Origin: Norana najaformis
Lineage: Eukaryota > Annelida > Clitellata > Crassiclitellata > Hormogastridae
Direction: 5' to 3'
Assembly: GCA_964023275.1 (NCBI GenBank)
Contig: OZ029917.1
Span: forward strand, 28,224,005 to 28,288,004
DNA: 64,000 bases
Shown: one piece after another, positions 1 to 64,000 of the stretch
Layout of the letters: each line of letters begins with the position of its first letter
How positions within the stretch are numbered: the first letter of the stretch is position 1
The notes under the pieces: generated by a model
Database searches by the model: none
Seen by the model: the letters and a program-made list of their open reading frames with translations, nothing else
Told to the model about the DNA's origin: nothing
Translations under genes and position numbers: made by a program

Positions 1-1299
1 CCAGAAAATGTTGTGTTGAGAAATATAAATTACAGATTGGAAGAGAAGAGAAGAAAAAATGATAAAGAATGGTGTTTACATTATGTATATATGTCAAACA
101 CTGACTAAGATATATCACAAGTTCAATTAGTTTTGCTTTTAGGTTTTTCCTGTAATTTTCTTCAGTTTTTACGACCGGTCTAAATACTAAAAAATTGTAT
201 CTCTTTCAGTTTTGAAAATATTTTTAAAATTTCTTTTAAATTCTATCTGGCAACAATTTCTGCACATTTCTTGTGCTCAATTACCATATGTTGTCACTTA
301 AAATTTTTATGTAGACTATCTTGAAAATAAACATATAGAAAATTTTTTGGGGTACAGTTGGGGGCAACTTTGGATACCCAAAAAAACTTTTCCTAAAAAA
401 ACTTGACAGATGAGTGGGGAGAGGAGATAAAATGCTAAAGAATGGTACTTACCTTATGACTACATGTCAAAAATCAACAGTGATATCATAAGTTCAATTT
501 GTTTTACTTTTAGGCTTTTTTCCTGTAATTTTCTTCAGCAACGGTCAAAATACTAAAAAAATTGTATCTCTTTCAGTTATGAAAATATTTTAAAATTTCT
601 GTTTGGTTCTATCTGGCACAATTTCTGCACAATTTTATGCTCACTTAATCTGTGTTGTCATTTAAAAATTTGTTGTAGAATGACTGTCTTGAAGATAAAA
701 AAATAACAAATTTTTTGGGGTACAGTTGGGGGCAAAAACATTGACAGATGAATGAGAAGAGGAGATAAAATGCTAAAGAATGGTACTTAACTTATGAATA
801 CATGTCAAAAACCAACAGAGATATCATAAGTTCAATCTGTTTTACTTTTAGGCTTTTTCGTTTAATTTTCTTCAGTTTTTATGACAATGGTATGAATGCT
901 AAAAAATTTACATCTCTTTCATTTATGAAAATATTTTTAAAATTTCTGTTTGGTTCTTTCTGGCAACAATTTTTGCACATTTTGTGTGCTCAATTAATAT
1001 ATGTTGTCATTCAAAATATTTCTGTAGACTGTCTTGATGATAAAAATGTAGCAATTTTTTTGGTGGTACACTTTTGGGGCAACTTTGGGTACCCCAAAAT
1101 TTCTTTTTTCAAAAAATCTTGACAGATGAATGGGAAGAGGAGATAAAATACTAGAGAATGGTGCTTACCTTATGTCTACATCTAAGAAACTGACAGAGAT
1201 ATCACAAGTTCAAATTTTTTATTTTTTGGCCGTTTTTGCCATAAATGTGCGGTTGTGAGGAGGTAGGTAAAAAAATTTATGCGGTCGTTAAAGGGTTAA
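1..1299 (+). mobile_element. piggyBac-type element B, 3' part with tandem repeats (cut by window start)
   Basis: Three to four tandem units run through this stretch; the word GACAGATGA starts at 405, 743 and 1121, so the period is about 338-378 bp. Each unit holds AGGAGATAAAATGCTAAAG and a GGGGTACAGTTGGGGGCAAC-like block. The stretch ends in GGTCGTTAAAGGGTTAA at 1283-1299, a TTAA-bounded terminus as in piggyBac elements. The reverse complement of the same repeats and terminus occurs at 56161-57120, where a piggyBac cysteine-rich domain is linked to it. The element lies in an intron (or 5' of the visible part) of the CLC gene. Confidence 0.65.
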
Positions 1300-2064
1300 A
1301 GCACTGTGTTGAAGGGCAATTATTAGTGTCCTGATTAGCTTCAGAGATGATCTTGGCCAGCAATTCTTGTTATATAACTATGAAAGTATATCAAACTACT
1401 GACAAATCTGTCATACGAGTGAGCGAATTTTACCTAAAATATTTCAACCAGCCTTCATCAGAGGCTGTCGAAAACTCTAGTCAAGGTGACTCAGCAACAG
1501 CCAGTATCATCTCTGGTATCACTTTCATTATTATTTTAAAAATTCTGTAAATCGTTAATATGATTGGTAATTATGGTACTCTTGGTCCTGATGCCAGTTT
1601 ATGCATAAAATCCTTCAAAACTAAATTCATCCTATTCTGCATTACCAAAAACCGTAGACCAAATTTTGTTTTGTTGTCACTTTCGTGAAACATGAATGTA
1701 AGACAAAAATATCACCAACATTCTGGTGTAGCATCTCTGCAACAGCCCTGTGTATGCATAAGTAACTAATTGGAAAATTGTAGCTTATTTATCGTCGTAA
1801 TTTAATGGTGATAAAATTTACATAGATGAAATGTTAGCTTCCAAGCTTCCAAGTGCTTTAGTAAGCAAAGCTACAATGTTGCAATTTTGCCCCAGAAAAC
1901 ATGGGCAAAGTCAGCTAAGTATCAACTTCACAACCCATCTGGAATGAAATATAGTTGACCATTAATCCTCCCCTTCAGCTTTGTTTTGTGCTGGCAGAAG
2001 AGATTTCTGTTAGTAATCGGATATAAAGTTTCTTATGGTGTACTAACTGTTTGTCTCATTGCAG
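1300..2064. other. CLC intron sequence, nothing recognised
   Basis: AT-rich, with no exon, repeat or RNA gene recognised. A 67-codon open frame at 1347 has no CLC similarity and no splice context. Confidence 0.6.
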
Positions 2065-2149
2065 CAACTTTAACTGCACTTGAAAGGACGTACCTGCCAC
2101 AGGATGTTCCGTTTCATCCAAATGAAATGCTGATGTTTGCTCTGCTTGG
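2065..2149 (+). CDS. CLC exon ([19 protein letters not shown])
   Basis: The acceptor is ttgcag and the donor is gtaggc. The frame reads [10 protein letters not shown], then [16 protein letters not shown], which matches the ClC-1/2 segment around PFDLKELPAFA before the next transmembrane helix. It ends two bases into a Gly codon completed by the next exon. No earlier CLC exon is seen between 1300 and 2064, so the preceding exon lies outside the window. Confidence 0.88.
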
Positions 2150-5100
2150 GTAGGCTATCAGGTTCTAACAAACATTACAAATACAGCTACTCAGTTAAAA
2201 TTTGTCTAAACTTTGTTTGTCAGGTATGTTCGTTTTGCTAAGTGACAAAAGCTGTAATGCCAAATTGCGTCATCTGATAAAAAATGGTAGACAGTTATGT
2301 GTTGCGTTACTTTGCATTACCTGGTAGTTACATTACAATTTAATTTTAATTTGTTTAATTTGTAGAATTTTGTGTGGTTTTGGTGGCTTCATCTTTATCA
2401 CAATTAATAAGTCAACAGTGCTGTTCATTCGACGACAGACGAAAGTGAAGAACTTTCTCCAGAAAAAGTAAACAGATTTGCTTTGGCTTCATCTGTTCAT
2501 TTAGACTGCTGCTGGTTTGAATGAGCAGGATTGCGCAATCATGGATCTTCTGTTTTGTCTGGAATGTTGGTTGCCACTTGAACTGACGTTCATCAGCTCT
2601 GAAGTCTGTGCTTAAATTTGGCTCTTATGCTTCTGCCCTGTGGTTCAGTTTACATGTTCTTTAGCCATCCAGATTTCTTAGGAACATTATCTGCAGCCAT
2701 TCATTTGCCACTCATATTACAGATATTAGTACTCACTTTGAAGTCACCCATTAGGTGCCTTGTGTATTGTGTAAGTTTAGCAACAGTATAAGTTTCTTGT
2801 TTGTCAGGGATGCCCGAGAGACCCTTGGGGCCAAGACTGAGACGAGACTCATGACCTGAGACCGAGGTGAGACTGAGACACTTACCTAGCAGACCAATAT
2901 CAATATTAAGTCTCATAGATGAGATTGAGACCAAGACTTTGAGACGATTCTGAGACCTTTTGACCTCCGAGACCGGGACAAGACCAAGTCCAAGACATCT
3001 CATTAAGTGTATTTCATGTCATCTCATAGCAGTTTTGTTACTGTTTTAATGTAGGCCTGTGATGACTTCCGTTTTAGGACATGTCTGAAATGAGTTTTCA
3101 ATAACTTTATAATTTGCTTGGTATCTTTTCATTGTTGTTATAGTTGCAGTTGTGCAACGTTGGTTCATTTTGGTTACTTGCATTCTTGTGAAGTAGTTAG
3201 CAACTTAGTTAAAACTATTTATACTCGGTGACAGACCAGCAGCAGACAGGCAGAGAAGCCAGTGCGTGACATTATGGGTTTTCACCCTTGATGGGCATAT
3301 GGCATAAAGTCATCCAGTCATCTTTTCATTTGATCATATGCATACATAGGTACAGCTAATTTATAGTAAGACGTTGACTATAGCAACCAGTAATTAGATT
3401 TTTTAGACAACTCTACCGTCACTAGTCCTCTGTCACCAGGAGGATCTTTTGGCCCTAGTGCTGTAAATAGAAGTAGAATGCCTATAGACCGACTTGACCA
3501 TATTTTTCTACTGATCACTTAGCAACTCAGTTTGAGATTACACACTGGGAACTGAACCCCAGTTGCCGTGGTAATAGGGTGTTGTAATGTAATGTAAAGA
3601 AGGGCAGTGCAGTGGCAGAGCAAATACAATGGCCCTTTACAGTCATGAAATAAATGCCAGTATGTGTTTTGTGTGAAAGGAATGTATTAAAAAGAGCTTT
3701 TTGCTATTAAAATTTGGTCAACATGCAACTATAAGGTATATAAACACTGGAATTTAATTTTGGTCTAGTCAGTAATACATTCTGAATTATTTTAATTATA
3801 TTATTAGATAATAGTTTAGTTATATAGAAGTCTTTTGCACATGAATGACAAGAGGTTTTCAGAAGAATATTTAATTTTCAGTCGGTTCATCTATCCAAGT
3901 CTTGTCGCCCTTCTTGTTGGTGGCTGTCTGTTTCCACCTGGTTTAGGCCAATACATGGCTGGAGAGGTATGGACAAGTCCAAGAGTTTCCTCAGTTACCA
4001 TATAACATACATGTAATAATTGCAATAAATGTTTTGACTTAGTTTTAATTCTTTGGTGGGTTGTGCTGTCAGATGTTGATTTATTCTCTCAGCTCATATC
4101 TATAAGGCAACCATTTTTTAAATAGCTAAATAGTAATGCAGATTTAATATTTATAATTGTTTAGTCTAATATTCTATTTTATTGCCAACTGCCAACATGC
4201 GATGAAAGTCGTGGCATTTGTAAATTTAGAGAAGCATGGAGTGAAGGAAAAGGAGGAGGAGGAGGAGGAGATCATGGGGACCAGGATTGGTTGGATGTTC
4301 CCAGAGAGTAGAATAGAGTATGGTGGGTGACTTCTGCAGTGGTTGTCTGAAGGAAGAGGTTAGGAAGAACTGTAAAGGAATTAAGAATAAATGTGCATAC
4401 TGCATTGTCACAGTTCCAAATTGGACAGAGTTAGAATGTTTGGCTGTTGGAGTTATGTAGGGCAAGCTGGAATGGAAGGGTTGGAACCTGATATGGAATT
4501 GATGTCATACTGTGTGCTCTGGAGACGAGAAGAATGATTGAAAGATGCATCATGTGTGAGTTATAAGATGGAGTGTGCATTGGATGGAGGTAATATGGTG
4601 GCAGGCATGGATACAAGGAGAACAGAAGGTGCATGACGGCAGCAAAGGTTTGGCAAAAATTTGGTAATAGGAATGTTAGAAGTTAGAAAAAGACATGGAA
4701 CGAACTCACTAAAACGGAATATATATCTGTGAGGAGAGATGAAGTAGCCATGTCAGAGGAGATGACAGAAGTTAGGAAATACAGATGATGACAGAGAGCA
4801 TGCAGCTTGTCTGCTGGCTCCTGCTGACCTTCCAGAAAAACCTGCTGTCTGATTTCCACTGCTCCTACATTTGCATACAAATACATACCTAGGAATAATG
4901 ATAACTGTTCTAAATGCTGGTCTCTGTCACAGCAATGGACTGAACTAGAAGCTAATGGACATTTGATAGTTTATGAAATAACTTCTGCAGCTGAGGTATA
5001 GTATAGAAATTTCTTGGTCACCATCCAATTGATTTAGTACAGTGCAGATTTCTTCCATAGTAAGTATATGTGAATATATAAATATATACATACTGCTCTT

Positions 5101-8100
5101 TCTCAGCATTTGAACGTGCTTACTAAACAGTCTTCCTTTGAAATTTTGAATTGCTCTGCCAGAAATAACTCAAGAATCATTTCAGTTATCGCATGATACA
5201 CCTTTATATTTTTTCCAAATAGCCATGATTCAGGGTCTTTGAGGTCCTTCAAAGGTTACATAAATGTTCATACACACACACATATATATATATACAGTAT
5301 TTATATGCAGTATATAATTATAAAGGTGCATTATGTTTTATCCCTTCTCGAATCTTTTACACCTGCTTTGTTTTGTTTTCTTTGTAAAGAATTGTCTGTA
5401 ACAAATTTGTTACAGACAATTGGTTACGAAGAAAACAAAACATAGCAGATGTAAAAGACTCGAGAAGTTAAAAAAGGCAAGAGAGGGTTTGAGAAGAAAC
5501 TATAACAAAATTGTAAAAGTAGATAGCATGAAGCAAGAAGAAATGAAAAGAAAGAGTAAGCCAATTTAAAAAAGAGGAAGGATTTGGACAGGTCAGTGGA
5601 TCAGGAAGCGGACGAAGAGTTAAAACCGATTAGCTAATTACTGAAGAACTATGTGGAGCCCATGTCTGAAACAGACATAGGACAACTAGACAAAGTGCAG
5701 AGGAGAGTTAGCAAAGTGATTAGATCTGAACTGCAAAGCGAAAGTGTTGACTGACAACTCTTTGAGGAAAGAAGAAGGAGACCTGACTGAAGCTTATTAG
5801 GTTATCAGTGATAAGGAAGCGGTTTCCAAGGCAGAAGTTCTTTGAATTAACACAAAGCAAGGCAACCCAATGCCATTGATATAATTATTTAATAAACTAG
5901 CAAGAACTTTAAGGCAGTGCAGTACATGCTAACTGTTGTTTTGTTCAATACAAGTGAAAGAGTTTGGATGATAGTACTGTTGTAAGAGGAAAGTTGGACG
6001 GCTGTTGAGGAGTAAGCCTATAAATTCTAAATGCTGATGTAATACAGGCAAAAAGTCTTCCAAACCACTTAATTCCCATGTTTTGTTATGTTATGGTTGC
6101 TTCAGAGTGAAAACACTGCATTCATTCTTTAATATTGAACCGTCAGAGAGATTGAGTTAAGATCAGAGAATAATCGTCAAAAGATGTGTTGTTCTACTCC
6201 TGAAGAACAGTCTCTCTAGAACTGCTTAACAATTCTCATGATAATTAGCTGTCAACAAAATACATTTTAGCTCAGCTATCTTGATATTTATTTGGCTATT
6301 GAGGAGATCCCAAGAGTACAGTAAGTAATATTAGTTGGCGATTTTCAGTAGTTTTCAGTTTGTCATTAAATTTAATCGGTTGGATTCTATGGGATTTTGT
6401 CTTTTGTGCATTTCTCATTTGTTTAACCTTCTCTTTTACTATTATTCTTCAACAGTTGTAGTTTGTTCAGAAATAGTTTCTGTAATTTATCTGGTTCAGT
6501 TGACAAATCCTGAGGCCCTGAAGGAACTGTTCAGTAACATGACATGGTCTAAGCCGAATCCTACAAGCTATGAAGACATGCACCTCCTGGATAGATGGTC
6601 CGGTCCTCAAAACAGCGTCATCCTGACTACTGGTCTCTTCTTCCTTATGAGGGTTCGTCGCTGTTCTTGGCCTTCTAAGACGACATGTTGCAGAAACAGA
6701 ATAATTCTGTTCAAGTTACTTGTTGTTACATGAGCTGGAAATAAAATGCCTTAACTGTTCATAGAGGAAAATAAAATATCGGAAAATAGAGGAAAGCGAG
6801 GTAACGAGAAGGCAAAGCTGGTAGATTTCATTTGAATAGTTCATTATAAATAATAGAGTGGCCCAAATTTTCTCATTTTCGAAATTTGTAACTTTCACCC
6901 TCTCAAATGGTTTCATTTTAGTAAGAAACATTTTGGGTAAAATTTGAAGCATATCAATCTGCATTTAGAGGTCACTCACAGGGGCCAAAGTTTACTGTGT
7001 AATCACCATGGTACAAATTTTCATAAACTCTTATGCACAGTGCACATGGCTCTTTTGCACATGATTCTTTACACACGGGTCCTTTGCACAATGCACAGTT
7101 GCATGCGGCTCTTTTGCACACGTGTCCTTTCACATGTGGGTCTTTTTAACATGTGACTGATTTCATATATCAGATGGTTAACTAGCCACAACAGATTAGA
7201 TGAATGTCCACTCACCAAGAGATGATCAGAGCCGAAGAAGACAAATGGAGCAGAAGAAGACGGTCAGAGCTGATACTCACCCACTGAGAATGGCTAGAGC
7301 AGCAGATAAAGGAGACGGTTTGAGCTGAAGAAGATGGCAACACATTTGCAAGATTACCTATATAGCCTTGCAGAAGGGATAGAAGGAAGTAAACTACCAT
7401 CAGAGAAGCAGGTCCTTGGCCACTTTATGCATTGCCACAGTGTACTGAAAGAGGATATCCGAATGGCAGCGACCCACACCATACAGCGAGTCAAGATTTC
7501 TGGTCTCACGCTAGAATTCCAACCAAACATCGCCAAGACTCGATCAAAGAGCTCAAGCAACTACTCTGAATAGTAGGGGCTGAAGAAGAACAAGAGTTGT
7601 CAGTCCCAGACCCAAACAGCCATAAAAGCTGTTTTTAGACAGGATCGGGGAACTGTTTGACAATGCTTATGCTAACGCCATGGAGCTCATCGAGAATCAA
7701 GAAGACAAGCTCTTCCTTGAATCACAGTGGGAAAAGGGTTGTCTGGGCAGCATAACAGTAGTCGATAAGGAACCCTAACCCTAAATTAAGGTTTTGATTC
7801 TTTTCAGCCTCTTTGATCTGGAGGTGGACTTGACCACAAAACAGGCCATGCTGAAGCATCAACAGAGAAAGAAGGAGCAAACAGCCCATTGAAACGCGTA
7901 GAGGTGGAATTGGCAATGGTACAACAGAAGACTTATTGAGTTCGTGACAGTGTGGAGCAGAAATGTATTTGGAACGCTGGGCTTGCCGGATGGATTCCTA
8001 ATTGAAGACCCTTATACATGGGACAGTATGGATGAATGAGTTCAAGGCTGCAGAGGCAATCATCAGCACACTAGCTGTCACCAATGATCATGGTGTCGCC

Positions 8101-11100
8101 ATGATTCAAGACACGGCACAGACAGGGTGCTTTAAAAGTGAAGACAGTTGCAGTATGAGCTTCAAGTTATTGAACTGAGTCTGGAAAACTTTCCCGATGC
8201 GAGAAAATTAACGCTACATAAAGAAAGCATAAACACATACTTTATACTATACATTCAGTATACGGTAGTTTGATTTTAAAAGCTGTTCTGTATCGGTTTG
8301 AGACTGTTAAATAAACACTAAAACAGTTTTCATTGCAGCTTGATTTCTTGCATGGCTTAGTCAAACTGATGGCAGACATCTTTGAATTCTACCATTTATG
8401 CTATATGGCTAAACATTAGGGTCATTGAGCGACCCGTAAATATTAAAATTTTTCACTGAAAATTTGCACATACTATTTTTTATAATAAGGAATATCTTGA
8501 AAGGGTGAGACTTAATATTGCTTTGCAGTTAATTTTTGCCATATAAATAAAGGCCACTCTAATAAATAGTGATGTAAATTTACTGAAAAAATATTTGATA
8601 TAAAAATCTAGATTTTTTACCAGTCAGATTTTAAGATGTGATAAAAATTGGTAAAAAATGATGTAAGTGATGTAATGCCTTGGTTATGTCCCCACACCTG
8701 TAGGCTGTATTTAACCTTTTATAAGTTAGAGTAAAACACTAAGCTGAAAACTGATTCATTCTTGAAGACTTTATGGGCCCAAACATAGTCAGAGGGAGCC
8801 ATCCCTATGTCCTGTTGTTTCATGTGAAAGACAAGTTTAATAGCAAAGTGCATTTGCTTTAATTGGCAGTTGTGGATGAGTGCTGTATCAACCACCTGTC
8901 CATTTCCATCTGGTATGATTGTTCCAGCCTTCACACTTGGTAAGATTTTCTTTTGACCTGACCTTATTCCGTGACCTTGTTTGTTTACTTCATCGTTGTC
9001 CATGCTTGCCATTGGTGACTCTTCTATGAAGTCATCTGAGCACTGTTTACCAATGGATGAATGTTCCATTCTGACTGACCTTTAACACAGAGAGCGCCTC
9101 TGATGAGCTTATCTTGAAGAGGCGCTATACAAATTTCAAATTACAATTACTGTTACATGTGGTCAGAAAAGAGAAAGCTGTAGAAATAAACGATGATAGA
9201 GATAAGTTAGAGATAAAAACAAGTCAAGGCTACATGTATTGTGATTTGCTGTTGTTAGGATTATCGGTTTCAGAAATGATTTTCACTTAATTTTGTGTTC
9301 AGTCACTCTCTGACAAAAGGGTTGTTTATAAATGCTTAACTCTGATCAATATCTCTTGATAGTATTGTCTGACCTATCACTATTTGACTAATTTTTGTTT
9401 GTTGTGCCCAGGGCAAAACTGAACTCAACATTATTGTTTGCTTTTTCTTACTGTTTGCAGCCATTCAGGTCTCAAGACTTACTTTTCCTTGTGCTTATTT
9501 AGTGCCTTATATTCCAGTCATTAGCTTCGATTACATTAGATTCACTGATGCACAAAAATTTTATTTGGTTCTACTTGTAATCTCTGATTCACAAAGCAAT
9601 TAGATAAAAATGTCACATTAAAGTTATAGGCTTGTAGTTGACCACATCACTTGGATTGAACCCCAAATGCTTTAAGGAAGGAAAAGAATGGAGCGCTTTT
9701 GGGAAACTGATACAATGCCCTCCTGCAGCAAGTGGTTGCAGAGGAGTGTAAGGAATGGAAATAGATCTCCCACAAATTCCTGCATAAGCTCACAGGATTT
9801 TGGTGGAGACGAGAGGATGAGGTCACAGAGTTCCTTGCTGGAGATGCCTCTCAAGTCAAACAGACGTCATGCTGTCGAAAGGAATTCTGGAGGAGTGGAA
9901 CTGGAGGTGTCATAACGGAAATGATCTGGGCTGTGAAATACTACATGAAATCCTCGGCCGTGAACGATGGAGCGGCTGTTGAACGTGCTTCTCCAGAATG
10001 ATCGAGGAGGCTATTGATTGTAATCTTAGTCTTCCAGGGTCTCGAGCCTGGCATGTAATGATAGCCTCCCACTATTCCTTTTCCATAAATCTGGAATGCA
10101 TCACTGTGATCACATAATTCTAAGATGTCTGATCATCTGGGATTCTTGAGCGCCTGTATCGTCTTTCAAGACACTTGGTCTGGCAACGCAGAGCACAGCA
10201 TTCTGCATCAAACCATAGTGTAAGTGACTGACTTTGCACCCTTACAGGATGCACTGACAGTAACAAGTCAACCAGGCTCCTCATGGTTGTCTCAAAAATG
10301 TCAGACAGGTCCAAGACAGATGACTTGGCCACAGAGGAAAGGTCTTTGAAAAGCAGACTTGCTCATGATGCTGATACGAAGGCGGCATGCTTTGGATCCT
10401 TCCATCCATGGATGTGCATAATGACATGGATTGGGGTCTTGTGAGTAAAGAGGATGGCAAGGGTTATGCGGCCATGATCTGAAGAGCGCTGGTGATATCG
10501 CTTGCAGATTCGCTAATCTGCAGTTGTCTCTGGTCACAATGATATCCAGGCGGCCCCCTTTTGATCATGCTTTGATTCAGCCGTGTCCTGCACCAATCGG
10601 AATTCTTACAGCAGTTAGCAGAATTGCCTGCTTTTTGGCTGGGCCTGACCCTTCAAATAGATATTAAGGTCTACAGCAATCTCCAGATAATGACCTGCTC
10701 CATAAGTGAGGAGAACTCGCTGAAGAATAAGGATGATGATGAAGCAGAGCCCAGTTGGTAGATGCCAAGGAGGGTTAGTGTGCCATGTTTGGTGCTATAG
10801 AGGCAGATAGCACCTCAAAGGAAGTTGCTGTACAGTTGATGTTAATCTTTGCCCATAGATTTCTTTATGAAGCGTGACTGCCTCTTCCATGACATTCCAC
10901 TGATGACGCATCTGCAGCTGATGCTGCAGAAACCCTTGGATGATCAAGGAAGTCTTACTGGTGCTGAGCGATATACCGCTACACCAGATGACGAGGCATA
11001 CCATGTCTCCATGGCCACCAAGACATCCAGACAACTGGCAGTGAAAATGTCAGTGATGGACATGTACTTGTTCCTTAGCGATTGAATGTTCCATGTAGCC

Positions 11101-14100
11101 ACACAAACCACCATAGAAATCACACTAGTCAGTGGACACTCCAGATGGCAGTGAAGGTGCCAGCGATGAAGGCGCCAATAAGGCCTGGAGGACCGCAGAA
11201 GGACGCCACAGCTGAAGGTGAAACAATATCTCTGGTGTGTCTCAGTATCTCAGCTCAGCTTACAGTGTAGCTGCTATGGTTGAGCGACCACAATAGGCCA
11301 TGGCCGTATACACAAGAAGAATGTGTGGCCATGGCTCAAATATAGAAACATTCAAAATATCAGAATTTGGTAAGTAATTAAAATTTCTGTTCATTTAAGA
11401 TTCCCGCAATGTTGCAATAATCCAAAAGAGCACAGAAAACTATTTAACAAACCACAGAATATTCATACTTATAAACAAGAACTGACCCGATGAGTAGGAC
11501 CGGTATTTGCACGCCCAGAGTGCAAGTGGAAAAATGTTAGACAGATATGGTGATCTTTTGGTTGTTGATGGCTTTGCAAACTCAAGGAGTTGTGCAGATA
11601 TTTATTTTCAACAATCTGTCTGTAATGGTGGCCAGGACTTGATATGAAGTGAAATGGCCAATTGGCCATCATCCAATACCTTTGCTCTTTCCTATATTTC
11701 ATATGTATAACCCATACTGGCATGTGATTTATCTTATTTTGTCTTGGAGTCTTCTGATCATATTGTTGTTGACTGGACATAGGTGCTGCATTTGGTCGTT
11801 TGTATGGAGAGTTGCTGAGCGTCGCATTTCCAAGTGGTATCAGTGGGGCATGGATTGTTCCAGGTGGCTATGCCTTGGTTGGTTCAGCTGCATTTGCTGG
11901 AGCTGTGACGCAGACGTATTCCACTGTAGTCATCGTGTTTGAACTAACTGGACAAATTGGACACGTTTTGCCTTGTGTGGTGAATTTTGATCGCATTTTC
12001 TTGTCACAATAATGAGATTTGATAATTTAGGCAAAATGCACAAAAAGCTTGTTTAGAACTTTTACGTTGTTTTAAACATTTAATGGCTTCTTGTTTATTG
12101 TTTTAAAGAGTTAAGTAGTAGATTATGAAAACCAGAATCGAAAGACATTGTAAAATTAAGGTTGTTTCAGTGATGTCAGAGGAACAAAGCGGCTTGAGTA
12201 CATGCCAGCTGCGAGCATTAATTATATTATTGTAAAGCATGCTCATACGTCTGTTGACCTAAACCTGTAGCGCTTGAGCAGGTGATCTGTTTGGAAAACC
12301 TGTTTCATCTGTTGGTGACAAAAAAATTTTCTTTGGAATTGTCTGATGGCAGTTTTTAGCTATAAGGAACATGTAACGAATGAAAGTATTAGACAACGAA
12401 CACAACAACCATTGATAAGCAATATGATCAAGAAAAGAAGAATGAAGTGGGCAGGACATGTCCTGAGGATTGGGGAGAATCGTAATCCAAAGAAAATCTT
12501 TAAATACAAACCGGACGGAAAGAGAGCAGTGGGAAGACCGAAGAGAAGATGGATAGATTGCCTTGAAGAGGATCTGAAAGGTGCCGGAGTTACTATCTAT
12601 GGGAAAACGGAGGGCAGACCCTTGAGGAGGTGGCCGGGAAACGAGATATGTGGAGGGGTGTCATAGAGAAATCAACGACTGGATCCAGTCCAGAGATGAT
12701 TACATGACATGAGTTTTTAGCTCAGAGTTGAAGTTGTTTTCTTATTGTTTTCTAGATAGCTGTTGTGATTGCAAATCTTGTTTCTCGTTCACTGACTCCA
12801 TCAGTGTATGATGCCATTATCCAGATCAAGCACCTTCCGTATCTACCACCATCCATCACCTCAGACACAGTCAAGTCTGTTACTGTTTCAGTGTTTTAAT
12901 TATTTAATTGTTTATATCCATATAGGGTATATTTTTTGCTGATTTTCCACAGACAGATCAGTCTTAGCCATTGGCAGTTTAGAAGTAGAAAATAAGATTA
13001 AAAGGAAAGGTAAAATGCATTTGTTTACACACTTCTATACTTAATCTAACTAGTCGGTGTCAGTTGTTGACTCGCCCTCTGTGTCATTTTGGTGGATTAT
13101 TCAGCAGAAATTGCTTGATAATTTCATTCATGTATGAATGTTTACTGTTGCTGACTTTGCATATTGGAATTATTCGTCATTTCCACCTCGGATTTTGAAC
13201 ATTTTGGATGGTATTTTCTTTGCATATCGTCTTGGCCTATGGGACCGCAGGAAGAGGGATGAACGTCGTAATGTATGGTCAAGCCTCAATTCTATGGATC
13301 TATGTATGCTGTCTGCTGCTGGGTTTTCATCTCGGTGAATGAGGAGCGACAAGGGTCTATGGGAGTAACCTCAACTGTCAATCATAGGTGGCGCTCTGAC
13401 CTACACATGGGCAGGCAACTAATGCCTGTTCTTTGCCAACCTGGTGGTTTGAGGGATATCTTCATGCTGCGTCATCCACCACCTATGAGGGATCGTTGGG
13501 CAGTGGTGGTGTTATCGTGTAACTGTTGTCGCTCCACGCCATCAATGCCACTTGGTCCTGGAAATCTGAACATGGTGTCATTTGTCAGCTTTGGATAGGA
13601 ATCCATTGATTGGCTCAACCTGTGTGTGTAAGCCAACCACTTGGTGCTAATCAGCAAAATTATGATGGTATGAGGCACTGACCACAGAAGAGTGGAGGGT
13701 AGTTAACTCAGATGGCCTGGTATTCCTTGAAATCGTCACATATCCAAGTACTAAATGGGCTGAGTGTTGTTTAATCTCCTTGTGCTTGCCAGCACTGTAT
13801 CCACACTACCAAACTCAGCAATTTTTCTGACTAGCCTTTGAATGATTGCATTTGATTACCAAAGAAAGGGTAGAGTTTAATATTTTAGGTTGCTTTGGTC
13901 ATCTGAAAATTGACTTCATTTACTACAGTACTATGCCTCTGAGGACTGATGGTGACTGAGGGGAAGCAGGATGTTTAGGTGCCAGGAGCACACCCAATCT
14001 TAATATAGATATACTATAAACCTGTATGTATTACACATTTTAGTCAAATTAAGTTTTGCAATCCTTTCTGTTATAACTTTTTAAAATATTGAGTCCAGAA

Positions 14101-17100
14101 TTGTTGGTTGAAGTGGAAAAAATTTATTTGAAACTTGCCAATTATTATTGGCCTACATTAATTGTAGAAAAACACGTTACAAGATAGTTTTAATGAATTT
14201 TTGAAACCACTGGATAAACACCAGTAAATGCCAGAGTATGTTGACCCTTACTAATGAGTTCATAGAACTGCTGTTTACTTGTAATTACTCAACAAATTGC
14301 AGAGTTGATTATCACCTAAGCTGTATGGTTTATTAGTAGTTTGACAGGAGTACAACTGTTTATGTATAACTTTTTGTAAAACTTTAGAAAAAACCGTAAT
14401 TCTGGTCAGTTTGTAATTATTCAGATATAAGCTCTAACTGAATAGTAATAGTAGTAGTTCCAGTGTTTAACGAGATCTTGTGACATCAAAGGCCGTCGAC
14501 ATCACCCTCCTTCTTTATCCAGGCTTGGGACTGGCACTACCCGAGTATGGCCTGGGCAGAGTTAACAATACTAAACAAATAATAAACAATAAGCTTATGC
14601 TGGAGAATTGAACCACATAGTTTTCAGACAAAGAAAATTAATTAAAAAGTAAGGTCATACTTTTAATTAATTTTCTTTGTCTGAAAATCATATATGTATG
14701 AGTAAATACAGTTTAAATGACTAGGTAACAGAAACTTCGAAGTTCGTTTTGCTAAAATCACAGATACTGCCCATCTCCTCGCTCTCACTTTAATACTCTA
14801 ATCAGTTATTTCCTGCCATTATTTGGTTCTGGATTTCTGTTGCAGCTCTTTGCCTTCTACATCATAGTACTTACTGTATGAGATTAAGTACAAATTTCGG
14901 GGTATAAGCAAAACTATAAAATGAATTGCTACGGTGCAGCAAAGTTGCTGCAGCCCAAATGACTGGTGCCAAGATGGTGTTACCCAAACAGCAGCAACCA
15001 AAGGCTTCGTGTACCCTGATTAAGCTGTTCAATAATTGAGCAAGTATTACTATGCCTTACTTAATGCCTTTCTGTGGATCTACTGTCAAAGCCTTGAGAA
15101 TTAGTTGATGGTTTGTAGCAAAGTAACAGCCTACCTCCATCAAATCTCCAACATGCTGCATAGTGCACACATTTCGTAAAACATTTTCCTCATTAAAGTT
15201 GGTGTGTCTGATGTCTTGAACATTATTACAGGAGTGCTATAGCAGTTCTTGATAATTGTAAAATAATTGTCAAACTATTGGGATTGTTAACTTGAAAACC
15301 ACCTGTAAAAATTGTCATTGGAAATCTCAGTATTCGGCGGGACTTTGACCTTTTTGGATTTTGCCCTATTGATTAATACCAGCAAGCCTAAGTTTGCATT
15401 ATGTCACATTGTCTGTCGTAGAAATTGTTGGTGAATCAGTAAACAGTTATTCATTCATTCGTTCATTCATTCATTCACTTTAGCTTTAATAAAGTTTTAT
15501 GCCTTCTGGTGTGAATGATGATTGCAGTGCCCATCAGGTGTTTGCTGAGGATATTATGGTCTCTGAGAATCTCCAATGCCTGACGCTTAGCAGCATATTC
15601 GTGGATGCTGAACAGATCTTGAACAACTTCAGCTTTAAAGCCATCCCTCTTGTTGACAACAAAGGTATCTGTTTTTGTCATTGATGCAGAGTAGGTTAAT
15701 AAGTTCCACACTTGTTTACACAAATCTGTTGAAATGCTACAATGTTCAAGACAGAAGGGTGGTACCAGGGTTTGACGGATCCTGCTCAAAGATGACTCCT
15801 TTTGTATCTTCCAAATCGCGTGTGTACATTGTACCAACCATTAAAGGACGAAGGATATCTGCTTTTGATGACCAATTTTATGGACCATTTGATGCTTTTC
15901 AAGCAAAGTATCCTGCGAACACAGAGTTATTTATATCTGAGTCTCTTTTTGCAGCATTTTTCAGATTTGCTTTTGAGCAAGTCGTGGTTTGCTATTGCCG
16001 CAGTTAAATATATGCCAAATTAAGACTTTTTGACACTTTTGGCTTAAGTGCTTCCTACGATACTGAATTCAGATGAATGTCAAATGCTAGCCTAGTGATT
16101 CAGACATTGCCAAACCTGGAGTTACTTCCTACTATTGACTAAAAAATCTAAGATGAATTTGTTATTCAGAGAACTTGGAAGTAAAATTGGTTGTGTCTGT
16201 CAGTTACTTGTGGGCAAGGATTCTGTATGAATTCCTTAGGCAGCACAACAGGGTAGTCTGATCAAGGGACTTCAGAATGTGGCTTGTGTATGGGGATATC
16301 CAGTGCATCATCTTATCACCATCCACTGTCTTCAGGCCATAATGACGTCATATGGCATTCACTCCAAAGAGCAGATATTTGGAGCACAAAGGTGTCCACC
16401 AATGTTCCCTCTAATATTTTTACGCTGCAAGATTGCGCATTTATTAGGCCTAAACTAAAAGGCAATTTTATTCAAAGAAAAAGACTACAGACAAGTTACC
16501 CCTACCTGGTCTGAATTAATTTTAAATCCCAGCCTATAAAATCCAGTTTAATTTTAGGTCATGATGTCAAAAATTTGAATTTAATGGTTTTGCCGAAAAC
16601 CATCATCATGTTGTACTATTCATAATTCTGCCAATATTCAAGCTAGAAAAACACTTTTAGCATCAAAATGTTAACACTGTCATCTTTTTTGTGTATAAAT
16701 CTATTTTGTGATCAGATATTTAGAAAATCCTGGCTGTTTTTCTGACTCAGTATTCACTCAGTTTTTTTTATTTAAGTGAAAACACTGTGTGATGGAGTTT
16801 CTTAAATTTGAAAATATTGACAATAGCTGTGTTAGGAATGTAATTGGTGAAATATTTTTAAAAATTGGATAGTATTGACCCCCAAATTCTAAAAATTCAT
16901 ATGCCTTTGTGACCTCCAAATTCCCATTTTAGCAACAGTCCCACTGCATGGTAATTTGATATTTTTATTTAATTTTCTGGTTTATCAAGACTAGCTGCTT
17001 CAATTTGAATCACCTGTGGAGGGGAGGTGGTTCAAAACACTGGGATTCTAGTCTTTCAGTTGTTGGGTGGGGATGTAATAAAGTCAACTCAGGGCCTGTT

Positions 17101-17595
17101 AGCTTTATATATTATATTCATATGTATATATTATATGAATATAATATATACGTATATATATATAACATATACATATGTTATCTGTATGTACATAAACTCT
17201 TTTAAACTCTTTTCTGTCTTTATCTATAACATAAGGTAATGATAGGCATAATAAAAGTCAGAACCAGTTGTAGATCAAATGAGACTTTACCCACAGAGGC
17301 TACCTAGGTCCAGAGCATGCATTTCAAACAGTGCCAGGCCTAGCCACAAGTAAAGTCATTTTTCTGAAGCTTAGTCCCGGTGGTAGATGATCCTCTGAAG
17401 TTCAGGTCAAAACAACATCGAATGATAAGCTAACAGCTGAGGTATAGTTCCAGAGTATGGGATCATGTGGTAACTGGAAAGGATCATTTTCTGTGTATCC
17501 TATCTCCTGGTGAAACCAGATCAGCAGTTTTCCACTGCTTATGTATGTATATATATGTACAATATACATATGTGCACAATTTAACGAAGCTTATA

Positions 17596-17669
<74 letters not shown>

Positions 17670-20600
17670 ATATAAAATGTTATATATTATATTGTGTACA
17701 TATGAGATATTAAAATCTAGAAAGGAGATGCAGCATGTTCAATCAGACACACAGTCAGAAATAGCCGTATGAACCTTTGGGTAATATGTTGATCTATACT
17801 TCTAGGCAAGAGCTTGGGGTGTTGACTTTCTTTTGCTACAGCCAAATAAACTATTTTTGAGATGCAAATCCTATGAATTTAATCTTTCGATATTATAGAT
17901 CACCAGTTCAAGCGACCTTGGCTGGATTATTTTACTGCAGTTGTTTGAGAATGGTCTAGAGGAGTATGAACAATTTTTGTTACTTGTGCTTTCTTTGCTT
18001 TGCTTAGAACATTGTAGGTGTAAGTATTTCAGTGTAGAAATTTTGGATCATAGCACCAGATCCATGGTTATGGTGAATAACTGATGTGTGATTCTGTTGC
18101 TAGAGAACATGATGCTGCTAGGTTCTATTCATCGTCATGACCTCAGTCAACTTCTCAATGATCAGTTCTCACTTGACAACAAACTGCTTTTCATTGCCAA
18201 GAAAATTCGTCGTGTGTCATCCCTTCCCTTGTCTACATCTTCCACTTCCTCTCCACCATCAAAGTTGGTTCCTTTGAGTGCTTCTGAGGAAGTCGAAAAC
18301 CCTGAAGGTCAATTTTCAGCATCTTCATCTGTGCAGAGTTTGGAAAATGACGTTAAGTCAGAAGATGAGCTAGGTTCGTTTAATGAAAACTGTGATGTGG
18401 ATCAGAGGAAAGGAATTATGGTAAGAACTATTAAAACAGTGAAACAAGTAGACAGTATTGTGGGAAACAGATGCATTTAGTATAAAAAACTGATGATTTG
18501 AGCTTCAGCTTCATTTCCTCTCACAAAACACTAAAGCAATAAAGAAATCCAGTTTAGTATAAATATAAAACAAGTGGCCTATACTTCCAGTATCAGTCAT
18601 TGTCTGAAACTTTTCAAACCTTCCTGCTGATCATCTGTACAGGTCTGTAGTTTGCTCTGCTCTTGTGGCTATCATCACCAAATCATTTCGTGGTCATGCT
18701 AGTCCATAATGGGGATAAATTGGATGGTTCTGCAGTGGGCTTGCTGCTTATTTTATTTATTATTTATTCCCAATCCCTCTATCTCCCTCCATCTGGGCTT
18801 TGCCTCCACCCACACCTTTACTACTAATTCTCCTGTCCACAACCAAATCTCAGCTTCTCCAATCATTTTATCCACCTCTTCCGCTCTTGCAGCATGGATA
18901 TTCATGACCTATGCAGAATTCACACTGCTTGACTTCAGTTCCACTTCTACCATCAACACATCCATATTCCATGCTAAACTAGACTACTGCAGTTCGCTTT
19001 TCATGAATACAGACACCACCAAAATACGTGTAAACCGCCTTCCAACTGTCCAGAATGCTCTTGCTCATGGTGTCACCAAACCCCAAACACCATCACATTG
19101 CTTTTGTTGTGAAGTCACTTCACTGGCTTAAAATACCTGAAAAAAAGTGCTGCACAACTCACTCCAATATCCTAACCTTTCTATCTTCATCAGTTATTTA
19201 CAAATGCAAACATTCCGTTCAACCAGCTCCTCTTCAACCCTAACACTTTTCTGCCCTCCCATCACCTTATCCTTATAATTTGGATATTGCTTCATAGCCA
19301 TAGCTGTACCACCCTGTTGAAATGAACTCAAGCCAGAATTAAGACAATTATTTGACCCATTATAGCACTTTATCTCTGTTGCAATCTCTCTGCAAGTCTT
19401 TCACTCAAAACTGTAAACATTCCTCTTCCAGAAATCCTTTCCTGATGCCTCCTCTTGCCCTTATCCCTCTTGCTACACTAATTCAAAACACCATCCACCA
19501 TAACTGTCTGCCTGCCTGATCCTTGGATCTTTACCTAGACCGGATCTGACGCTACCTGCCTACCGATTTTGTTTTGGCCAAGTGCCTGTGAATAAATGGG
19601 TTTCCACAACTTAGCTTTCTTTGGGTGCTGTAGAAATTTCAAGTTTATGATTACATGTATGATTATCAAGACAGTAAATACACCTGCAAAGAAACATTAC
19701 AGCATATTAATTGATTAAAAATGTGCTGGAGAAAACATTGTTGACTGATAAATGAGATTGAATATCACTTCACTGTTAGTTACTTGCTTTAAATGTTTTT
19801 TCTCAGAAACAAAAATCAAAAAGGAAATTTATAGTGAAACAGTTGTCGGCTGTTGACTTTCCGAGTCATTGGTTACCTGTAGCAGATGCATCTATTGGAC
19901 GATCTTACTCTCTGAAGGTGATTTCAGCATTCTGCCACTGTGATGTAACATCACTGCTGATGTATTTGCTGCTATGTTGCTGAAATACTGCACCTAAGAA
20001 GTGGTGATGCTTGGCACCTTGCATGCTGCACTTTCTGTTCAAGTGATCTGGTGTTTGAATATGATTTTGACCTTTAGCTAAAGACCAGTCTTTGGTAGAT
20101 TTTATTTCCTGTCTACTGGGATTGGCCAAAATTTCAGTTGAATTGAAGCACCTGCTGCTAATGTTCTGTGTTTGTATAGCACTAAAGTTTCTGAATCCTA
20201 GCAGATTGCAAACACTGTTCTATTGCATTGTGGGATGACTGAGGTAAGAAAGATCTTACTGATTTATTACATGCCTCTATTATACCTTAGGAGTTGAAGA
20301 ACAAACTTGACAACTGTGACCCATAACTGGACAATGTGTCTTGCATGGAGTCAAATTCCGGACACGGGGACAAACGCCACAGTGTGAATAATTGGCTACA
20401 ATACATCTTATTATGTGCATGACTTATGACCCTCAAACTTTATCAGTCAGTTTAATGGCTTTTTATGATGATTTATTGCTCATAGTTGATGCATCTGTGA
20501 TGTTAACTCAGAGATATTCTGCTTCTGTTAATTTTCAGAATGTTTTATGACTGACCTGTTTGTGTTCTATCTGTGACCTGATAATCTTTGACCTGTATTG

Positions 20601-23600
20601 AGTCTTTGATTGCTCAAAGAGTTGGTTCTGTTTTTTACCTGTTTAACCTTCTGGTGCTGACCTTTATGTGTCTTTGTGAAGATTTCTCACCAAAAGCTAA
20701 CAGATTGGTTTCTTGGATTCATTTGAAGTCTGCCCTGTTCTACTGACATCCCGTTTCTTTCTGAAAGGTAACTTATCATATAACAACTTTCTAACTATCC
20801 TTGTTCCTTGACGTGGCCTGATTTTTAATCTTATATTTCACTTTATTGTTGCAAGAAGAATAAACTAGTGCTATTTTTGTTGATAAAGAATTGGGCACAG
20901 GTATGCTAGATGACGATGGGCAAATTCTCATTAATTAGACACCCTTTTCAACATTAGTCATCAGAGGTTTAGTCTTGGAGGGGATCTTTCAGGTGAAGTG
21001 CAAACACATCAAAAGCAAGACAACGAACCTTGCATAGCGCAACAATGAATTGTCAGTCTTTCATTCTTACCATGGATCTAGCAGACAGAGGCAAAATATA
21101 TTAGCACTAAGACTACTATTTGTGTGACGTGCTGAACACAGAGAACTGAAGAGATACGTTTCTATCAATTTCCTGGTTGTGATAAAAGAATCACTTAGTT
21201 GTTAAATTCTGTCATGTAAACAAATGGTCAACCCTTGAAAGTGAATAATACATGGCAATAAAACAGTGATAAAGGAGAAATGACAATATACTGATAGAAG
21301 CTTGGAAAATACAGTATTTTAAAATGGGATAGTAGCAGCTGTGTAACTTCAGATTTGGGCCTGCATCTAAAATCATCCAACTGGGCATGTGATGGGTTAA
21401 GTCTCAACCTAATTCTTGATTACATGGATGTGACTTAGATTGTGTAATTATGACCCTTGCGCATGATCGGTAAAATTCTGTGAAATGCCATAATTTTCGT
21501 AGTGTTTTTTGCCATTTTTATGTTTTTGTGAGTTTTAAACACATTATTCGATATTCCATGCTCAGAAATCTTGCTTACTAACTTGTTTTGTTGACAGACA
21601 AATTGATGATTATGATGTCACTTGTTTCTGCATACGCTGAACTGAACGTGCTTGGGTTTGAAGATCTTGGTGTCAAGGCAGAGTTTGTTAGTTTCCAAAG
21701 TGGCTGAGCGCTGCTCTCAAAGTGCCCAGTGAAATCTGACTGACATATTTGGTTTGCATGTTGTGATAGGTTGCCTGCATTGTGTTCTGTTGCACTGCAA
21801 TGCTTGTCGGTGCCAACAAACAGCTTTATTGCTGAATGCAGCATAAGCCAATGTACAAATGTTAAATGCATCACAACATCAACCTCTGACAGTAACTTGG
21901 CTTATTAGGTCCTTGTTGCTAAGAACTCCAAGGTTATGCAGTAGAGTGTTGTTTGTTGCTGAGAGACTGATGACTTATGAAACTGTGACTGTCACTAAGT
22001 GCTAAACTGACAATATCTGATCTCATTAGTAACGTAAGCTGTTATTATTATTACCGGGGTTTTTGAGTGTGCACAAAGTTACACAGAAATGCAAATCTGA
22101 GATGTGGTCATTCAGTTGCCGGGAGAAAAGCAGTTAGATATCCATATGTTTGACAGCAAGTGAGAAATAAAAAGGAAGAAAAAGAAGGAATAAAGAGAGT
22201 TTGAGCATCAAAGAAACATTGGTAGTTGGTTCCACTCCTTGGATTGCAGCATGGAATGCACAAGAGCCCATGACATCGTGGCTCAGCCAACAGACCTGTA
22301 CCCAAAGATTGCAGGCTGTGGGGGGAAAGTATATCTGGGGAGATTTGTAATTGAAGGTAGATAGGAGTGCTCGTGGTAAGGATTTTATAGGTCAGACATG
22401 GCTAGTTTAAATCTTATGCGGAATTCCACAGGAGGCCAATGCAGTGGGCTTAGTAGAGTTAAGGAATTGGTACGAGGAGTAGCGTGCTGTACAGCATGAG
22501 CTATTAGGGAATGCTGAATGCACTGAAACCTTGTGAGTTCAAGATCTGAGATACCTGTAAAAACCAAGTTGGCATATTCAAGGCAAGAGCAGACCAGAGA
22601 TCAGGCTGTTGTTTGTGTCATGTTGTTGATAAGAGCTGACCTAATGTGATATATTACCCTGATATGATAGAAACAAGATCTGCAGAGGCTTGCTACATGA
22701 AATCAAAATTTGAAATTGCTGTCCAGAGTTACCCAAGTAATTTTGACAGTGTTTGATAGCAGAACTGCAGTGCTAGCAAGTTCAATGCTGGAAAAAGAAA
22801 GGAGAGAATGCAGGCATTGGCATGATCCAAAAATGATCACCTCAGATTAATCTGGATTTATGGCCTAACCACTGAAGCAACACTATGCATGAACATAAGA
22901 AAGGCACTTCAAGTTTTACCTTACCTTGCTGATCAGTGGATGACAGAGCAATGTAAAGCTGAGTATCATCATCGTACTGCTGTAGCTGGAATCCAGAGTG
23001 CTTGCCTATGGGGCTGACTGGTGAAGTGAAGATCATAAATAATACGGAGCCAAGGACAGATCCTTGTGGAACATGAACATTGACGAAAGAAGGATCAGAC
23101 TAAGCAGAACCAATTCCTGCCTGCTGAGACCAATTGCAAAGATAAGAAGCTAGCCAGTATAAGGCAGACACCAAAGCTTTTGCTGATTCTGGAAAGAAGT
23201 AGTTAGTTGGTGGTCAGCAGTGTCAAAAGCAGCACTAAGGTCAAGGCATACATGTCGCCTTTCCAGTATTGATAGATGAGATGATGTTGTCCATTGTGAA
23301 GGCTAGAGCAGTTTCATTTGGGTAGCCTTAATGGTAAGCTGACTGGTTAGGACTGAAATTAGGAGATGTAGTAATGTGTTTCTTAATCCCCATGTGGAAA
23401 AGAGACGTTCAAGTATCTTATAAATATTATCGAGGTTGTAGGTGGGTCTAATATCTGAGAGATTGTTGGTGTCTGCTCTGGTTTTTAAGTAGTGGCGTAA
23501 CTAATGCAGATGGAAAACAGCCTTTAGCAGAAGACAAGTTCAAGTAGGCCAAGTGTGCAATCAGATGGGAGAAAATATCATAACAAGAGACAGTGAGTAT

Positions 23601-26600
23601 GAAGGTATGAAGTCCACCATGGAGAATTTAGGAACAATGTGAGTAAGATGAGACGGGGCTTCAAAGTATGTGACAGGTGGTATGAAACTAAGGGCAGTGC
23701 CAGGGAAGTCAGGTCAAGCAGCTGGTCTATACTTGTTAGATGAGCAGTAAACTGAGCAATTTTGCATATCAGATTGTTGATTTTGTTAGCAAAAAAGGAA
23801 GCAAAATTAGAACATAGTTTCTGGTTCTCTTGTTACAAGCACTGGCAGTTGACAGCATCCTTTGAATGCAGAAGATGCTGGGGATGTGCCGTTGGTCCCA
23901 AGAGCTTTGAGCACTTTCCAGCGGACTGCAGTAATAAGAGCTCCTGTGTAGTTGTAATGGGTTTTGCCTTGGCTATTTCATTTCATGTGTGTGATGCAAC
24001 AAAAAGTTGTGACAAGTGTGGATTGTTTAAACAATCCGCGAAATTTCCATAAATTAGAGTTTTTTTGGGAAAAAAAGACTGTAATTTTCACTTTTTTCCA
24101 TGAATTAAGTTGGGACCAAGCAACGGTTATGCCATTGTGTGTGACAGAAAAATGGTGTTAGAATGGCAGGCATTCGTAGTTTATGATGCCTCAAACTGCA
24201 CAGTATGAGTTGATTTTAAATTTAACTTATTTGAACCATCAAGCTGTGAAGCAAATCTGTTTAGAAGATGCATTAAAATGCACAAGATGAGTTACTTCAA
24301 ATTCACAGTATGAGATGCATCATCAAAGTGCACAGGACCTTATAATTTTAAATGGAATTTATTTTACCATTAATCTAAAAAATGAGCCTAAGTCATGAGT
24401 ATGTACATATCTGCAGTCTTCTGGTAAACTAATCTGATTTCATCTGAGAAGCAATGATACCTTTCAGGAACCGATGCAGGAAAATGAGGAACCTATAAAA
24501 CTGAAACAGCATTCAGGTGAGAAGTTTGTAAAATGTCATAAATAATATTCTTTTGCAGATCCAACAAAGGGATACTGTTTCATGTCCATCATTATTTACG
24601 GATACAGATACTTTGCAATACGAATATACCAATTATGCTTGTAGTGGCCTACAGAACATTAGGTTGTTTCAAAAGCTCCAGTTCTCAAACCACTTCACTG
24701 GCTTAAAATACATAAGTGAATAGAGTACCAAGTCATATCACTTACCTATAACGTGCTTGAAGTTGGCCAAGTGTGCAAACTTACCGATAAAGTGCTTCAA
24801 TCCAACCACTCCATTCATCCTGATCCTCTTCCGACCTCTCACTTCTCCGCCCTCCCATCCCATCATCTTTAAAAGTTGGAAATTGCTCCATAACCACAGC
24901 TGCTCCACCTCTCTGGAATAAACTCCCGCCAGAATTACGACAGTTATCTGACCTATCTTATGAACTTACCAACATTTCAGCCCTTGCAATCTCTGCACAG
25001 GTCTTTTACTCAAACTTGAAAACACTGTTCTTCCACAAATCATATCCGGATTCCTCCTCTTCCCCTTATCTGTTTTGCTGCTGCAGTTATAAGCCTTTCA
25101 CTGTGGCTGTCTGACTGTCGGCTTGCCTGACCAATTTATCTTAATCTGGAACCGAATCTGACCCTACCTGCCTATTGATTTTATTTTGACTGGACACCTG
25201 TGAATGAGTTGGTCCCTGCGGTTTAGCTGTCTTTGGACACTGTAGAAATCTTGGGTTTATGATTACGATTACAATTGTACAGTCTAAAATGAATGTATCT
25301 TGGAGACAAATTTCAGATTGGAAGACAGAGTGAAGACCCCAAAGGTGCAACTGACTGACTTAGACAAGGATGGCATTTAATATATTGTGAGAGAAGATTT
25401 ATGTAGCAAGACAAGTCTTCAGTGGCACTTTAAAGTTTGTTATCTGTGTGTAATGTTGTTATTGTGAATTTTGAATAAATTTGAAATCCAAAACAAATCA
25501 ATGATGTGTAGCACATGGACTGTCTTTTTCAGGTTTCAAAGATAAGGTTCGATTCAGAAGATCAGTGACTGTGGATCTTCATGACCCAGATGAGGTGAAC
25601 CAGCTTCATTAGCACATCTACTGTTGAACTGGTGCTGGCCATGGCTGCAACAGTGAATATGGTTGATGATGACTGTATGACAAAAACAACTTTCCATTGC
25701 ATATAATTATCTATATTTAGAGTCCTATTTAGCTTGCAGAAACATTGTACATGTAGAAAAATGCTCCCGATTGGGTTTCTCAAATGGTTTTGTAAAGTTC
25801 TGAATGCAATTTTGGACTATATTTGTGGCAAACATTTACATCCAGCCATTTAAATTGAATAGTTTCATCCTCTTCTTGATCATTGGCTGCTTGTGTTTAG
25901 TCAGATTTTTTTATTCAAAGGCCATGTCCAAAAATAGAAATTATATTGTTCAGCCGATGTTTTGAAGGCTCTTGAAACAAATCCTTTTGATGAGGTTGAG
26001 GTTTCAGAATTTGAAGACAGCGAGGGTGACAAACGATGTGAGGGCAGATGAGGTATCTTTAGTTGTGATGACCCATTTCTGGTAGAAAACATTATAGGAA
26101 TAATGAACAACAACATGAAACCGATAAAAGGAAAGTTAAGTGAACATTTTGCATTTACATTAAATATGAATGGAAAAGTAGAATGTGGTGATAAAGTTAA
26201 CTGCATTCACTCTAGCAAACAGTTTGCATATCATGGATCTACTGCATCGTTAACATATCACCTGCAGAGTAAACATCTGCTGTGGTATCATTGAGTTCTG
26301 GTGAATGAACAGAGACATGGTGCTGCTATGTGCCAGAACTCAATAAAAATGTATATGGTTCAGGCTGTCCAGCTGCTGTTATGGAGGATCCTGGTCTGGA
26401 AATGGGCTCTTTGAATCAGCAGTTACTGCCTGCCGAGTCGCTAAACTTTCAACGAAATGACTGTGGATGTTTACAACATAGAATTATGTAAACACGAGGA
26501 AGTTGTGGCGACCTGTTCGGGTGGTTTATCAGTCGCCATTGATTTTTGGATGTCAGTTAACAACAGGTCATACTGTGGCATTACTGGTCAATGGATTGAC

Positions 26601-29600
26601 TGAGAGTTTAGCAACTCAGCAGGCAGTAACTGCTGTTTCAAAGAGCCCATTTCCAGACCAGTAGCATTAGGTTGCTTACATTACACTGCTTACTGAACGA
26701 CACACAGCCTCAAATGTTTCTAGCCTGCATGAAGATTTTGCCCAAGGTTGGAAAATTGCTGACAGAATCATATGTATGTGACAGACAATGTGCAAAACAT
26801 GGTTACAGCAGTTGGATTTACTGGGTACAGCTGCTGGTATTTGCCCTGATTTGCGCATAGTCTACAACTGAGTATATTAAATGAATTTGAAAGCAGCAGA
26901 TGCATCCTCTATTCTGGCAAAGCATCGATGTCTAGTTGGACATTTCAAGTACAGCTCTGCTGACAGTGCTGATTCAAAAACTAGTCATGCAAGGACTTCT
27001 AAGAAAGATACTCTGGAAGCAGATCGGATGGAGATGACAGTTTAAGCGTGTTCGACAGCTGTGTTCACATGCATAAATGTCAATTCCTGGTCTAGAATCT
27101 CACCCAGATCATGAACAGAAATGAACGAGGGCATTTGGAAAACACAGGTGTAGATTAGACAAGGCTGTTTTTAGAAAATACTAAGCAGATCAGTTGCATA
27201 TTTCTAGGATTTATTCCAGCTTGGCTAAGGAAAACGCATTGACAGCTTGATGATGAATAGACAGTATGCCTGACTTTAATCAGCGTATAGGTGAGTGGCA
27301 ACTTCCAGAGAAGAAAGAATATGGCTTTGGTCTGTGGTGTAGAGGATATATAACAGAGGACGTAGAATGAAACCCTGAGAAGCTTAAATACTACTGAGGA
27401 ACAGGCAGACCAGGTGGAACAAAGTACCACTGCCTGATTGCAGTCAGAAAGGAATGAGTGCAACCACAGCAGGGCATAACAAGGCTTTCTAAGAGAATGC
27501 CATGATCAACGGCATTCAAATCAAAAGAGCAAGCAAAATTGTAATTGTAATCTGACATTTATAAAGCGCCACTTCAAGAATAGACTCATCAGAGGCACTC
27601 CCGACCCGAACCAGTGAGACCACTGTCAAATAATACAGACTTCAGGCGCTTGCGAAACTGCGGAAGGGACAAACTGAGGATGCAAGCCGGAGCCCTCGGG
27701 AAAGGCGATTTCAGCTATTAGGTCCAACATAGGCAAAGCTTCTAGACTGCGCTGTAGCAGTGCGCATACGAGGGACATTCGGAGTCCAAGGGAGGCTGAC
27801 CGGAGAGTGCTACGGCCTGGAACCAAGGAGAAGTCCCTAAGATATGATGGAGCAGAGCCAACGAGACAATTACGCTTAAGCGTTAGGATCTTGAACTGGA
27901 TACGCTGCTGAATGGGAAGCCAGTGCAGAGTGTCCCGCATAAAGGAAGTTATATGGCTATACCTGGGGACGCCTCAAATAAGACGGGCAGCAGCATTGAG
28001 AACAGACTGAAGCTTGGAAATATTGGCAAGTGAGAATCCAGCAAAGATAGCGTTACCAAAGTCCACCCTGGTGCAGATAAGGGCATGAATTAGAGTAGTA
28101 ACGGCATGATTACTTGACCCCAGTCAACAGCCCCAAAGAAATCAGCAATAATACAACCTTATAAAAATATCTTTGATTAAAAGTTTAGTTGGAGAAAGGT
28201 GAATAAATGGCCAGTAGGTTTACTTTGCCTATTCCAGTGGCCAAGTAATAGGTTCCCACTGCTACCCTCAGTTCTGACAACAAGCAGGTATTGCTTGTAA
28301 ACATTTGTTGCCCACAATTCGTTTCTTTTACTGGCAAAAAAATTTAGGTAAATTTTAGTCACTACTTAAATATTTGATTTCCTCCCCTTCTGAAATAGTT
28401 ATTATGGGTGGCTTTAATATTCATATTGTTGCAGCCAGTCTTTGCTTCTCAGCATTTCTTTATATGTTGACAGGTTTGATTTGAAACAGCTCATTACTTT
28501 TCCTGCAAGTAACAAAGGCCATACCTTAGATTTCCTGATAACTCATTCTGATTCATAGTTGCTTCATTCTGCTGTTCCTTTTGGTTCATATCTTTTGGGT
28601 CATACCGCCATTTTTTCAAAATTGGATTTCCCATTTAAACTGCCTCCAAATTACAGACTTAAATTTTGACTGTGGCATGAAATTGATTTAAATAAGCTGA
28701 AGCATGATATCCTGGCATCTCCTGTATGGTTATCACTAGCACCAACAACTAATGAGCTGGATGTGCAGTTTCCATGTTCTTTAACTGAACTCCTTAATAG
28801 GCAAATCCATGTTAGAACTAAGAAAGTTGTTAAATGTATGCTACAGCCTTGGTTTAATGCTGCTATTTCTGAAGCTAGGAGCAGTAGACGTCAGTTGGAA
28901 AGTTGATGGCACCATTCTCGTCTTCCATCTGATCATACTGATTTAAACAGCAATGCAAACATGTTCAGATATTTCATCTGCCAAATCTGCATATTTATTC
29001 TCTTAGAGTTCTGCTGCACTTAAGACTATGTGGATGGCATTAAACAATTTATTACTAATTCATGAAACGTTAACTGTAGCCCCATCTGTACAATCAGCTA
29101 CCCAAGAGCTTGCCAATAAATTCCTGACTTTATTTGCAGATAAAATTTCTGATATTAGATTAAACTTTGCTGATTCTTCTGTATCTAATAAATTTCTTGA
29201 TCCTAATTCTTTGCCTTTTATTTTAAACTACTTACAGCCAGCACTACTTACAGAAGTTAAACTCATCTTTTTCTCACTGAACAAAAGCTCTCTCCTGGAC
29301 ACTATTCCTTCAAATATTTTGAAAGTGCTTTGACCAGAAACATTACATTCTTTAGTAACTTCTCATTGGTTGAAGGAACTTTTCCATCTCCATTTGTTAA
29401 TGCCTTAGTTCACCCCTACTAAAGAAGCCTTCTCTGGATCCTGGTGACCTCCCTAACTACAGGCCCATCTCGACGTTAAATTTTTTATCAAAAATTCTTG
29501 AACTGGTAGATCTGAAGCATATGCAAACTTATTTATCTTCAACTCACTAATTTCCACCTATCAGTCACCCTGTCATAAGTTTCACTCAGAAGAATCCACA

Positions 29601-32600
29601 CTTCTTGCTGTTCACAGTGACTTCATGTGCTCTATGGAAATTGGGGGGGGGGGGGGTGACTGCACTTGTTCTTCTTGACTTGTCTGGTGCTTTAATGCTG
29701 TGGATCATTCACTTCTTTTGCATTGCCTTCAACGTTGGTTTAGGGTTTCTGGTCCTGCTCTGAATTGGTTTGCTATGTATCTCAGTCCACAAACTCATCC
29801 TGTGCTTTGCTAATATCTGGTATCCCACAGGGTTCGATACTTGGTCCTTTTTTGTTCATGATCTACACCACACCACACCACTAGGTATGGTAATGGGCTA
29901 TCATTCACTGGGATATCATTTCTGTGTGCTTGATACTCAAATTTATATTTCGTTTGACAGTTTATCTTGTCATTCATCTGTGCAGCTGTTGTCCACTGCC
30001 TTTGAGAAGGTACAGTCTTGTATGGCAGCTGATAAACTGTCCTCAACCCATCAAAACTTGAATTTCTGCTGTTGGGCAGCCCACAGCAGCTCAAGAAGGT
30101 TGAATGACTTAAATCTTTAAAATTAGTTGACTCACTTGTTGAGTTGGCTAATTCTGCTCACAACTTGTGTGTTGTCTTTAACTCCACTATGTCCTTCACT
30201 ATTGCTTTGTGAATAGTATTTGTAAATTTTTATACATGTATATTTGTGACATATGCAGAATTAGGCGTTTTGTCCCTGCTTGATCTAGAACATCTCTGGC
30301 ATTGGTCTCCAGTTGTCTAGATTACTGTAACTCATTTCTTATTGGTATCATGAAGTCAAATTTGCAAAAACTCCAGCAAGTTCAGAACTTTCTAGTTAGA
30401 GTCATATCTAATTCATCAAGATATGAGCATATAACCTGTGTAATTAAATCATTAGATTTGCTTCTTGTTCAGCAAAGAACCTTTTGGTTTTTAAAACATT
30501 GAACTCTGCCCAACCACACTATTTCAAATCACTCCTTATTCCTCAGCTTTTTCACTGTTCAGCTAAGTCATTTGATTGCCTTTCTCTGGTTATACCTAAG
30601 ACTAGAACTGTTCTTGGTCAGCGAGGTTTTTTGGTTGCCAGACCTAAATGTTAGAACTCCCTTCCTGTATCACTTGGTTCTGCTCTGTCACTTATTTCGT
30701 TCTCAACTCAAGACTTGACTATTTCAAACTGCTTATCCACCTTACGCTGTCTCCCTATTTCCGTAGACTGACCTTCTGGACATTGACCTGATTGCAGTTT
30801 GGTTTTGATGTGCCATCAGTTGATTACAATTACACACCAGCACTATAGAAGTTAATAATTAATAATATTAATAATAATAGACAAAACAGTTGCGACCTGA
30901 TTGTGGCTTGGTATTGGTGCATCATCATTAGACAGCAGCATGACAGAAGTTTCTAATTAATAATAACAATCGAATGCCTGTGTAATGTACTAGGTGAATT
31001 GTGTTTTAATGAAGTGCTTACCTGTTTTGGTTCAACAGGTCCTTGAATAATGTTGCCAGATGAAGGGCATTTTTACAGATCATAAAGCTTATCTAAGTAT
31101 TTTATGACGAGGTTTAAGTACAAACTGTTAGGGTCTGTAATTAAACTATGCTTTGTTTGGGAATAGGAGTTGGAGTGGGAAGAGTATCAGTTGAAACAGC
31201 TGATCAAGTATGACGACTGTCGAGTTGATCCAGCTCCATTTCAGATCTCGCTGAAAACAACGCTCTACAAGGTACTTTGGTGACTGCTTTTGTTATGTTA
31301 ACCCCTTGCATGGGGGCAGCAACATATAGAAACATCATAATGTAGCTTTTACGCTGCCAGGGATGATGGGTATATACTTCCAGCAAGGTATTGGTTTTTG
31401 TCTTCTTGAGGATGCTGTATAAACACACCGTAAAAGACTAAATTATTCTAGATTAGCTATTGTGTAGTCCTAAATTTATTCTAGGTTTGATATTCTATGG
31501 GTAGGACAAGATTTATCCAGTAGTAAAGGCCTTTTTGACAACAGTCTAGTATCACTTTAGCATTCTTTGAGGAAATAAACCCATGGCAACGAGAGCTCAT
31601 AAGTGAACAGCAGTGGAGGTTTTGGAGGAAATTTTTGAAGACAATAATTGGTCACTGTTTCCAGATTCAAAAATTAATGAATCAGAATTTGAACTCGATA
31701 GTTTGGACAGTGATTGCAACGCAAACAGTAGCAGCGATAGCAGACTCCGAAAATGAAACTGAAAGTGCTAATGTAGTATGTACTGCTGACTTATCGGTGT
31801 TGAGAAAGAAGCTTGTTGCTGTAAACTGTGCTGTACTAAAGTTAGTGAAACAGGAAAGAAACTTAGAAAGCAAACTGGGAAACAATTCCAAACACCATCC
31901 ACTGCCTGCACCTGCATGCCTGCCTGGCTGTTGGATCTTGACCTGGAACTATTTCTGACCCTCCTGCCTAATGATTTTGTTTTGACTGAGCACCTGTGAA
32001 CAAGCTTGTTATACAGTGCAATACAATACAAATAAAATTTGTTAATGCCCTCCTTACAAAGTTGAGAAGTGCACTTCAAGCCAGGCTATGTGAAGCATTA
32101 AGAACCATAAGCAGACTGGAAGAGGTAAGTTTTCAGGTTAGAGCAAAAGATAGCCTGAGTAGAAAAGTGTCTGCAAACATGAGGAGGTATAGAGTTCCAG
32201 ATGGAGGGACCTCAAGCTGTGAATGAACACCAGCCAAAGACAAGACGTGTACCAGGAACAACACGATTGTTCCAGCAAATTAGCTTTCATTGGAGGCTGT
32301 AGAAATCTTGAGTTTATGATTACAATTACGAATATATTATTGTCCCATATATGATGTTGCACTATGCATTGTTCCATGTTTCAAGGATTATCACACTGAA
32401 ATGAGTTATTTGTGTTGAACAGTGACAACAACACTTATTATGAACATTTACCACAATAATGGAACATGTATTACCAGACTTTTACTTTATGTACGAATGT
32501 ATGTAAGACAACATTTCTATAATGTCTTTTAACCCCTTAACTGGGGAATAGCCTATATATTAGCAACCAGCTCCTGGAGAATTAATTTAGCTGAAAAACA

Positions 32601-35439
32601 CTTTTGGATGACACTGTTTAACTTAGTAACTCAGTGTTCTTCATTCTGATAACTATTTTTAAAGTTTACACTAGTAATTCAAGAGTAAAATACATAAAAA
32701 TGTTCATAATAAAACAGTAATTTTTATATCTTTTATAGCTTAAATTTATACTTTTTAAAAAGTGTTGATGATTTACTGTGCATTTAACATTTTTATTACA
32801 TGCACATTTCTACTTATATTTTTAAAATATGAAGTCAGTAGATGTACATAAGGATGTGGTAAATACATATGAGGAAAAACAGACCTACACAGGAACACAT
32901 AATGTGCGGTTATGAGACTTTTCAACATGTTGCAGTGGCACACTTTCCATTATCATGTGGTTTTGATGACTTAACTCCTGTCATCTGCTTGTTACTGGAC
33001 TTTTACTGTAAGTCATACATACAGGTCACAGATGTGCATGAAGCAAGAGCGGGAAAGATAGGTGTTATGCTCTGAGAAGCTGAGATTTTAGTTGAATATC
33101 ACCCCTAAGTTGTGGACAGGAGAATTAGTAGTAAAATTGTGGGAAGAGGCAGAGTCCAGGCTGAGGGAGATGGAGGGGTCAGGAATTTTCTTGAGCTGGT
33201 CATACAGGCCTACAAGTATGAATTTGGTTTTAGATGGGTTCAAGCACAGGAAATTGGATCTCATCCAGGAGGATATATGTGTGACCACATGAAAAAGATG
33301 ATATATAAAGTTGGTGAAACCTTTTGGAGAAAGAGATGAATACCATATTCCGCATTCTTATCGCTATTCAGCTAGGTCATTTGATTGCCTTTCTCTGGTT
33401 ATACCTAAAACTATAAACTATAACTGTTCTTGGTGAACAGCTTTTTTTGCTTGTGTTGCTGTTCATAAATTTTGGGACTTTCTCCCTGTATCTATTCATT
33501 CTGCTCAGTTGCTTGTGTTATTTCATTCTCAGCTTAAGACTTACCTTTTCAAATTGCTTATCCACCATAGGCTGCCATTCGTCTTAGTAGACTGATCTTC
33601 TGGATGTTGACCTGATTGCAGTTTGGTTTTGGTGCAGTATCATTTGATGCTTTGTGCATCAGGCACTGGCACTGTAGAAGTTATTAATAATAATAGTACT
33701 AGTGTGTGGTGGTTATACAGTGGCCAGACCATGGTTCTGTAGTGCACATTAAGCACAGACTTCAAATAATTTACTGTCCAGAGTGACTAACTAATTTGCA
33801 TCCACTTGTAATAGGTAATTATTATGATAAAATAGAGTGCTGTGGTTATAGAGTGGTTATTGCCTGGTTATAGAGTGGAGAATAACCAAAAATGCAGATC
33901 AAGTAAACAATTTATTATCCATCAGTGACGAAGATGAACTTATATATTTCTGTTTTGTACACGTTAAACCTTTAAGTATGTGGCAATGATACTTGTGCAG
34001 TAGTGAAAGGGTTAAGACTGTGAAGCAGTTTCTAATATGGTTAGCTCAGTGCATCAGTTTTGTCTTTTGTGAGCAGTTCACCAGCTTGTTGCCATTTCTA
34101 AGTCTTCAGCACAATATGTGCTGTAGGCACTAAATGCAGTGTAAACTGGTTTTTGCTGGTCAGTGTCACTGTGTCTGGTTCTGCAGTAGACGAACTAAAC
34201 ATTGTGCTCAGTCTCTGTGTGTTTAAAGGGGGGAAATTATCACACGAGTGTATGTGTTTATGTACTTGCATGTGCTTACACTGATACGTGTGCAGTTGGA
34301 ACTTGAAGTTGAAGGTTGAAGAGAGTTTGTAGAGGGAAAGTCTAGTAAGAGATAGCTGTATGTGATATGACATTTTGATTTCAAGTTGATTTTCTTGAAT
34401 GAAATTGCTTGAAAAGCTACCATTAAACAGTCTATGAATGACTGTATTGGCTGCTAGACAGAAGAGAATAAATACCATTAAGTTGAGCAACAGCAAGTCA
34501 AACTTCCAATGCCTTAAGTGTGTCAAAGGTGGGATGAACTGAAGTTAAAAGGGCACAGATGGCAGCATATCTTGTGTCACGTACCTTAAGTAAGTGAGTC
34601 GCTGTGACACCTGGTTTAGTCTTGCCTTTGACAAGACTGCACAGAATACACTGGGTCAAAATTTACCACTTGCCCCACACCCATGTTTTTCATGATATGC
34701 ATTTGTTGATATTGTTTGTAGTTGAACCTGTATATGTCATTTGCGCCCGAGTAAATGTACTGAATACCCAAATACTTGTTCTATAAGTACAGGTACTTGA
34801 TACCCTGGTTAGGGGTTTCTGTCGAACTGTGTTTTGATTGCCAGTTTAAATCTGATAATTTCTATTTCAGATTCATTCACTGTTTTCACTTCTTAGCCTG
34901 CATCACTGTTTCGTGACCAGTCAAGGGAAGCTGGTTGGCATCATCTCCTTGACAGAGGTCAGAGTTTAGTGCGTCGCTGCATGTACATTTACCTATAGTT
35001 TTTGTCATCTTTTCTGGAATAGAACTGAACATTTATTCTGTTCTTCTTCGAGGCACATTCCAGAACATTGTAACACATTCTAATAACATTCTTGTGTGAT
35101 TGGATTTTCATGCACCATAGTATAGTGCAAATGCATGCAGTTTTCTACTTGACCATTTGAATAAGATAAACGAAAGTCCGCATTATTAAGCATTTACCCC
35201 ACTCTTTTTGTGGGTTGAAGGCCAGTTCAGTTGATGAGCAGCTATTCTTCTTGTGACTGATAGCTCAAAATGTTGTGCTTTTAATGCAGGTTAGAAGTGC
35301 TATACAAGGCCAGATTAGTCCAAAAGTGCTTTCTACAGAAGCCAGCAGCAAAGGTCAGGCAGCTTCTGCTGGACAGCCTATGGAAGAGAAACTAGTTACT
35401 CAACCGTTATGTGTTGATGTGTACGGACTCAAGCAGTGA
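2065..35439 (+). CDS. CLCN2-like: CLC chloride channel (ClC-1/2/K branch), 3' part of a split gene
   Basis: Voltage-gated Cl- channel of the plasma membrane; works as a homodimer with one pore per subunit. Exons read in order give the second half of the membrane domain, then two cytoplasmic CBS domains. Visible landmarks: [11 protein letters not shown] (exon at 3882), VPGGYALVG and VFELTGQI (11783), and TPSVYDAII with the Tyr that in CLC proteins helps coordinate the central Cl- (12756). CBS1 starts at FAEDIMV and runs through MMLLGSI (15528 and 18104); CBS2 runs from DPAPFQ to LVGIISLTE (31167 to 35290). Splice phases agree across nearly all joins. The N-terminal half, including the gating-Glu region, lies before the window. 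The exon for the GxFxP selectivity motif was not found. The closest subtype is ClC-2/ClC-1 by the LEWEEYQL and DPAPFQ region. CLC identity is very secure; the exact paralogue is not. Confidence 0.93.
2366..2467 (+). CDS. CLC exon ([16 protein letters not shown])
   Basis: The acceptor is tttgtag and the donor is gtaaac. It encodes a hydrophobic helix followed by a basic turn ([14 protein letters not shown]), corresponding to the ClC-2 stretch with GALFVYLHR and RKHKALSQFL. The phase matches both neighbours: 1 base + 33 codons + 2 bases. Confidence 0.9.
2808..3003. repeat. GAGAC-rich simple repeat
   Basis: Degenerate repeats of GAGAC and its variants (GAGACTGAGAC, GAGACCAAGAC). The open frame on the minus strand here is a by-product of the repeat. 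The rest of the intron from 2468 to 3881 shows nothing recognisable. Confidence 0.75.
3882..3966 (+). CDS. CLC exon ([20 protein letters not shown])
   Basis: The acceptor is ttttcag and the donor is gtatgg. The segment contains [13 protein letters not shown], equivalent to the strongly conserved FPPG-GQFMAG of ClC-1/2. It ends in phase 0, as needed for the next exon. Confidence 0.93.
4215..4690 (-). mobile_element. LINE 5' fragment (L2/CR1-like)
   Basis: The minus strand closely matches the plus strand at about 54940-55180: both contain CAGCTTGCC/CTGCTTGCC-CTACATAA, CCAACAGCCAAACATT and a CTTCCTAAC block in the same order. That second copy leads into a LINE endonuclease frame, so this is the 5' part of the same family. 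The purine-rich run (GAGGAGGAGG) at 4253 is its pyrimidine-rich leader read on the other strand. Confidence 0.65.
5268..5300. repeat. (CA)n(TA)n microsatellite
   Basis: Alternating ACACACAC followed by ATATATATATA inside a CLC intron. Confidence 0.85.
5344..5467. repeat. Zero-spacer 124-bp palindrome
   Basis: Two arms of 62 bases meet at the centre ACAAATTTGT (5401-5410). The arms differ at only about eight positions. They begin with CTTCTCGAATCTTTTACA and end with TGTAAAAGACTCGAGAAG. It could be a fold-back element end or an assembly or replication artefact. The following sequence to 6499 shows no recognised feature. Confidence 0.85.
6500..6652 (+). CDS. CLC exon ([16 protein letters not shown])
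   Basis: The acceptor is ggttcag and the donor is gttcgt. The 51 codons start [16 protein letters not shown] and end [11 protein letters not shown], matching the ClC-2 loop with TLFDNRTW and the helix ending LFFLMK. NMT is a possible N-glycosylation site in an extracellular loop. The exon ends in phase 0, right where vertebrate genes continue with FWMSALATT. Confidence 0.92.
7021..7150. repeat. Short imperfect repeats of CTCTTTTGCACA
   Basis: Variants of CTCTTTTGCACA/CCTTTGCACA occur at least five times, mixed with ACACGGGTCC and CACATGTGGG words. This is low-complexity intronic DNA. The rest of 6653-7330 shows no CLC exon. Confidence 0.6.
7334..8240 (+). pseudogene. Broken remnant of an uncharacterised transposon-associated protein
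   Basis: The frame opens [15 protein letters not shown], then [15 protein letters not shown], and is broken after 79 codons. Further pieces in shifted frames read [25 protein letters not shown], and [19 protein letters not shown] followed by ENFPDAR. I recall the order of these blocks (KQVLGHF, then ED-FL--Q, then VVNDHAERGVALIQ, then a PDA/PDS end) from a family of multi-copy uncharacterised proteins in arthropods and other invertebrates. That match is from memory and could not be checked. Several stops and frameshifts make it non-functional. It lies in the intron where the GxFxP exon of the channel should be. Confidence 0.5.
8241..9064. other. Intronic stretch, nothing recognised
   Basis: AT-rich. 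A 116-codon minus-strand frame (9069 to 8719) has no recognised motif, and I do not call it a gene. Confidence 0.5.
9065..9155 (+). mobile_element. LINE 3' tail (L2/Crack type)
   Basis: It contains GAGCGCCTCTGATGAG and GAGGCGCTATACAAATTTC before ATTACAATTAC. This is the typical 3' end of L2-like LINEs and is similar to the minus-strand tail near 27540 (GTGGCGCTTTATAAATGTC). Confidence 0.65.
9620..11270 (-). mobile_element. Decayed CR1-like LINE (endonuclease plus start of RT)
   Basis: Reading the minus strand from 11250 downward gives [18 protein letters not shown] and [10 protein letters not shown] (AP endonuclease start), then [20 protein letters not shown], and [11 protein letters not shown] with RYRRSR. 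After these come [17 protein letters not shown] and [10 protein letters not shown], the start of the RT domain. These blocks are the standard EN-to-RT order of CR1/L2 LINEs. Frameshifts and stops are frequent, and the RT is cut off near 9620. It sits in the intron that should hold the missing CLC exon. Confidence 0.85.
11271..11782. other. Intron end before CLC exon, no other feature
   Basis: No GxFxP-type exon or repeat recognised on either strand. Two TGGCCAT words near 11299 and 11329 are the only repeated words I noticed. Confidence 0.5.
11783..11979 (+). CDS. CLC exon (GAAFGR to HVLPCV)
   Basis: The acceptor is acatag and the donor is gtgaat. It begins with the last two bases of a Gly codon and continues [11 protein letters not shown], then [36 protein letters not shown]. 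These are the pore helices after the GxFxP motif. The required one-base phase from a preceding exon is not supplied by the exon ending at 6652, which shows that one exon between them is missing or unrecognised. Confidence 0.95.
12340..12670 (+). mobile_element. RTE-like LINE C-terminal fragment
   Basis: A frame of 106 codons contains [32 protein letters not shown] and [20 protein letters not shown]. This is the conserved C-terminus (kRRLrWfGHVlRm, kGRPk-rW) seen after the RT domain in RTE-like and related non-LTR elements. Only this end is present. Confidence 0.85.
12756..12874 (+). CDS. CLC exon (last pore helix with conserved Tyr)
   Basis: The acceptor is ttctag and the donor is gtctgt (non-consensus at +3, but phase-consistent). 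It reads [19 protein letters not shown] and then [13 protein letters not shown]. The Tyr in SVYD aligns with the Cl- coordinating Tyr of ClC-1 (SLYD). It joins the 15528 exon to give TVNAHQVF. Confidence 0.9.
14621..14687. repeat. Perfect-stem inverted repeat (hairpin)
   Basis: The left arm TTTTCAGACAAAGAAAATTA with its extension to 14651 pairs with the right arm 14658-14687 (ending TTTTCTTTGTCTGAAAA), with a six-base spacer. There is one single-base length difference in an A/T run. It may be a small fold-back element. Confidence 0.85.
15446..15478. repeat. (ATTC)n microsatellite
   Basis: Eight near-perfect ATTC units with one GTTC, about 50 bases upstream of a CLC exon. Confidence 0.9.
15528..15664 (+). 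CDS. CLC exon, first CBS domain (part 1)
   Basis: The acceptor is gattgcag and the donor is gtatct. It encodes [20 protein letters not shown] and then [16 protein letters not shown]. This matches the VRVEDIMV start of CBS1 in ClC-2 and the usual CBS strand-helix pattern. A single base carries over to the next exon. Confidence 0.92.
15665..18103. other. CLC intron with AT microsatellites, no gene
   Basis: Open frames at 15675 (110 codons) and 16284 have no recognised motifs. The region from 16900 onward becomes very AT-rich, with a TATATA palindrome near 17105-17165 and a long TA run listed separately. Confidence 0.5.
17593..17667. repeat. (TA)n microsatellite
   Basis: About 37 uninterrupted TA dinucleotides after TATATATGTATA. 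Confidence 0.97.
18104..18420 (+). CDS. CLC exon, end of CBS1 plus Ser-rich linker
   Basis: The acceptor is ttgctag and the donor is gtaaga. It starts [18 protein letters not shown] (ClC-2 has MILLGSIERSQVVALL), so it closes CBS1. The remainder is a Ser/Thr/Glu-rich linker ([16 protein letters not shown] and following) as found between the CBS domains of ClC-1/2. It is 105 codons long and ends in phase 0. Confidence 0.92.
18755..19680 (+). mobile_element. L2-like LINE, 3' end
   Basis: Pieces read [20 protein letters not shown] and [12 protein letters not shown], then [21 protein letters not shown] and a 3' tail ending GCTGTAGAAATTTCAAGTTT then ATGATTAC. These correspond to the L2/CR1 blocks SKLDYCNSL, QNALARAVT and LKSLHWL at the end of the RT domain. 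Stops and shifts throughout. The same tail is found near 25200 and 32300. Confidence 0.82.
19807..19917 (+). CDS. Possible CLC linker exon ([18 protein letters not shown])
   Basis: The acceptor is tctcag, the donor is gtgatt, and the frame holds 37 codons. Its basic start [10 protein letters not shown] resembles the KRKLKRVRI stretch of the ClC-2 inter-CBS linker. Only one frame is open. It fits the phase of the 18104 exon but not the phase of the tentative 25533 exon, so one of the two, or an intervening exon, is unresolved. Confidence 0.5.
19918..22100. other. CLC intron, nothing recognised
   Basis: No recognisable coding blocks. A 98-codon minus-strand frame at 21578-21874 has no known motif. 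Many short tgacctg words near 20550-20660 give mild internal repetition. Confidence 0.5.
22100..23760 (-). mobile_element. L2-like LINE with RT motifs (decayed)
   Basis: The minus strand gives, in order, a FDTADH-like block, [32 protein letters not shown] (the YxDD-type RT catalytic box, here YDDDTQL), [20 protein letters not shown] and [15 protein letters not shown]. This is the palm to C-terminal part of an L2/CR1 LINE. Several stops break it. Confidence 0.88.
24690..25285 (+). mobile_element. L2-like LINE, 3' end
   Basis: The block KPLHWLKI is followed by further C-terminal remnants and the tail GACACTGTAGAAATCTTGGG then TTTATGATTACGATTAC. The tail is the same as in the copy ending near 19660, so it is the same family in the same orientation, 5.6 kb apart. 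Confidence 0.8.
25533..25594 (+). CDS. Tentative CLC exon ([19 protein letters not shown])
   Basis: The acceptor is ctttttcag and the donor is gtgaac. In the frame starting at the third base it reads [11 protein letters not shown], then TVDLHDPDE, and runs in phase 0 directly into ELEWEEYQL of the next exon. This resembles the acidic end of the ClC-2 linker before ILEWEEQQL. The entry phase disagrees with the exon at 19807. Confidence 0.5.
25595..26080. other. CLC intron, nothing firm
   Basis: A short acidic frame ([18 protein letters not shown] near 25980) resembles the N-terminus of piggyBac or other transposases, but it is too short to assign. Confidence 0.4.
26085..27110 (+). pseudogene. 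hAT transposase remnant (BED finger plus RNase H part)
   Basis: It begins with a BED-type zinc finger: [18 protein letters not shown], then [19 protein letters not shown] and QSKH, with one finger Cys changed by a shift. Later blocks in other frames read [20 protein letters not shown] (first Asp strand of hAT), [16 protein letters not shown] (second Asp) and FAHSLQLSI. The order fits a ZBED/hAT transposase. It is broken by several frameshifts and carries an unusual inverted repeat inside (see findings). Confidence 0.8.
26394..26662. repeat. Inverted repeat inside the hAT remnant
   Basis: The left arm at 26394-26454 (CTGGTCTGGAAATGGGCTCT onward) is nearly the reverse complement of the right arm at 26600-26662 (ending AGAGCCCATTTCCAGACCAG). 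The arms are about 60 bases with roughly four mismatches, and the loop about 145 bases. Confidence 0.85.
27111..27529. other. CLC intron, nothing recognised
   Basis: A 102-codon minus-strand frame at 27155-27463 has no recognised motif. It may belong to the LINE that follows, but I cannot show it. Confidence 0.4.
27530..28145 (-). mobile_element. Crack/L2-like LINE, 3' end
   Basis: The minus strand reads [53 protein letters not shown] and [10 protein letters not shown], and ends at GTGGCGCTTTATAAATGTC. These are the RT-thumb blocks ([24 protein letters not shown]) of L2/Crack elements. The C-terminal frame stays open for 104 codons. Confidence 0.88.
28370..30870 (+). mobile_element. L2-like LINE, endonuclease through RT to 3' tail (decayed)
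   Basis: The plus strand gives [11 protein letters not shown] (endonuclease), a [13 protein letters not shown] block near 28820, then [48 protein letters not shown] and [15 protein letters not shown], in RT order. The catalytic YADD box is not recognisable. The 3' end is GCACTATAGAAGTTAATAAT. It is the longest LINE here, about 2.5 kb, but has many stops. A second copy of its tail lies at 33340-33690. Confidence 0.88.
29644..29657. repeat. Poly-G run
   Basis: About 14 consecutive G inside the LINE, likely an expansion or a sequencing length ambiguity. Confidence 0.8.
31167..31271 (+). CDS. CLC exon, start of second CBS domain
   Basis: The acceptor is gggaatag and the donor is gtactt. The 35 codons include ELEWEEYQL, then [19 protein letters not shown], closely matching ILEWEEQQL and CKIDPAPFQLVERTSL of ClC-2. 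A piggyBac TTAA site lies only 26 bases past the exon end. Confidence 0.95.
31298..32460 (+). mobile_element. piggyBac element A, internally deleted copy
   Basis: It begins TTAACCCCTTGCATGGGGGC. Its first 600 bases match the piggyBac copy at 48987, including AGACTAAATTATTCTAGATT and the transposase start (MATRAHK, then [10 protein letters not shown]). It then jumps to the region equivalent to 50800 (GTGAAACAGGAAAGAAACTT), so the catalytic core is deleted. The tail (ATGATGTTGCACTATGCATT) matches the cysteine-rich region of the other copy. A LINE tail at 31890-32330 is inserted in it. Confidence 0.82.
31890..32335 (+). mobile_element. LINE tail nested in piggyBac, itself split by a minus-strand L2 piece
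   Basis: The tail block TTTTGTTTTGACTGAGCACC ends near 32005 and resumes at 32280 (TAGCTTTCATTGGAGGCTGT, then GTTTATGATTAC). The bases between, read on the minus strand, give [33 protein letters not shown], the 3' end of another L2-like LINE. That makes two nested insertions. Confidence 0.75.
32529..32760 (-). mobile_element. piggyBac element A, inverted 3' end
   Basis: It starts TTAACCCCTTAACTGGGG and is the reverse complement of the last 180 bases of the piggyBac copy ending at 51145. It lies head-on to the deleted copy on its left, so the locus has two termini but inverted contents. Confidence 0.8.
32805..33020 (+). repeat. Dispersed repeat, copy 1
   Basis: It shares an interspersed series of matching blocks with 46415-46625 (GATGTACATAAGG/CATCTACATAAGG, CAGGAACA-ATAATGTGC, ATCATG-GGTT). 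No coding potential recognised; family unknown. Confidence 0.65.
33085..33340 (-). mobile_element. L2-like LINE RT fragment
   Basis: The minus strand reads [46 protein letters not shown] and LGVIFN. This is the block after the RT catalytic motif in L2/CR1 LINEs (SSWMSSNFLxLNPSKTE-LVG, LGVIFD). Confidence 0.88.
33340..33690 (+). mobile_element. LINE 3' tail, same family as 28370-30870
   Basis: It matches 30520-30870: GCTAGGTCATTTGATTGCC, TTTCTCTGGTTATACCTAA, GATTGCAGTTTGGTTTTG and the tail GCACTGTAGAAGTTATTAAT. Same orientation, about 2.8 kb downstream. Confidence 0.82.
33691..34870. other. Last large CLC intron part, nothing recognised
   Basis: Two copies of GGTTATA-AGTGG words near 33700-33880. 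A 142-codon minus-strand frame (34098-34526) has no recognised motif. Confidence 0.45.
34871..34957 (+). CDS. CLC exon, CBS2 core
   Basis: The acceptor is tatttcag and the donor is gtcaga. The 29 codons read [17 protein letters not shown] then [12 protein letters not shown], equal to THTIFSLLGVDHAYVTS and LIGIVTLKE of ClC-2. Phase 0 on both sides. Confidence 0.94.
35290..35439 (+). CDS. CLC terminal exon and stop
   Basis: The acceptor is aatgcag. It starts VRSAIQGQ (ClC-2: LRKAIEGS), closing CBS2, then a short polar tail ending CVDVYGLKQ and a TGA at 35437. The tail is much shorter than in vertebrate ClC-1. Confidence 0.92.
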   Translation, partial: VRSAIQGQISPKVLSTEASSKGQAASAGQPMEEKLVTQPLCVDVYGLKQ

Positions 35440-35588
35440 TTAGTTATTCTGTGCTGTTAAGTCATTTGGTTTATCCTGCTGTTGTTGTGTGCTACTGTGA
35501 TGATTCATTTTGACAATGACAGAACTGTTCAAAGTGCAGATCCTAAATTAATGCAGATACTTGCCCCAACGTCCAATTATTGCATTGT

Positions 35589-35594
35589 AATAAA
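35589..35594 (+). terminator. Candidate poly(A) signal of the CLC gene
   Basis: AATAAA, about 150 bases after the CLC stop codon. A second AATAAA lies at 35775-35780. Either could end the transcript. Confidence 0.5.
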
Positions 35595-36061
35595 AAAGTG
35601 CTATAAAAAAAATTTGAAAAGGATGTGTATTGACCACCATGGCTTCGAAACGAAGGGAAAGGGTAATTTTTTGCAATTAAAAAGAAAACGATCAAACCAG
35701 TGATACTTCATGTAATCTTGTCAAACAGTACCATGGTTCACACATTGACAGTTACTATTTAGTTCTATTGACTTAATAAAGATTTCAGTGCAGGCATGTA
35801 TTACAGGAAAACAGAGTTGTACACCTGAGTAATTGGTTGGCCCTGTTAGCAAGACAAATCGTCTTTTCTGGATTTCTCACCCTTTTACACCTTATTACAG
35901 TGGAAACACTTAACGTGAAAGCATTAAACATGAAATATTGGTTAACACAAAAAGGATGCTTAGTGCATTCCCACAATTTGCACAACTCTGCATTTTCATC
36001 GTTGTGGTATAAAAAACGTCGACGCCAAGCAGCTTCCCAATTTCTCTCAAAGTTACTGCTT

Positions 36062-37383
36062 TAAATCTAATCTAGTAACTTCAATGGTGCCTTTATCATA
36101 ATGCCCAAAGAATCGATCAGTGGTCACTTCAAATGAAAATATAATCAAAATCATGATCCATTGGAGAAACCAGGTCGAATTTCTATGGGTCAGAGAAACC
36201 AGAAATTAGGCTGTGATGGGTAGGCAAGCTGAAGGAAATGAACCTTATGTTTGGACCTGAATGACATCAAAGAACTGACAGAATGAACAGAACTTGGCAG
36301 CGAATTCCAAAGCCATGGACCAGCAGCAGAGAACACTAGAACCCAACATTGTTCTGGTAAAAGGGACAACAAGAGTCAAGCGCAGTATTTGTTGCCTGAT
36401 GGTTAAATGTATGACGGAGGAATCATGTCCAAATAAAGGAATGTGTGTCAGACTGTTGGAGCCAAGTTTTGTTGAGAGCAAGAATATCTACCAGATTATC
36501 CAAGATGTAATTTTGAAGAGAGGGGACTTACTCCAGACAGAATGAATATTAAGATGGCAGAAATTAATAGTTTCTAGATGGTGAGGACCAGGGCTAAGCT
36601 CACTGTCACCAGACAAAAGCAGCAGAAGGTAAATTAGCAAACAAGTATTATTCCAGTGGGCTTTTGACCAAAGTGTAAAATTGGAAAAGTGAGAGCATGG
36701 TGAGCGAAGCAGACCAAGACAGCGAAAAGCATGTCAGTATATTAGAGCAAGAAGTCAGTCGGATTAGTTAAAAGTAATGCGTTTCAGTAACACGGTGAAT
36801 TAAAAGACGCATTAGTTCTGACAATGACCTGAGGTGATGGCTGGGTAGATCGAGGACATACGTCTGAAATTGAACAGAAGAGAGGGACTGTAATAAAGAG
36901 AGGCACAGCAAATGATGTGGATAGTTGTGTTAGTTTTATACTGTAGGGGGGTGAAAAACTTGCAAAGAAACGGGTGGTTTGACTGAAACGCACAGAATGG
37001 CCAGTCCCAATAACATGAAACATACAGTGAGTATAAAGATGAAGCCTTTAATCTAAAGTCAAGAATCTTCAGCTTATGGGCCGACTTTCACTGCAATTAA
37101 AGTGTGCCAGGCCTAGATTAGTTTTGGACCTACATTGGAATTGTGCTAAAAAGGAAGGTCTCCCTGTAGGCTAGGCAACAGAGTTAGGAAAGTAAACAGG
37201 CTTGCGAGGTGAATGAATGGACAACAATAGGGGAACAAGAGGCTTGCCAAATTATTTAAATAAAATATAAATATTTACTAGACCAAGTGGGGTACAAAAA
37301 AAGTACTTTCTTGATGAAACACTAGACTAAGTATGTTTACTAAATCTATCAGTTTATAAAATTTAAGCTAATTTAAAAGCATG
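36062..37383 (-). mobile_element. Internally deleted LINE derivative, copy 1
   Basis: The reverse complement matches 48711-52219 over its whole length, apart from the piggyBac in that copy. It holds a 5' leader, a frame including NASFNSPCY, an endonuclease start (CHLNVHSVWNKS-like, DILALNKTWLQQSDTH in the partner), then directly the 3' end (AATTCGACCTGGTTTCTCC) and an AGATTAGATTTAA tail. The RT region is absent. It lies just past the CLC poly(A) candidates, between the two convergent genes. Confidence 0.85.
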
Positions 37384-39996
37384 TGTAAGATTTTGTAGTG
37401 GCATATTTGTAGTGGACCCCACAAATGTCCGTCTGATTATGCTTAGTCAGTGTAAACAACTAGAGAGACCAGATTTGTACTAATTTTTGTGAATATCATT
37501 CAACATGTTTCATATGCATAGAGTTTCTTCAACAAATGCTTGCAAAATGTTCATGAAAAAGATTGTGCAGATGCAACACGGTCCATTCCGATCAGTTCAG
37601 TGGGACTGACTTTGATTAGCTAAAAATTCCTACCTTTTTTGACTGAAAAGGGCTGCATTATTATGGTAGCATGTCACTGCTCAGAGAAAGTTTGGCCGTT
37701 CTTGCAAATAATCAGCGTGCGTCTGACGATGGTAAATAATATCTTTCATTAGTAAATTTAGCATTCCTTTATCCAGCAAATGTACAGCACACCCTTACTT
37801 GTGTTCCATTTGTAGACTCCAAGATACTCCAATCTACAGAGTCTGGGCAACAGAATCAATGAATGACTTCAATGCCTGAAGGAGTCATTGTAATAAAAAA
37901 CCTACATGAAGTGCTGAAAAATCCTCAATACATGTAGCAATTGTCAGAGCAGAACTTTAAAATATGAACAGCAGTGCACTGTTTGTGCAAATCAATAAAT
38001 CAATGGTAACATGTTCAAACAGGCAACAAGATACTGTAAAATGGAGTTTCTATTCCATCAGACCATGACAACAAGTAACAATTAAAAGGTAAACACAGAA
38101 CAAATGAGAACAAAATCATTAACAAAACACCTGGCTTTCTGTCTTTTCTATATAACACATTTAAATCTGGATCTGTACCAATAAATAGTCGATGCGAAAA
38201 CACCATAATTAAAAGTAATATATCGTAAGCAAGTCAACAATGAACAAACTGCACAAGATGAGAGACGGCAAAACGACCTGGCAGCCAATATTGCTAAAAA
38301 CCTCAGTATCAGTGTTCAATATTCATCATACAGCATTTGAAATTTATGCACTGTTCAAGTTAAACACTATTTTGATTGCACTTTGCGCTATAGAAGTCAT
38401 TAGATGAGATTTGTAAGTTTACAATCCAGCAGAAAATTACAACCAGCCAAAATGATTCTGCAATTCCAATTATGTTACATGGGACACCTGTCCAATGCAA
38501 ATTTTAAATAAATATTAGTACATACATATACGTGTATCAGTGGTTTGATGCTACCTGAAACACGGCTAAAAGATAGACACTTCCTCTGAGAAGGTTACTG
38601 CACAGAGACCTTGAGCACATCTTACCGCTTAACATAAATAAGAAAATGGCTGCCCTGAATATCACAGCAAATTGCAGCCCTTGTTATTCGCAAAGTAAAG
38701 TTTGCGAATACCAGGTGCTGGCATGTGGTTTTACAACATGAAAAGCTGGTGTGAAAATCTGCATTCAAAATTTGAATATATTTCTGTTAGCAGTATCTGA
38801 ATATCTACAGCATCTATCTCACATTAATTACTTTCACCCTGAAGAGCCATTTGACCCGAATCAGAGGTCGTACAGAAAAGTTCAAGTGTTTCACCTTGGT
38901 TTCAACTTCTTATCATAAGATTGGCATAAGTTAAAAACTAAACTTGAACACATTTAGGAATGATATTAAGCTGCAAAGAACTGTTGAGAATGTGTTGAAA
39001 TCGCAATCGCCCGATTGGTTCTAAACAACGTGAAATCCAATAGATGTTAACTGACTCAAAGTACATGTATTCATGTACATATACCTGGGCACTATGTTAG
39101 AAACAGTGCAACAACAGCAGACAATTTGAGGAGCTTTAAATATGTGGTCGAATGCATAAAATCAAATTAAAATGACTGAATGCTTTGTGTTCATGGTTTC
39201 AACCCAGTGTGCCACACCAAACTAAAACAAAACAATCTTCCCCAATATACAGTGTAATACTGTCACTGTCTTGTCTGCATCACATTTTACAACCACTAAT
39301 GGTGCCTCTAGTCATATTTGATAACACTGTGTAATACACAACATGTATAATTGTATGTTGTGCCACTTTAAAGAAACTCCTCAGCAGCACTCCTGATTCA
39401 ACTTGATTTTCAGCCTTTGATAGAACACAGCCTGACGACAACTCAAGAGTTCTTGTCTTGTTATGTAAGCCGTTCCAAAGCGAAGGGCAACCATAGCAAA
39501 GTTCTCATGCTGTTTATTTGGAAAAAGCAGATTACTCTGCATGACCATGTAGAGAAATGCAATCTAGTACTGTAGTGAGGAGATACAGATGCAGTCTGTA
39601 ATGTATGACAGAGTAGTCCTAACTGTGTGTCAGACCAACAGCACACTGAACAACAACCTACAGTACTTCGATATAGACATGGGGATATCTTAAAGGTTGT
39701 CCTGCACAAATACTTTCATAGGCAACTATTCACAAGGCAACAAGTCAACATTGCTTTAAATTCCATAATTTGCACAAGACTCTTTGAATTGCTCCCACCC
39801 ACCCACGCACACAACCAATCCTACAAGAAATGTCTGAAATCAATTAAGCATATCTATGCAACAATTATACGAACATGATAAGAAATTCACATGAAATCAG
39901 TTTTATAATAATACTTGTAATCAGAATTTTCGACAAGGCAGATCCAACCAAAGTAGAAAAGCAGTAAATTTCTGCTCAAATTCGTACTCGGTAGCT
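37384..39996. other. Region downstream of the zinc-finger gene, no gene
   Basis: AT-rich, with no recognised coding frame. A short LINE tail (GCGCTATAGAAGTCATTAGAT) lies at 38388-38408. Part of this may be 3' UTR of the minus-strand gene if a distal poly(A) site is used. Confidence 0.5.
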
Positions 39997-40002
39997 TTTA
40001 TT
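39997..40002 (-). terminator. Candidate poly(A) signal of the zinc-finger gene
   Basis: AATAAA on the minus strand, 36 bases after the stop codon. It is very close, so a longer 3' UTR with a distal site is also possible. Confidence 0.4.
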
Positions 40003-40038
40003 TTATGAAATTAACTTGAATTTTTAACCTGAAAAAGG

Positions 40039-43000
40039 TCATTCACTCTGTTTAGCTTGTTCTTCATCCTCTATTCCTTTCCATGAAAAAGGCCTTTTAG
40101 AAGTCGTCTCAATGTCACAAGCATCGTCCCCAAGAAGTTCTCTGTCAGAAGTTAGATGTTTTCTCTTCAAAGGATGTGATGTGCCACTGCCAAGTGGGCT
40201 TCGGCTCTGGCTTATATCAGCAGATCCTAATCGCACAGTTTCTATGGCACTAGTACCATGTTGACCTCTCAAAGCATGCACTGACAACTCTTTGGATCCT
40301 GCTTCAATAGCAGCAGATTCAGCCAAATTGATTCCATCAACATTTGACCTCAGACTACTCTCAACTGGAAAACTTTCCGGAGACAAAGAAAAGAGCAAAT
40401 CACTATCTTTTCCATGACTGTTATTCTTGTCATTGTCTAGAGCTTGTACCTTTAACACAACTGTTTTGCAGTTCTTAGGTTGACTATGACAGATATAAAG
40501 TAACGTATTCAGGCTTTCAACTTTACCCACTTTGACATTCTGTTTTCTATTTCCTTCTGTATTTACACAATTTTTATATGAACAGGAAGATTCCGGCATG
40601 CTAAATCTGAGCACATCTGCTGCATCATGGCCTTCAGCATGTGCTCCCCCTGCACTAAGATTTTGAAACTCAAAATCTTGATGATTGACAACAGCGTTTG
40701 AAGCCTTACACTGAAGATGGCTATTGACAACTGAAAGTTCTTGTGCATTGATCTGTAACTCCAAATCAACAGCTGATGCCACTTCAGATGGTTGCAACTG
40801 GTCACTAAGGCAACGACCTCGGCTGCTATTCTCGTCTGATGGAGGCAGCTCTGGCGAAAGTATAAGGTCTGAGAATGCTTCAGGATTAGGAACACAAGAA
40901 GATGTTTTTGGCAGCTTCTCCATTCTGGCTGGCAAAGATTCAAGTACACCTGTTTTCTGTGCCAACTCAAATTGTCTGTTATTGAGAAACCCTAATTCGT
41001 TTTGGGAAGAAGCAGACATGTTGGAAGGTGAGACTTTTGACACCTGCATCTCAAGCACTTCCTCTGCCGACTCCTGAAGGGTAACCTGTAATGCTGAGCT
41101 GGAGGATGAAGGCGTGGCTCTGAGCTGGTCATGGTCTTTCATGTCTGATCCACTATCAGTTCCAGAAGAAGGAACAACAGAGTCCGCTGGAAAGAACTTT
41201 GACGAGACCAAACTCTGCAGAGAGGTGCATGATGCAGATGCAATTGCAGGTGGAGAGCTGGAAGTTCGTCTTACCTCTGCTACCAGAAGGGCATCTAAGA
41301 AATGTCTCAGCGTGTGTGGCTGACATAAATTGGCATTCTCAAGGTTGCTTTTATCAGATGAATCTAAAGATGTTAAGTCACCAGCTGAATCTTCAGTCAA
41401 ACTGCAGTATTTAGATTTCAGGGCACCATGACCACGAATATCCAGTTCTTCCTTTACTTCTACTGTAGCATGTGTTAAGCATGAAGAAGTCTTATCATTC
41501 TGAAATCTACGAAGAAGTGAAACTTTCTTTGACAACAGAAATGGTTTTGATTCTGCCTCACAGCCAACCACAGTACAGCTCAGATTTCTGTATCTGTCAG
41601 TTACTTTGGCCTGGGATTTTGTTTCGATGAAGACAGCATCAGATTCATCATTTCTCTGTTGGTATTCTGCAGTCAAAGGACATCCACTCACTGGCGCTAA
41701 GTTCATTAGTTGAGAATGAGCTTCAGGAAGACATACACCTGTCTCATCCTCCACAATTCCAACTTGCTTCTGTGGAACATTCATTGCATCTGTTGTAGAA
41801 CTGGGGTGAATTACATCATCATTCTGCCTTCTTTCATGTTCTGGATGTTTACTCTGATCAGCACAAATAGACAAATTACTCTCACCAACCCTGTATAGTT
41901 TATTCACAGCACTGGATGTTGTTCTCTCGCTTGTTGACAAATTTTCATAGCCATCAGAAACAGCCTCCAGACTGGTGGTATCTGCCTGAGAACTTTCAGT
42001 AAAGCTTTCACAATCCTTTGATGCAACAGCTGTGCTGCTCCTGCCTTGTAATGTCTGTGAAATCATGTCTTCGTGCTCTTTACTCACATGTACATACAGT
42101 GCATCTTCAGTTGCAAAATGTCCCCAACAGAACAAGCAGTGATATTCGACAACCATTTCAGGTGTATCACAGTGCACAACACTAACATGTTTCCTAAGAG
42201 CTTTCACATGCACAAAGCTAATTTCACAAGTCTTGCACTTGCACGGAAACATCAGATGAATGGAATGAAATTTCCAGTCTTCAATATTTTCATAACGTTC
42301 AAGACACAGAGAACAAATGGCTGTCAGTTTATCAGATTGTTTATTTTCACGAACTGACAAGTCCCTGTCGGGCAACCTGACGCCATCAGAATCAGGGCAA
42401 GAACCAACATTGCCAGCCGACTGAGAAGTGTCTTTAGAAAACACTGAACTATCAACGTTATCCAAATCCATCTTCCCTGGAGCAGCACCTGGTTCATTCT
42501 TGGCCTCTGGTGAAGCTGTAGATGGCCTGGCAGGCATTGGATATACCTCAGCAATCTGTTTGGTTCTTGCAATAGCCAACAGATTTTCATTTCTATCCAA
42601 GGAGGATTTCTGCTGGGAAGTATGAAGGCCAGCTATACTGTCACTAGAAATGGCTTCAGTCCACTCATTGCCTGACTGATGGTACAACTCTTGAACCAGG
42701 TGTGGTAAACCCATCTCTTGCTTAGAATATCTAGCAAGAACTGACCTGGCCTCTGAGATGGTTAAGATTGTGAAATGCTGTGGCAGAGGTTCCTGGCCGT
42801 GCACTTTGGCAAAGTGCATGCGGAAGCTGCGCAGGCTGCCATACGTCGAACTACAGAGTTTGCACTGCAGATGAAGTATATCGTTTGGAGAATAGCTGCC
42901 AAGCAGACTGCTTGCAGTTGCCCGCAAGCCAGAAGTGCCCTGTAAGGTGCTTCTGTTTTCAGCACAAGGAGCAATATTTGGTGACAGTTGGGGAATGATG

Positions 43001-45501
43001 GGTGATGCAAGGTCTGATGATGATAATGTAGGAGGATAGCCAGAAAAGTGAGTCCTAGCTCCTGAAATTTCTTGTGCAAGTTCAAAGGCACCTCTTTTGC
43101 TTGATTTGTACTCAGAAGTTGTAGTCAAAGACTTTGGGTCAATATAACTAGGATCAGATCTCGGAATTACTCTTGAATGATATATGCTACCTTGCAATGA
43201 GACTCCTTGCAATCTCTTCCCATCCCAAGCACTTTCTTCATTTCGATAAGAATACGGAGAATAATGGTCATTTGGTATGAAATATGACACTGAATTCTTG
43301 TTCTTTCTTACTTGAGGTTTTTGGAGATCGGCTGAACTGAGAGATGATAACATAGCTGGCATAGTTCCTCCAGGCTTATCATAAGCCGCTTGGTAGTCCA
43401 TGTCACTCATCCATGCATTCATTCTCATAGTTTCCAAACTACTGAGTGTGACTGATGAAGCCTGCTTTCTGATCCCAAACTCTCCAATCTCTCTTCCATT
43501 TCCAAAACTCTTCTGCCCCCCAGATTCGTTTTGATAAGGAAGATGTTTGCAAACTGCTGTCTGGCAGCCACAGTCTCTTAGAACTTCATTCTGGTAGCCA
43601 GTCAGCCTGTCAACAGGGTGCTGGTAGGTCCTTTGTCTGGCAACTGTCTGCTGGTAATCAGCATTTCTGCCAACATCATGCTTATTATAACTGATTGACC
43701 TGCTGTTATATTCATGCTGGTTAGCCCTCGCTTTTGTAATGTCTTCATCATAGCATTCTGCTTGTCTGTCGATCACAATCTGCGGATTTACCTGTGTGCT
43801 AACTTGAAGACGGTAACTTTCGTTCCTCGTGTCTTCTCGCTGAAACTGGCCTGCTCTACCAACATTTTGTTCATATACATTTGCTTTACACTCAAGCAAA
43901 TACTTTGTTGTTATGTCATGAAAATCTGGTAACTTCAGACAACCTGAAACCTCACCAGATCGACAGGGAGCCTTGGCATAAAGATGAGATTCCATTTTCA
44001 TGCTTAGGTCAAGAGGCATTTCACTGGTAACTTGCACCTTTCTCAAAGCAGTTCCATCATCTGACTGATGAGATGAAGAATACAAGGACCCAACCAAAGA
44101 ATTCTTTGTCTCAGTAAATCCTTGCCAAGTGCAGATTTCTTGCATTTCTTTTCCCTCAGTCCTTTGCAGTTTGTCTGTCTTTTCAAATTCAACAGTATGC
44201 ATATTACTCAAATTTGGAAAACTATGAAAATTTTCCTCCTTAACTGCTTGTTTTGGAAACCAGTCAGTTGCACTGGATGCAACAGCCACTTGAGAAGGTG
44301 TGTGAATACTGTTGGAGACAGCTGGGGTGAAACCATGTGTAACCGATGAATTTTTGTAAGGATTAAGAAGGCAACCATCAAAAATGACTCCTTTGACAGC
44401 ATCAGGGCATCGTGCTTGCGAGATCACTGAGCAGTTACTGAAACCATCAGGAGAGCAGAAACGACTGTCTGGATTCAAACACCTTGCTTTAAGAAATGCA
44501 TCTCTAACAGAGGAATCACTGTGGCCATTTCTCAGCAAAGCAACAGAATCATCATAATTTTCATTCCTGGTTGAAAAGGACATACCAGAATGCAATTGAC
44601 TTGGTTCTGAGACTTTAAATCTCTGCACCTCAGAATTTCTTTCTGGTTTTATTTGGGAATCCTTTTTTAATTGCAGGGCTGAAGCTAACCGAAAACTAGG
44701 CTCAAAATTTTGCTGATCAACCCACCTTCCACATATGATATCGTGTGAAGCAGCCACATCTGAACAAATTCTAGCAGATCCTTGGTTAGGGTTTGTAACA
44801 TCACCTGATGCAACTGCTTTCAAGTTCTGAACAGACAGTTCAAGTCTACCACTTTCATGCAGTCCACTTGATGACACAGAGATTGGTGGCAAATAACCTG
44901 AAGAGGGATTTCTTTGAGTCTCCAGAAAACCTCTGTCAGCTAAACATTCTGCCAGACATTTCTCCTCAGACCATCTGACAGCCGACACGTTGTTTCTGTC
45001 AGTGGAGCCTACAAAATGAGGTTGTACCAAATTCTCTTTTCTTGAATAAGCACTGCTCTTTCTAAGGCTACATGGACTGCTGTCACTACCTTTAGGGCCA
45101 CTACACCGAGACAGAATCCGAAGAACAGAACTCTCCTCAAGTGGTAAGGAATCGCTCTTCTGTAACTCTGACATGACAATTGCTTCAATGCATGAACTCA
45201 TGTTGATCACTTTCATTGTTGATTTATTGCTTTTCTCATAAAATTCCGATGAAAGTTCTTCTGCAGTATTTTCACTGGCTAAATTGTTAACAAGTGAAGA
45301 ATCGGCTTTCTCAATGATTTTACTGGATTTGCTAAGAAAATGCTTCTTGGGTGCCAGTTTCAGTGGCACTGCATGATCAAAATCAGCTGAAGCCTCTGTT
45401 GTGGCATCCCCAGACTCTAAACCCTTAGTGACAGTGACTCGATTATCACCACAATTCAAACAGCTTTGCAAGGTTTTAGAATCTGATTGTTTCTCTTGCA
45501 T
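40039..45501 (-). CDS. Large C2H2 zinc-finger protein with CtBP-type PLDLS motif
   Basis: An uninterrupted frame of 1820 codons, likely one very large exon of a nuclear regulator. Visible: PLDLS at residues about 496-500 (MPLDLSMKM), the classic CtBP co-repressor docking motif. One C2H2 finger at about 880-905 (CKLC, then MHFAKVH). A cluster of three at about 1060-1142: CSLC with FHSIH (spacing unusual), CKTC with RKHVSVVH, and CLFC with VHVSKEH. Most of the rest is Ser-rich and low in hydrophobics, probably disordered. Gln/Tyr-rich imperfect repeats lie near 620-680 (QQTVARQRTYQHP type), and a basic PLKRKH sits near the C-terminus. The start used is MQEKQSD; the frame is open for ten codons further up to a TAG that could also be an acceptor (AAATAG), so upstream exons may exist. 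I cannot assign an orthologue. Role as a transcriptional repressor is inferred from the motifs. Confidence 0.9.
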   Translation of the reverse strand: MQEKQSDSKTLQSCLNCGDNRVTVTKGLESGDATTEASADFDHAVPLKLAPKKHFLSKSSKIIEKADSSLVNNLASENTAEELSSEFYEKSNKSTMKVINMSSCIEAIVMSELQKSDSLPLEESSVLRILSRCSGPKGSDSSPCSLRKSSAYSRKENLVQPHFVGSTDRNNVSAVRWSEEKCLAECLADRGFLETQRNPSSGYLPPISVSSSGLHESGRLELSVQNLKAVASGDVTNPNQGSARICSDVAASHDIICGRWVDQQNFEPSFRLASALQLKKDSQIKPERNSEVQRFKVSEPSQLHSGMSFSTRNENYDDSVALLRNGHSDSSVRDAFLKARCLNPDSRFCSPDGFSNCSVISQARCPDAVKGVIFDGCLLNPYKNSSVTHGFTPAVSNSIHTPSQVAVASSATDWFPKQAVKEENFHSFPNLSNMHTVEFEKTDKLQRTEGKEMQEICTWQGFTETKNSLVGSLYSSSHQSDDGTALRKVQVTSEMPLDLSMKMESHLYAKAPCRSGEVSGCLKLPDFHDITTKYLLECKANVYEQNVGRAGQFQREDTRNESYRLQVSTQVNPQIVIDRQAECYDEDITKARANQHEYNSRSISYNKHDVGRNADYQQTVARQRTYQHPVDRLTGYQNEVLRDCGCQTAVCKHLPYQNESGGQKSFGNGREIGEFGIRKQASSVTLSSLETMRMNAWMSDMDYQAAYDKPGGTMPAMLSSLSSADLQKPQVRKNKNSVSYFIPNDHYSPYSYRNEESAWDGKRLQGVSLQGSIYHSRVIPRSDPSYIDPKSLTTTSEYKSSKRGAFELAQEISGARTHFSGYPPTLSSSDLASPIIPQLSPNIAPCAENRSTLQGTSGLRATASSLLGSYSPNDILHLQCKLCSSTYGSLRSFRMHFAKVHGQEPLPQHFTILTISEARSVLARYSKQEMGLPHLVQELYHQSGNEWTEAISSDSIAGLHTSQQKSSLDRNENLLAIARTKQIAEVYPMPARPSTASPEAKNEPGAAPGKMDLDNVDSSVFSKDTSQSAGNVGSCPDSDGVRLPDRDLSVRENKQSDKLTAICSLCLERYENIEDWKFHSIHLMFPCKCKTCEISFVHVKALRKHVSVVHCDTPEMVVEYHCLFCWGHFATEDALYVHVSKEHEDMISQTLQGRSSTAVASKDCESFTESSQADTTSLEAVSDGYENLSTSERTTSSAVNKLYRVGESNLSICADQSKHPEHERRQNDDVIHPSSTTDAMNVPQKQVGIVEDETGVCLPEAHSQLMNLAPVSGCPLTAEYQQRNDESDAVFIETKSQAKVTDRYRNLSCTVVGCEAESKPFLLSKKVSLLRRFQNDKTSSCLTHATVEVKEELDIRGHGALKSKYCSLTEDSAGDLTSLDSSDKSNLENANLCQPHTLRHFLDALLVAEVRRTSSSPPAIASASCTSLQSLVSSKFFPADSVVPSSGTDSGSDMKDHDQLRATPSSSSSALQVTLQESAEEVLEMQVSKVSPSNMSASSQNELGFLNNRQFELAQKTGVLESLPARMEKLPKTSSCVPNPEAFSDLILSPELPPSDENSSRGRCLSDQLQPSEVASAVDLELQINAQELSVVNSHLQCKASNAVVNHQDFEFQNLSAGGAHAEGHDAADVLRFSMPESSCSYKNCVNTEGNRKQNVKVGKVESLNTLLYICHSQPKNCKTVVLKVQALDNDKNNSHGKDSDLLFSLSPESFPVESSLRSNVDGINLAESAAIEAGSKELSVHALRGQHGTSAIETVRLGSADISQSRSPLGSGTSHPLKRKHLTSDRELLGDDACDIETTSKRPFSWKGIEDEEQAKQSE

Positions 45502-46410
45502 TTCTTTTTCAAATCCTTTACAGGAAGACTATTTTACCAAACATCAGATGAATTCCATTCTGATTTTCAACATATGTGCTTCATTGTGAGACCATATCAG
45601 TCGCTTATGTGAAGCTGTGCTTCTCTAACCTTATGTGAAACTTGGCATATACTATCTCAGCTGAACTGTGTACTTAAATACATAGCTGCCTGATATTCAA
45701 AATGGACACACCAGACGTAAACTGTCTTCACTCATGCTAAAAATAAAGATAAATGTAATCTCAGTAATATTTTATATATATTTATAAAATCACATCTATC
45801 CATTAAATAACTTCATTTATTACAAAGTTTCACATGCTTTGTCTATCACACAGTGGAACGATTGAATAAGGTTTCCATTTTGCGAAACACCTCAGGTGTT
45901 GAACAGATCCTGAACAGTAACAAAAGCTCCCACTTAGAATCTAAATTTGCAAAACATGCAAAACAGCTAAAACATGCTTTTTCTGACACAAAGTCAAACA
46001 ATAGAATAAGGTTTCCATTTTGCAAAGGAGCTAAAATGTTGAACATACATGCAAGCTGGATTTGTCTATCATCTGGATGAAGTTAACTAGAAGGCAAAGA
46101 AGAATTTCATAAGCATTTGGAATAATAAGCAGGATATAGAGGAGCAATGAAATTATATAATAATTTGTAGTTGGTAGCAGCAGGGAAAGGGCAAAATGTA
46201 TTGGAAGCAGTGCATCTTCAACAGGACATACAGCAGAAATCCAGTAATACACATTCCATCAACATGCTAATTCAGTTACGCCTACGATTCCTCGCTCAGC
46301 CGATGGACACATGGCATGCTAACAAATGTCTTACTTACTTACTACTTACTTACCATGCCCAAACATTATGGGGTGACATGTACTCGAAGGCAACTTGTAC
46401 TCGAGTTTAT
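45502..46410. other. Upstream of the zinc-finger frame: no firm exon
   Basis: The word GAATAAGGTTTCCATTTTGC occurs twice, at 45864 and 46004, a 140-base spacing. No upstream exon of the zinc-finger gene could be identified. Confidence 0.5.
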
Positions 46411-46414
46411 ATGG

Positions 46415-46625
46415 TATATGCATCTATTCATATTTTTTTTAATGAAGTCAATACATCTACATAAGGGCACTGTAAGTGCATACAAGGAAATATAAGCCTA
46501 TACAGGAACATGTAATATGCAGATTCTGAGACTTCTTGGCATATTTCAGTAGCATACATACCTTTATCATGCAGTTCTGACAGCTTAACTACTGTCATCC
46601 ATGCGTTCCAGACTTTTGGTCTAGT
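46415..46625 (+). repeat. Dispersed repeat, copy 2
   Basis: Partner of 32805-33020 in the same orientation, about 13.6 kb away. It contains CATCTACATAAGG, CAGGAACATGTAATATGC and ATCATGCAGTT in matching order. Confidence 0.65.
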
Positions 46626-46854
46626 CTGAATCAGAGACGGAAAGCTCCACCCTCCCCCTCACAAATCACACTATGACAATGACTATGACATGTAGCACTT
46701 CCTCTTGCAATGGCTGTCATCAAATTGCTTGGGTTAAGATTACATTAAATTAAATGTCCTCTGTTTCCATTCACTATTTTGCTTCATCACCTTCCATGGC
46801 TTGGCTAAGAACTGACACTCTCAACCACTCTTCTTTCACAAATCTGATGTTTCC

Positions 46855-46984
46855 CTGACCTATTGGATTTGTTTCTCTGACCTACTGGATCTGCTACCCT
46901 GACCAATCAGATTTTTTACCTGCACCATCTTATTAGTTTCTCTGACTTATTGGATTTGTTTCCCTGACATACTGGATTAGTTCC
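46855..46984. repeat. 22-bp minisatellite, six units
   Basis: Units run CTGACCTATTGGATTTGTTT, CTGACCTACTGGATCTGCTA and similar, each 21-22 bases, diverged at several positions. Confidence 0.88.
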
Positions 46985-48710
46985 CTCACCAGGATTTTGA
47001 TCAAGCCTTGTGCATTACAATTATAATGATTATAATAGAAGGCATGAGATTAGATTAGATTTACATCTTTTTTTGTCCAGCCTTAACATAGGCGACTGAT
47101 CCCTGCATCATAATACGCCTCCAACATCTACACAGGCCAACTAAAACCAAAGCAGCCACCTGAATTACTACATAATATCAGCAAAACTCACACCATTATG
47201 CAGCCAAATGGCTGCTGAAAGAACGTGCTGACATGATTGCCCCATTTATTACTCACCTACTCATCCATGCCACTGCAACAGAAGCAGATTTCTCACTTTT
47301 ATGTTGCTCTAGGACTTGTAAAAATGTGTCTGCACAAATTACTGGCCACCACAACTTTACATGGAGATGCCTGGCTTGAAATTTATCACACCATACAAGA
47401 AGTTAGAGATAACTTTGAAGTCTTTTTGACCTAAATGGCAATGCTGTCAGCACAAATAATAAGTTTGATTCTTAGCCCATTCTTTGCCTTCTGCCCCTCC
47501 AAAACGTAACCACATGTAAAGTTCGACTGCTCCACACAGATATCAAAGACTGTTGGAGATTTGCATATCACCCAGATTAATTGTGAAATAAGAGGTGAAG
47601 AAAGCACTGGTGCATTGATAAGTGATGGTCTACAGCACATACCAAACCTGCCAAGACATAGAAAGTTGCCTGAACTATATAGTTTTAACTTTGACTTAAT
47701 AATATTTGAAGGAACATTATATATTAGTAACATATACTTATTTAAACCATTGGCAGAATACAGAAAGACAAGAATGGACGCTGATGAACATTTATGCCAC
47801 ACCATGCTTTTCGACTTGCCATATCTAAAAACACAAACAATCAATTAAATGACACAGGCTTGTCCACAATACATTTTAAAACAACTTTCATGTTTATACT
47901 TCATCTTCAGTGGTTGCTGAGATATGTCTTTACCTTTAAGTGGTGCAATTGGATCAAAACCCCAAAAATATCTGGCAGGCAAATGGCTAACCTTAATTCT
48001 ATATCAAAACTCAAATTGGCATTCTGACTTGATTTCTAATCTAATCTCAAATTAAGTCAAGATCTCAAACTGTATCCCTTATCCCACCCTTTCCATTTTC
48101 ACCATTGTATATGCAGAAAATGTCATTATGGCTGATCAACCCCGTATACCTACCTGGCCAAATCAGAGGTTTTTAATCAGTCATGCCTCCAGAAATCCCT
48201 TAGTCTTTTCTGCCTGAGCCCTGCAAGTGTGGTTGTTGTCCTGTTGTCTCTAGTTCATGAGGTAAGCCTATTGACCACCTCTGCTCCTGGATGGCTTGTG
48301 TTCTGTCATTTACTGCCTGTTTATATGTTTTCAAATTTCTCAGAACTGCCCCATTACATTCACCCGTGGTGACAACAAAAGTGACGATGATTACCTACTG
48401 AATACTTGCTACTCATTTACCCAGTCAAAAATGCTGGAATCTAGACTAAGGTAAAACTGTATTTATTTTGTGCCAATATTGTTTTCACTTTTTTAAGTAA
48501 AAAAAGTTGGGTTTAGAAGTTGAAAATTTGCAAAATAATGTCATGTTAACAGCTTTAATACTAATTCTCAGCGCTTTCAATTTTGATACCCTGGCTTTGG
48601 ATTTCGACACCTGAAGTCAGTACTATGCTGGCTTGCCATGATTGGAAATGACAGAAGTCAAGCTACATGTTATTTTAGTTTTAAATTCTGTTAGTGAAAT
48701 TTCGTAATAT
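46985..48710. other. Intergenic, nothing firm
   Basis: It contains an AGATTAGATTAGAT word at 47049 like the tail of the LINE derivative described at 36062. Overlapping frames at 47237-47848 on both strands have no recognised motif. Confidence 0.45.
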
Positions 48711-48986
48711 ACATGTTTTTAAATTAACTTTATTTCTATAAACTGACAGATTTAGTAGTAAGTCTAGTGTTTCATCAAGAAAGTATTTTATTTTTACCCC
48801 ATTTGGTCTAGTATATTTGTATTTTATTTAACTAGGTTGGCAAGCCTCCTGGTTCTCTTATTATCATCTGTTCATTCACCACTCAGACTTGTTTACTTTC
48901 CCAAACTTGGTTGTGTGCAGCAAACCACTCCTTTTCATTAGCAAAATTCTCACTTAGGTCCACAACTAATCCAGGCCTGGCACTCT

Positions 48987-51145
48987 TTAACTCAGTGCCT
49001 TGGGACAAAGTAAATATACATCATAGCATAGCCTTTATGCAGCAGGGGGGGGACAATGTATATATACATCCAGCTAGGTATTGATTTTTGTTGGCCTGGG
49101 GATGCCCTATAAATATGCCCTAGAAGACTAAATACTCTAGATTAGCTGTTGTGTAGTGCTAATATTATCCTAGGTTAGATATTCTAGGTAGGACAAGAGT
49201 TACCCATTAGCAAAAGCCTTTTGTTAACAGTGTTCTTTGAGGAAATAAGCCCATGGTATTGAGAGGTCGTAAGCAAACAGCAACAGAGGTTTTGGAGGCA
49301 ATATTTGCAGACAAAAATTCGTCATTGTATCCAGATTCAGAAACTGATGAATCAGAATTTGAACTCAATAGTTTAGACAGCAATAACTGTGCATGCAGTA
49401 GCAGCAATAGCATAAGTACAGACTTCAAAAATTAAACCGAAAGTGCTAATGTAGTTGGTACTGCTGACTTGTATGTCTGGACAAAGCCAGGTTTTAGAAG
49501 AGTACCAGTCCAATTCACTGGAAGTCCAGGTATGAAGTTTCCATTCTATGAAACTTTACAAGAACTTGACTTTTTAAAACTATTTCTAACAAATGAAGTG
49601 ATCAATATCATAGTCACAGAAACTTACCAATATGCAAAACAATATCAGGACAAGCAAGTGTTGAAACCCAACTGGCAACAGCAAAATGTTTTCCTTGAAC
49701 TTCTCTTGTTACAAGGAATTATTCACACACCTGAAACTAGGCAATATTTCAGTCGTCAGCCACTGCTCGACAAACCAATCTTCTATCAGACCATAATAGA
49801 GTTGTAACTTTCCTTGCTGCAAAGATTTCTACATTTTCTGAACAATGATTCATTTGATGGAGGAGGAGGGACAACTAGTAAACTGTTCAAACTGAAACCC
49901 ATTATGGATAAATTTTGTATGGACAAATTTCATGAAAATTTCATTGAACTCATTCCTGAAATTTTAGCATTGATGAAAATCTTATGCTTTGGAAAGGACG
50001 AGTTGCCTTCAAACAGTACATTCCAATCAAGAGACCTCAGTCTGGAATCAAGTCATATGAACTATGTTAAAGCTAAAAGTGACTACATATGGGATTTTTG
50101 GTATATACTGGAAGTGACAGTGACTGATCTGTCAGTTTCCAATTTGTCTATCACTTCTGCAGCCACTGCTGGATAAAGGTTACAGTGTTCACATGGATAA
50201 TTTTTATCATAGTCCAACATTGTTTCACAGACTGATTGCTGTGCAGACTGATGCAGTTGGAACTGCTCAACTAAAAAGAAAATTCATGCCAACTATACTG
50301 AAAACTGCAAAGCTAATAAAGGGAGAGAACCAAACCTTCTATTGTGGAAAACTGATGAGGGTGAAACGGAAAGACAAGAAAGATGTCACTATTCTGGGTA
50401 CAGTACACAGTGATGAATTTATGGAATAAGAAACACACCGAGGCAAGAAGTAGCAATCCTCCATAATTGCCGAGTACAACCAGAATAAAGAGAGTGTCGA
50501 TCTTAGCGACCAGTATCTTGTGAGCTACCCAGCGGCCCATAAGCGACTGAAGGAATATTACATCAAGCAGTTTAGGCACCAAATGGACATAGTAGCTTTC
50601 AACACATACATACTCTACATAAAGTCTGGAGGTAAGAAGAACAGACTCAATTTCCTCTAGGCAGTCATCAACCAGCTCATGGAGAAATACTTCAAACTGT
50701 TCATCATGGATGGCAGTCAGCAGAACTGTTGGCACTACAGCTTACAGAACGTCATTTTCCTGAACTGGCACTTCCAACAGAAAGCAAGGCAGCAGCTTCT
50801 CATCGCTGTAAACTGTGATGTGTTAAAGTTAGTGAGACAGGACAGAAACTTAGTAAGGAATCAAGATATTCCTGTCCTACATGTGATGTTGCACTATGCA
50901 TTGTTCCATGTTTCAAGGATTATCACACTAAAATGTGGCATAGCTGTCCTGAAGAGCGACAACGAGACTTATTATGGACATTTTTGTGTATTTACTCTAG
51001 TACAAACTGCAAAATATAGTTGTCAGAATGAAGAACAACCAGTTACTAATAAGTTAAACAGCATCATCCAAAAGTGTGTTTGTCAGCTAAATTAATTCCC
51101 CAGGAGCCGGTTGTTAGCACAGGTTATTCCCCAGTTAAGGGGTTA
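48987..51145 (+). mobile_element. piggyBac element A, nearly full length
   Basis: It is bounded by TTAA on both sides inside the LINE derivative. The right end is CCCCAGTTAAGGGGTTAA; the left end, TTAACTCAGTGCCTTGGG, has diverged. It carries a degenerate transposase gene (next entry). The deleted copy at 31298 shares its 5' and 3' parts at roughly 80-85 per cent by eye. Confidence 0.88.
49253..50955 (+). pseudogene. piggyBac (PGBD-like) transposase, broken
   Basis: Pieces in order: the acidic N-terminus MVLRGRKQTATEVLEAIFA; VQFTGSPGMKFPF, then LQELDFLKLFLTNEVINIIV with ETYQYAKQY; WQQQNVFLELLLLQGIIHTP; LLQRFLHFLNND and KLKPIMDKF. The C-terminal cysteine-rich part reads [20 protein letters not shown]. 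This is the usual piggyBac order. Stops after residue 60, at 49805 and at 50174, plus frameshifts, make it inactive. Catalytic Asp positions fall in broken parts and I could not confirm them. Confidence 0.88.
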
Positions 51146-52219
51146 ACTGCACTGAGTTTATGAGTCGGCCCATAATCTGAAGATTCTTGATGTGTCTCCT
51201 TTAGACTATAGGCTTCATCTTTATACTCACCGTATGTTTCATGTTATTGGGACTGGCCATTCTGTGTGTTTCAGTCAAACCACCCATTTCTTTGCAAGTT
51301 TTTCACCCTCTACAGATTAAAACTAACACTACTATCCACATCATTTGCTGTGCCTCTCTTTATTACAGTCCCTCTCTTCTGTTCAATTTCAGACGTACGT
51401 CCTCAATCTACCCAGCCATCACCTCAGGTAATTGTCAGAACTAATGCGTCTTTTAATTCACCGTGTTACTGAAACGCATTACTTTTAACTAATCCGACTG
51501 ACCATGTCTAATATACTGACATGCTTTTCACTGTCTTGGTCTGCTTCACTTGCCATGCTCTCACTTTTCCAATTTTACACTTTGGTCAAAAGCCCACTGG
51601 AATAATACTTGTTTGCTAATTTACCTTCTGCTGCTTTTGTCTGGTGACATTGAGCTTAGCCCTGGTCCTCACCATCTAGAAACTATTAATTTCTGCCATC
51701 TTAATGTTCATTCTGTCTGGAATAAGTCCCCTCTCTTCAAAATTACATCTTGAATAATCCGGTAGATATTCTTGCTCTCAACAAAACTTGGCTCCAACAG
51801 TCTGACACACATTTCTTAATTTGGACAGGATTCCTCCATCATACATTTAAATCAGCCAACCTATCTGTCTTCCATGCTCAGCTGTCATACCAACAAATAT
51901 TCCATTCGATCAATGACACTTATTGTCCCTTGAACCAGGACAGCGTTGGGTTCTAGAGTGTTTTCAGCTGCTAGTCCACAGCTTTGGAATTTGCTGCTAA
52001 TTTTGATTTGTTCTGTCAGTTCTGTGATGCAAACTTAAGACTCATCTGTTTCAACTTGCTTACCATCATGGCCTAATTTCTGGTTTCTTTAACCCACAGA
52101 AATTCGACCTGGCTTCTCCAATGATTCATGATTTTGATTACAATTTTACTTGAAGTGATCATTGACAGATTCTTTGGATATTTTGATAACGGCATACGGA
52201 AGTCATCAGATTAGATTAA

Positions 52220-53690
52220 ACAAACGAGGAGGTGCTGAAAAGAGTTGGGGAAGAAAGATCTATGTTTGCTATAATAAAGAGGCAACAGTGAAAATGGATT
52301 GGTCACATACTGAGGGGGACTCACTCTTGAGAATGGAGGGCAGGAGGACAAGATGAAGACCCAGACAGATGCTGCTGGATTGGATGATGACGGACACAGC
52401 AGGTTGAAAGAAGAAGCTCAGCACTGAGAGGAGTGGGGTCATCGGATGTTTGAACCTGCCTGAGGGCAGAGAACCAGAAGAAGAGATTAGATTAGATTTG
52501 ATTGCTCCTTAATCCAGCCCGGATTGTATGTAAGGGCATTACATACGACACTGATATAAACTCCCCTTCACATACTGAAACTATTAACTTTAAATTACAA
52601 AGAACTCCATGCTTGTGCACTTGATTCTACTGCAACCCTTGATACAACAAATACTGAGTAGGGTTATAGCAAACGGTATGTTCTGACTAACCTGTGCAAT
52701 CAATCTGTGTAAAACAGTGAGCTCGACGACTGTGATTGGTTTCGTGGCATTTTAACACAGCTGTTTCATTTGAAACGACCCCGCAGCATGTGTATCGTTA
52801 CCAGTAAGCGGAGGGCCACGCGCTTCGACGCCCACGATGACACTTCGATTTATTTCGAATATATTTTTAAAGCTCACAGGTTCAGATCGATTTCCAGAGA
52901 CCAGGTGCGTTTTAATGGCGAAAGCTATAGCTAACCTAGAGAAATAACTCTGTTGGGAAACAAATCTCATCCTAGTAAGAGTATCAGTAAACAAGTGTTG
53001 CAGACACAGCGAAGGCGTTACCGATCGACTGACAGACGCAACGATCACTAAATAGAAAGATAGTTTCATTGACCACTGAGTGGGGCTCAATGGATCTTCT
53101 TTCGTCCATTTTTCCAACACGCACAACATCCAACCAGCATAATACTCGTAATCGTAACCTCGGAAACTTCTCTCTTCCCGCTCTTTCTCCGGTAAAAATT
53201 TCTAAAGCACTACTTTAAAGCTAAGCGCTGCGTCAAGGCAGAGGGTTTCCCAAAGACACCATGTGAAGAACAAAGTCCGGTTGCCATAAGACCAGAGAAC
53301 GAAGGGGACAGAAGCGCTGTGGGTCATGTTTTGGTCGATAGAAATGGGAAGGCGGCAGACAGGGTGGATCAGGATAAGATTTTTAGAAAAGCTGGGGCTT
53401 TAGTTTTGAATGGGAAGCCTGACTGAGGAGCAATAGATAGAGGAGCGGTACGAGTCTTTCCGATAAATCCGGACTCCCACCCATACATTAGTCAACAACA
53501 GAAAATGGTCCCAGAGTCGAGGTGTAATGATATATTGGTCGGCTAAAGAACTTAAGATGAGTAGGCTTAGTTACTGAGGACAGCCCGGACAGGCAAGGCA
53601 AGAGTGAAGTCAGAGGATGAACGGGTAAGTGTAAATGTACTCGGTTTTATATGGCGACCGTAGGGCCTCGACCCCCCTCATTTTTCCAAA
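52220..53690. other. CpG-richer intergenic DNA, possible promoter area
   Basis: Compared with the rest of the window, 52740-53860 has many more CG dinucleotides. A minus-strand CCAAT word (read as GATTGGT on plus) lies at 52734. Frames here, including 125 codons at 52752-53129, have no recognised motif. It could hold the first exon of the minus-strand zinc-finger gene, which is only an inference. Confidence 0.35.
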
Positions 53691-53694
53691 GAAC

Positions 53695-54610
53695 TGATCG
53701 GTTGAGATCCTTCACCACCGCTACCCGTTTGAATGGGCGCCACGCCATTTGATGTCCCCGTGTGCGGATCGTATTAACCCGAGATTTAAAAAATCTGAAA
53801 GGATAGCTCTATCGGTAGGCGAACCGACTTGCTCATGCACAGAAGCGCCTTGACGTACGCTTTAACCATGAACTAAACAGTCCAGAAGAGCGGGATGATA
53901 GGATGGTAAGATGTTTACAAAGATAAGTAGGTTGGGAGTATTGCAAAGAGTTAGTAGGTTAAAAAGAACTTTGAAATGAATGTGTAGGCCTACCAGGATT
54001 TTCAGCCAGTGGAGTGATCTCAGAATAGGAGTGATATGGATGTCCTGGCGACAGCTTGGGCAAGTGAATTTAGGGTGCGTTGATGACGCTTAATTTGAGT
54101 GGATTCAAGGTCAAGGAAAATTTAATTATAGTAGTCAAGCTTGGAGTGGACAACAGAAGTAGCGATTCTGGAAGCAGTTTTAAAATGGAGCACAAATCGA
54201 ATACGGCCAAGGTCACGAAAATGAATACAAAAACAGAGGCGCGAAAGGGCTGGAGATGTGATTTGAAAACGAGAGATGTGGGTCAATGGTGATGCAAAGA
54301 TTGCGTACAGGCAAAGTAGAAGTAAAAGTGAAAGTGGAGGAATTAGGTTGATAGATGGATAGTCAGTGGAGAGTCAGGGATTTTCTTTATCTGATCTGGT
54401 AGACCTAGAAAAGTAAATTCAATTTTTGCAGGATTGAGGCAAGGGAGATGAATTAAAGCACATCCAGTTTGCGATTTGATTGACAACGTAGGCCTACATT
54501 AAGCAGCTTAGTGATGGAAGAGCAAAAGGAACTTGGAGAGAAGGACAATTGATCGCGTGAGATCCTTCACCACCGCTACCCGTTTGAATAGTGTCACGTC
54601 ATGGCATCTG
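53695..54610. repeat. Direct repeats around a LINE fragment
   Basis: TGAGATCCTTCACCACCGCT and the next 14 bases occur at about 53702 and again at about 54559, with weaker similarity continuing beyond (GCGCCACGCCAT against TGTCACGTCAT). The LINE fragment listed next lies between them. Confidence 0.8.
53880..54545 (-). mobile_element. L2-like LINE, C-terminal RT part
   Basis: The minus strand reads FHFRDLGRIRFVLHFKTASR, IATSVVHSKLDYYN, then RTLNSLAQAVART. These correspond to the L2 blocks LR-IR-LDF-TASTIAT-LVHSKLDYCNSL and QNALARAV-RT. Contains stops. Confidence 0.85.
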
Positions 54611-54619
54611 CGTGCTCTC

Positions 54620-56030
54620 TTTATATTCTATATTTTCTAACTTTTCGGCTTCTCTTCTGATTTGGTTAATTTTCCTTAATTTACCGGATACATGTTCTTT
54701 CTCTGGTGAGTTCATTCCAGTTCGTTTTAACCTCTAATCAACTTAAAATTCGCCTAACTTATTTTGTTCCTTCATGAACCCATCATCCTCGCGTCTCTAC
54801 CTTCCACCTTCTTAGCTTCATCTAACGCACACGCCATCTTAGATCCTAGATTCCTTACATAATGTATCCATCAATCACGCTTCTTATTTTCTTATTTTCG
54901 GCCTCCGCTGCATGATCGCCTTCCATATCAGTTGCCAACCTCCAACACTGCTTGCCCTACATAATTCCAACAGCCAAACATTTTAACTGAGTCCAATTTG
55001 GCATTGCGACAACGCAATATGGACATACGTTTTCTTATTTCTTTATTTTTCTTCCTAACTTCATCTCTTAGGCGACCACCGCAGTAGGCCTACCCAGGCT
55101 GCCCGCCACACCATCTTCAAAATATTTATCCTACTCTCCGGGCACATCCATCTAAATCCTGGCCAACTGGATCTTCATTCATGTCATCCTCCCTCGCCTC
55201 CTCCTGCCTATCCTCCTCCTCCTTCCAGAATTTCAACCTCCAGCATCCTTGACAATACTCTAAATACAGACAAGAGCCGCTTCATAATTTGTACGCTAAA
55301 TATTTCAACATTACTGCTTCCTGCACATTCCCGAGACATTAATTATAGCCCACTCCTCTCACCTGCCTGACATATTAGCCTTGTCTGAAACCTGGTTCAA
55401 TTTAAACAGAACTCTTGCTCAATATGAAAACTATATTACCCTTGGCTACGATCTTTACAGTAGGCCTACACCTCGTCTTTGTAAATCATCTACCTCTTCC
55501 AGCATAGGCCCAACTGGTGGTGGTATTGCCTCTCTAACTCAGGAACCTGCCACAGTTCTAGACTCGCCTGGTTACTGTTTCCACTTGTTTGAATGTGCAT
55601 CAGTCACATGTAAATTTCTTAACACAAATCTGACTATCTTTAATGTATAACGCCCTCCATCCTCCTCTTCATATTGAAGTCCTCCATCAGTCTTCCTGAA
55701 AGAATTTACCACCCTCCTTTCCAGTGCCACCACTACACGCCATGAATTTCTGATTACAGGTGACTTCAATTTACATGTCGATAACCCCATTTGTTTCTGA
55801 ATTCCTCACTCTATTATCTTCAACTAATCTGGGCCAGCATATCAAATTCCCCACCCACAAGCACACATTTGACCTTATTATCACATCGTCATTCTCCAGT
55901 CTATCACATGAAATATCTTTCTGTTTTGACACACCATCCGATCATTACCCCATCTTCCCGCGCCACGATAGCCATGGGAAAAATCAAACAAACAAACGAT
56001 AAATAAATAAGTAAAAACGTATCTTGTGAC
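54620..56030 (+). mobile_element. L2-like LINE 5' leader and endonuclease domain
   Basis: After a pyrimidine-rich leader (shared with 4215-4690 on minus) the frame gives ILALSETWFN-like pieces, the open 89-codon part LSETWFNLNRTLAQYEN, then TGGGIASLTQ, EFLITGDFNLHVDNP and an FLTLLSSTNLGQHIKFPTHK block before PSDHYPIF. ETW, GDFN and SDH are the conserved AP-endonuclease boxes. Frameshifts at about 55650 and 55790. The RT part is missing. Confidence 0.87.
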
Positions 56031-56179
56031 AACAGAAAGCACAATTTTTAACTATCTTAATAAACTTCGAGCTCAAATTTATAGTACAGCTGCTTAACTA
56101 TGACCTAGATTGGTCGCAGACTTCGTGGGAATTTACCGTTGAAGATGGTGCTTGAGCAATTTAACCCTTAACTGACGAG

Positions 56180-57120
56180 AGAAATTTTTCCGCCTAGGCC
56201 CTGACGACGAGCGATTTTTACCGGAAAACGCCTATTAATTAAATAGTTTTCAACTTGTCGTATCTCAGTCAGTTCTTGACCTACAGACATGAGGTTACCA
56301 TCAATCTTTAGCATTTTATCTCCTCTTCCCATCCGTTCGTCTAGTTTTTGATACAAAAAATTTTGGGGTACCCAAAGTTGCCCCAAACCGTACCCCACCC
56401 CATGTTTAAAACATTTTTCATGTTCAGGCTCCTATGGAAAAACATTTTCAGTGACAACATATGTAGTGTCAGCACAAAAATCGTTCAGAAATCAATACCA
56501 GACAAAACCTCACAAGAATTTTGAAAATATTTTCATAAATGAAGGAGATACAGTATTTTTAGTATGTAAGATGAAGTCGTACAATTTGAAGGAAATATAA
56601 GAAAACACCTGAAAAGTAAGAAATGTCTAACTTATCAGATCTTGGTCACTCTTTGACACACAGACTTGAGGTTAATATCATTCTTTAGCATTTTATTTCC
56701 TCTTTCAAACCATCTTTCCAGTTTTTGAGAAAAAATTTTTGTAGGTACCCATAGTTGCCCCAAACTGTACCCACCCCATTTGAAAACTTTTTTCATGTTC
56801 AAACTCCTATAGAAAACATTTTCAGTGACAATTCATGTAGTGTCAGCACATGAACTGTGCAGCAATTAATATCAGACAAAACCTCCAAAAAAGTTTGAAA
56901 ATATTTTCATAAATGAAGAAGATATAATATTTTTAGTATGCAGACAGTAGTCGTACCAGAGGAGTAACAAGAAATGCCTAAAAAGTAAGAAATGTTTAAC
57001 TTATCAGATCTTGGTAATTTTTGGCATACAGACTTGAGGTTAACATCATTCTTTAGCTTTTTATCTACACTTTCAATCCTTCTGTCCAGTTTTTGATAGA
57101 AAAATTTTGGGGCACTCATG
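56180..57120 (-). repeat. Tandem repeats of about 372 bp inside element B
   Basis: The block TTTTTGATACAAAAAATTTT / TTTTTGAGAAAAAATTTTTG / TTTTTGATAGAAAAATTTTG starts at about 56345, 56717 and 57091. Each is followed by GGGTACCCAAAGTTGCCCC or a variant. The same units in reverse fill 1-1270. Confidence 0.88.
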
Positions 57121-57435
57121 TTGCCTACTCACCCTATCACCTCCCAAACACATACATAGTAATACAACCACGACATCAAAAACACTGCAGCATGCACACC
57201 AACAGGACAACAGTAACATTACAACAAGCCAGGCACACAGAGAGGCAAACACACTGACGTTTGTTTCCTTTTCAAATATTTGGTAGCTCTCAAAAGGGCC
57301 ATTTTTATGAATGCCTGAGTGCACTGGATGGTCACCTTGAAGATGGATGAAGCTCCTGAATCGACTCCTCTTTCTCAATGGACTGCACTGAACAGTTCTA
57401 AGAGGACAATTTAGAATGGAAATTTTAACATTGTA

Positions 57436-57711
57436 TCAATGTGCTATATTGCTTACCTTCCTTACACTCCACAGAACCACTATCTGATTTTGCTCGTTGC
57501 AAATGTGGAAGCATAAAACTTTGCACAAAGCAACTTTACATGCTTCACATTCATATTGAGCTTTCTTGGGGCAGCCTTTGGGATTCTTGATCTTGTTCTC
57601 AAAAACATAAGGTGCTAGAGGAGAAGTAGGTTTCCATTTTATTCTGTGGGGTTTACCTGCCTTCTGTGCATTTGACCTACTCTGCCCACCATGCAGCCCT
57701 GGTCTGTTCAA
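57436..57711 (-). pseudogene. piggyBac transposase C-terminal cysteine-rich part
   Basis: The frame of 91 codons contains NPKGCPKKAQYECEACKVAL then CKVLCFHICNEQ. This is the C-x2-C / C-x3-4-C pattern of the piggyBac C-terminal domain that binds the element ends; the usual CF-YH is here CFHI. The catalytic core between this and the N-terminal piece at 57865-58092 is missing. Confidence 0.7.
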
Positions 57712-57864
57712 CTAGCACATCAAAAAAGCTTATCCAAAAGCAGTTAGAAAAATTTCAAAAATGGTGCATCAGGGGCTGGTCCGCCACAGACACTTGTAAA
57801 TGGAACAGTTAGGGGTCAAATGGGAAAATCTGCTACTTGTTCAGTCCTGTCTATCTCTCCCAAG

Positions 57865-58092
57865 TCATCCGCCTGACCCAGTTTCACGGTTCACTAGCAT
57901 GTATGCGTAGCCGTCTAATTCGGAGTTGATGTCAGAATGTACTTTAGCCAAAGCCACTTTATCTTCTTCACTTGTAGCAAAAGACAGGTTTTTATTGTCA
58001 TATGAGTCAAAACTGTCATCATCTGATGCAAATTCATCAAGAATTTGCCGAATTTCGTCGTCAGTAACGATACAACAACAACACGCCGCCAT
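57865..58092 (-). pseudogene. Probable transposase N-terminus of element B
   Basis: The frame of 75 codons starts MAACCCCIVTDDEIRQILDE and is acidic (ASDDDSFDSYDN), as in piggyBac N-termini. It starts about 260 bases inside the right terminus, the expected place. It is separated from the C-terminal piece by a deletion. Confidence 0.55.
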
Positions 58093-58355
58093 TTTGGGTT
58101 ATTTAAATTCGCGATTTAAATGTCCGATTTGATTGGTCGATTTTCATGTTTATAACCGAATTCTAAAAATATCTTCCACTTATTTCTGTACTTAATTATA
58201 ATATCTTGGCCTAATTGATGTAAGGTTTCAAAAATATAACGTCTGCGATAGGCTGAGAGTGGTCTAGATAATAGTACATGCCCACTACCAATTACTACCT
58301 GCTCGTCGTGATACCTACACTACCAATCACTACCTACTCGTCTGTATTGGGTTAA

Positions 58356-58535
58356 GGGTAAGAATTTGCAGATGCAGTGTGCGGGATTCAACGCTACCTG
58401 CGAGCAAAACAAATTGTGCAGCTGCTTCCGGAAATTAAGAAGAAAGGTGAGTTGGACGACGCAGTTATCGTACAAGTTGCAACAAATAACCTCCGGATGG
58501 ATGAAGTGGATGATATCATGACCAAATACTACTAA
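58356..58535 (+). pseudogene. Possible LINE ORF1 (esterase-like) fragment
   Basis: An open frame ending TAA at 58533 reads EFADAVCGIQRYLRAKQIVQ, then LDDAVIVQVATNNLRMDEVD. The hydrophobic strand followed by TNNLRMDEVD resembles the VVIHVGTNDL segment of SGNH-type ORF1 proteins of some CR1/L2 LINEs. Short and tentative. Confidence 0.3.
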
Positions 58536-58980
58536 TATTACACTGGCCAACAGAAAAAATTTTTTTCTTGTTGCCTTCGGTTTTAGACCTGTTCTTGGGG
58601 TAATTTTGGGCGCTGATTCAGAAAATGTCATTGGATTGAGTGCATCAGGTCTAGTTTCTGAGATATCGTCGATTTTGTAAAGAAAACCCAGTCCACTCTT
58701 TAAACGATGTCTTTGACAAAACTAAAATGTCATAATAAGCTTTATTTATGGCTAATTATAATTCTTGCTGATTCATATAATGCCTACATCCTTATAATGT
58801 AAAATCAGCATATCTTGCCGCGTGCTGAGATATTGCTGATTCAACGAAATAACTATTCCGTAGCCTACAGCTTACTCAGCACTAAATTCATGGCCTCATT
58901 TAGAATTTATTTGTGCTTATACAGCGTTTCATGGTTTCGAACTATGTAAATAGATTATGCTGAAGTCAGCATTTATAGCC

Positions 58981-58988
58981 TATATAAA
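58981..58988 (+). promoter_or_regulatory. TATA box of the transposon gene
   Basis: TATATAAA, 158 bases before the start codon, inside the transposon and just past its left inverted repeat. A transcription start about 30 bases downstream (near CGCAGTCGTC) would be expected. Confidence 0.6.
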
Positions 58989-59145
58989 CCGCCTCCTGAA
59001 AGCTAGAGCAGCCGCAGTCGTCTTAGGGCATATTAAAAGTTGGTCGCAAGAACAATCTGTGAATGTGAACATTAAATAACTACATGTTCTTACTATTTTT
59101 TTAGGTTAGTCACTTAATTCCTCAGATGCGAACATCCTTAAGGTT

Positions 59146-60852
59146 ATGGCTACTTCCAGACGGAGCTGCATTAACCATCCAGACATATTCTGCTACATTT
59201 GTGGGGAATACACACTAAAAGCAAACAGGAAACCGATTTCTGAGTTTGTAAAAAGAGCATATGTAGGTTATTTTGGTGTCAAACTTGGAGATCAAGATAA
59301 GCAATGGGCTCCTCATACAGTATGCAAAACTTGTATTGAACAATTGCGCCACTGGACAGCTGGAAAGAGAAGCTGCCTGAAATTTGGTGTACCGATGGTT
59401 TGGAGGGAACAGATAAACCACTTCGACGACTGTTACTTTTGTATGGTTAATATCATAGGCATCAATCGAAATAATCGTCACAAGTTGTCTTACCCTGATA
59501 TACCTTCAGCCAGGAGACCTGTTCCGCATTCGGATATTGTACCAGTTCCACCATTTCGCGAACTACCTCAGCTCTCAGACGATGACACTTGCATGTCCAA
59601 TATCGGACAAGATGACGAAAGTGAAGAAAGTGGGGGCAGTGACAATGATTTCCAATCAACTTCACACAGTGAACGTTTTGACCAAAAAGAGTTGAGTGAT
59701 CTGATCAGGGACTTAAATCTTTCCAAAGAGTCCTCTGAATTGCTTGCGTCCAGACTAAAGGAAAAGAATGCACTTCAGCCTGGAACGAAAATTACAATTT
59801 ATAGAAACAGAGAAAAGGATTTGCTGCCATTCTTTACCGAAGACAACAACCTAGTATTCTGTAATGACATCAGCAACTTATTGAAGAAAATTGGTCTGTC
59901 GGATTACAGCCCAGATGAGTGGCGTCTTTTTATCGACAGTAGTTCAAAACGTAGTCTGAAATGTGTGCTTTTAAATAACGGCAACAAATTTGGTTCTATT
60001 CCAATCGGTCACTCCACCAGGATGAAAGAAGAGTACAATGCCATCTCTTTAGTACTGGAAAAGATAAAATACAAAGAACATCAATGGGTAATTTGTGTAG
60101 ACTTGAAGATGGTAAATTTCCTCCTTGGTCAACAAAGTGGCTACACAAAGTATCCCTGCTTTTTGTGTCTTTGGGACAGTAGAGCCAAGCATGAACATTG
60201 GACAAGAAAAGATTGGCCTTCGAGGAAAGACATGGTGGTTGGAGCTCAAAATGTAATCAAGGAATCTTTGGTGGCACGAGATAGGATCATACTGCCACCA
60301 CTACATATAAAGCTAGGCCTGATGAAACAATTTGTCAGGGCTTTGAATAAAGAAGGTTCATGCTTCGAATACATAGTACACAAGTTACCAGGAATTACAA
60401 TGGAAAAATTGAAGGCTGGAATCTTCGATGGTCCACAGATCAGGCAACTTATGAATGACCCACTTTTCATACCATCAGTGAATGAAATCGAATCTTGTGC
60501 CTGGTCTTCCTTTGTTCTTGTAACTAAAAATTTTCTTGGCAACAAGAAGGCAGACAATTATGCACAACTAGTAGAGGATATGCTTCTTCATTTCAACAAG
60601 CTTGGCTGCAACATGAGCATTAAAGTCCATTATCTCCACAGTCACTTAGATCGCTTTCCAGAGAATCTTGGTGACTTCAGCGAAGAGCAAGGTGAAAGAT
60701 TTCACCAAGACATCAAAACAATGGAAAATCGATATCAAGGAAGATGGGGTGCACACATGATGGCAGACTATTGCTGGAATATTATGCGCGATTGTTCCGG
60801 CAGATGCCACACTCGGAAATCGTACAAAAGGAGCTTCTTCGGTGTCGAATGA
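59146..60852 (+). CDS. Intact putative transposase, 568 aa, zinc pairs plus D-D-CxxC-H-E core
   Basis: Single-exon gene filling the transposon at 58541-61168. N-terminus: CYIC (16-19) and CKTC (60-63), spaced like a ZAD-type zinc module, then CYFC (96-99). Acidic linker at about 143-168. The core shows Asp in LFIDSS (264), Asp in VICVDLKMVNFLLG (319), CFLC (338-341), His in LPPLHIKLGL (387) and Glu in SEEQGERFHQDI (517). This order fits an RNase H-fold transposase with the CxxC/H insertion seen in hAT, CMC and related superfamilies. Catalytic assignment is inferred. From memory, near relatives are annotated only as uncharacterised multi-copy proteins in arthropods and other invertebrates. No stop or frameshift; ATG context GGTTATGGC. 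It could instead be a host gene captured by an element. Probably nuclear. Confidence 0.88.
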   Translation: MATSRRSCINHPDIFCYICGEYTLKANRKPISEFVKRAYVGYFGVKLGDQDKQWAPHTVCKTCIEQLRHWTAGKRSCLKFGVPMVWREQINHFDDCYFCMVNIIGINRNNRHKLSYPDIPSARRPVPHSDIVPVPPFRELPQLSDDDTCMSNIGQDDESEESGGSDNDFQSTSHSERFDQKELSDLIRDLNLSKESSELLASRLKEKNALQPGTKITIYRNREKDLLPFFTEDNNLVFCNDISNLLKKIGLSDYSPDEWRLFIDSSSKRSLKCVLLNNGNKFGSIPIGHSTRMKEEYNAISLVLEKIKYKEHQWVICVDLKMVNFLLGQQSGYTKYPCFLCLWDSRAKHEHWTRKDWPSRKDMVVGAQNVIKESLVARDRIILPPLHIKLGLMKQFVRALNKEGSCFEYIVHKLPGITMEKLKAGIFDGPQIRQLMNDPLFIPSVNEIESCAWSSFVLVTKNFLGNKKADNYAQLVEDMLLHFNKLGCNMSIKVHYLHSHLDRFPENLGDFSEEQGERFHQDIKTMENRYQGRWGAHMMADYCWNIMRDCSGRCHTRKSYKRSFFGVE

Positions 60853-60964
60853 CTTGAAATTTTTATAACAAACTTGTTCTGTTTGGTATCATATAAGTAC
60901 AGTTTCAGGTACTACCATTTTCTTTTAAGTATTTGTATTATTATGTTTATTTAGTGTATCACAT

Positions 60965-60970
60965 AATAAA
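60965..60970 (+). terminator. Poly(A) signal of the transposon gene
   Basis: AATAAA, 113 bases past the stop and upstream of the right inverted repeat. Confidence 0.65.
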
Positions 60971-61169
60971 TTGAGCACTACATAATTATAGCTATAGCCT
61001 TATGTTTTATGGGCGAGCAGAGGCAAGGACTGGTATATGGCATAATGTTCTATATCTCGAAAACTAGACCTGCTGGGAGAAAACTGGTGCCTTTTCTGGA
61101 ATCAGCAGGTCAAATATACCCAGAAACAGTTCTAACATTTGAGGCAACAAATTATGTGTTGGCCAGTGT

Positions 61170-61195
61170 TATTTATTATTATTATTATTATATTA
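61170..61195. repeat. (ATT)n microsatellite next to the transposon
   Basis: TTATTTATTATTATTATTAT directly abuts the right end of the transposon. The target was AT-rich. Confidence 0.9.
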
Positions 61196-61259
61196 CCAGA
61201 GGTAGGCTATTTATGATCACTCAGGATTTCAAAAATTAGGAATTGCGTTGTTCAGGGAT

Positions 61260-61955
61260 GGCTAATCTTCAGTAATATCGTGCTCAGTGTCAAAAGTGCT
61301 GTAAAAAGCGATTGCGTTGATACGCTTGGTGGTCATAGATAAACATTGGTAGTGAGAAGTGGTTTCCCTGTTTTTTTCCGTTATCTGAGCAAGGCGATGG
61401 CCAAGGCTGTTAAGGAAAGCCAGGTCGTCGTGGTTTATTGGGCAGAGAGTTTCGAAGGCCAAGGGCGCAAAGCAGTATGCTGGTAAGATGGCTGAATATT
61501 TGGCTGTTTTTCTTTCGGCAACCATCTCGTCAGTAGCACCCGCAGTCTGGACAGTCCTGAAACGATGATTCTGCCAAGGTATCGATGACAGTGGCTTCCC
61601 AGGCCAGGCACTTTCCGCTCTCTCACGGGATCAGAGTGGCCCCATCAGGACGCTTCCCGTCTGACCTGACAAGAACTGCTGGCTCTTTTGTTGAGGGATA
61701 GCCGGCCTTGATGAAGCCGCGCCAAATGATATCATTTATAAGGGCGTGTCTTGCTGTCTGTCTGCCCAGGTGACAAGAAAGGCCATGCGAGCCGTCAGGT
61801 GTGCCCAACGCACCGCAAAGGCATTTGTGTTGGGCATAAAGATAAACCCCGAGGCGCAGGCCAGTTGCTATCAAGCCTCAGACCACAGGCATTGATGGGG
61901 AGTGTCAGAAGCCAATCACCAGGATGGGGTGAAGTAACAGCTCTTGGACAATGAA
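61260..61955 (-). mobile_element. RLE-type LINE, C-terminal endonuclease part (decayed)
   Basis: The minus strand reads MIATGLRLGVYLYAQHKCLC, GSHGLSCHLG, RHALINDIIWRGF and KEPAVLVRSDGKRPDGATLI. After a shift come AILPAYCFAPLAFETLCPIN and LGHRLAQIT. CxCG, H--SC, RH--ND and the KRPDG motif fit the zinc knuckle plus PD-type nuclease of restriction-like-endonuclease LINEs. At least two frameshifts. The RT part lies outside or is lost. Confidence 0.7.
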
Positions 61956-61984
61956 CTGGCTATAGATGGTTACAGATTATATAG

Positions 61985-62930
61985 ACTGGAGTATGCTAAC
62001 CAAATACCTTTCAAGGCATTTGAGAACATGCTCAATTTCTTTAATGTTAATTCTTTTAACTTATTTTAGCTGAAAAGGTTTAAAAAACTTTAAAAAGTTG
62101 AGGTATAGATGATTTACATCCTAAATTTTACAAGAGAGTGAGAGAAGAAATGGGAGAGGCGTTAGCACAGATCTTCTGTGCATCAGTGCAGTCCGGAAAG
62201 TTACCACAGGAATAGAGATGCACTTTTAGCGGCACTGTGTGTGAAAAGGGAAAAAACAGTGAATCACAGAAAAACCTACAGACCTACAGTTTAGCTAGTG
62301 TTGTGTGCAAAGAATTTTAGAATCATGAAAAGAATTTTAAGGATATCGAAGAAGTTTATGAAAAGATAGATAAGAGTAAATGGATGTAGTTTGCCTGGAT
62401 TTTTCAAAGCACTTAACTGGGTACTTCATGTTAGGCGGCTGGCCAGCAAGTTGCAAGTATGCAGGATCAGAGGGCAGGTACTAACGTAGATTATCAAAGC
62501 TGTTAATCAAGCAGAAGACAAAAGGTGGCCATGGGAGAAAAATATTACGGCTGTACAAGAGTGCTAAGCGCAGTATTACAAGAATCAGTGCTTCGGCCAT
62601 TGCTGTTTATATTTTTCATTAACAACATAGATTGTGGGATTTTATTTAAAATTTCTGTGTTTTCAGATGATACAAACTTTGCAGAGCTATGATTCATGAA
62701 GAAGTATAGATATTACTAGAGTATATAGGAAGAATGTTCAAATGGTCAGAGGACTGGCAGATGCGTTTTACTTTAGAAAGTGACGTATGTGGAGAAGAGG
62801 AACAAAGAGTTTTCATACGAAATTGAGGGCAAAGTGTTGAAAGTGAATAAGACAGAGAGGGACTTGGGAGTGATTATAGATAGATTTCGTGGATCAACTT
62901 GAAGAAATTAGGACACTATAAACCGTCACT
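61985..62930 (+). mobile_element. CR1-like LINE RT fragment (decayed)
   Basis: Pieces: DDLHPKF-like start near 62110, EALAQIFCASVQSGKLPQE, CLDFSKALN near 62390, SVLQESVLRPLLFIFFINNI, then VFSDDTNFAE (RT catalytic box, SDDT for ADDT) and TERDLGVIID. Order is that of CR1 RT. Heavily broken. Confidence 0.8.
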
Positions 62931-63420
62931 ACATGCATATGGCCTCAAGACATACAACATGCAGAAAACTCGGCAAGAATGGGCTTTATTAGAAACTCAT
63001 CAAAGTAGGCTACTAATTAACTCTCTTAAGCTTCTGGCTGCTTGCAGAGACAATCCATCTGTTCGTGTATGAAAGTGTTGCCTAGATGTAGCTAAAACAT
63101 GTCTTTGTATATGTATGCATGATGCTATATACAGTTCTAATTTTCCGGACTTGATTACTAGTGGAGCTTTTTAGCTAATGGAATCTGATGGATTATTTTC
63201 TGCTCGGAATCTTTTGTCTGTGAAATTGGTTTCTTCACTCTTGCCTTCTTAGATCTGTCTTACGCGATTCCTCACCAATCGGTGAACGGCAAGCGAAATT
63301 CACGAATCGAAACCCACATCATATGACAGCTTCACACGAAGCACATTGACTAATCCGCCTGAAAAAGCGATGAATTCAGAATCGAAGGCTTATAATATAC
63401 ATAGTTCATTGATTCAGATA

Positions 63421-63639
63421 ATTACACGTGTAATGGGACCGTCACTCAACCCGAGATGCGTCCGCCATCTCCTATAGGATCTCTTCCAATTTTGGATGCA
63501 TGTGTCCAGTCACAACAACCGCCAACTACATAAAAGCTGCTGATGTTGACCGGTTAACAGACTCACGGCCATTCTTCTCTGCAGCAGAAACGGAAAACGC
63601 CAACTCATACAACTACGTTTCGTGGGCTAGCTACAGTCT
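63421..63639 (+). promoter_or_regulatory. Possible promoter and first exon of a gene running off the window
   Basis: ATTACACGTGTAAT at 63421-63434 is a perfect palindrome around a CACGTG E-box. ACATAAAAG at 63528 could be a TATA box. About 110 bases later ACAGTCTGTAAGTAG (63633-63647) contains a strong splice donor GTAAGT at 63640. Together they would give an untranslated first exon of about 80 bases. No coding evidence supports it. Confidence 0.28.
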
Positions 63640-63647
63640 GTAAGTAG

Positions 63648-64000
63648 CCATCGTTTATTGCTCTCGTGCATAATATTTTTTTCATGAATTCATCCAAGCA
63701 ATAATTTTATCAATAATGTAAACTTGTACCACATCGCGACAGAGAAACCTGGTGTTAGGAAAAGTCGGGTTTTTACCCTCTAAAAAAGACGATAAAAATG
63801 AGGGTTAAGCCTTGAAACAAATGACTTAAAATATAAGAGGCGTCCCCACCGCGATTCCGTCCATAGTTAGGGTTGACGCTCCACTGGCCGAGCTCCCCTC
63901 ACGGGGCCCACAGTTCTGGAGTCGTGAAATTTGATATTAAGGTTTGATGCGCCGGCCTAGCCAACCCGCGAGTCCGGCGCAGAACACATCCCACATTCCT
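63648..64000. other. Window end, nothing recognised
   Basis: GC content rises towards the end (63840-64000). No feature could be assigned. Confidence 0.5.

Follow-up and report, generated by a model that had tools for sequence, protein, structure and literature searches.

A 64,000-nucleotide stretch of the genome of the earthworm Norana najaformis (the window) contains, near its end, a long open reading frame enclosed by inverted repeats. The initial annotation took this locus for a complete, young DNA transposon with an uncharacterised gene, which raises the question of what kind of element it is, whether its frame and its ends belong to one mobile family, and when that family moved. Judging by its ends, target site and protein motifs, the element at positions 58541–61168 is very probably a copy of a young, high-copy, autonomous family of cut-and-paste transposons of the Chapaev3 type, an assignment that rests on hallmarks and on comparison with published families by their descriptions. 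Membership of the broader CMC clade can be stated with higher confidence. The family appears to be new, and its mechanism and class are already known.

The element is 2,628 bp long, has exact CACTGGCCAACA ends and is bordered by TTA on both sides (Table 1). The exact inverted termini, the imperfect inverted repeats of about 145 bp and the TTA duplication described in the initial annotation are all present where it placed them. The two repeats agree at 105 of the 139 aligned bases; their alignment contains 20 gap columns and scores 92, compared with 42 or less for the left repeat against 300 random stretches of the window. Their CAC..GTG termini are a hallmark of Chapaev3 and also occur in a relative from the same genome (L075, described below). 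The internal part carries a candidate promoter site (TATATAAACCGCC), which is found in 24 of 27 complete copies, and a candidate polyadenylation signal; AATAAA was also looked for between the frame and the right end of L075, and none was found. To the right of the element lies a common dispersed repeat (61172–61421; other places are 81–86% identical). The (ATT)n tail at which this repeat starts is where the transposon is inserted.

Table 1. Features of the element in window coordinates. Residue counts are from an alignment of open stretches with 17 rows including the window, in which some loci have two rows.
Feature	Position	Strand	Basis
Target-site duplication TTA, left copy; A precedes	58538..58540		sequence and host-copy flanks
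Terminal inverted repeat, left; first bases CACTGGCCAACA (58541–58552)	58541..58694	+	alignment to right repeat
TATATAAA, candidate promoter of transposase gene	58981..58988	+	sequence match only
Transposase gene, 568 aa here and 567 aa in the other 34 distinct fetched copies	59146..60852	+	open frame
N-terminal cysteine-rich, zinc-finger-like region (C8, C16, C19, C60, C63, C96, C99)	59167..59442	+	sequence
D264, putative first catalytic residue (WRLFID)	59935..59937	+	D in 8 of 8 covering rows, window row included
3-nt in-frame insertion immediately after D264 codon, rare in family	59938..59940	+	copy alignment
D319, putative second catalytic residue	60100..60102	+	8 of 8 covering rows
C(2)C motif, C338-x2-C341	60157..60168	+	C338 in 8 of 10, C341 in 9 of 9 covering rows
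LH motif, H387	60301..60306	+	8 of 8 covering rows
H(4)H motif, H495-x4-H500	60628..60645	+	H495 in 7 of 8, H500 in 8 of 8 covering rows
E517, putative third catalytic residue	60694..60696	+	E in 7 of 8 covering rows; a broken copy has D
AATAAA, candidate polyadenylation signal	60965..60970	+	sequence match only
Terminal inverted repeat, right; last bases TGTTGGCCAGTG (61157–61168)	61025..61168	-	alignment to left repeat
Target-site duplication TTA, right copy; T follows	61169..61171		sequence and host-copy flanks

The claim that this is the only transposon gene in the window free of stops and frameshifts was checked as far as the count of frames of at least 150 aa that begin at a start codon, of which there are two, 59146–60852 and 40039–45501. 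The latter, on the minus strand, is an uninterrupted frame of 1,820 aa with weak C2H2 zinc-finger matches below the Pfam cut-offs and is perhaps an exon of a host gene.

The protein encoded by 59146–60852 appears to consist of a zinc-finger-like N-terminal region and a DDE-type catalytic part. The N-terminal region matches zf-AD weakly (E 0.0032, below the Pfam cut-off), and six of its seven cysteines are kept in both relatives that have a full N-terminus (L075 and L076), C16 being kept in one of them. A Chapa zinc finger has been reported in Chapaev3 (PMC4411706). Farther downstream, the protein displays the DDE residues together with the C(2)C, LH and H(4)H motifs, a combination that is a Chapaev3 hallmark and in which D264, D319 and E517 are the putative catalytic residues. 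The order D, D, C(2)C, H(4)H, E is the same as in Transib and in RAG1, the recombinase of antibody genes and a distant cousin of Chapaev3 elements; the RAG1 residues are D600, D708, C727, C730, H937, H942 and E962 (PMC4914335). The distance from the second aspartate to the first cysteine is 19 and that between the two histidines is 5 in both RAG1 and the window protein, whereas the two aspartates are 55 residues apart in the window protein and 108 in RAG1, and the last histidine precedes the glutamate by 17 and 20 residues, respectively (PMC4914335). The Pfam search gave no family above its cut-off for the window protein, and the PDB sequence search with the single protein gave no match; four weak PDB profile matches (E 0.22 or more) were set aside as chance. 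No relative was confirmed in viral and prokaryotic contigs, where two degenerate patterns matched four and two viral contigs, and a tblastn search with the protein gave no relative in those six stretches.

The element is one of many in its host. In the 608 Mb host genome (G000; 17 contigs, which include the window), the 16-nucleotide left end occurs exactly 1,336 times (741 + 595), a figure that counts left ends and not complete elements, the query matching the right end only as far as base 12. The reversed pattern, used as a control, has no occurrences in this genome. TWA directly precedes 1,022 of the 1,336 exact left ends. With the left 200 bases as the query, all 40 candidates scored, of 729, are 99–100% identical. 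In the protein search, an open frame at 98–100% identity is found in all 77 scored places, which are the top of a ranking of 6,398 candidates and hence a biased and not a random sample. Thirty-eight loci were fetched and, after L015, L017 and L041 had been dropped as repeats of L007, L010 and L014, gave 35 distinct copies, of which 27 have both ends and eight lack one. Partial matches covering 1–1853 and 948–2628 resembled subfamilies, but at least one of them is a scoring artefact (the copy at C1:48400151 is whole, with its left end at 48402774). On the same contig, four left ends in one orientation (C1:4020208, 4022512, 4024914 and 4027286) are spaced by 2,304, 2,402 and 2,372 bases, less than a full element, and may represent a head-to-tail array of shortened copies.

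The flanks of the 27 complete copies define the target site. The flanking 3-mers are identical on the left and right in 22 copies and unequal in five. The equal triplets are TAA (10), TTA (7), TAT (2), AAA, ATA and CTA (one each), so that 17 of the 22 are TWA and five are not; an A before and a T after the triplet are likewise seen in 17 of these 22 copies. The A/TWA/T duplication is thus a strong majority in this family, compared with 'always' in the published Chapaev3 rule.

Sites without the element agree with these boundaries. Copy L038 is inserted in an old repeat, and its joined flanks were used as a query. Of the 40 candidates scored, out of 2,380, two are the flanks of L038 itself, and the remaining 38 match at 70–78%, all of them across the junction. 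The five empty sites that were read have no gap at the junction and contain a single triplet, which is TAA in L080 and TCA in the remaining four. The L080 site reads ..CAGACTTATAA joined directly to TTATTCAACC.., compared with ..CAGACCTATAA, element, TAATTATTCAACC.. in the filled state. More distant empty relatives of the L038 site are found inside the window, in old repeat copies at 30299–30870 (65%) and 33347–33517 (74%). The prediction of empty sites with a single triplet is therefore borne out at the L038 site, but the window copy's own site is indecisive: its joined flanks gave no decisive empty site, the right flank being a common repeat and the left flank matching only itself.

Transib elements duplicate 5 bp of target, Kolobok elements TTAA, and hAT and Zisupton elements 8 bp. 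All four groups were set aside, as the duplication here is 3 bp long and mostly TWA; among the groups suggested in the initial annotation, CMC fits, but Kolobok, hAT and Zisupton do not. In the published description of Chapaev3, the termini are CAC..GTG, TWA is duplicated between A and T, the C(2)C, LH and H(4)H motifs are present and empty sites are given too (PMC4079192). The Merrow, Garfield and Conan families resemble the window element in their CAC..GTG ends, A/TWA/T target, motifs and empty sites with one TWA (PMC4079192). Linking such a protein to real element ends, which was expected to be new, thus has a precedent, the hallmarks having already been published for Chapaev3 (PMC4079192). 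Garfield_BM is 2,289 bp long with a 556-aa transposase, compared with 2,628 bp and 568 aa here, and Merrow and Garfield have two exons, unlike the single open frame of the window element, most other Chapaev3 elements being apparently single-exon as well (PMC4079192). By description, the CACTGGCCAACA termini and the repeats of about 145 bp differ from those of Merrow, Garfield and Conan. The open-licence literature search found no description of the window family, and the papers listed as matching the terminal sequence in a text search look unrelated by title. Chapaev3 has been reported in a fly and Chapaev across arthropods (PMC3630058, PMC6327564).

The alternative that survives best is that the element belongs to the CMC clade but lies outside Chapaev3, in a lineage of its own, EnSpm-like or an unnamed sister, that has the same ends and also duplicates 3 bp. 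Chapaev3 is itself counted within Chapaev as a sublineage, and CMC and Transib elements are described as sharing the C(2)C and H(3–4)H motifs, mostly CA..TG ends and duplications of 2–5 bp (PMC12730594); furthermore, the Chapaev3 placement was made by hallmarks. However, the A/TWA/T target, the CAC..GTG ends, the LH motif and a transposase of about 560 aa fit Chapaev3 in particular. Chapaev proper, EnSpm/CACTA and Mirage are described as having mostly CA..TG ends (PMC12730594), A/TWA/T is reported for Chapaev3, unlike these three groups, and no Pfam transposase model matched the window protein. We therefore consider a position outside Chapaev3 unlikely and retain the Chapaev3-type assignment.

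The same genome harbours diverged relatives. They were sought with a degenerate LHIKLGLMK pattern that leaves out the usual codon of the window family; it has 79 matches in the host genome (none for the control), 30 of which were fetched. L067, one of these, has 98% identity to the window protein, and the other 29 are diverged, with matched pieces mostly 29–57% identical and no full-length frame in any of their 3-kb stretches. Another relative, L075 (C5:26971964–26975990), is a second transposon of 2,353 bp (699–3051 of that stretch) with an open frame of 563 aa, 49% identical to the window protein. Its ends are CACTGGTCAACA..TGTTGTCCAGTG, with TAA between A and T on either side. L076 is split across two frames; its right end, GATCCAGTG, is followed by TTA, and its left end has no clear match. 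L077 and L078 are fragments. The large old group comprises 25 copies, 21 of which were inspected at a right boundary chosen from pairwise matches and CAGTG sites. A right end was found by loose match in 14 of the 21 (AGTG in 10, CGTG in one and no GTG in three), and the other seven gave no loose match; by eye, L047 reads TTAGTG followed by TTA, and L059 reads TTTAGTG followed by TAA. TTA or TAA follows in seven of the 11 ends with GTG, two of these copies (L062 and L063) sharing one flank and hence not being independent. Ends of this type are thus present in relatives, clearly in L075 and also in part of the old copies, contrary to the concern that similar proteins in the genome might lack them.

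The description of the element as a complete and young transposon holds; in its family, 27 of the 35 distinct copies have both ends. Among these 27, most of which were chosen by protein score, a choice that favours the least changed copies, the median pairwise divergence is 0.53% (range 0.11–0.91%), the mean difference between a copy and the majority state is 0.30% of sites, and of the 160 minor states, 143 occur in a single copy only. The low divergence and the single-copy minor states form a star-like pattern that indicates a recent burst: the family amplified recently. At an assumed rate of 3e-9 changes per site per year, which may not be that of the host, 0.30% would correspond to about one million years. 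Eight copies picked by DNA score carry 21 nonsynonymous and 6 synonymous changes, near the neutral value of 2.78 (p 0.83), so that purifying selection is not seen in these eight. A synonymous excess over all copies (29 nonsynonymous, 26 synonymous) was discarded because it is due to the protein-picked copies (10:21).

The window copy has one peculiarity. Its frame, called intact in the initial annotation, is indeed open for 568 aa, but it contains the insertion beside D264 (Table 1), which is absent in the other 26 complete copies. The corresponding frame length is found in two of the 77 scored places (the best 77 of 6,398), namely the window copy and C2:10695475–10697178 (L085), in which the extra codon lies at the identical point beside D264 and differs in two bases from that of the window copy. 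Either a subtype carrying the extra codon moved, or the codon had two separate origins. Because this rare codon adjoins D264, the activity of the window copy's own protein is uncertain; its open frame is no proof of a working protein, and the insertion is no proof of failure.

The extra codon, together with the selection not seen among the DNA-picked copies, would also fit a family that is mobilised mainly by the transposase of another element, its own protein being inert. However, the 567-aa frame is kept in the other 34 distinct fetched copies (a set chosen mostly by protein score), and the diverged relatives have retained the motif residues, which makes this scenario very improbable. The notion of a domesticated or host gene that lies by chance between repeats and is not mobile, for which the frame open in all 77 scored places (the best 77 of 6,398) could be invoked, can practically be dismissed in view of the 1,336 left ends, the 3-bp duplications, the single-triplet empty sites and the purifying selection not seen in the DNA-picked copies.

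As an autonomous Chapaev3-type element, the transposon would move as follows. The transposase would bind the inverted repeats of about 145 bp, perhaps via its N-terminal zinc-finger-like region, and excise the element with a DDE RNase-H-like active site that, like the one in RAG1, has a zinc-binding insertion within it. The element would then be joined to a staggered 3-bp cut centred on A/TWA/T, and repair would duplicate the triplet. The target preference, boundary and duplication in this scheme are those observed in the host copies, and the chemistry would be that of the class.

The biology of Chapaev3 has been called largely uncharacterized (PMC4079192). The present analysis adds to this transposon group, with its RAG1-like active-site layout, what is probably a young and very abundant family, and its contribution lies in refining annotation more than in surprise. 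A protein family that the initial annotation regarded as uncharacterised is thereby linked to exact element termini, a target site and empty sites. It is possible, though rather doubtful, that the family is still transposing today and that, with the old broken copies, L075 and L076, it makes up a lineage of its own alongside the published Chapaev3 elements. If so, it would offer, as few CMC systems do, the chance to observe transposition in a living host.
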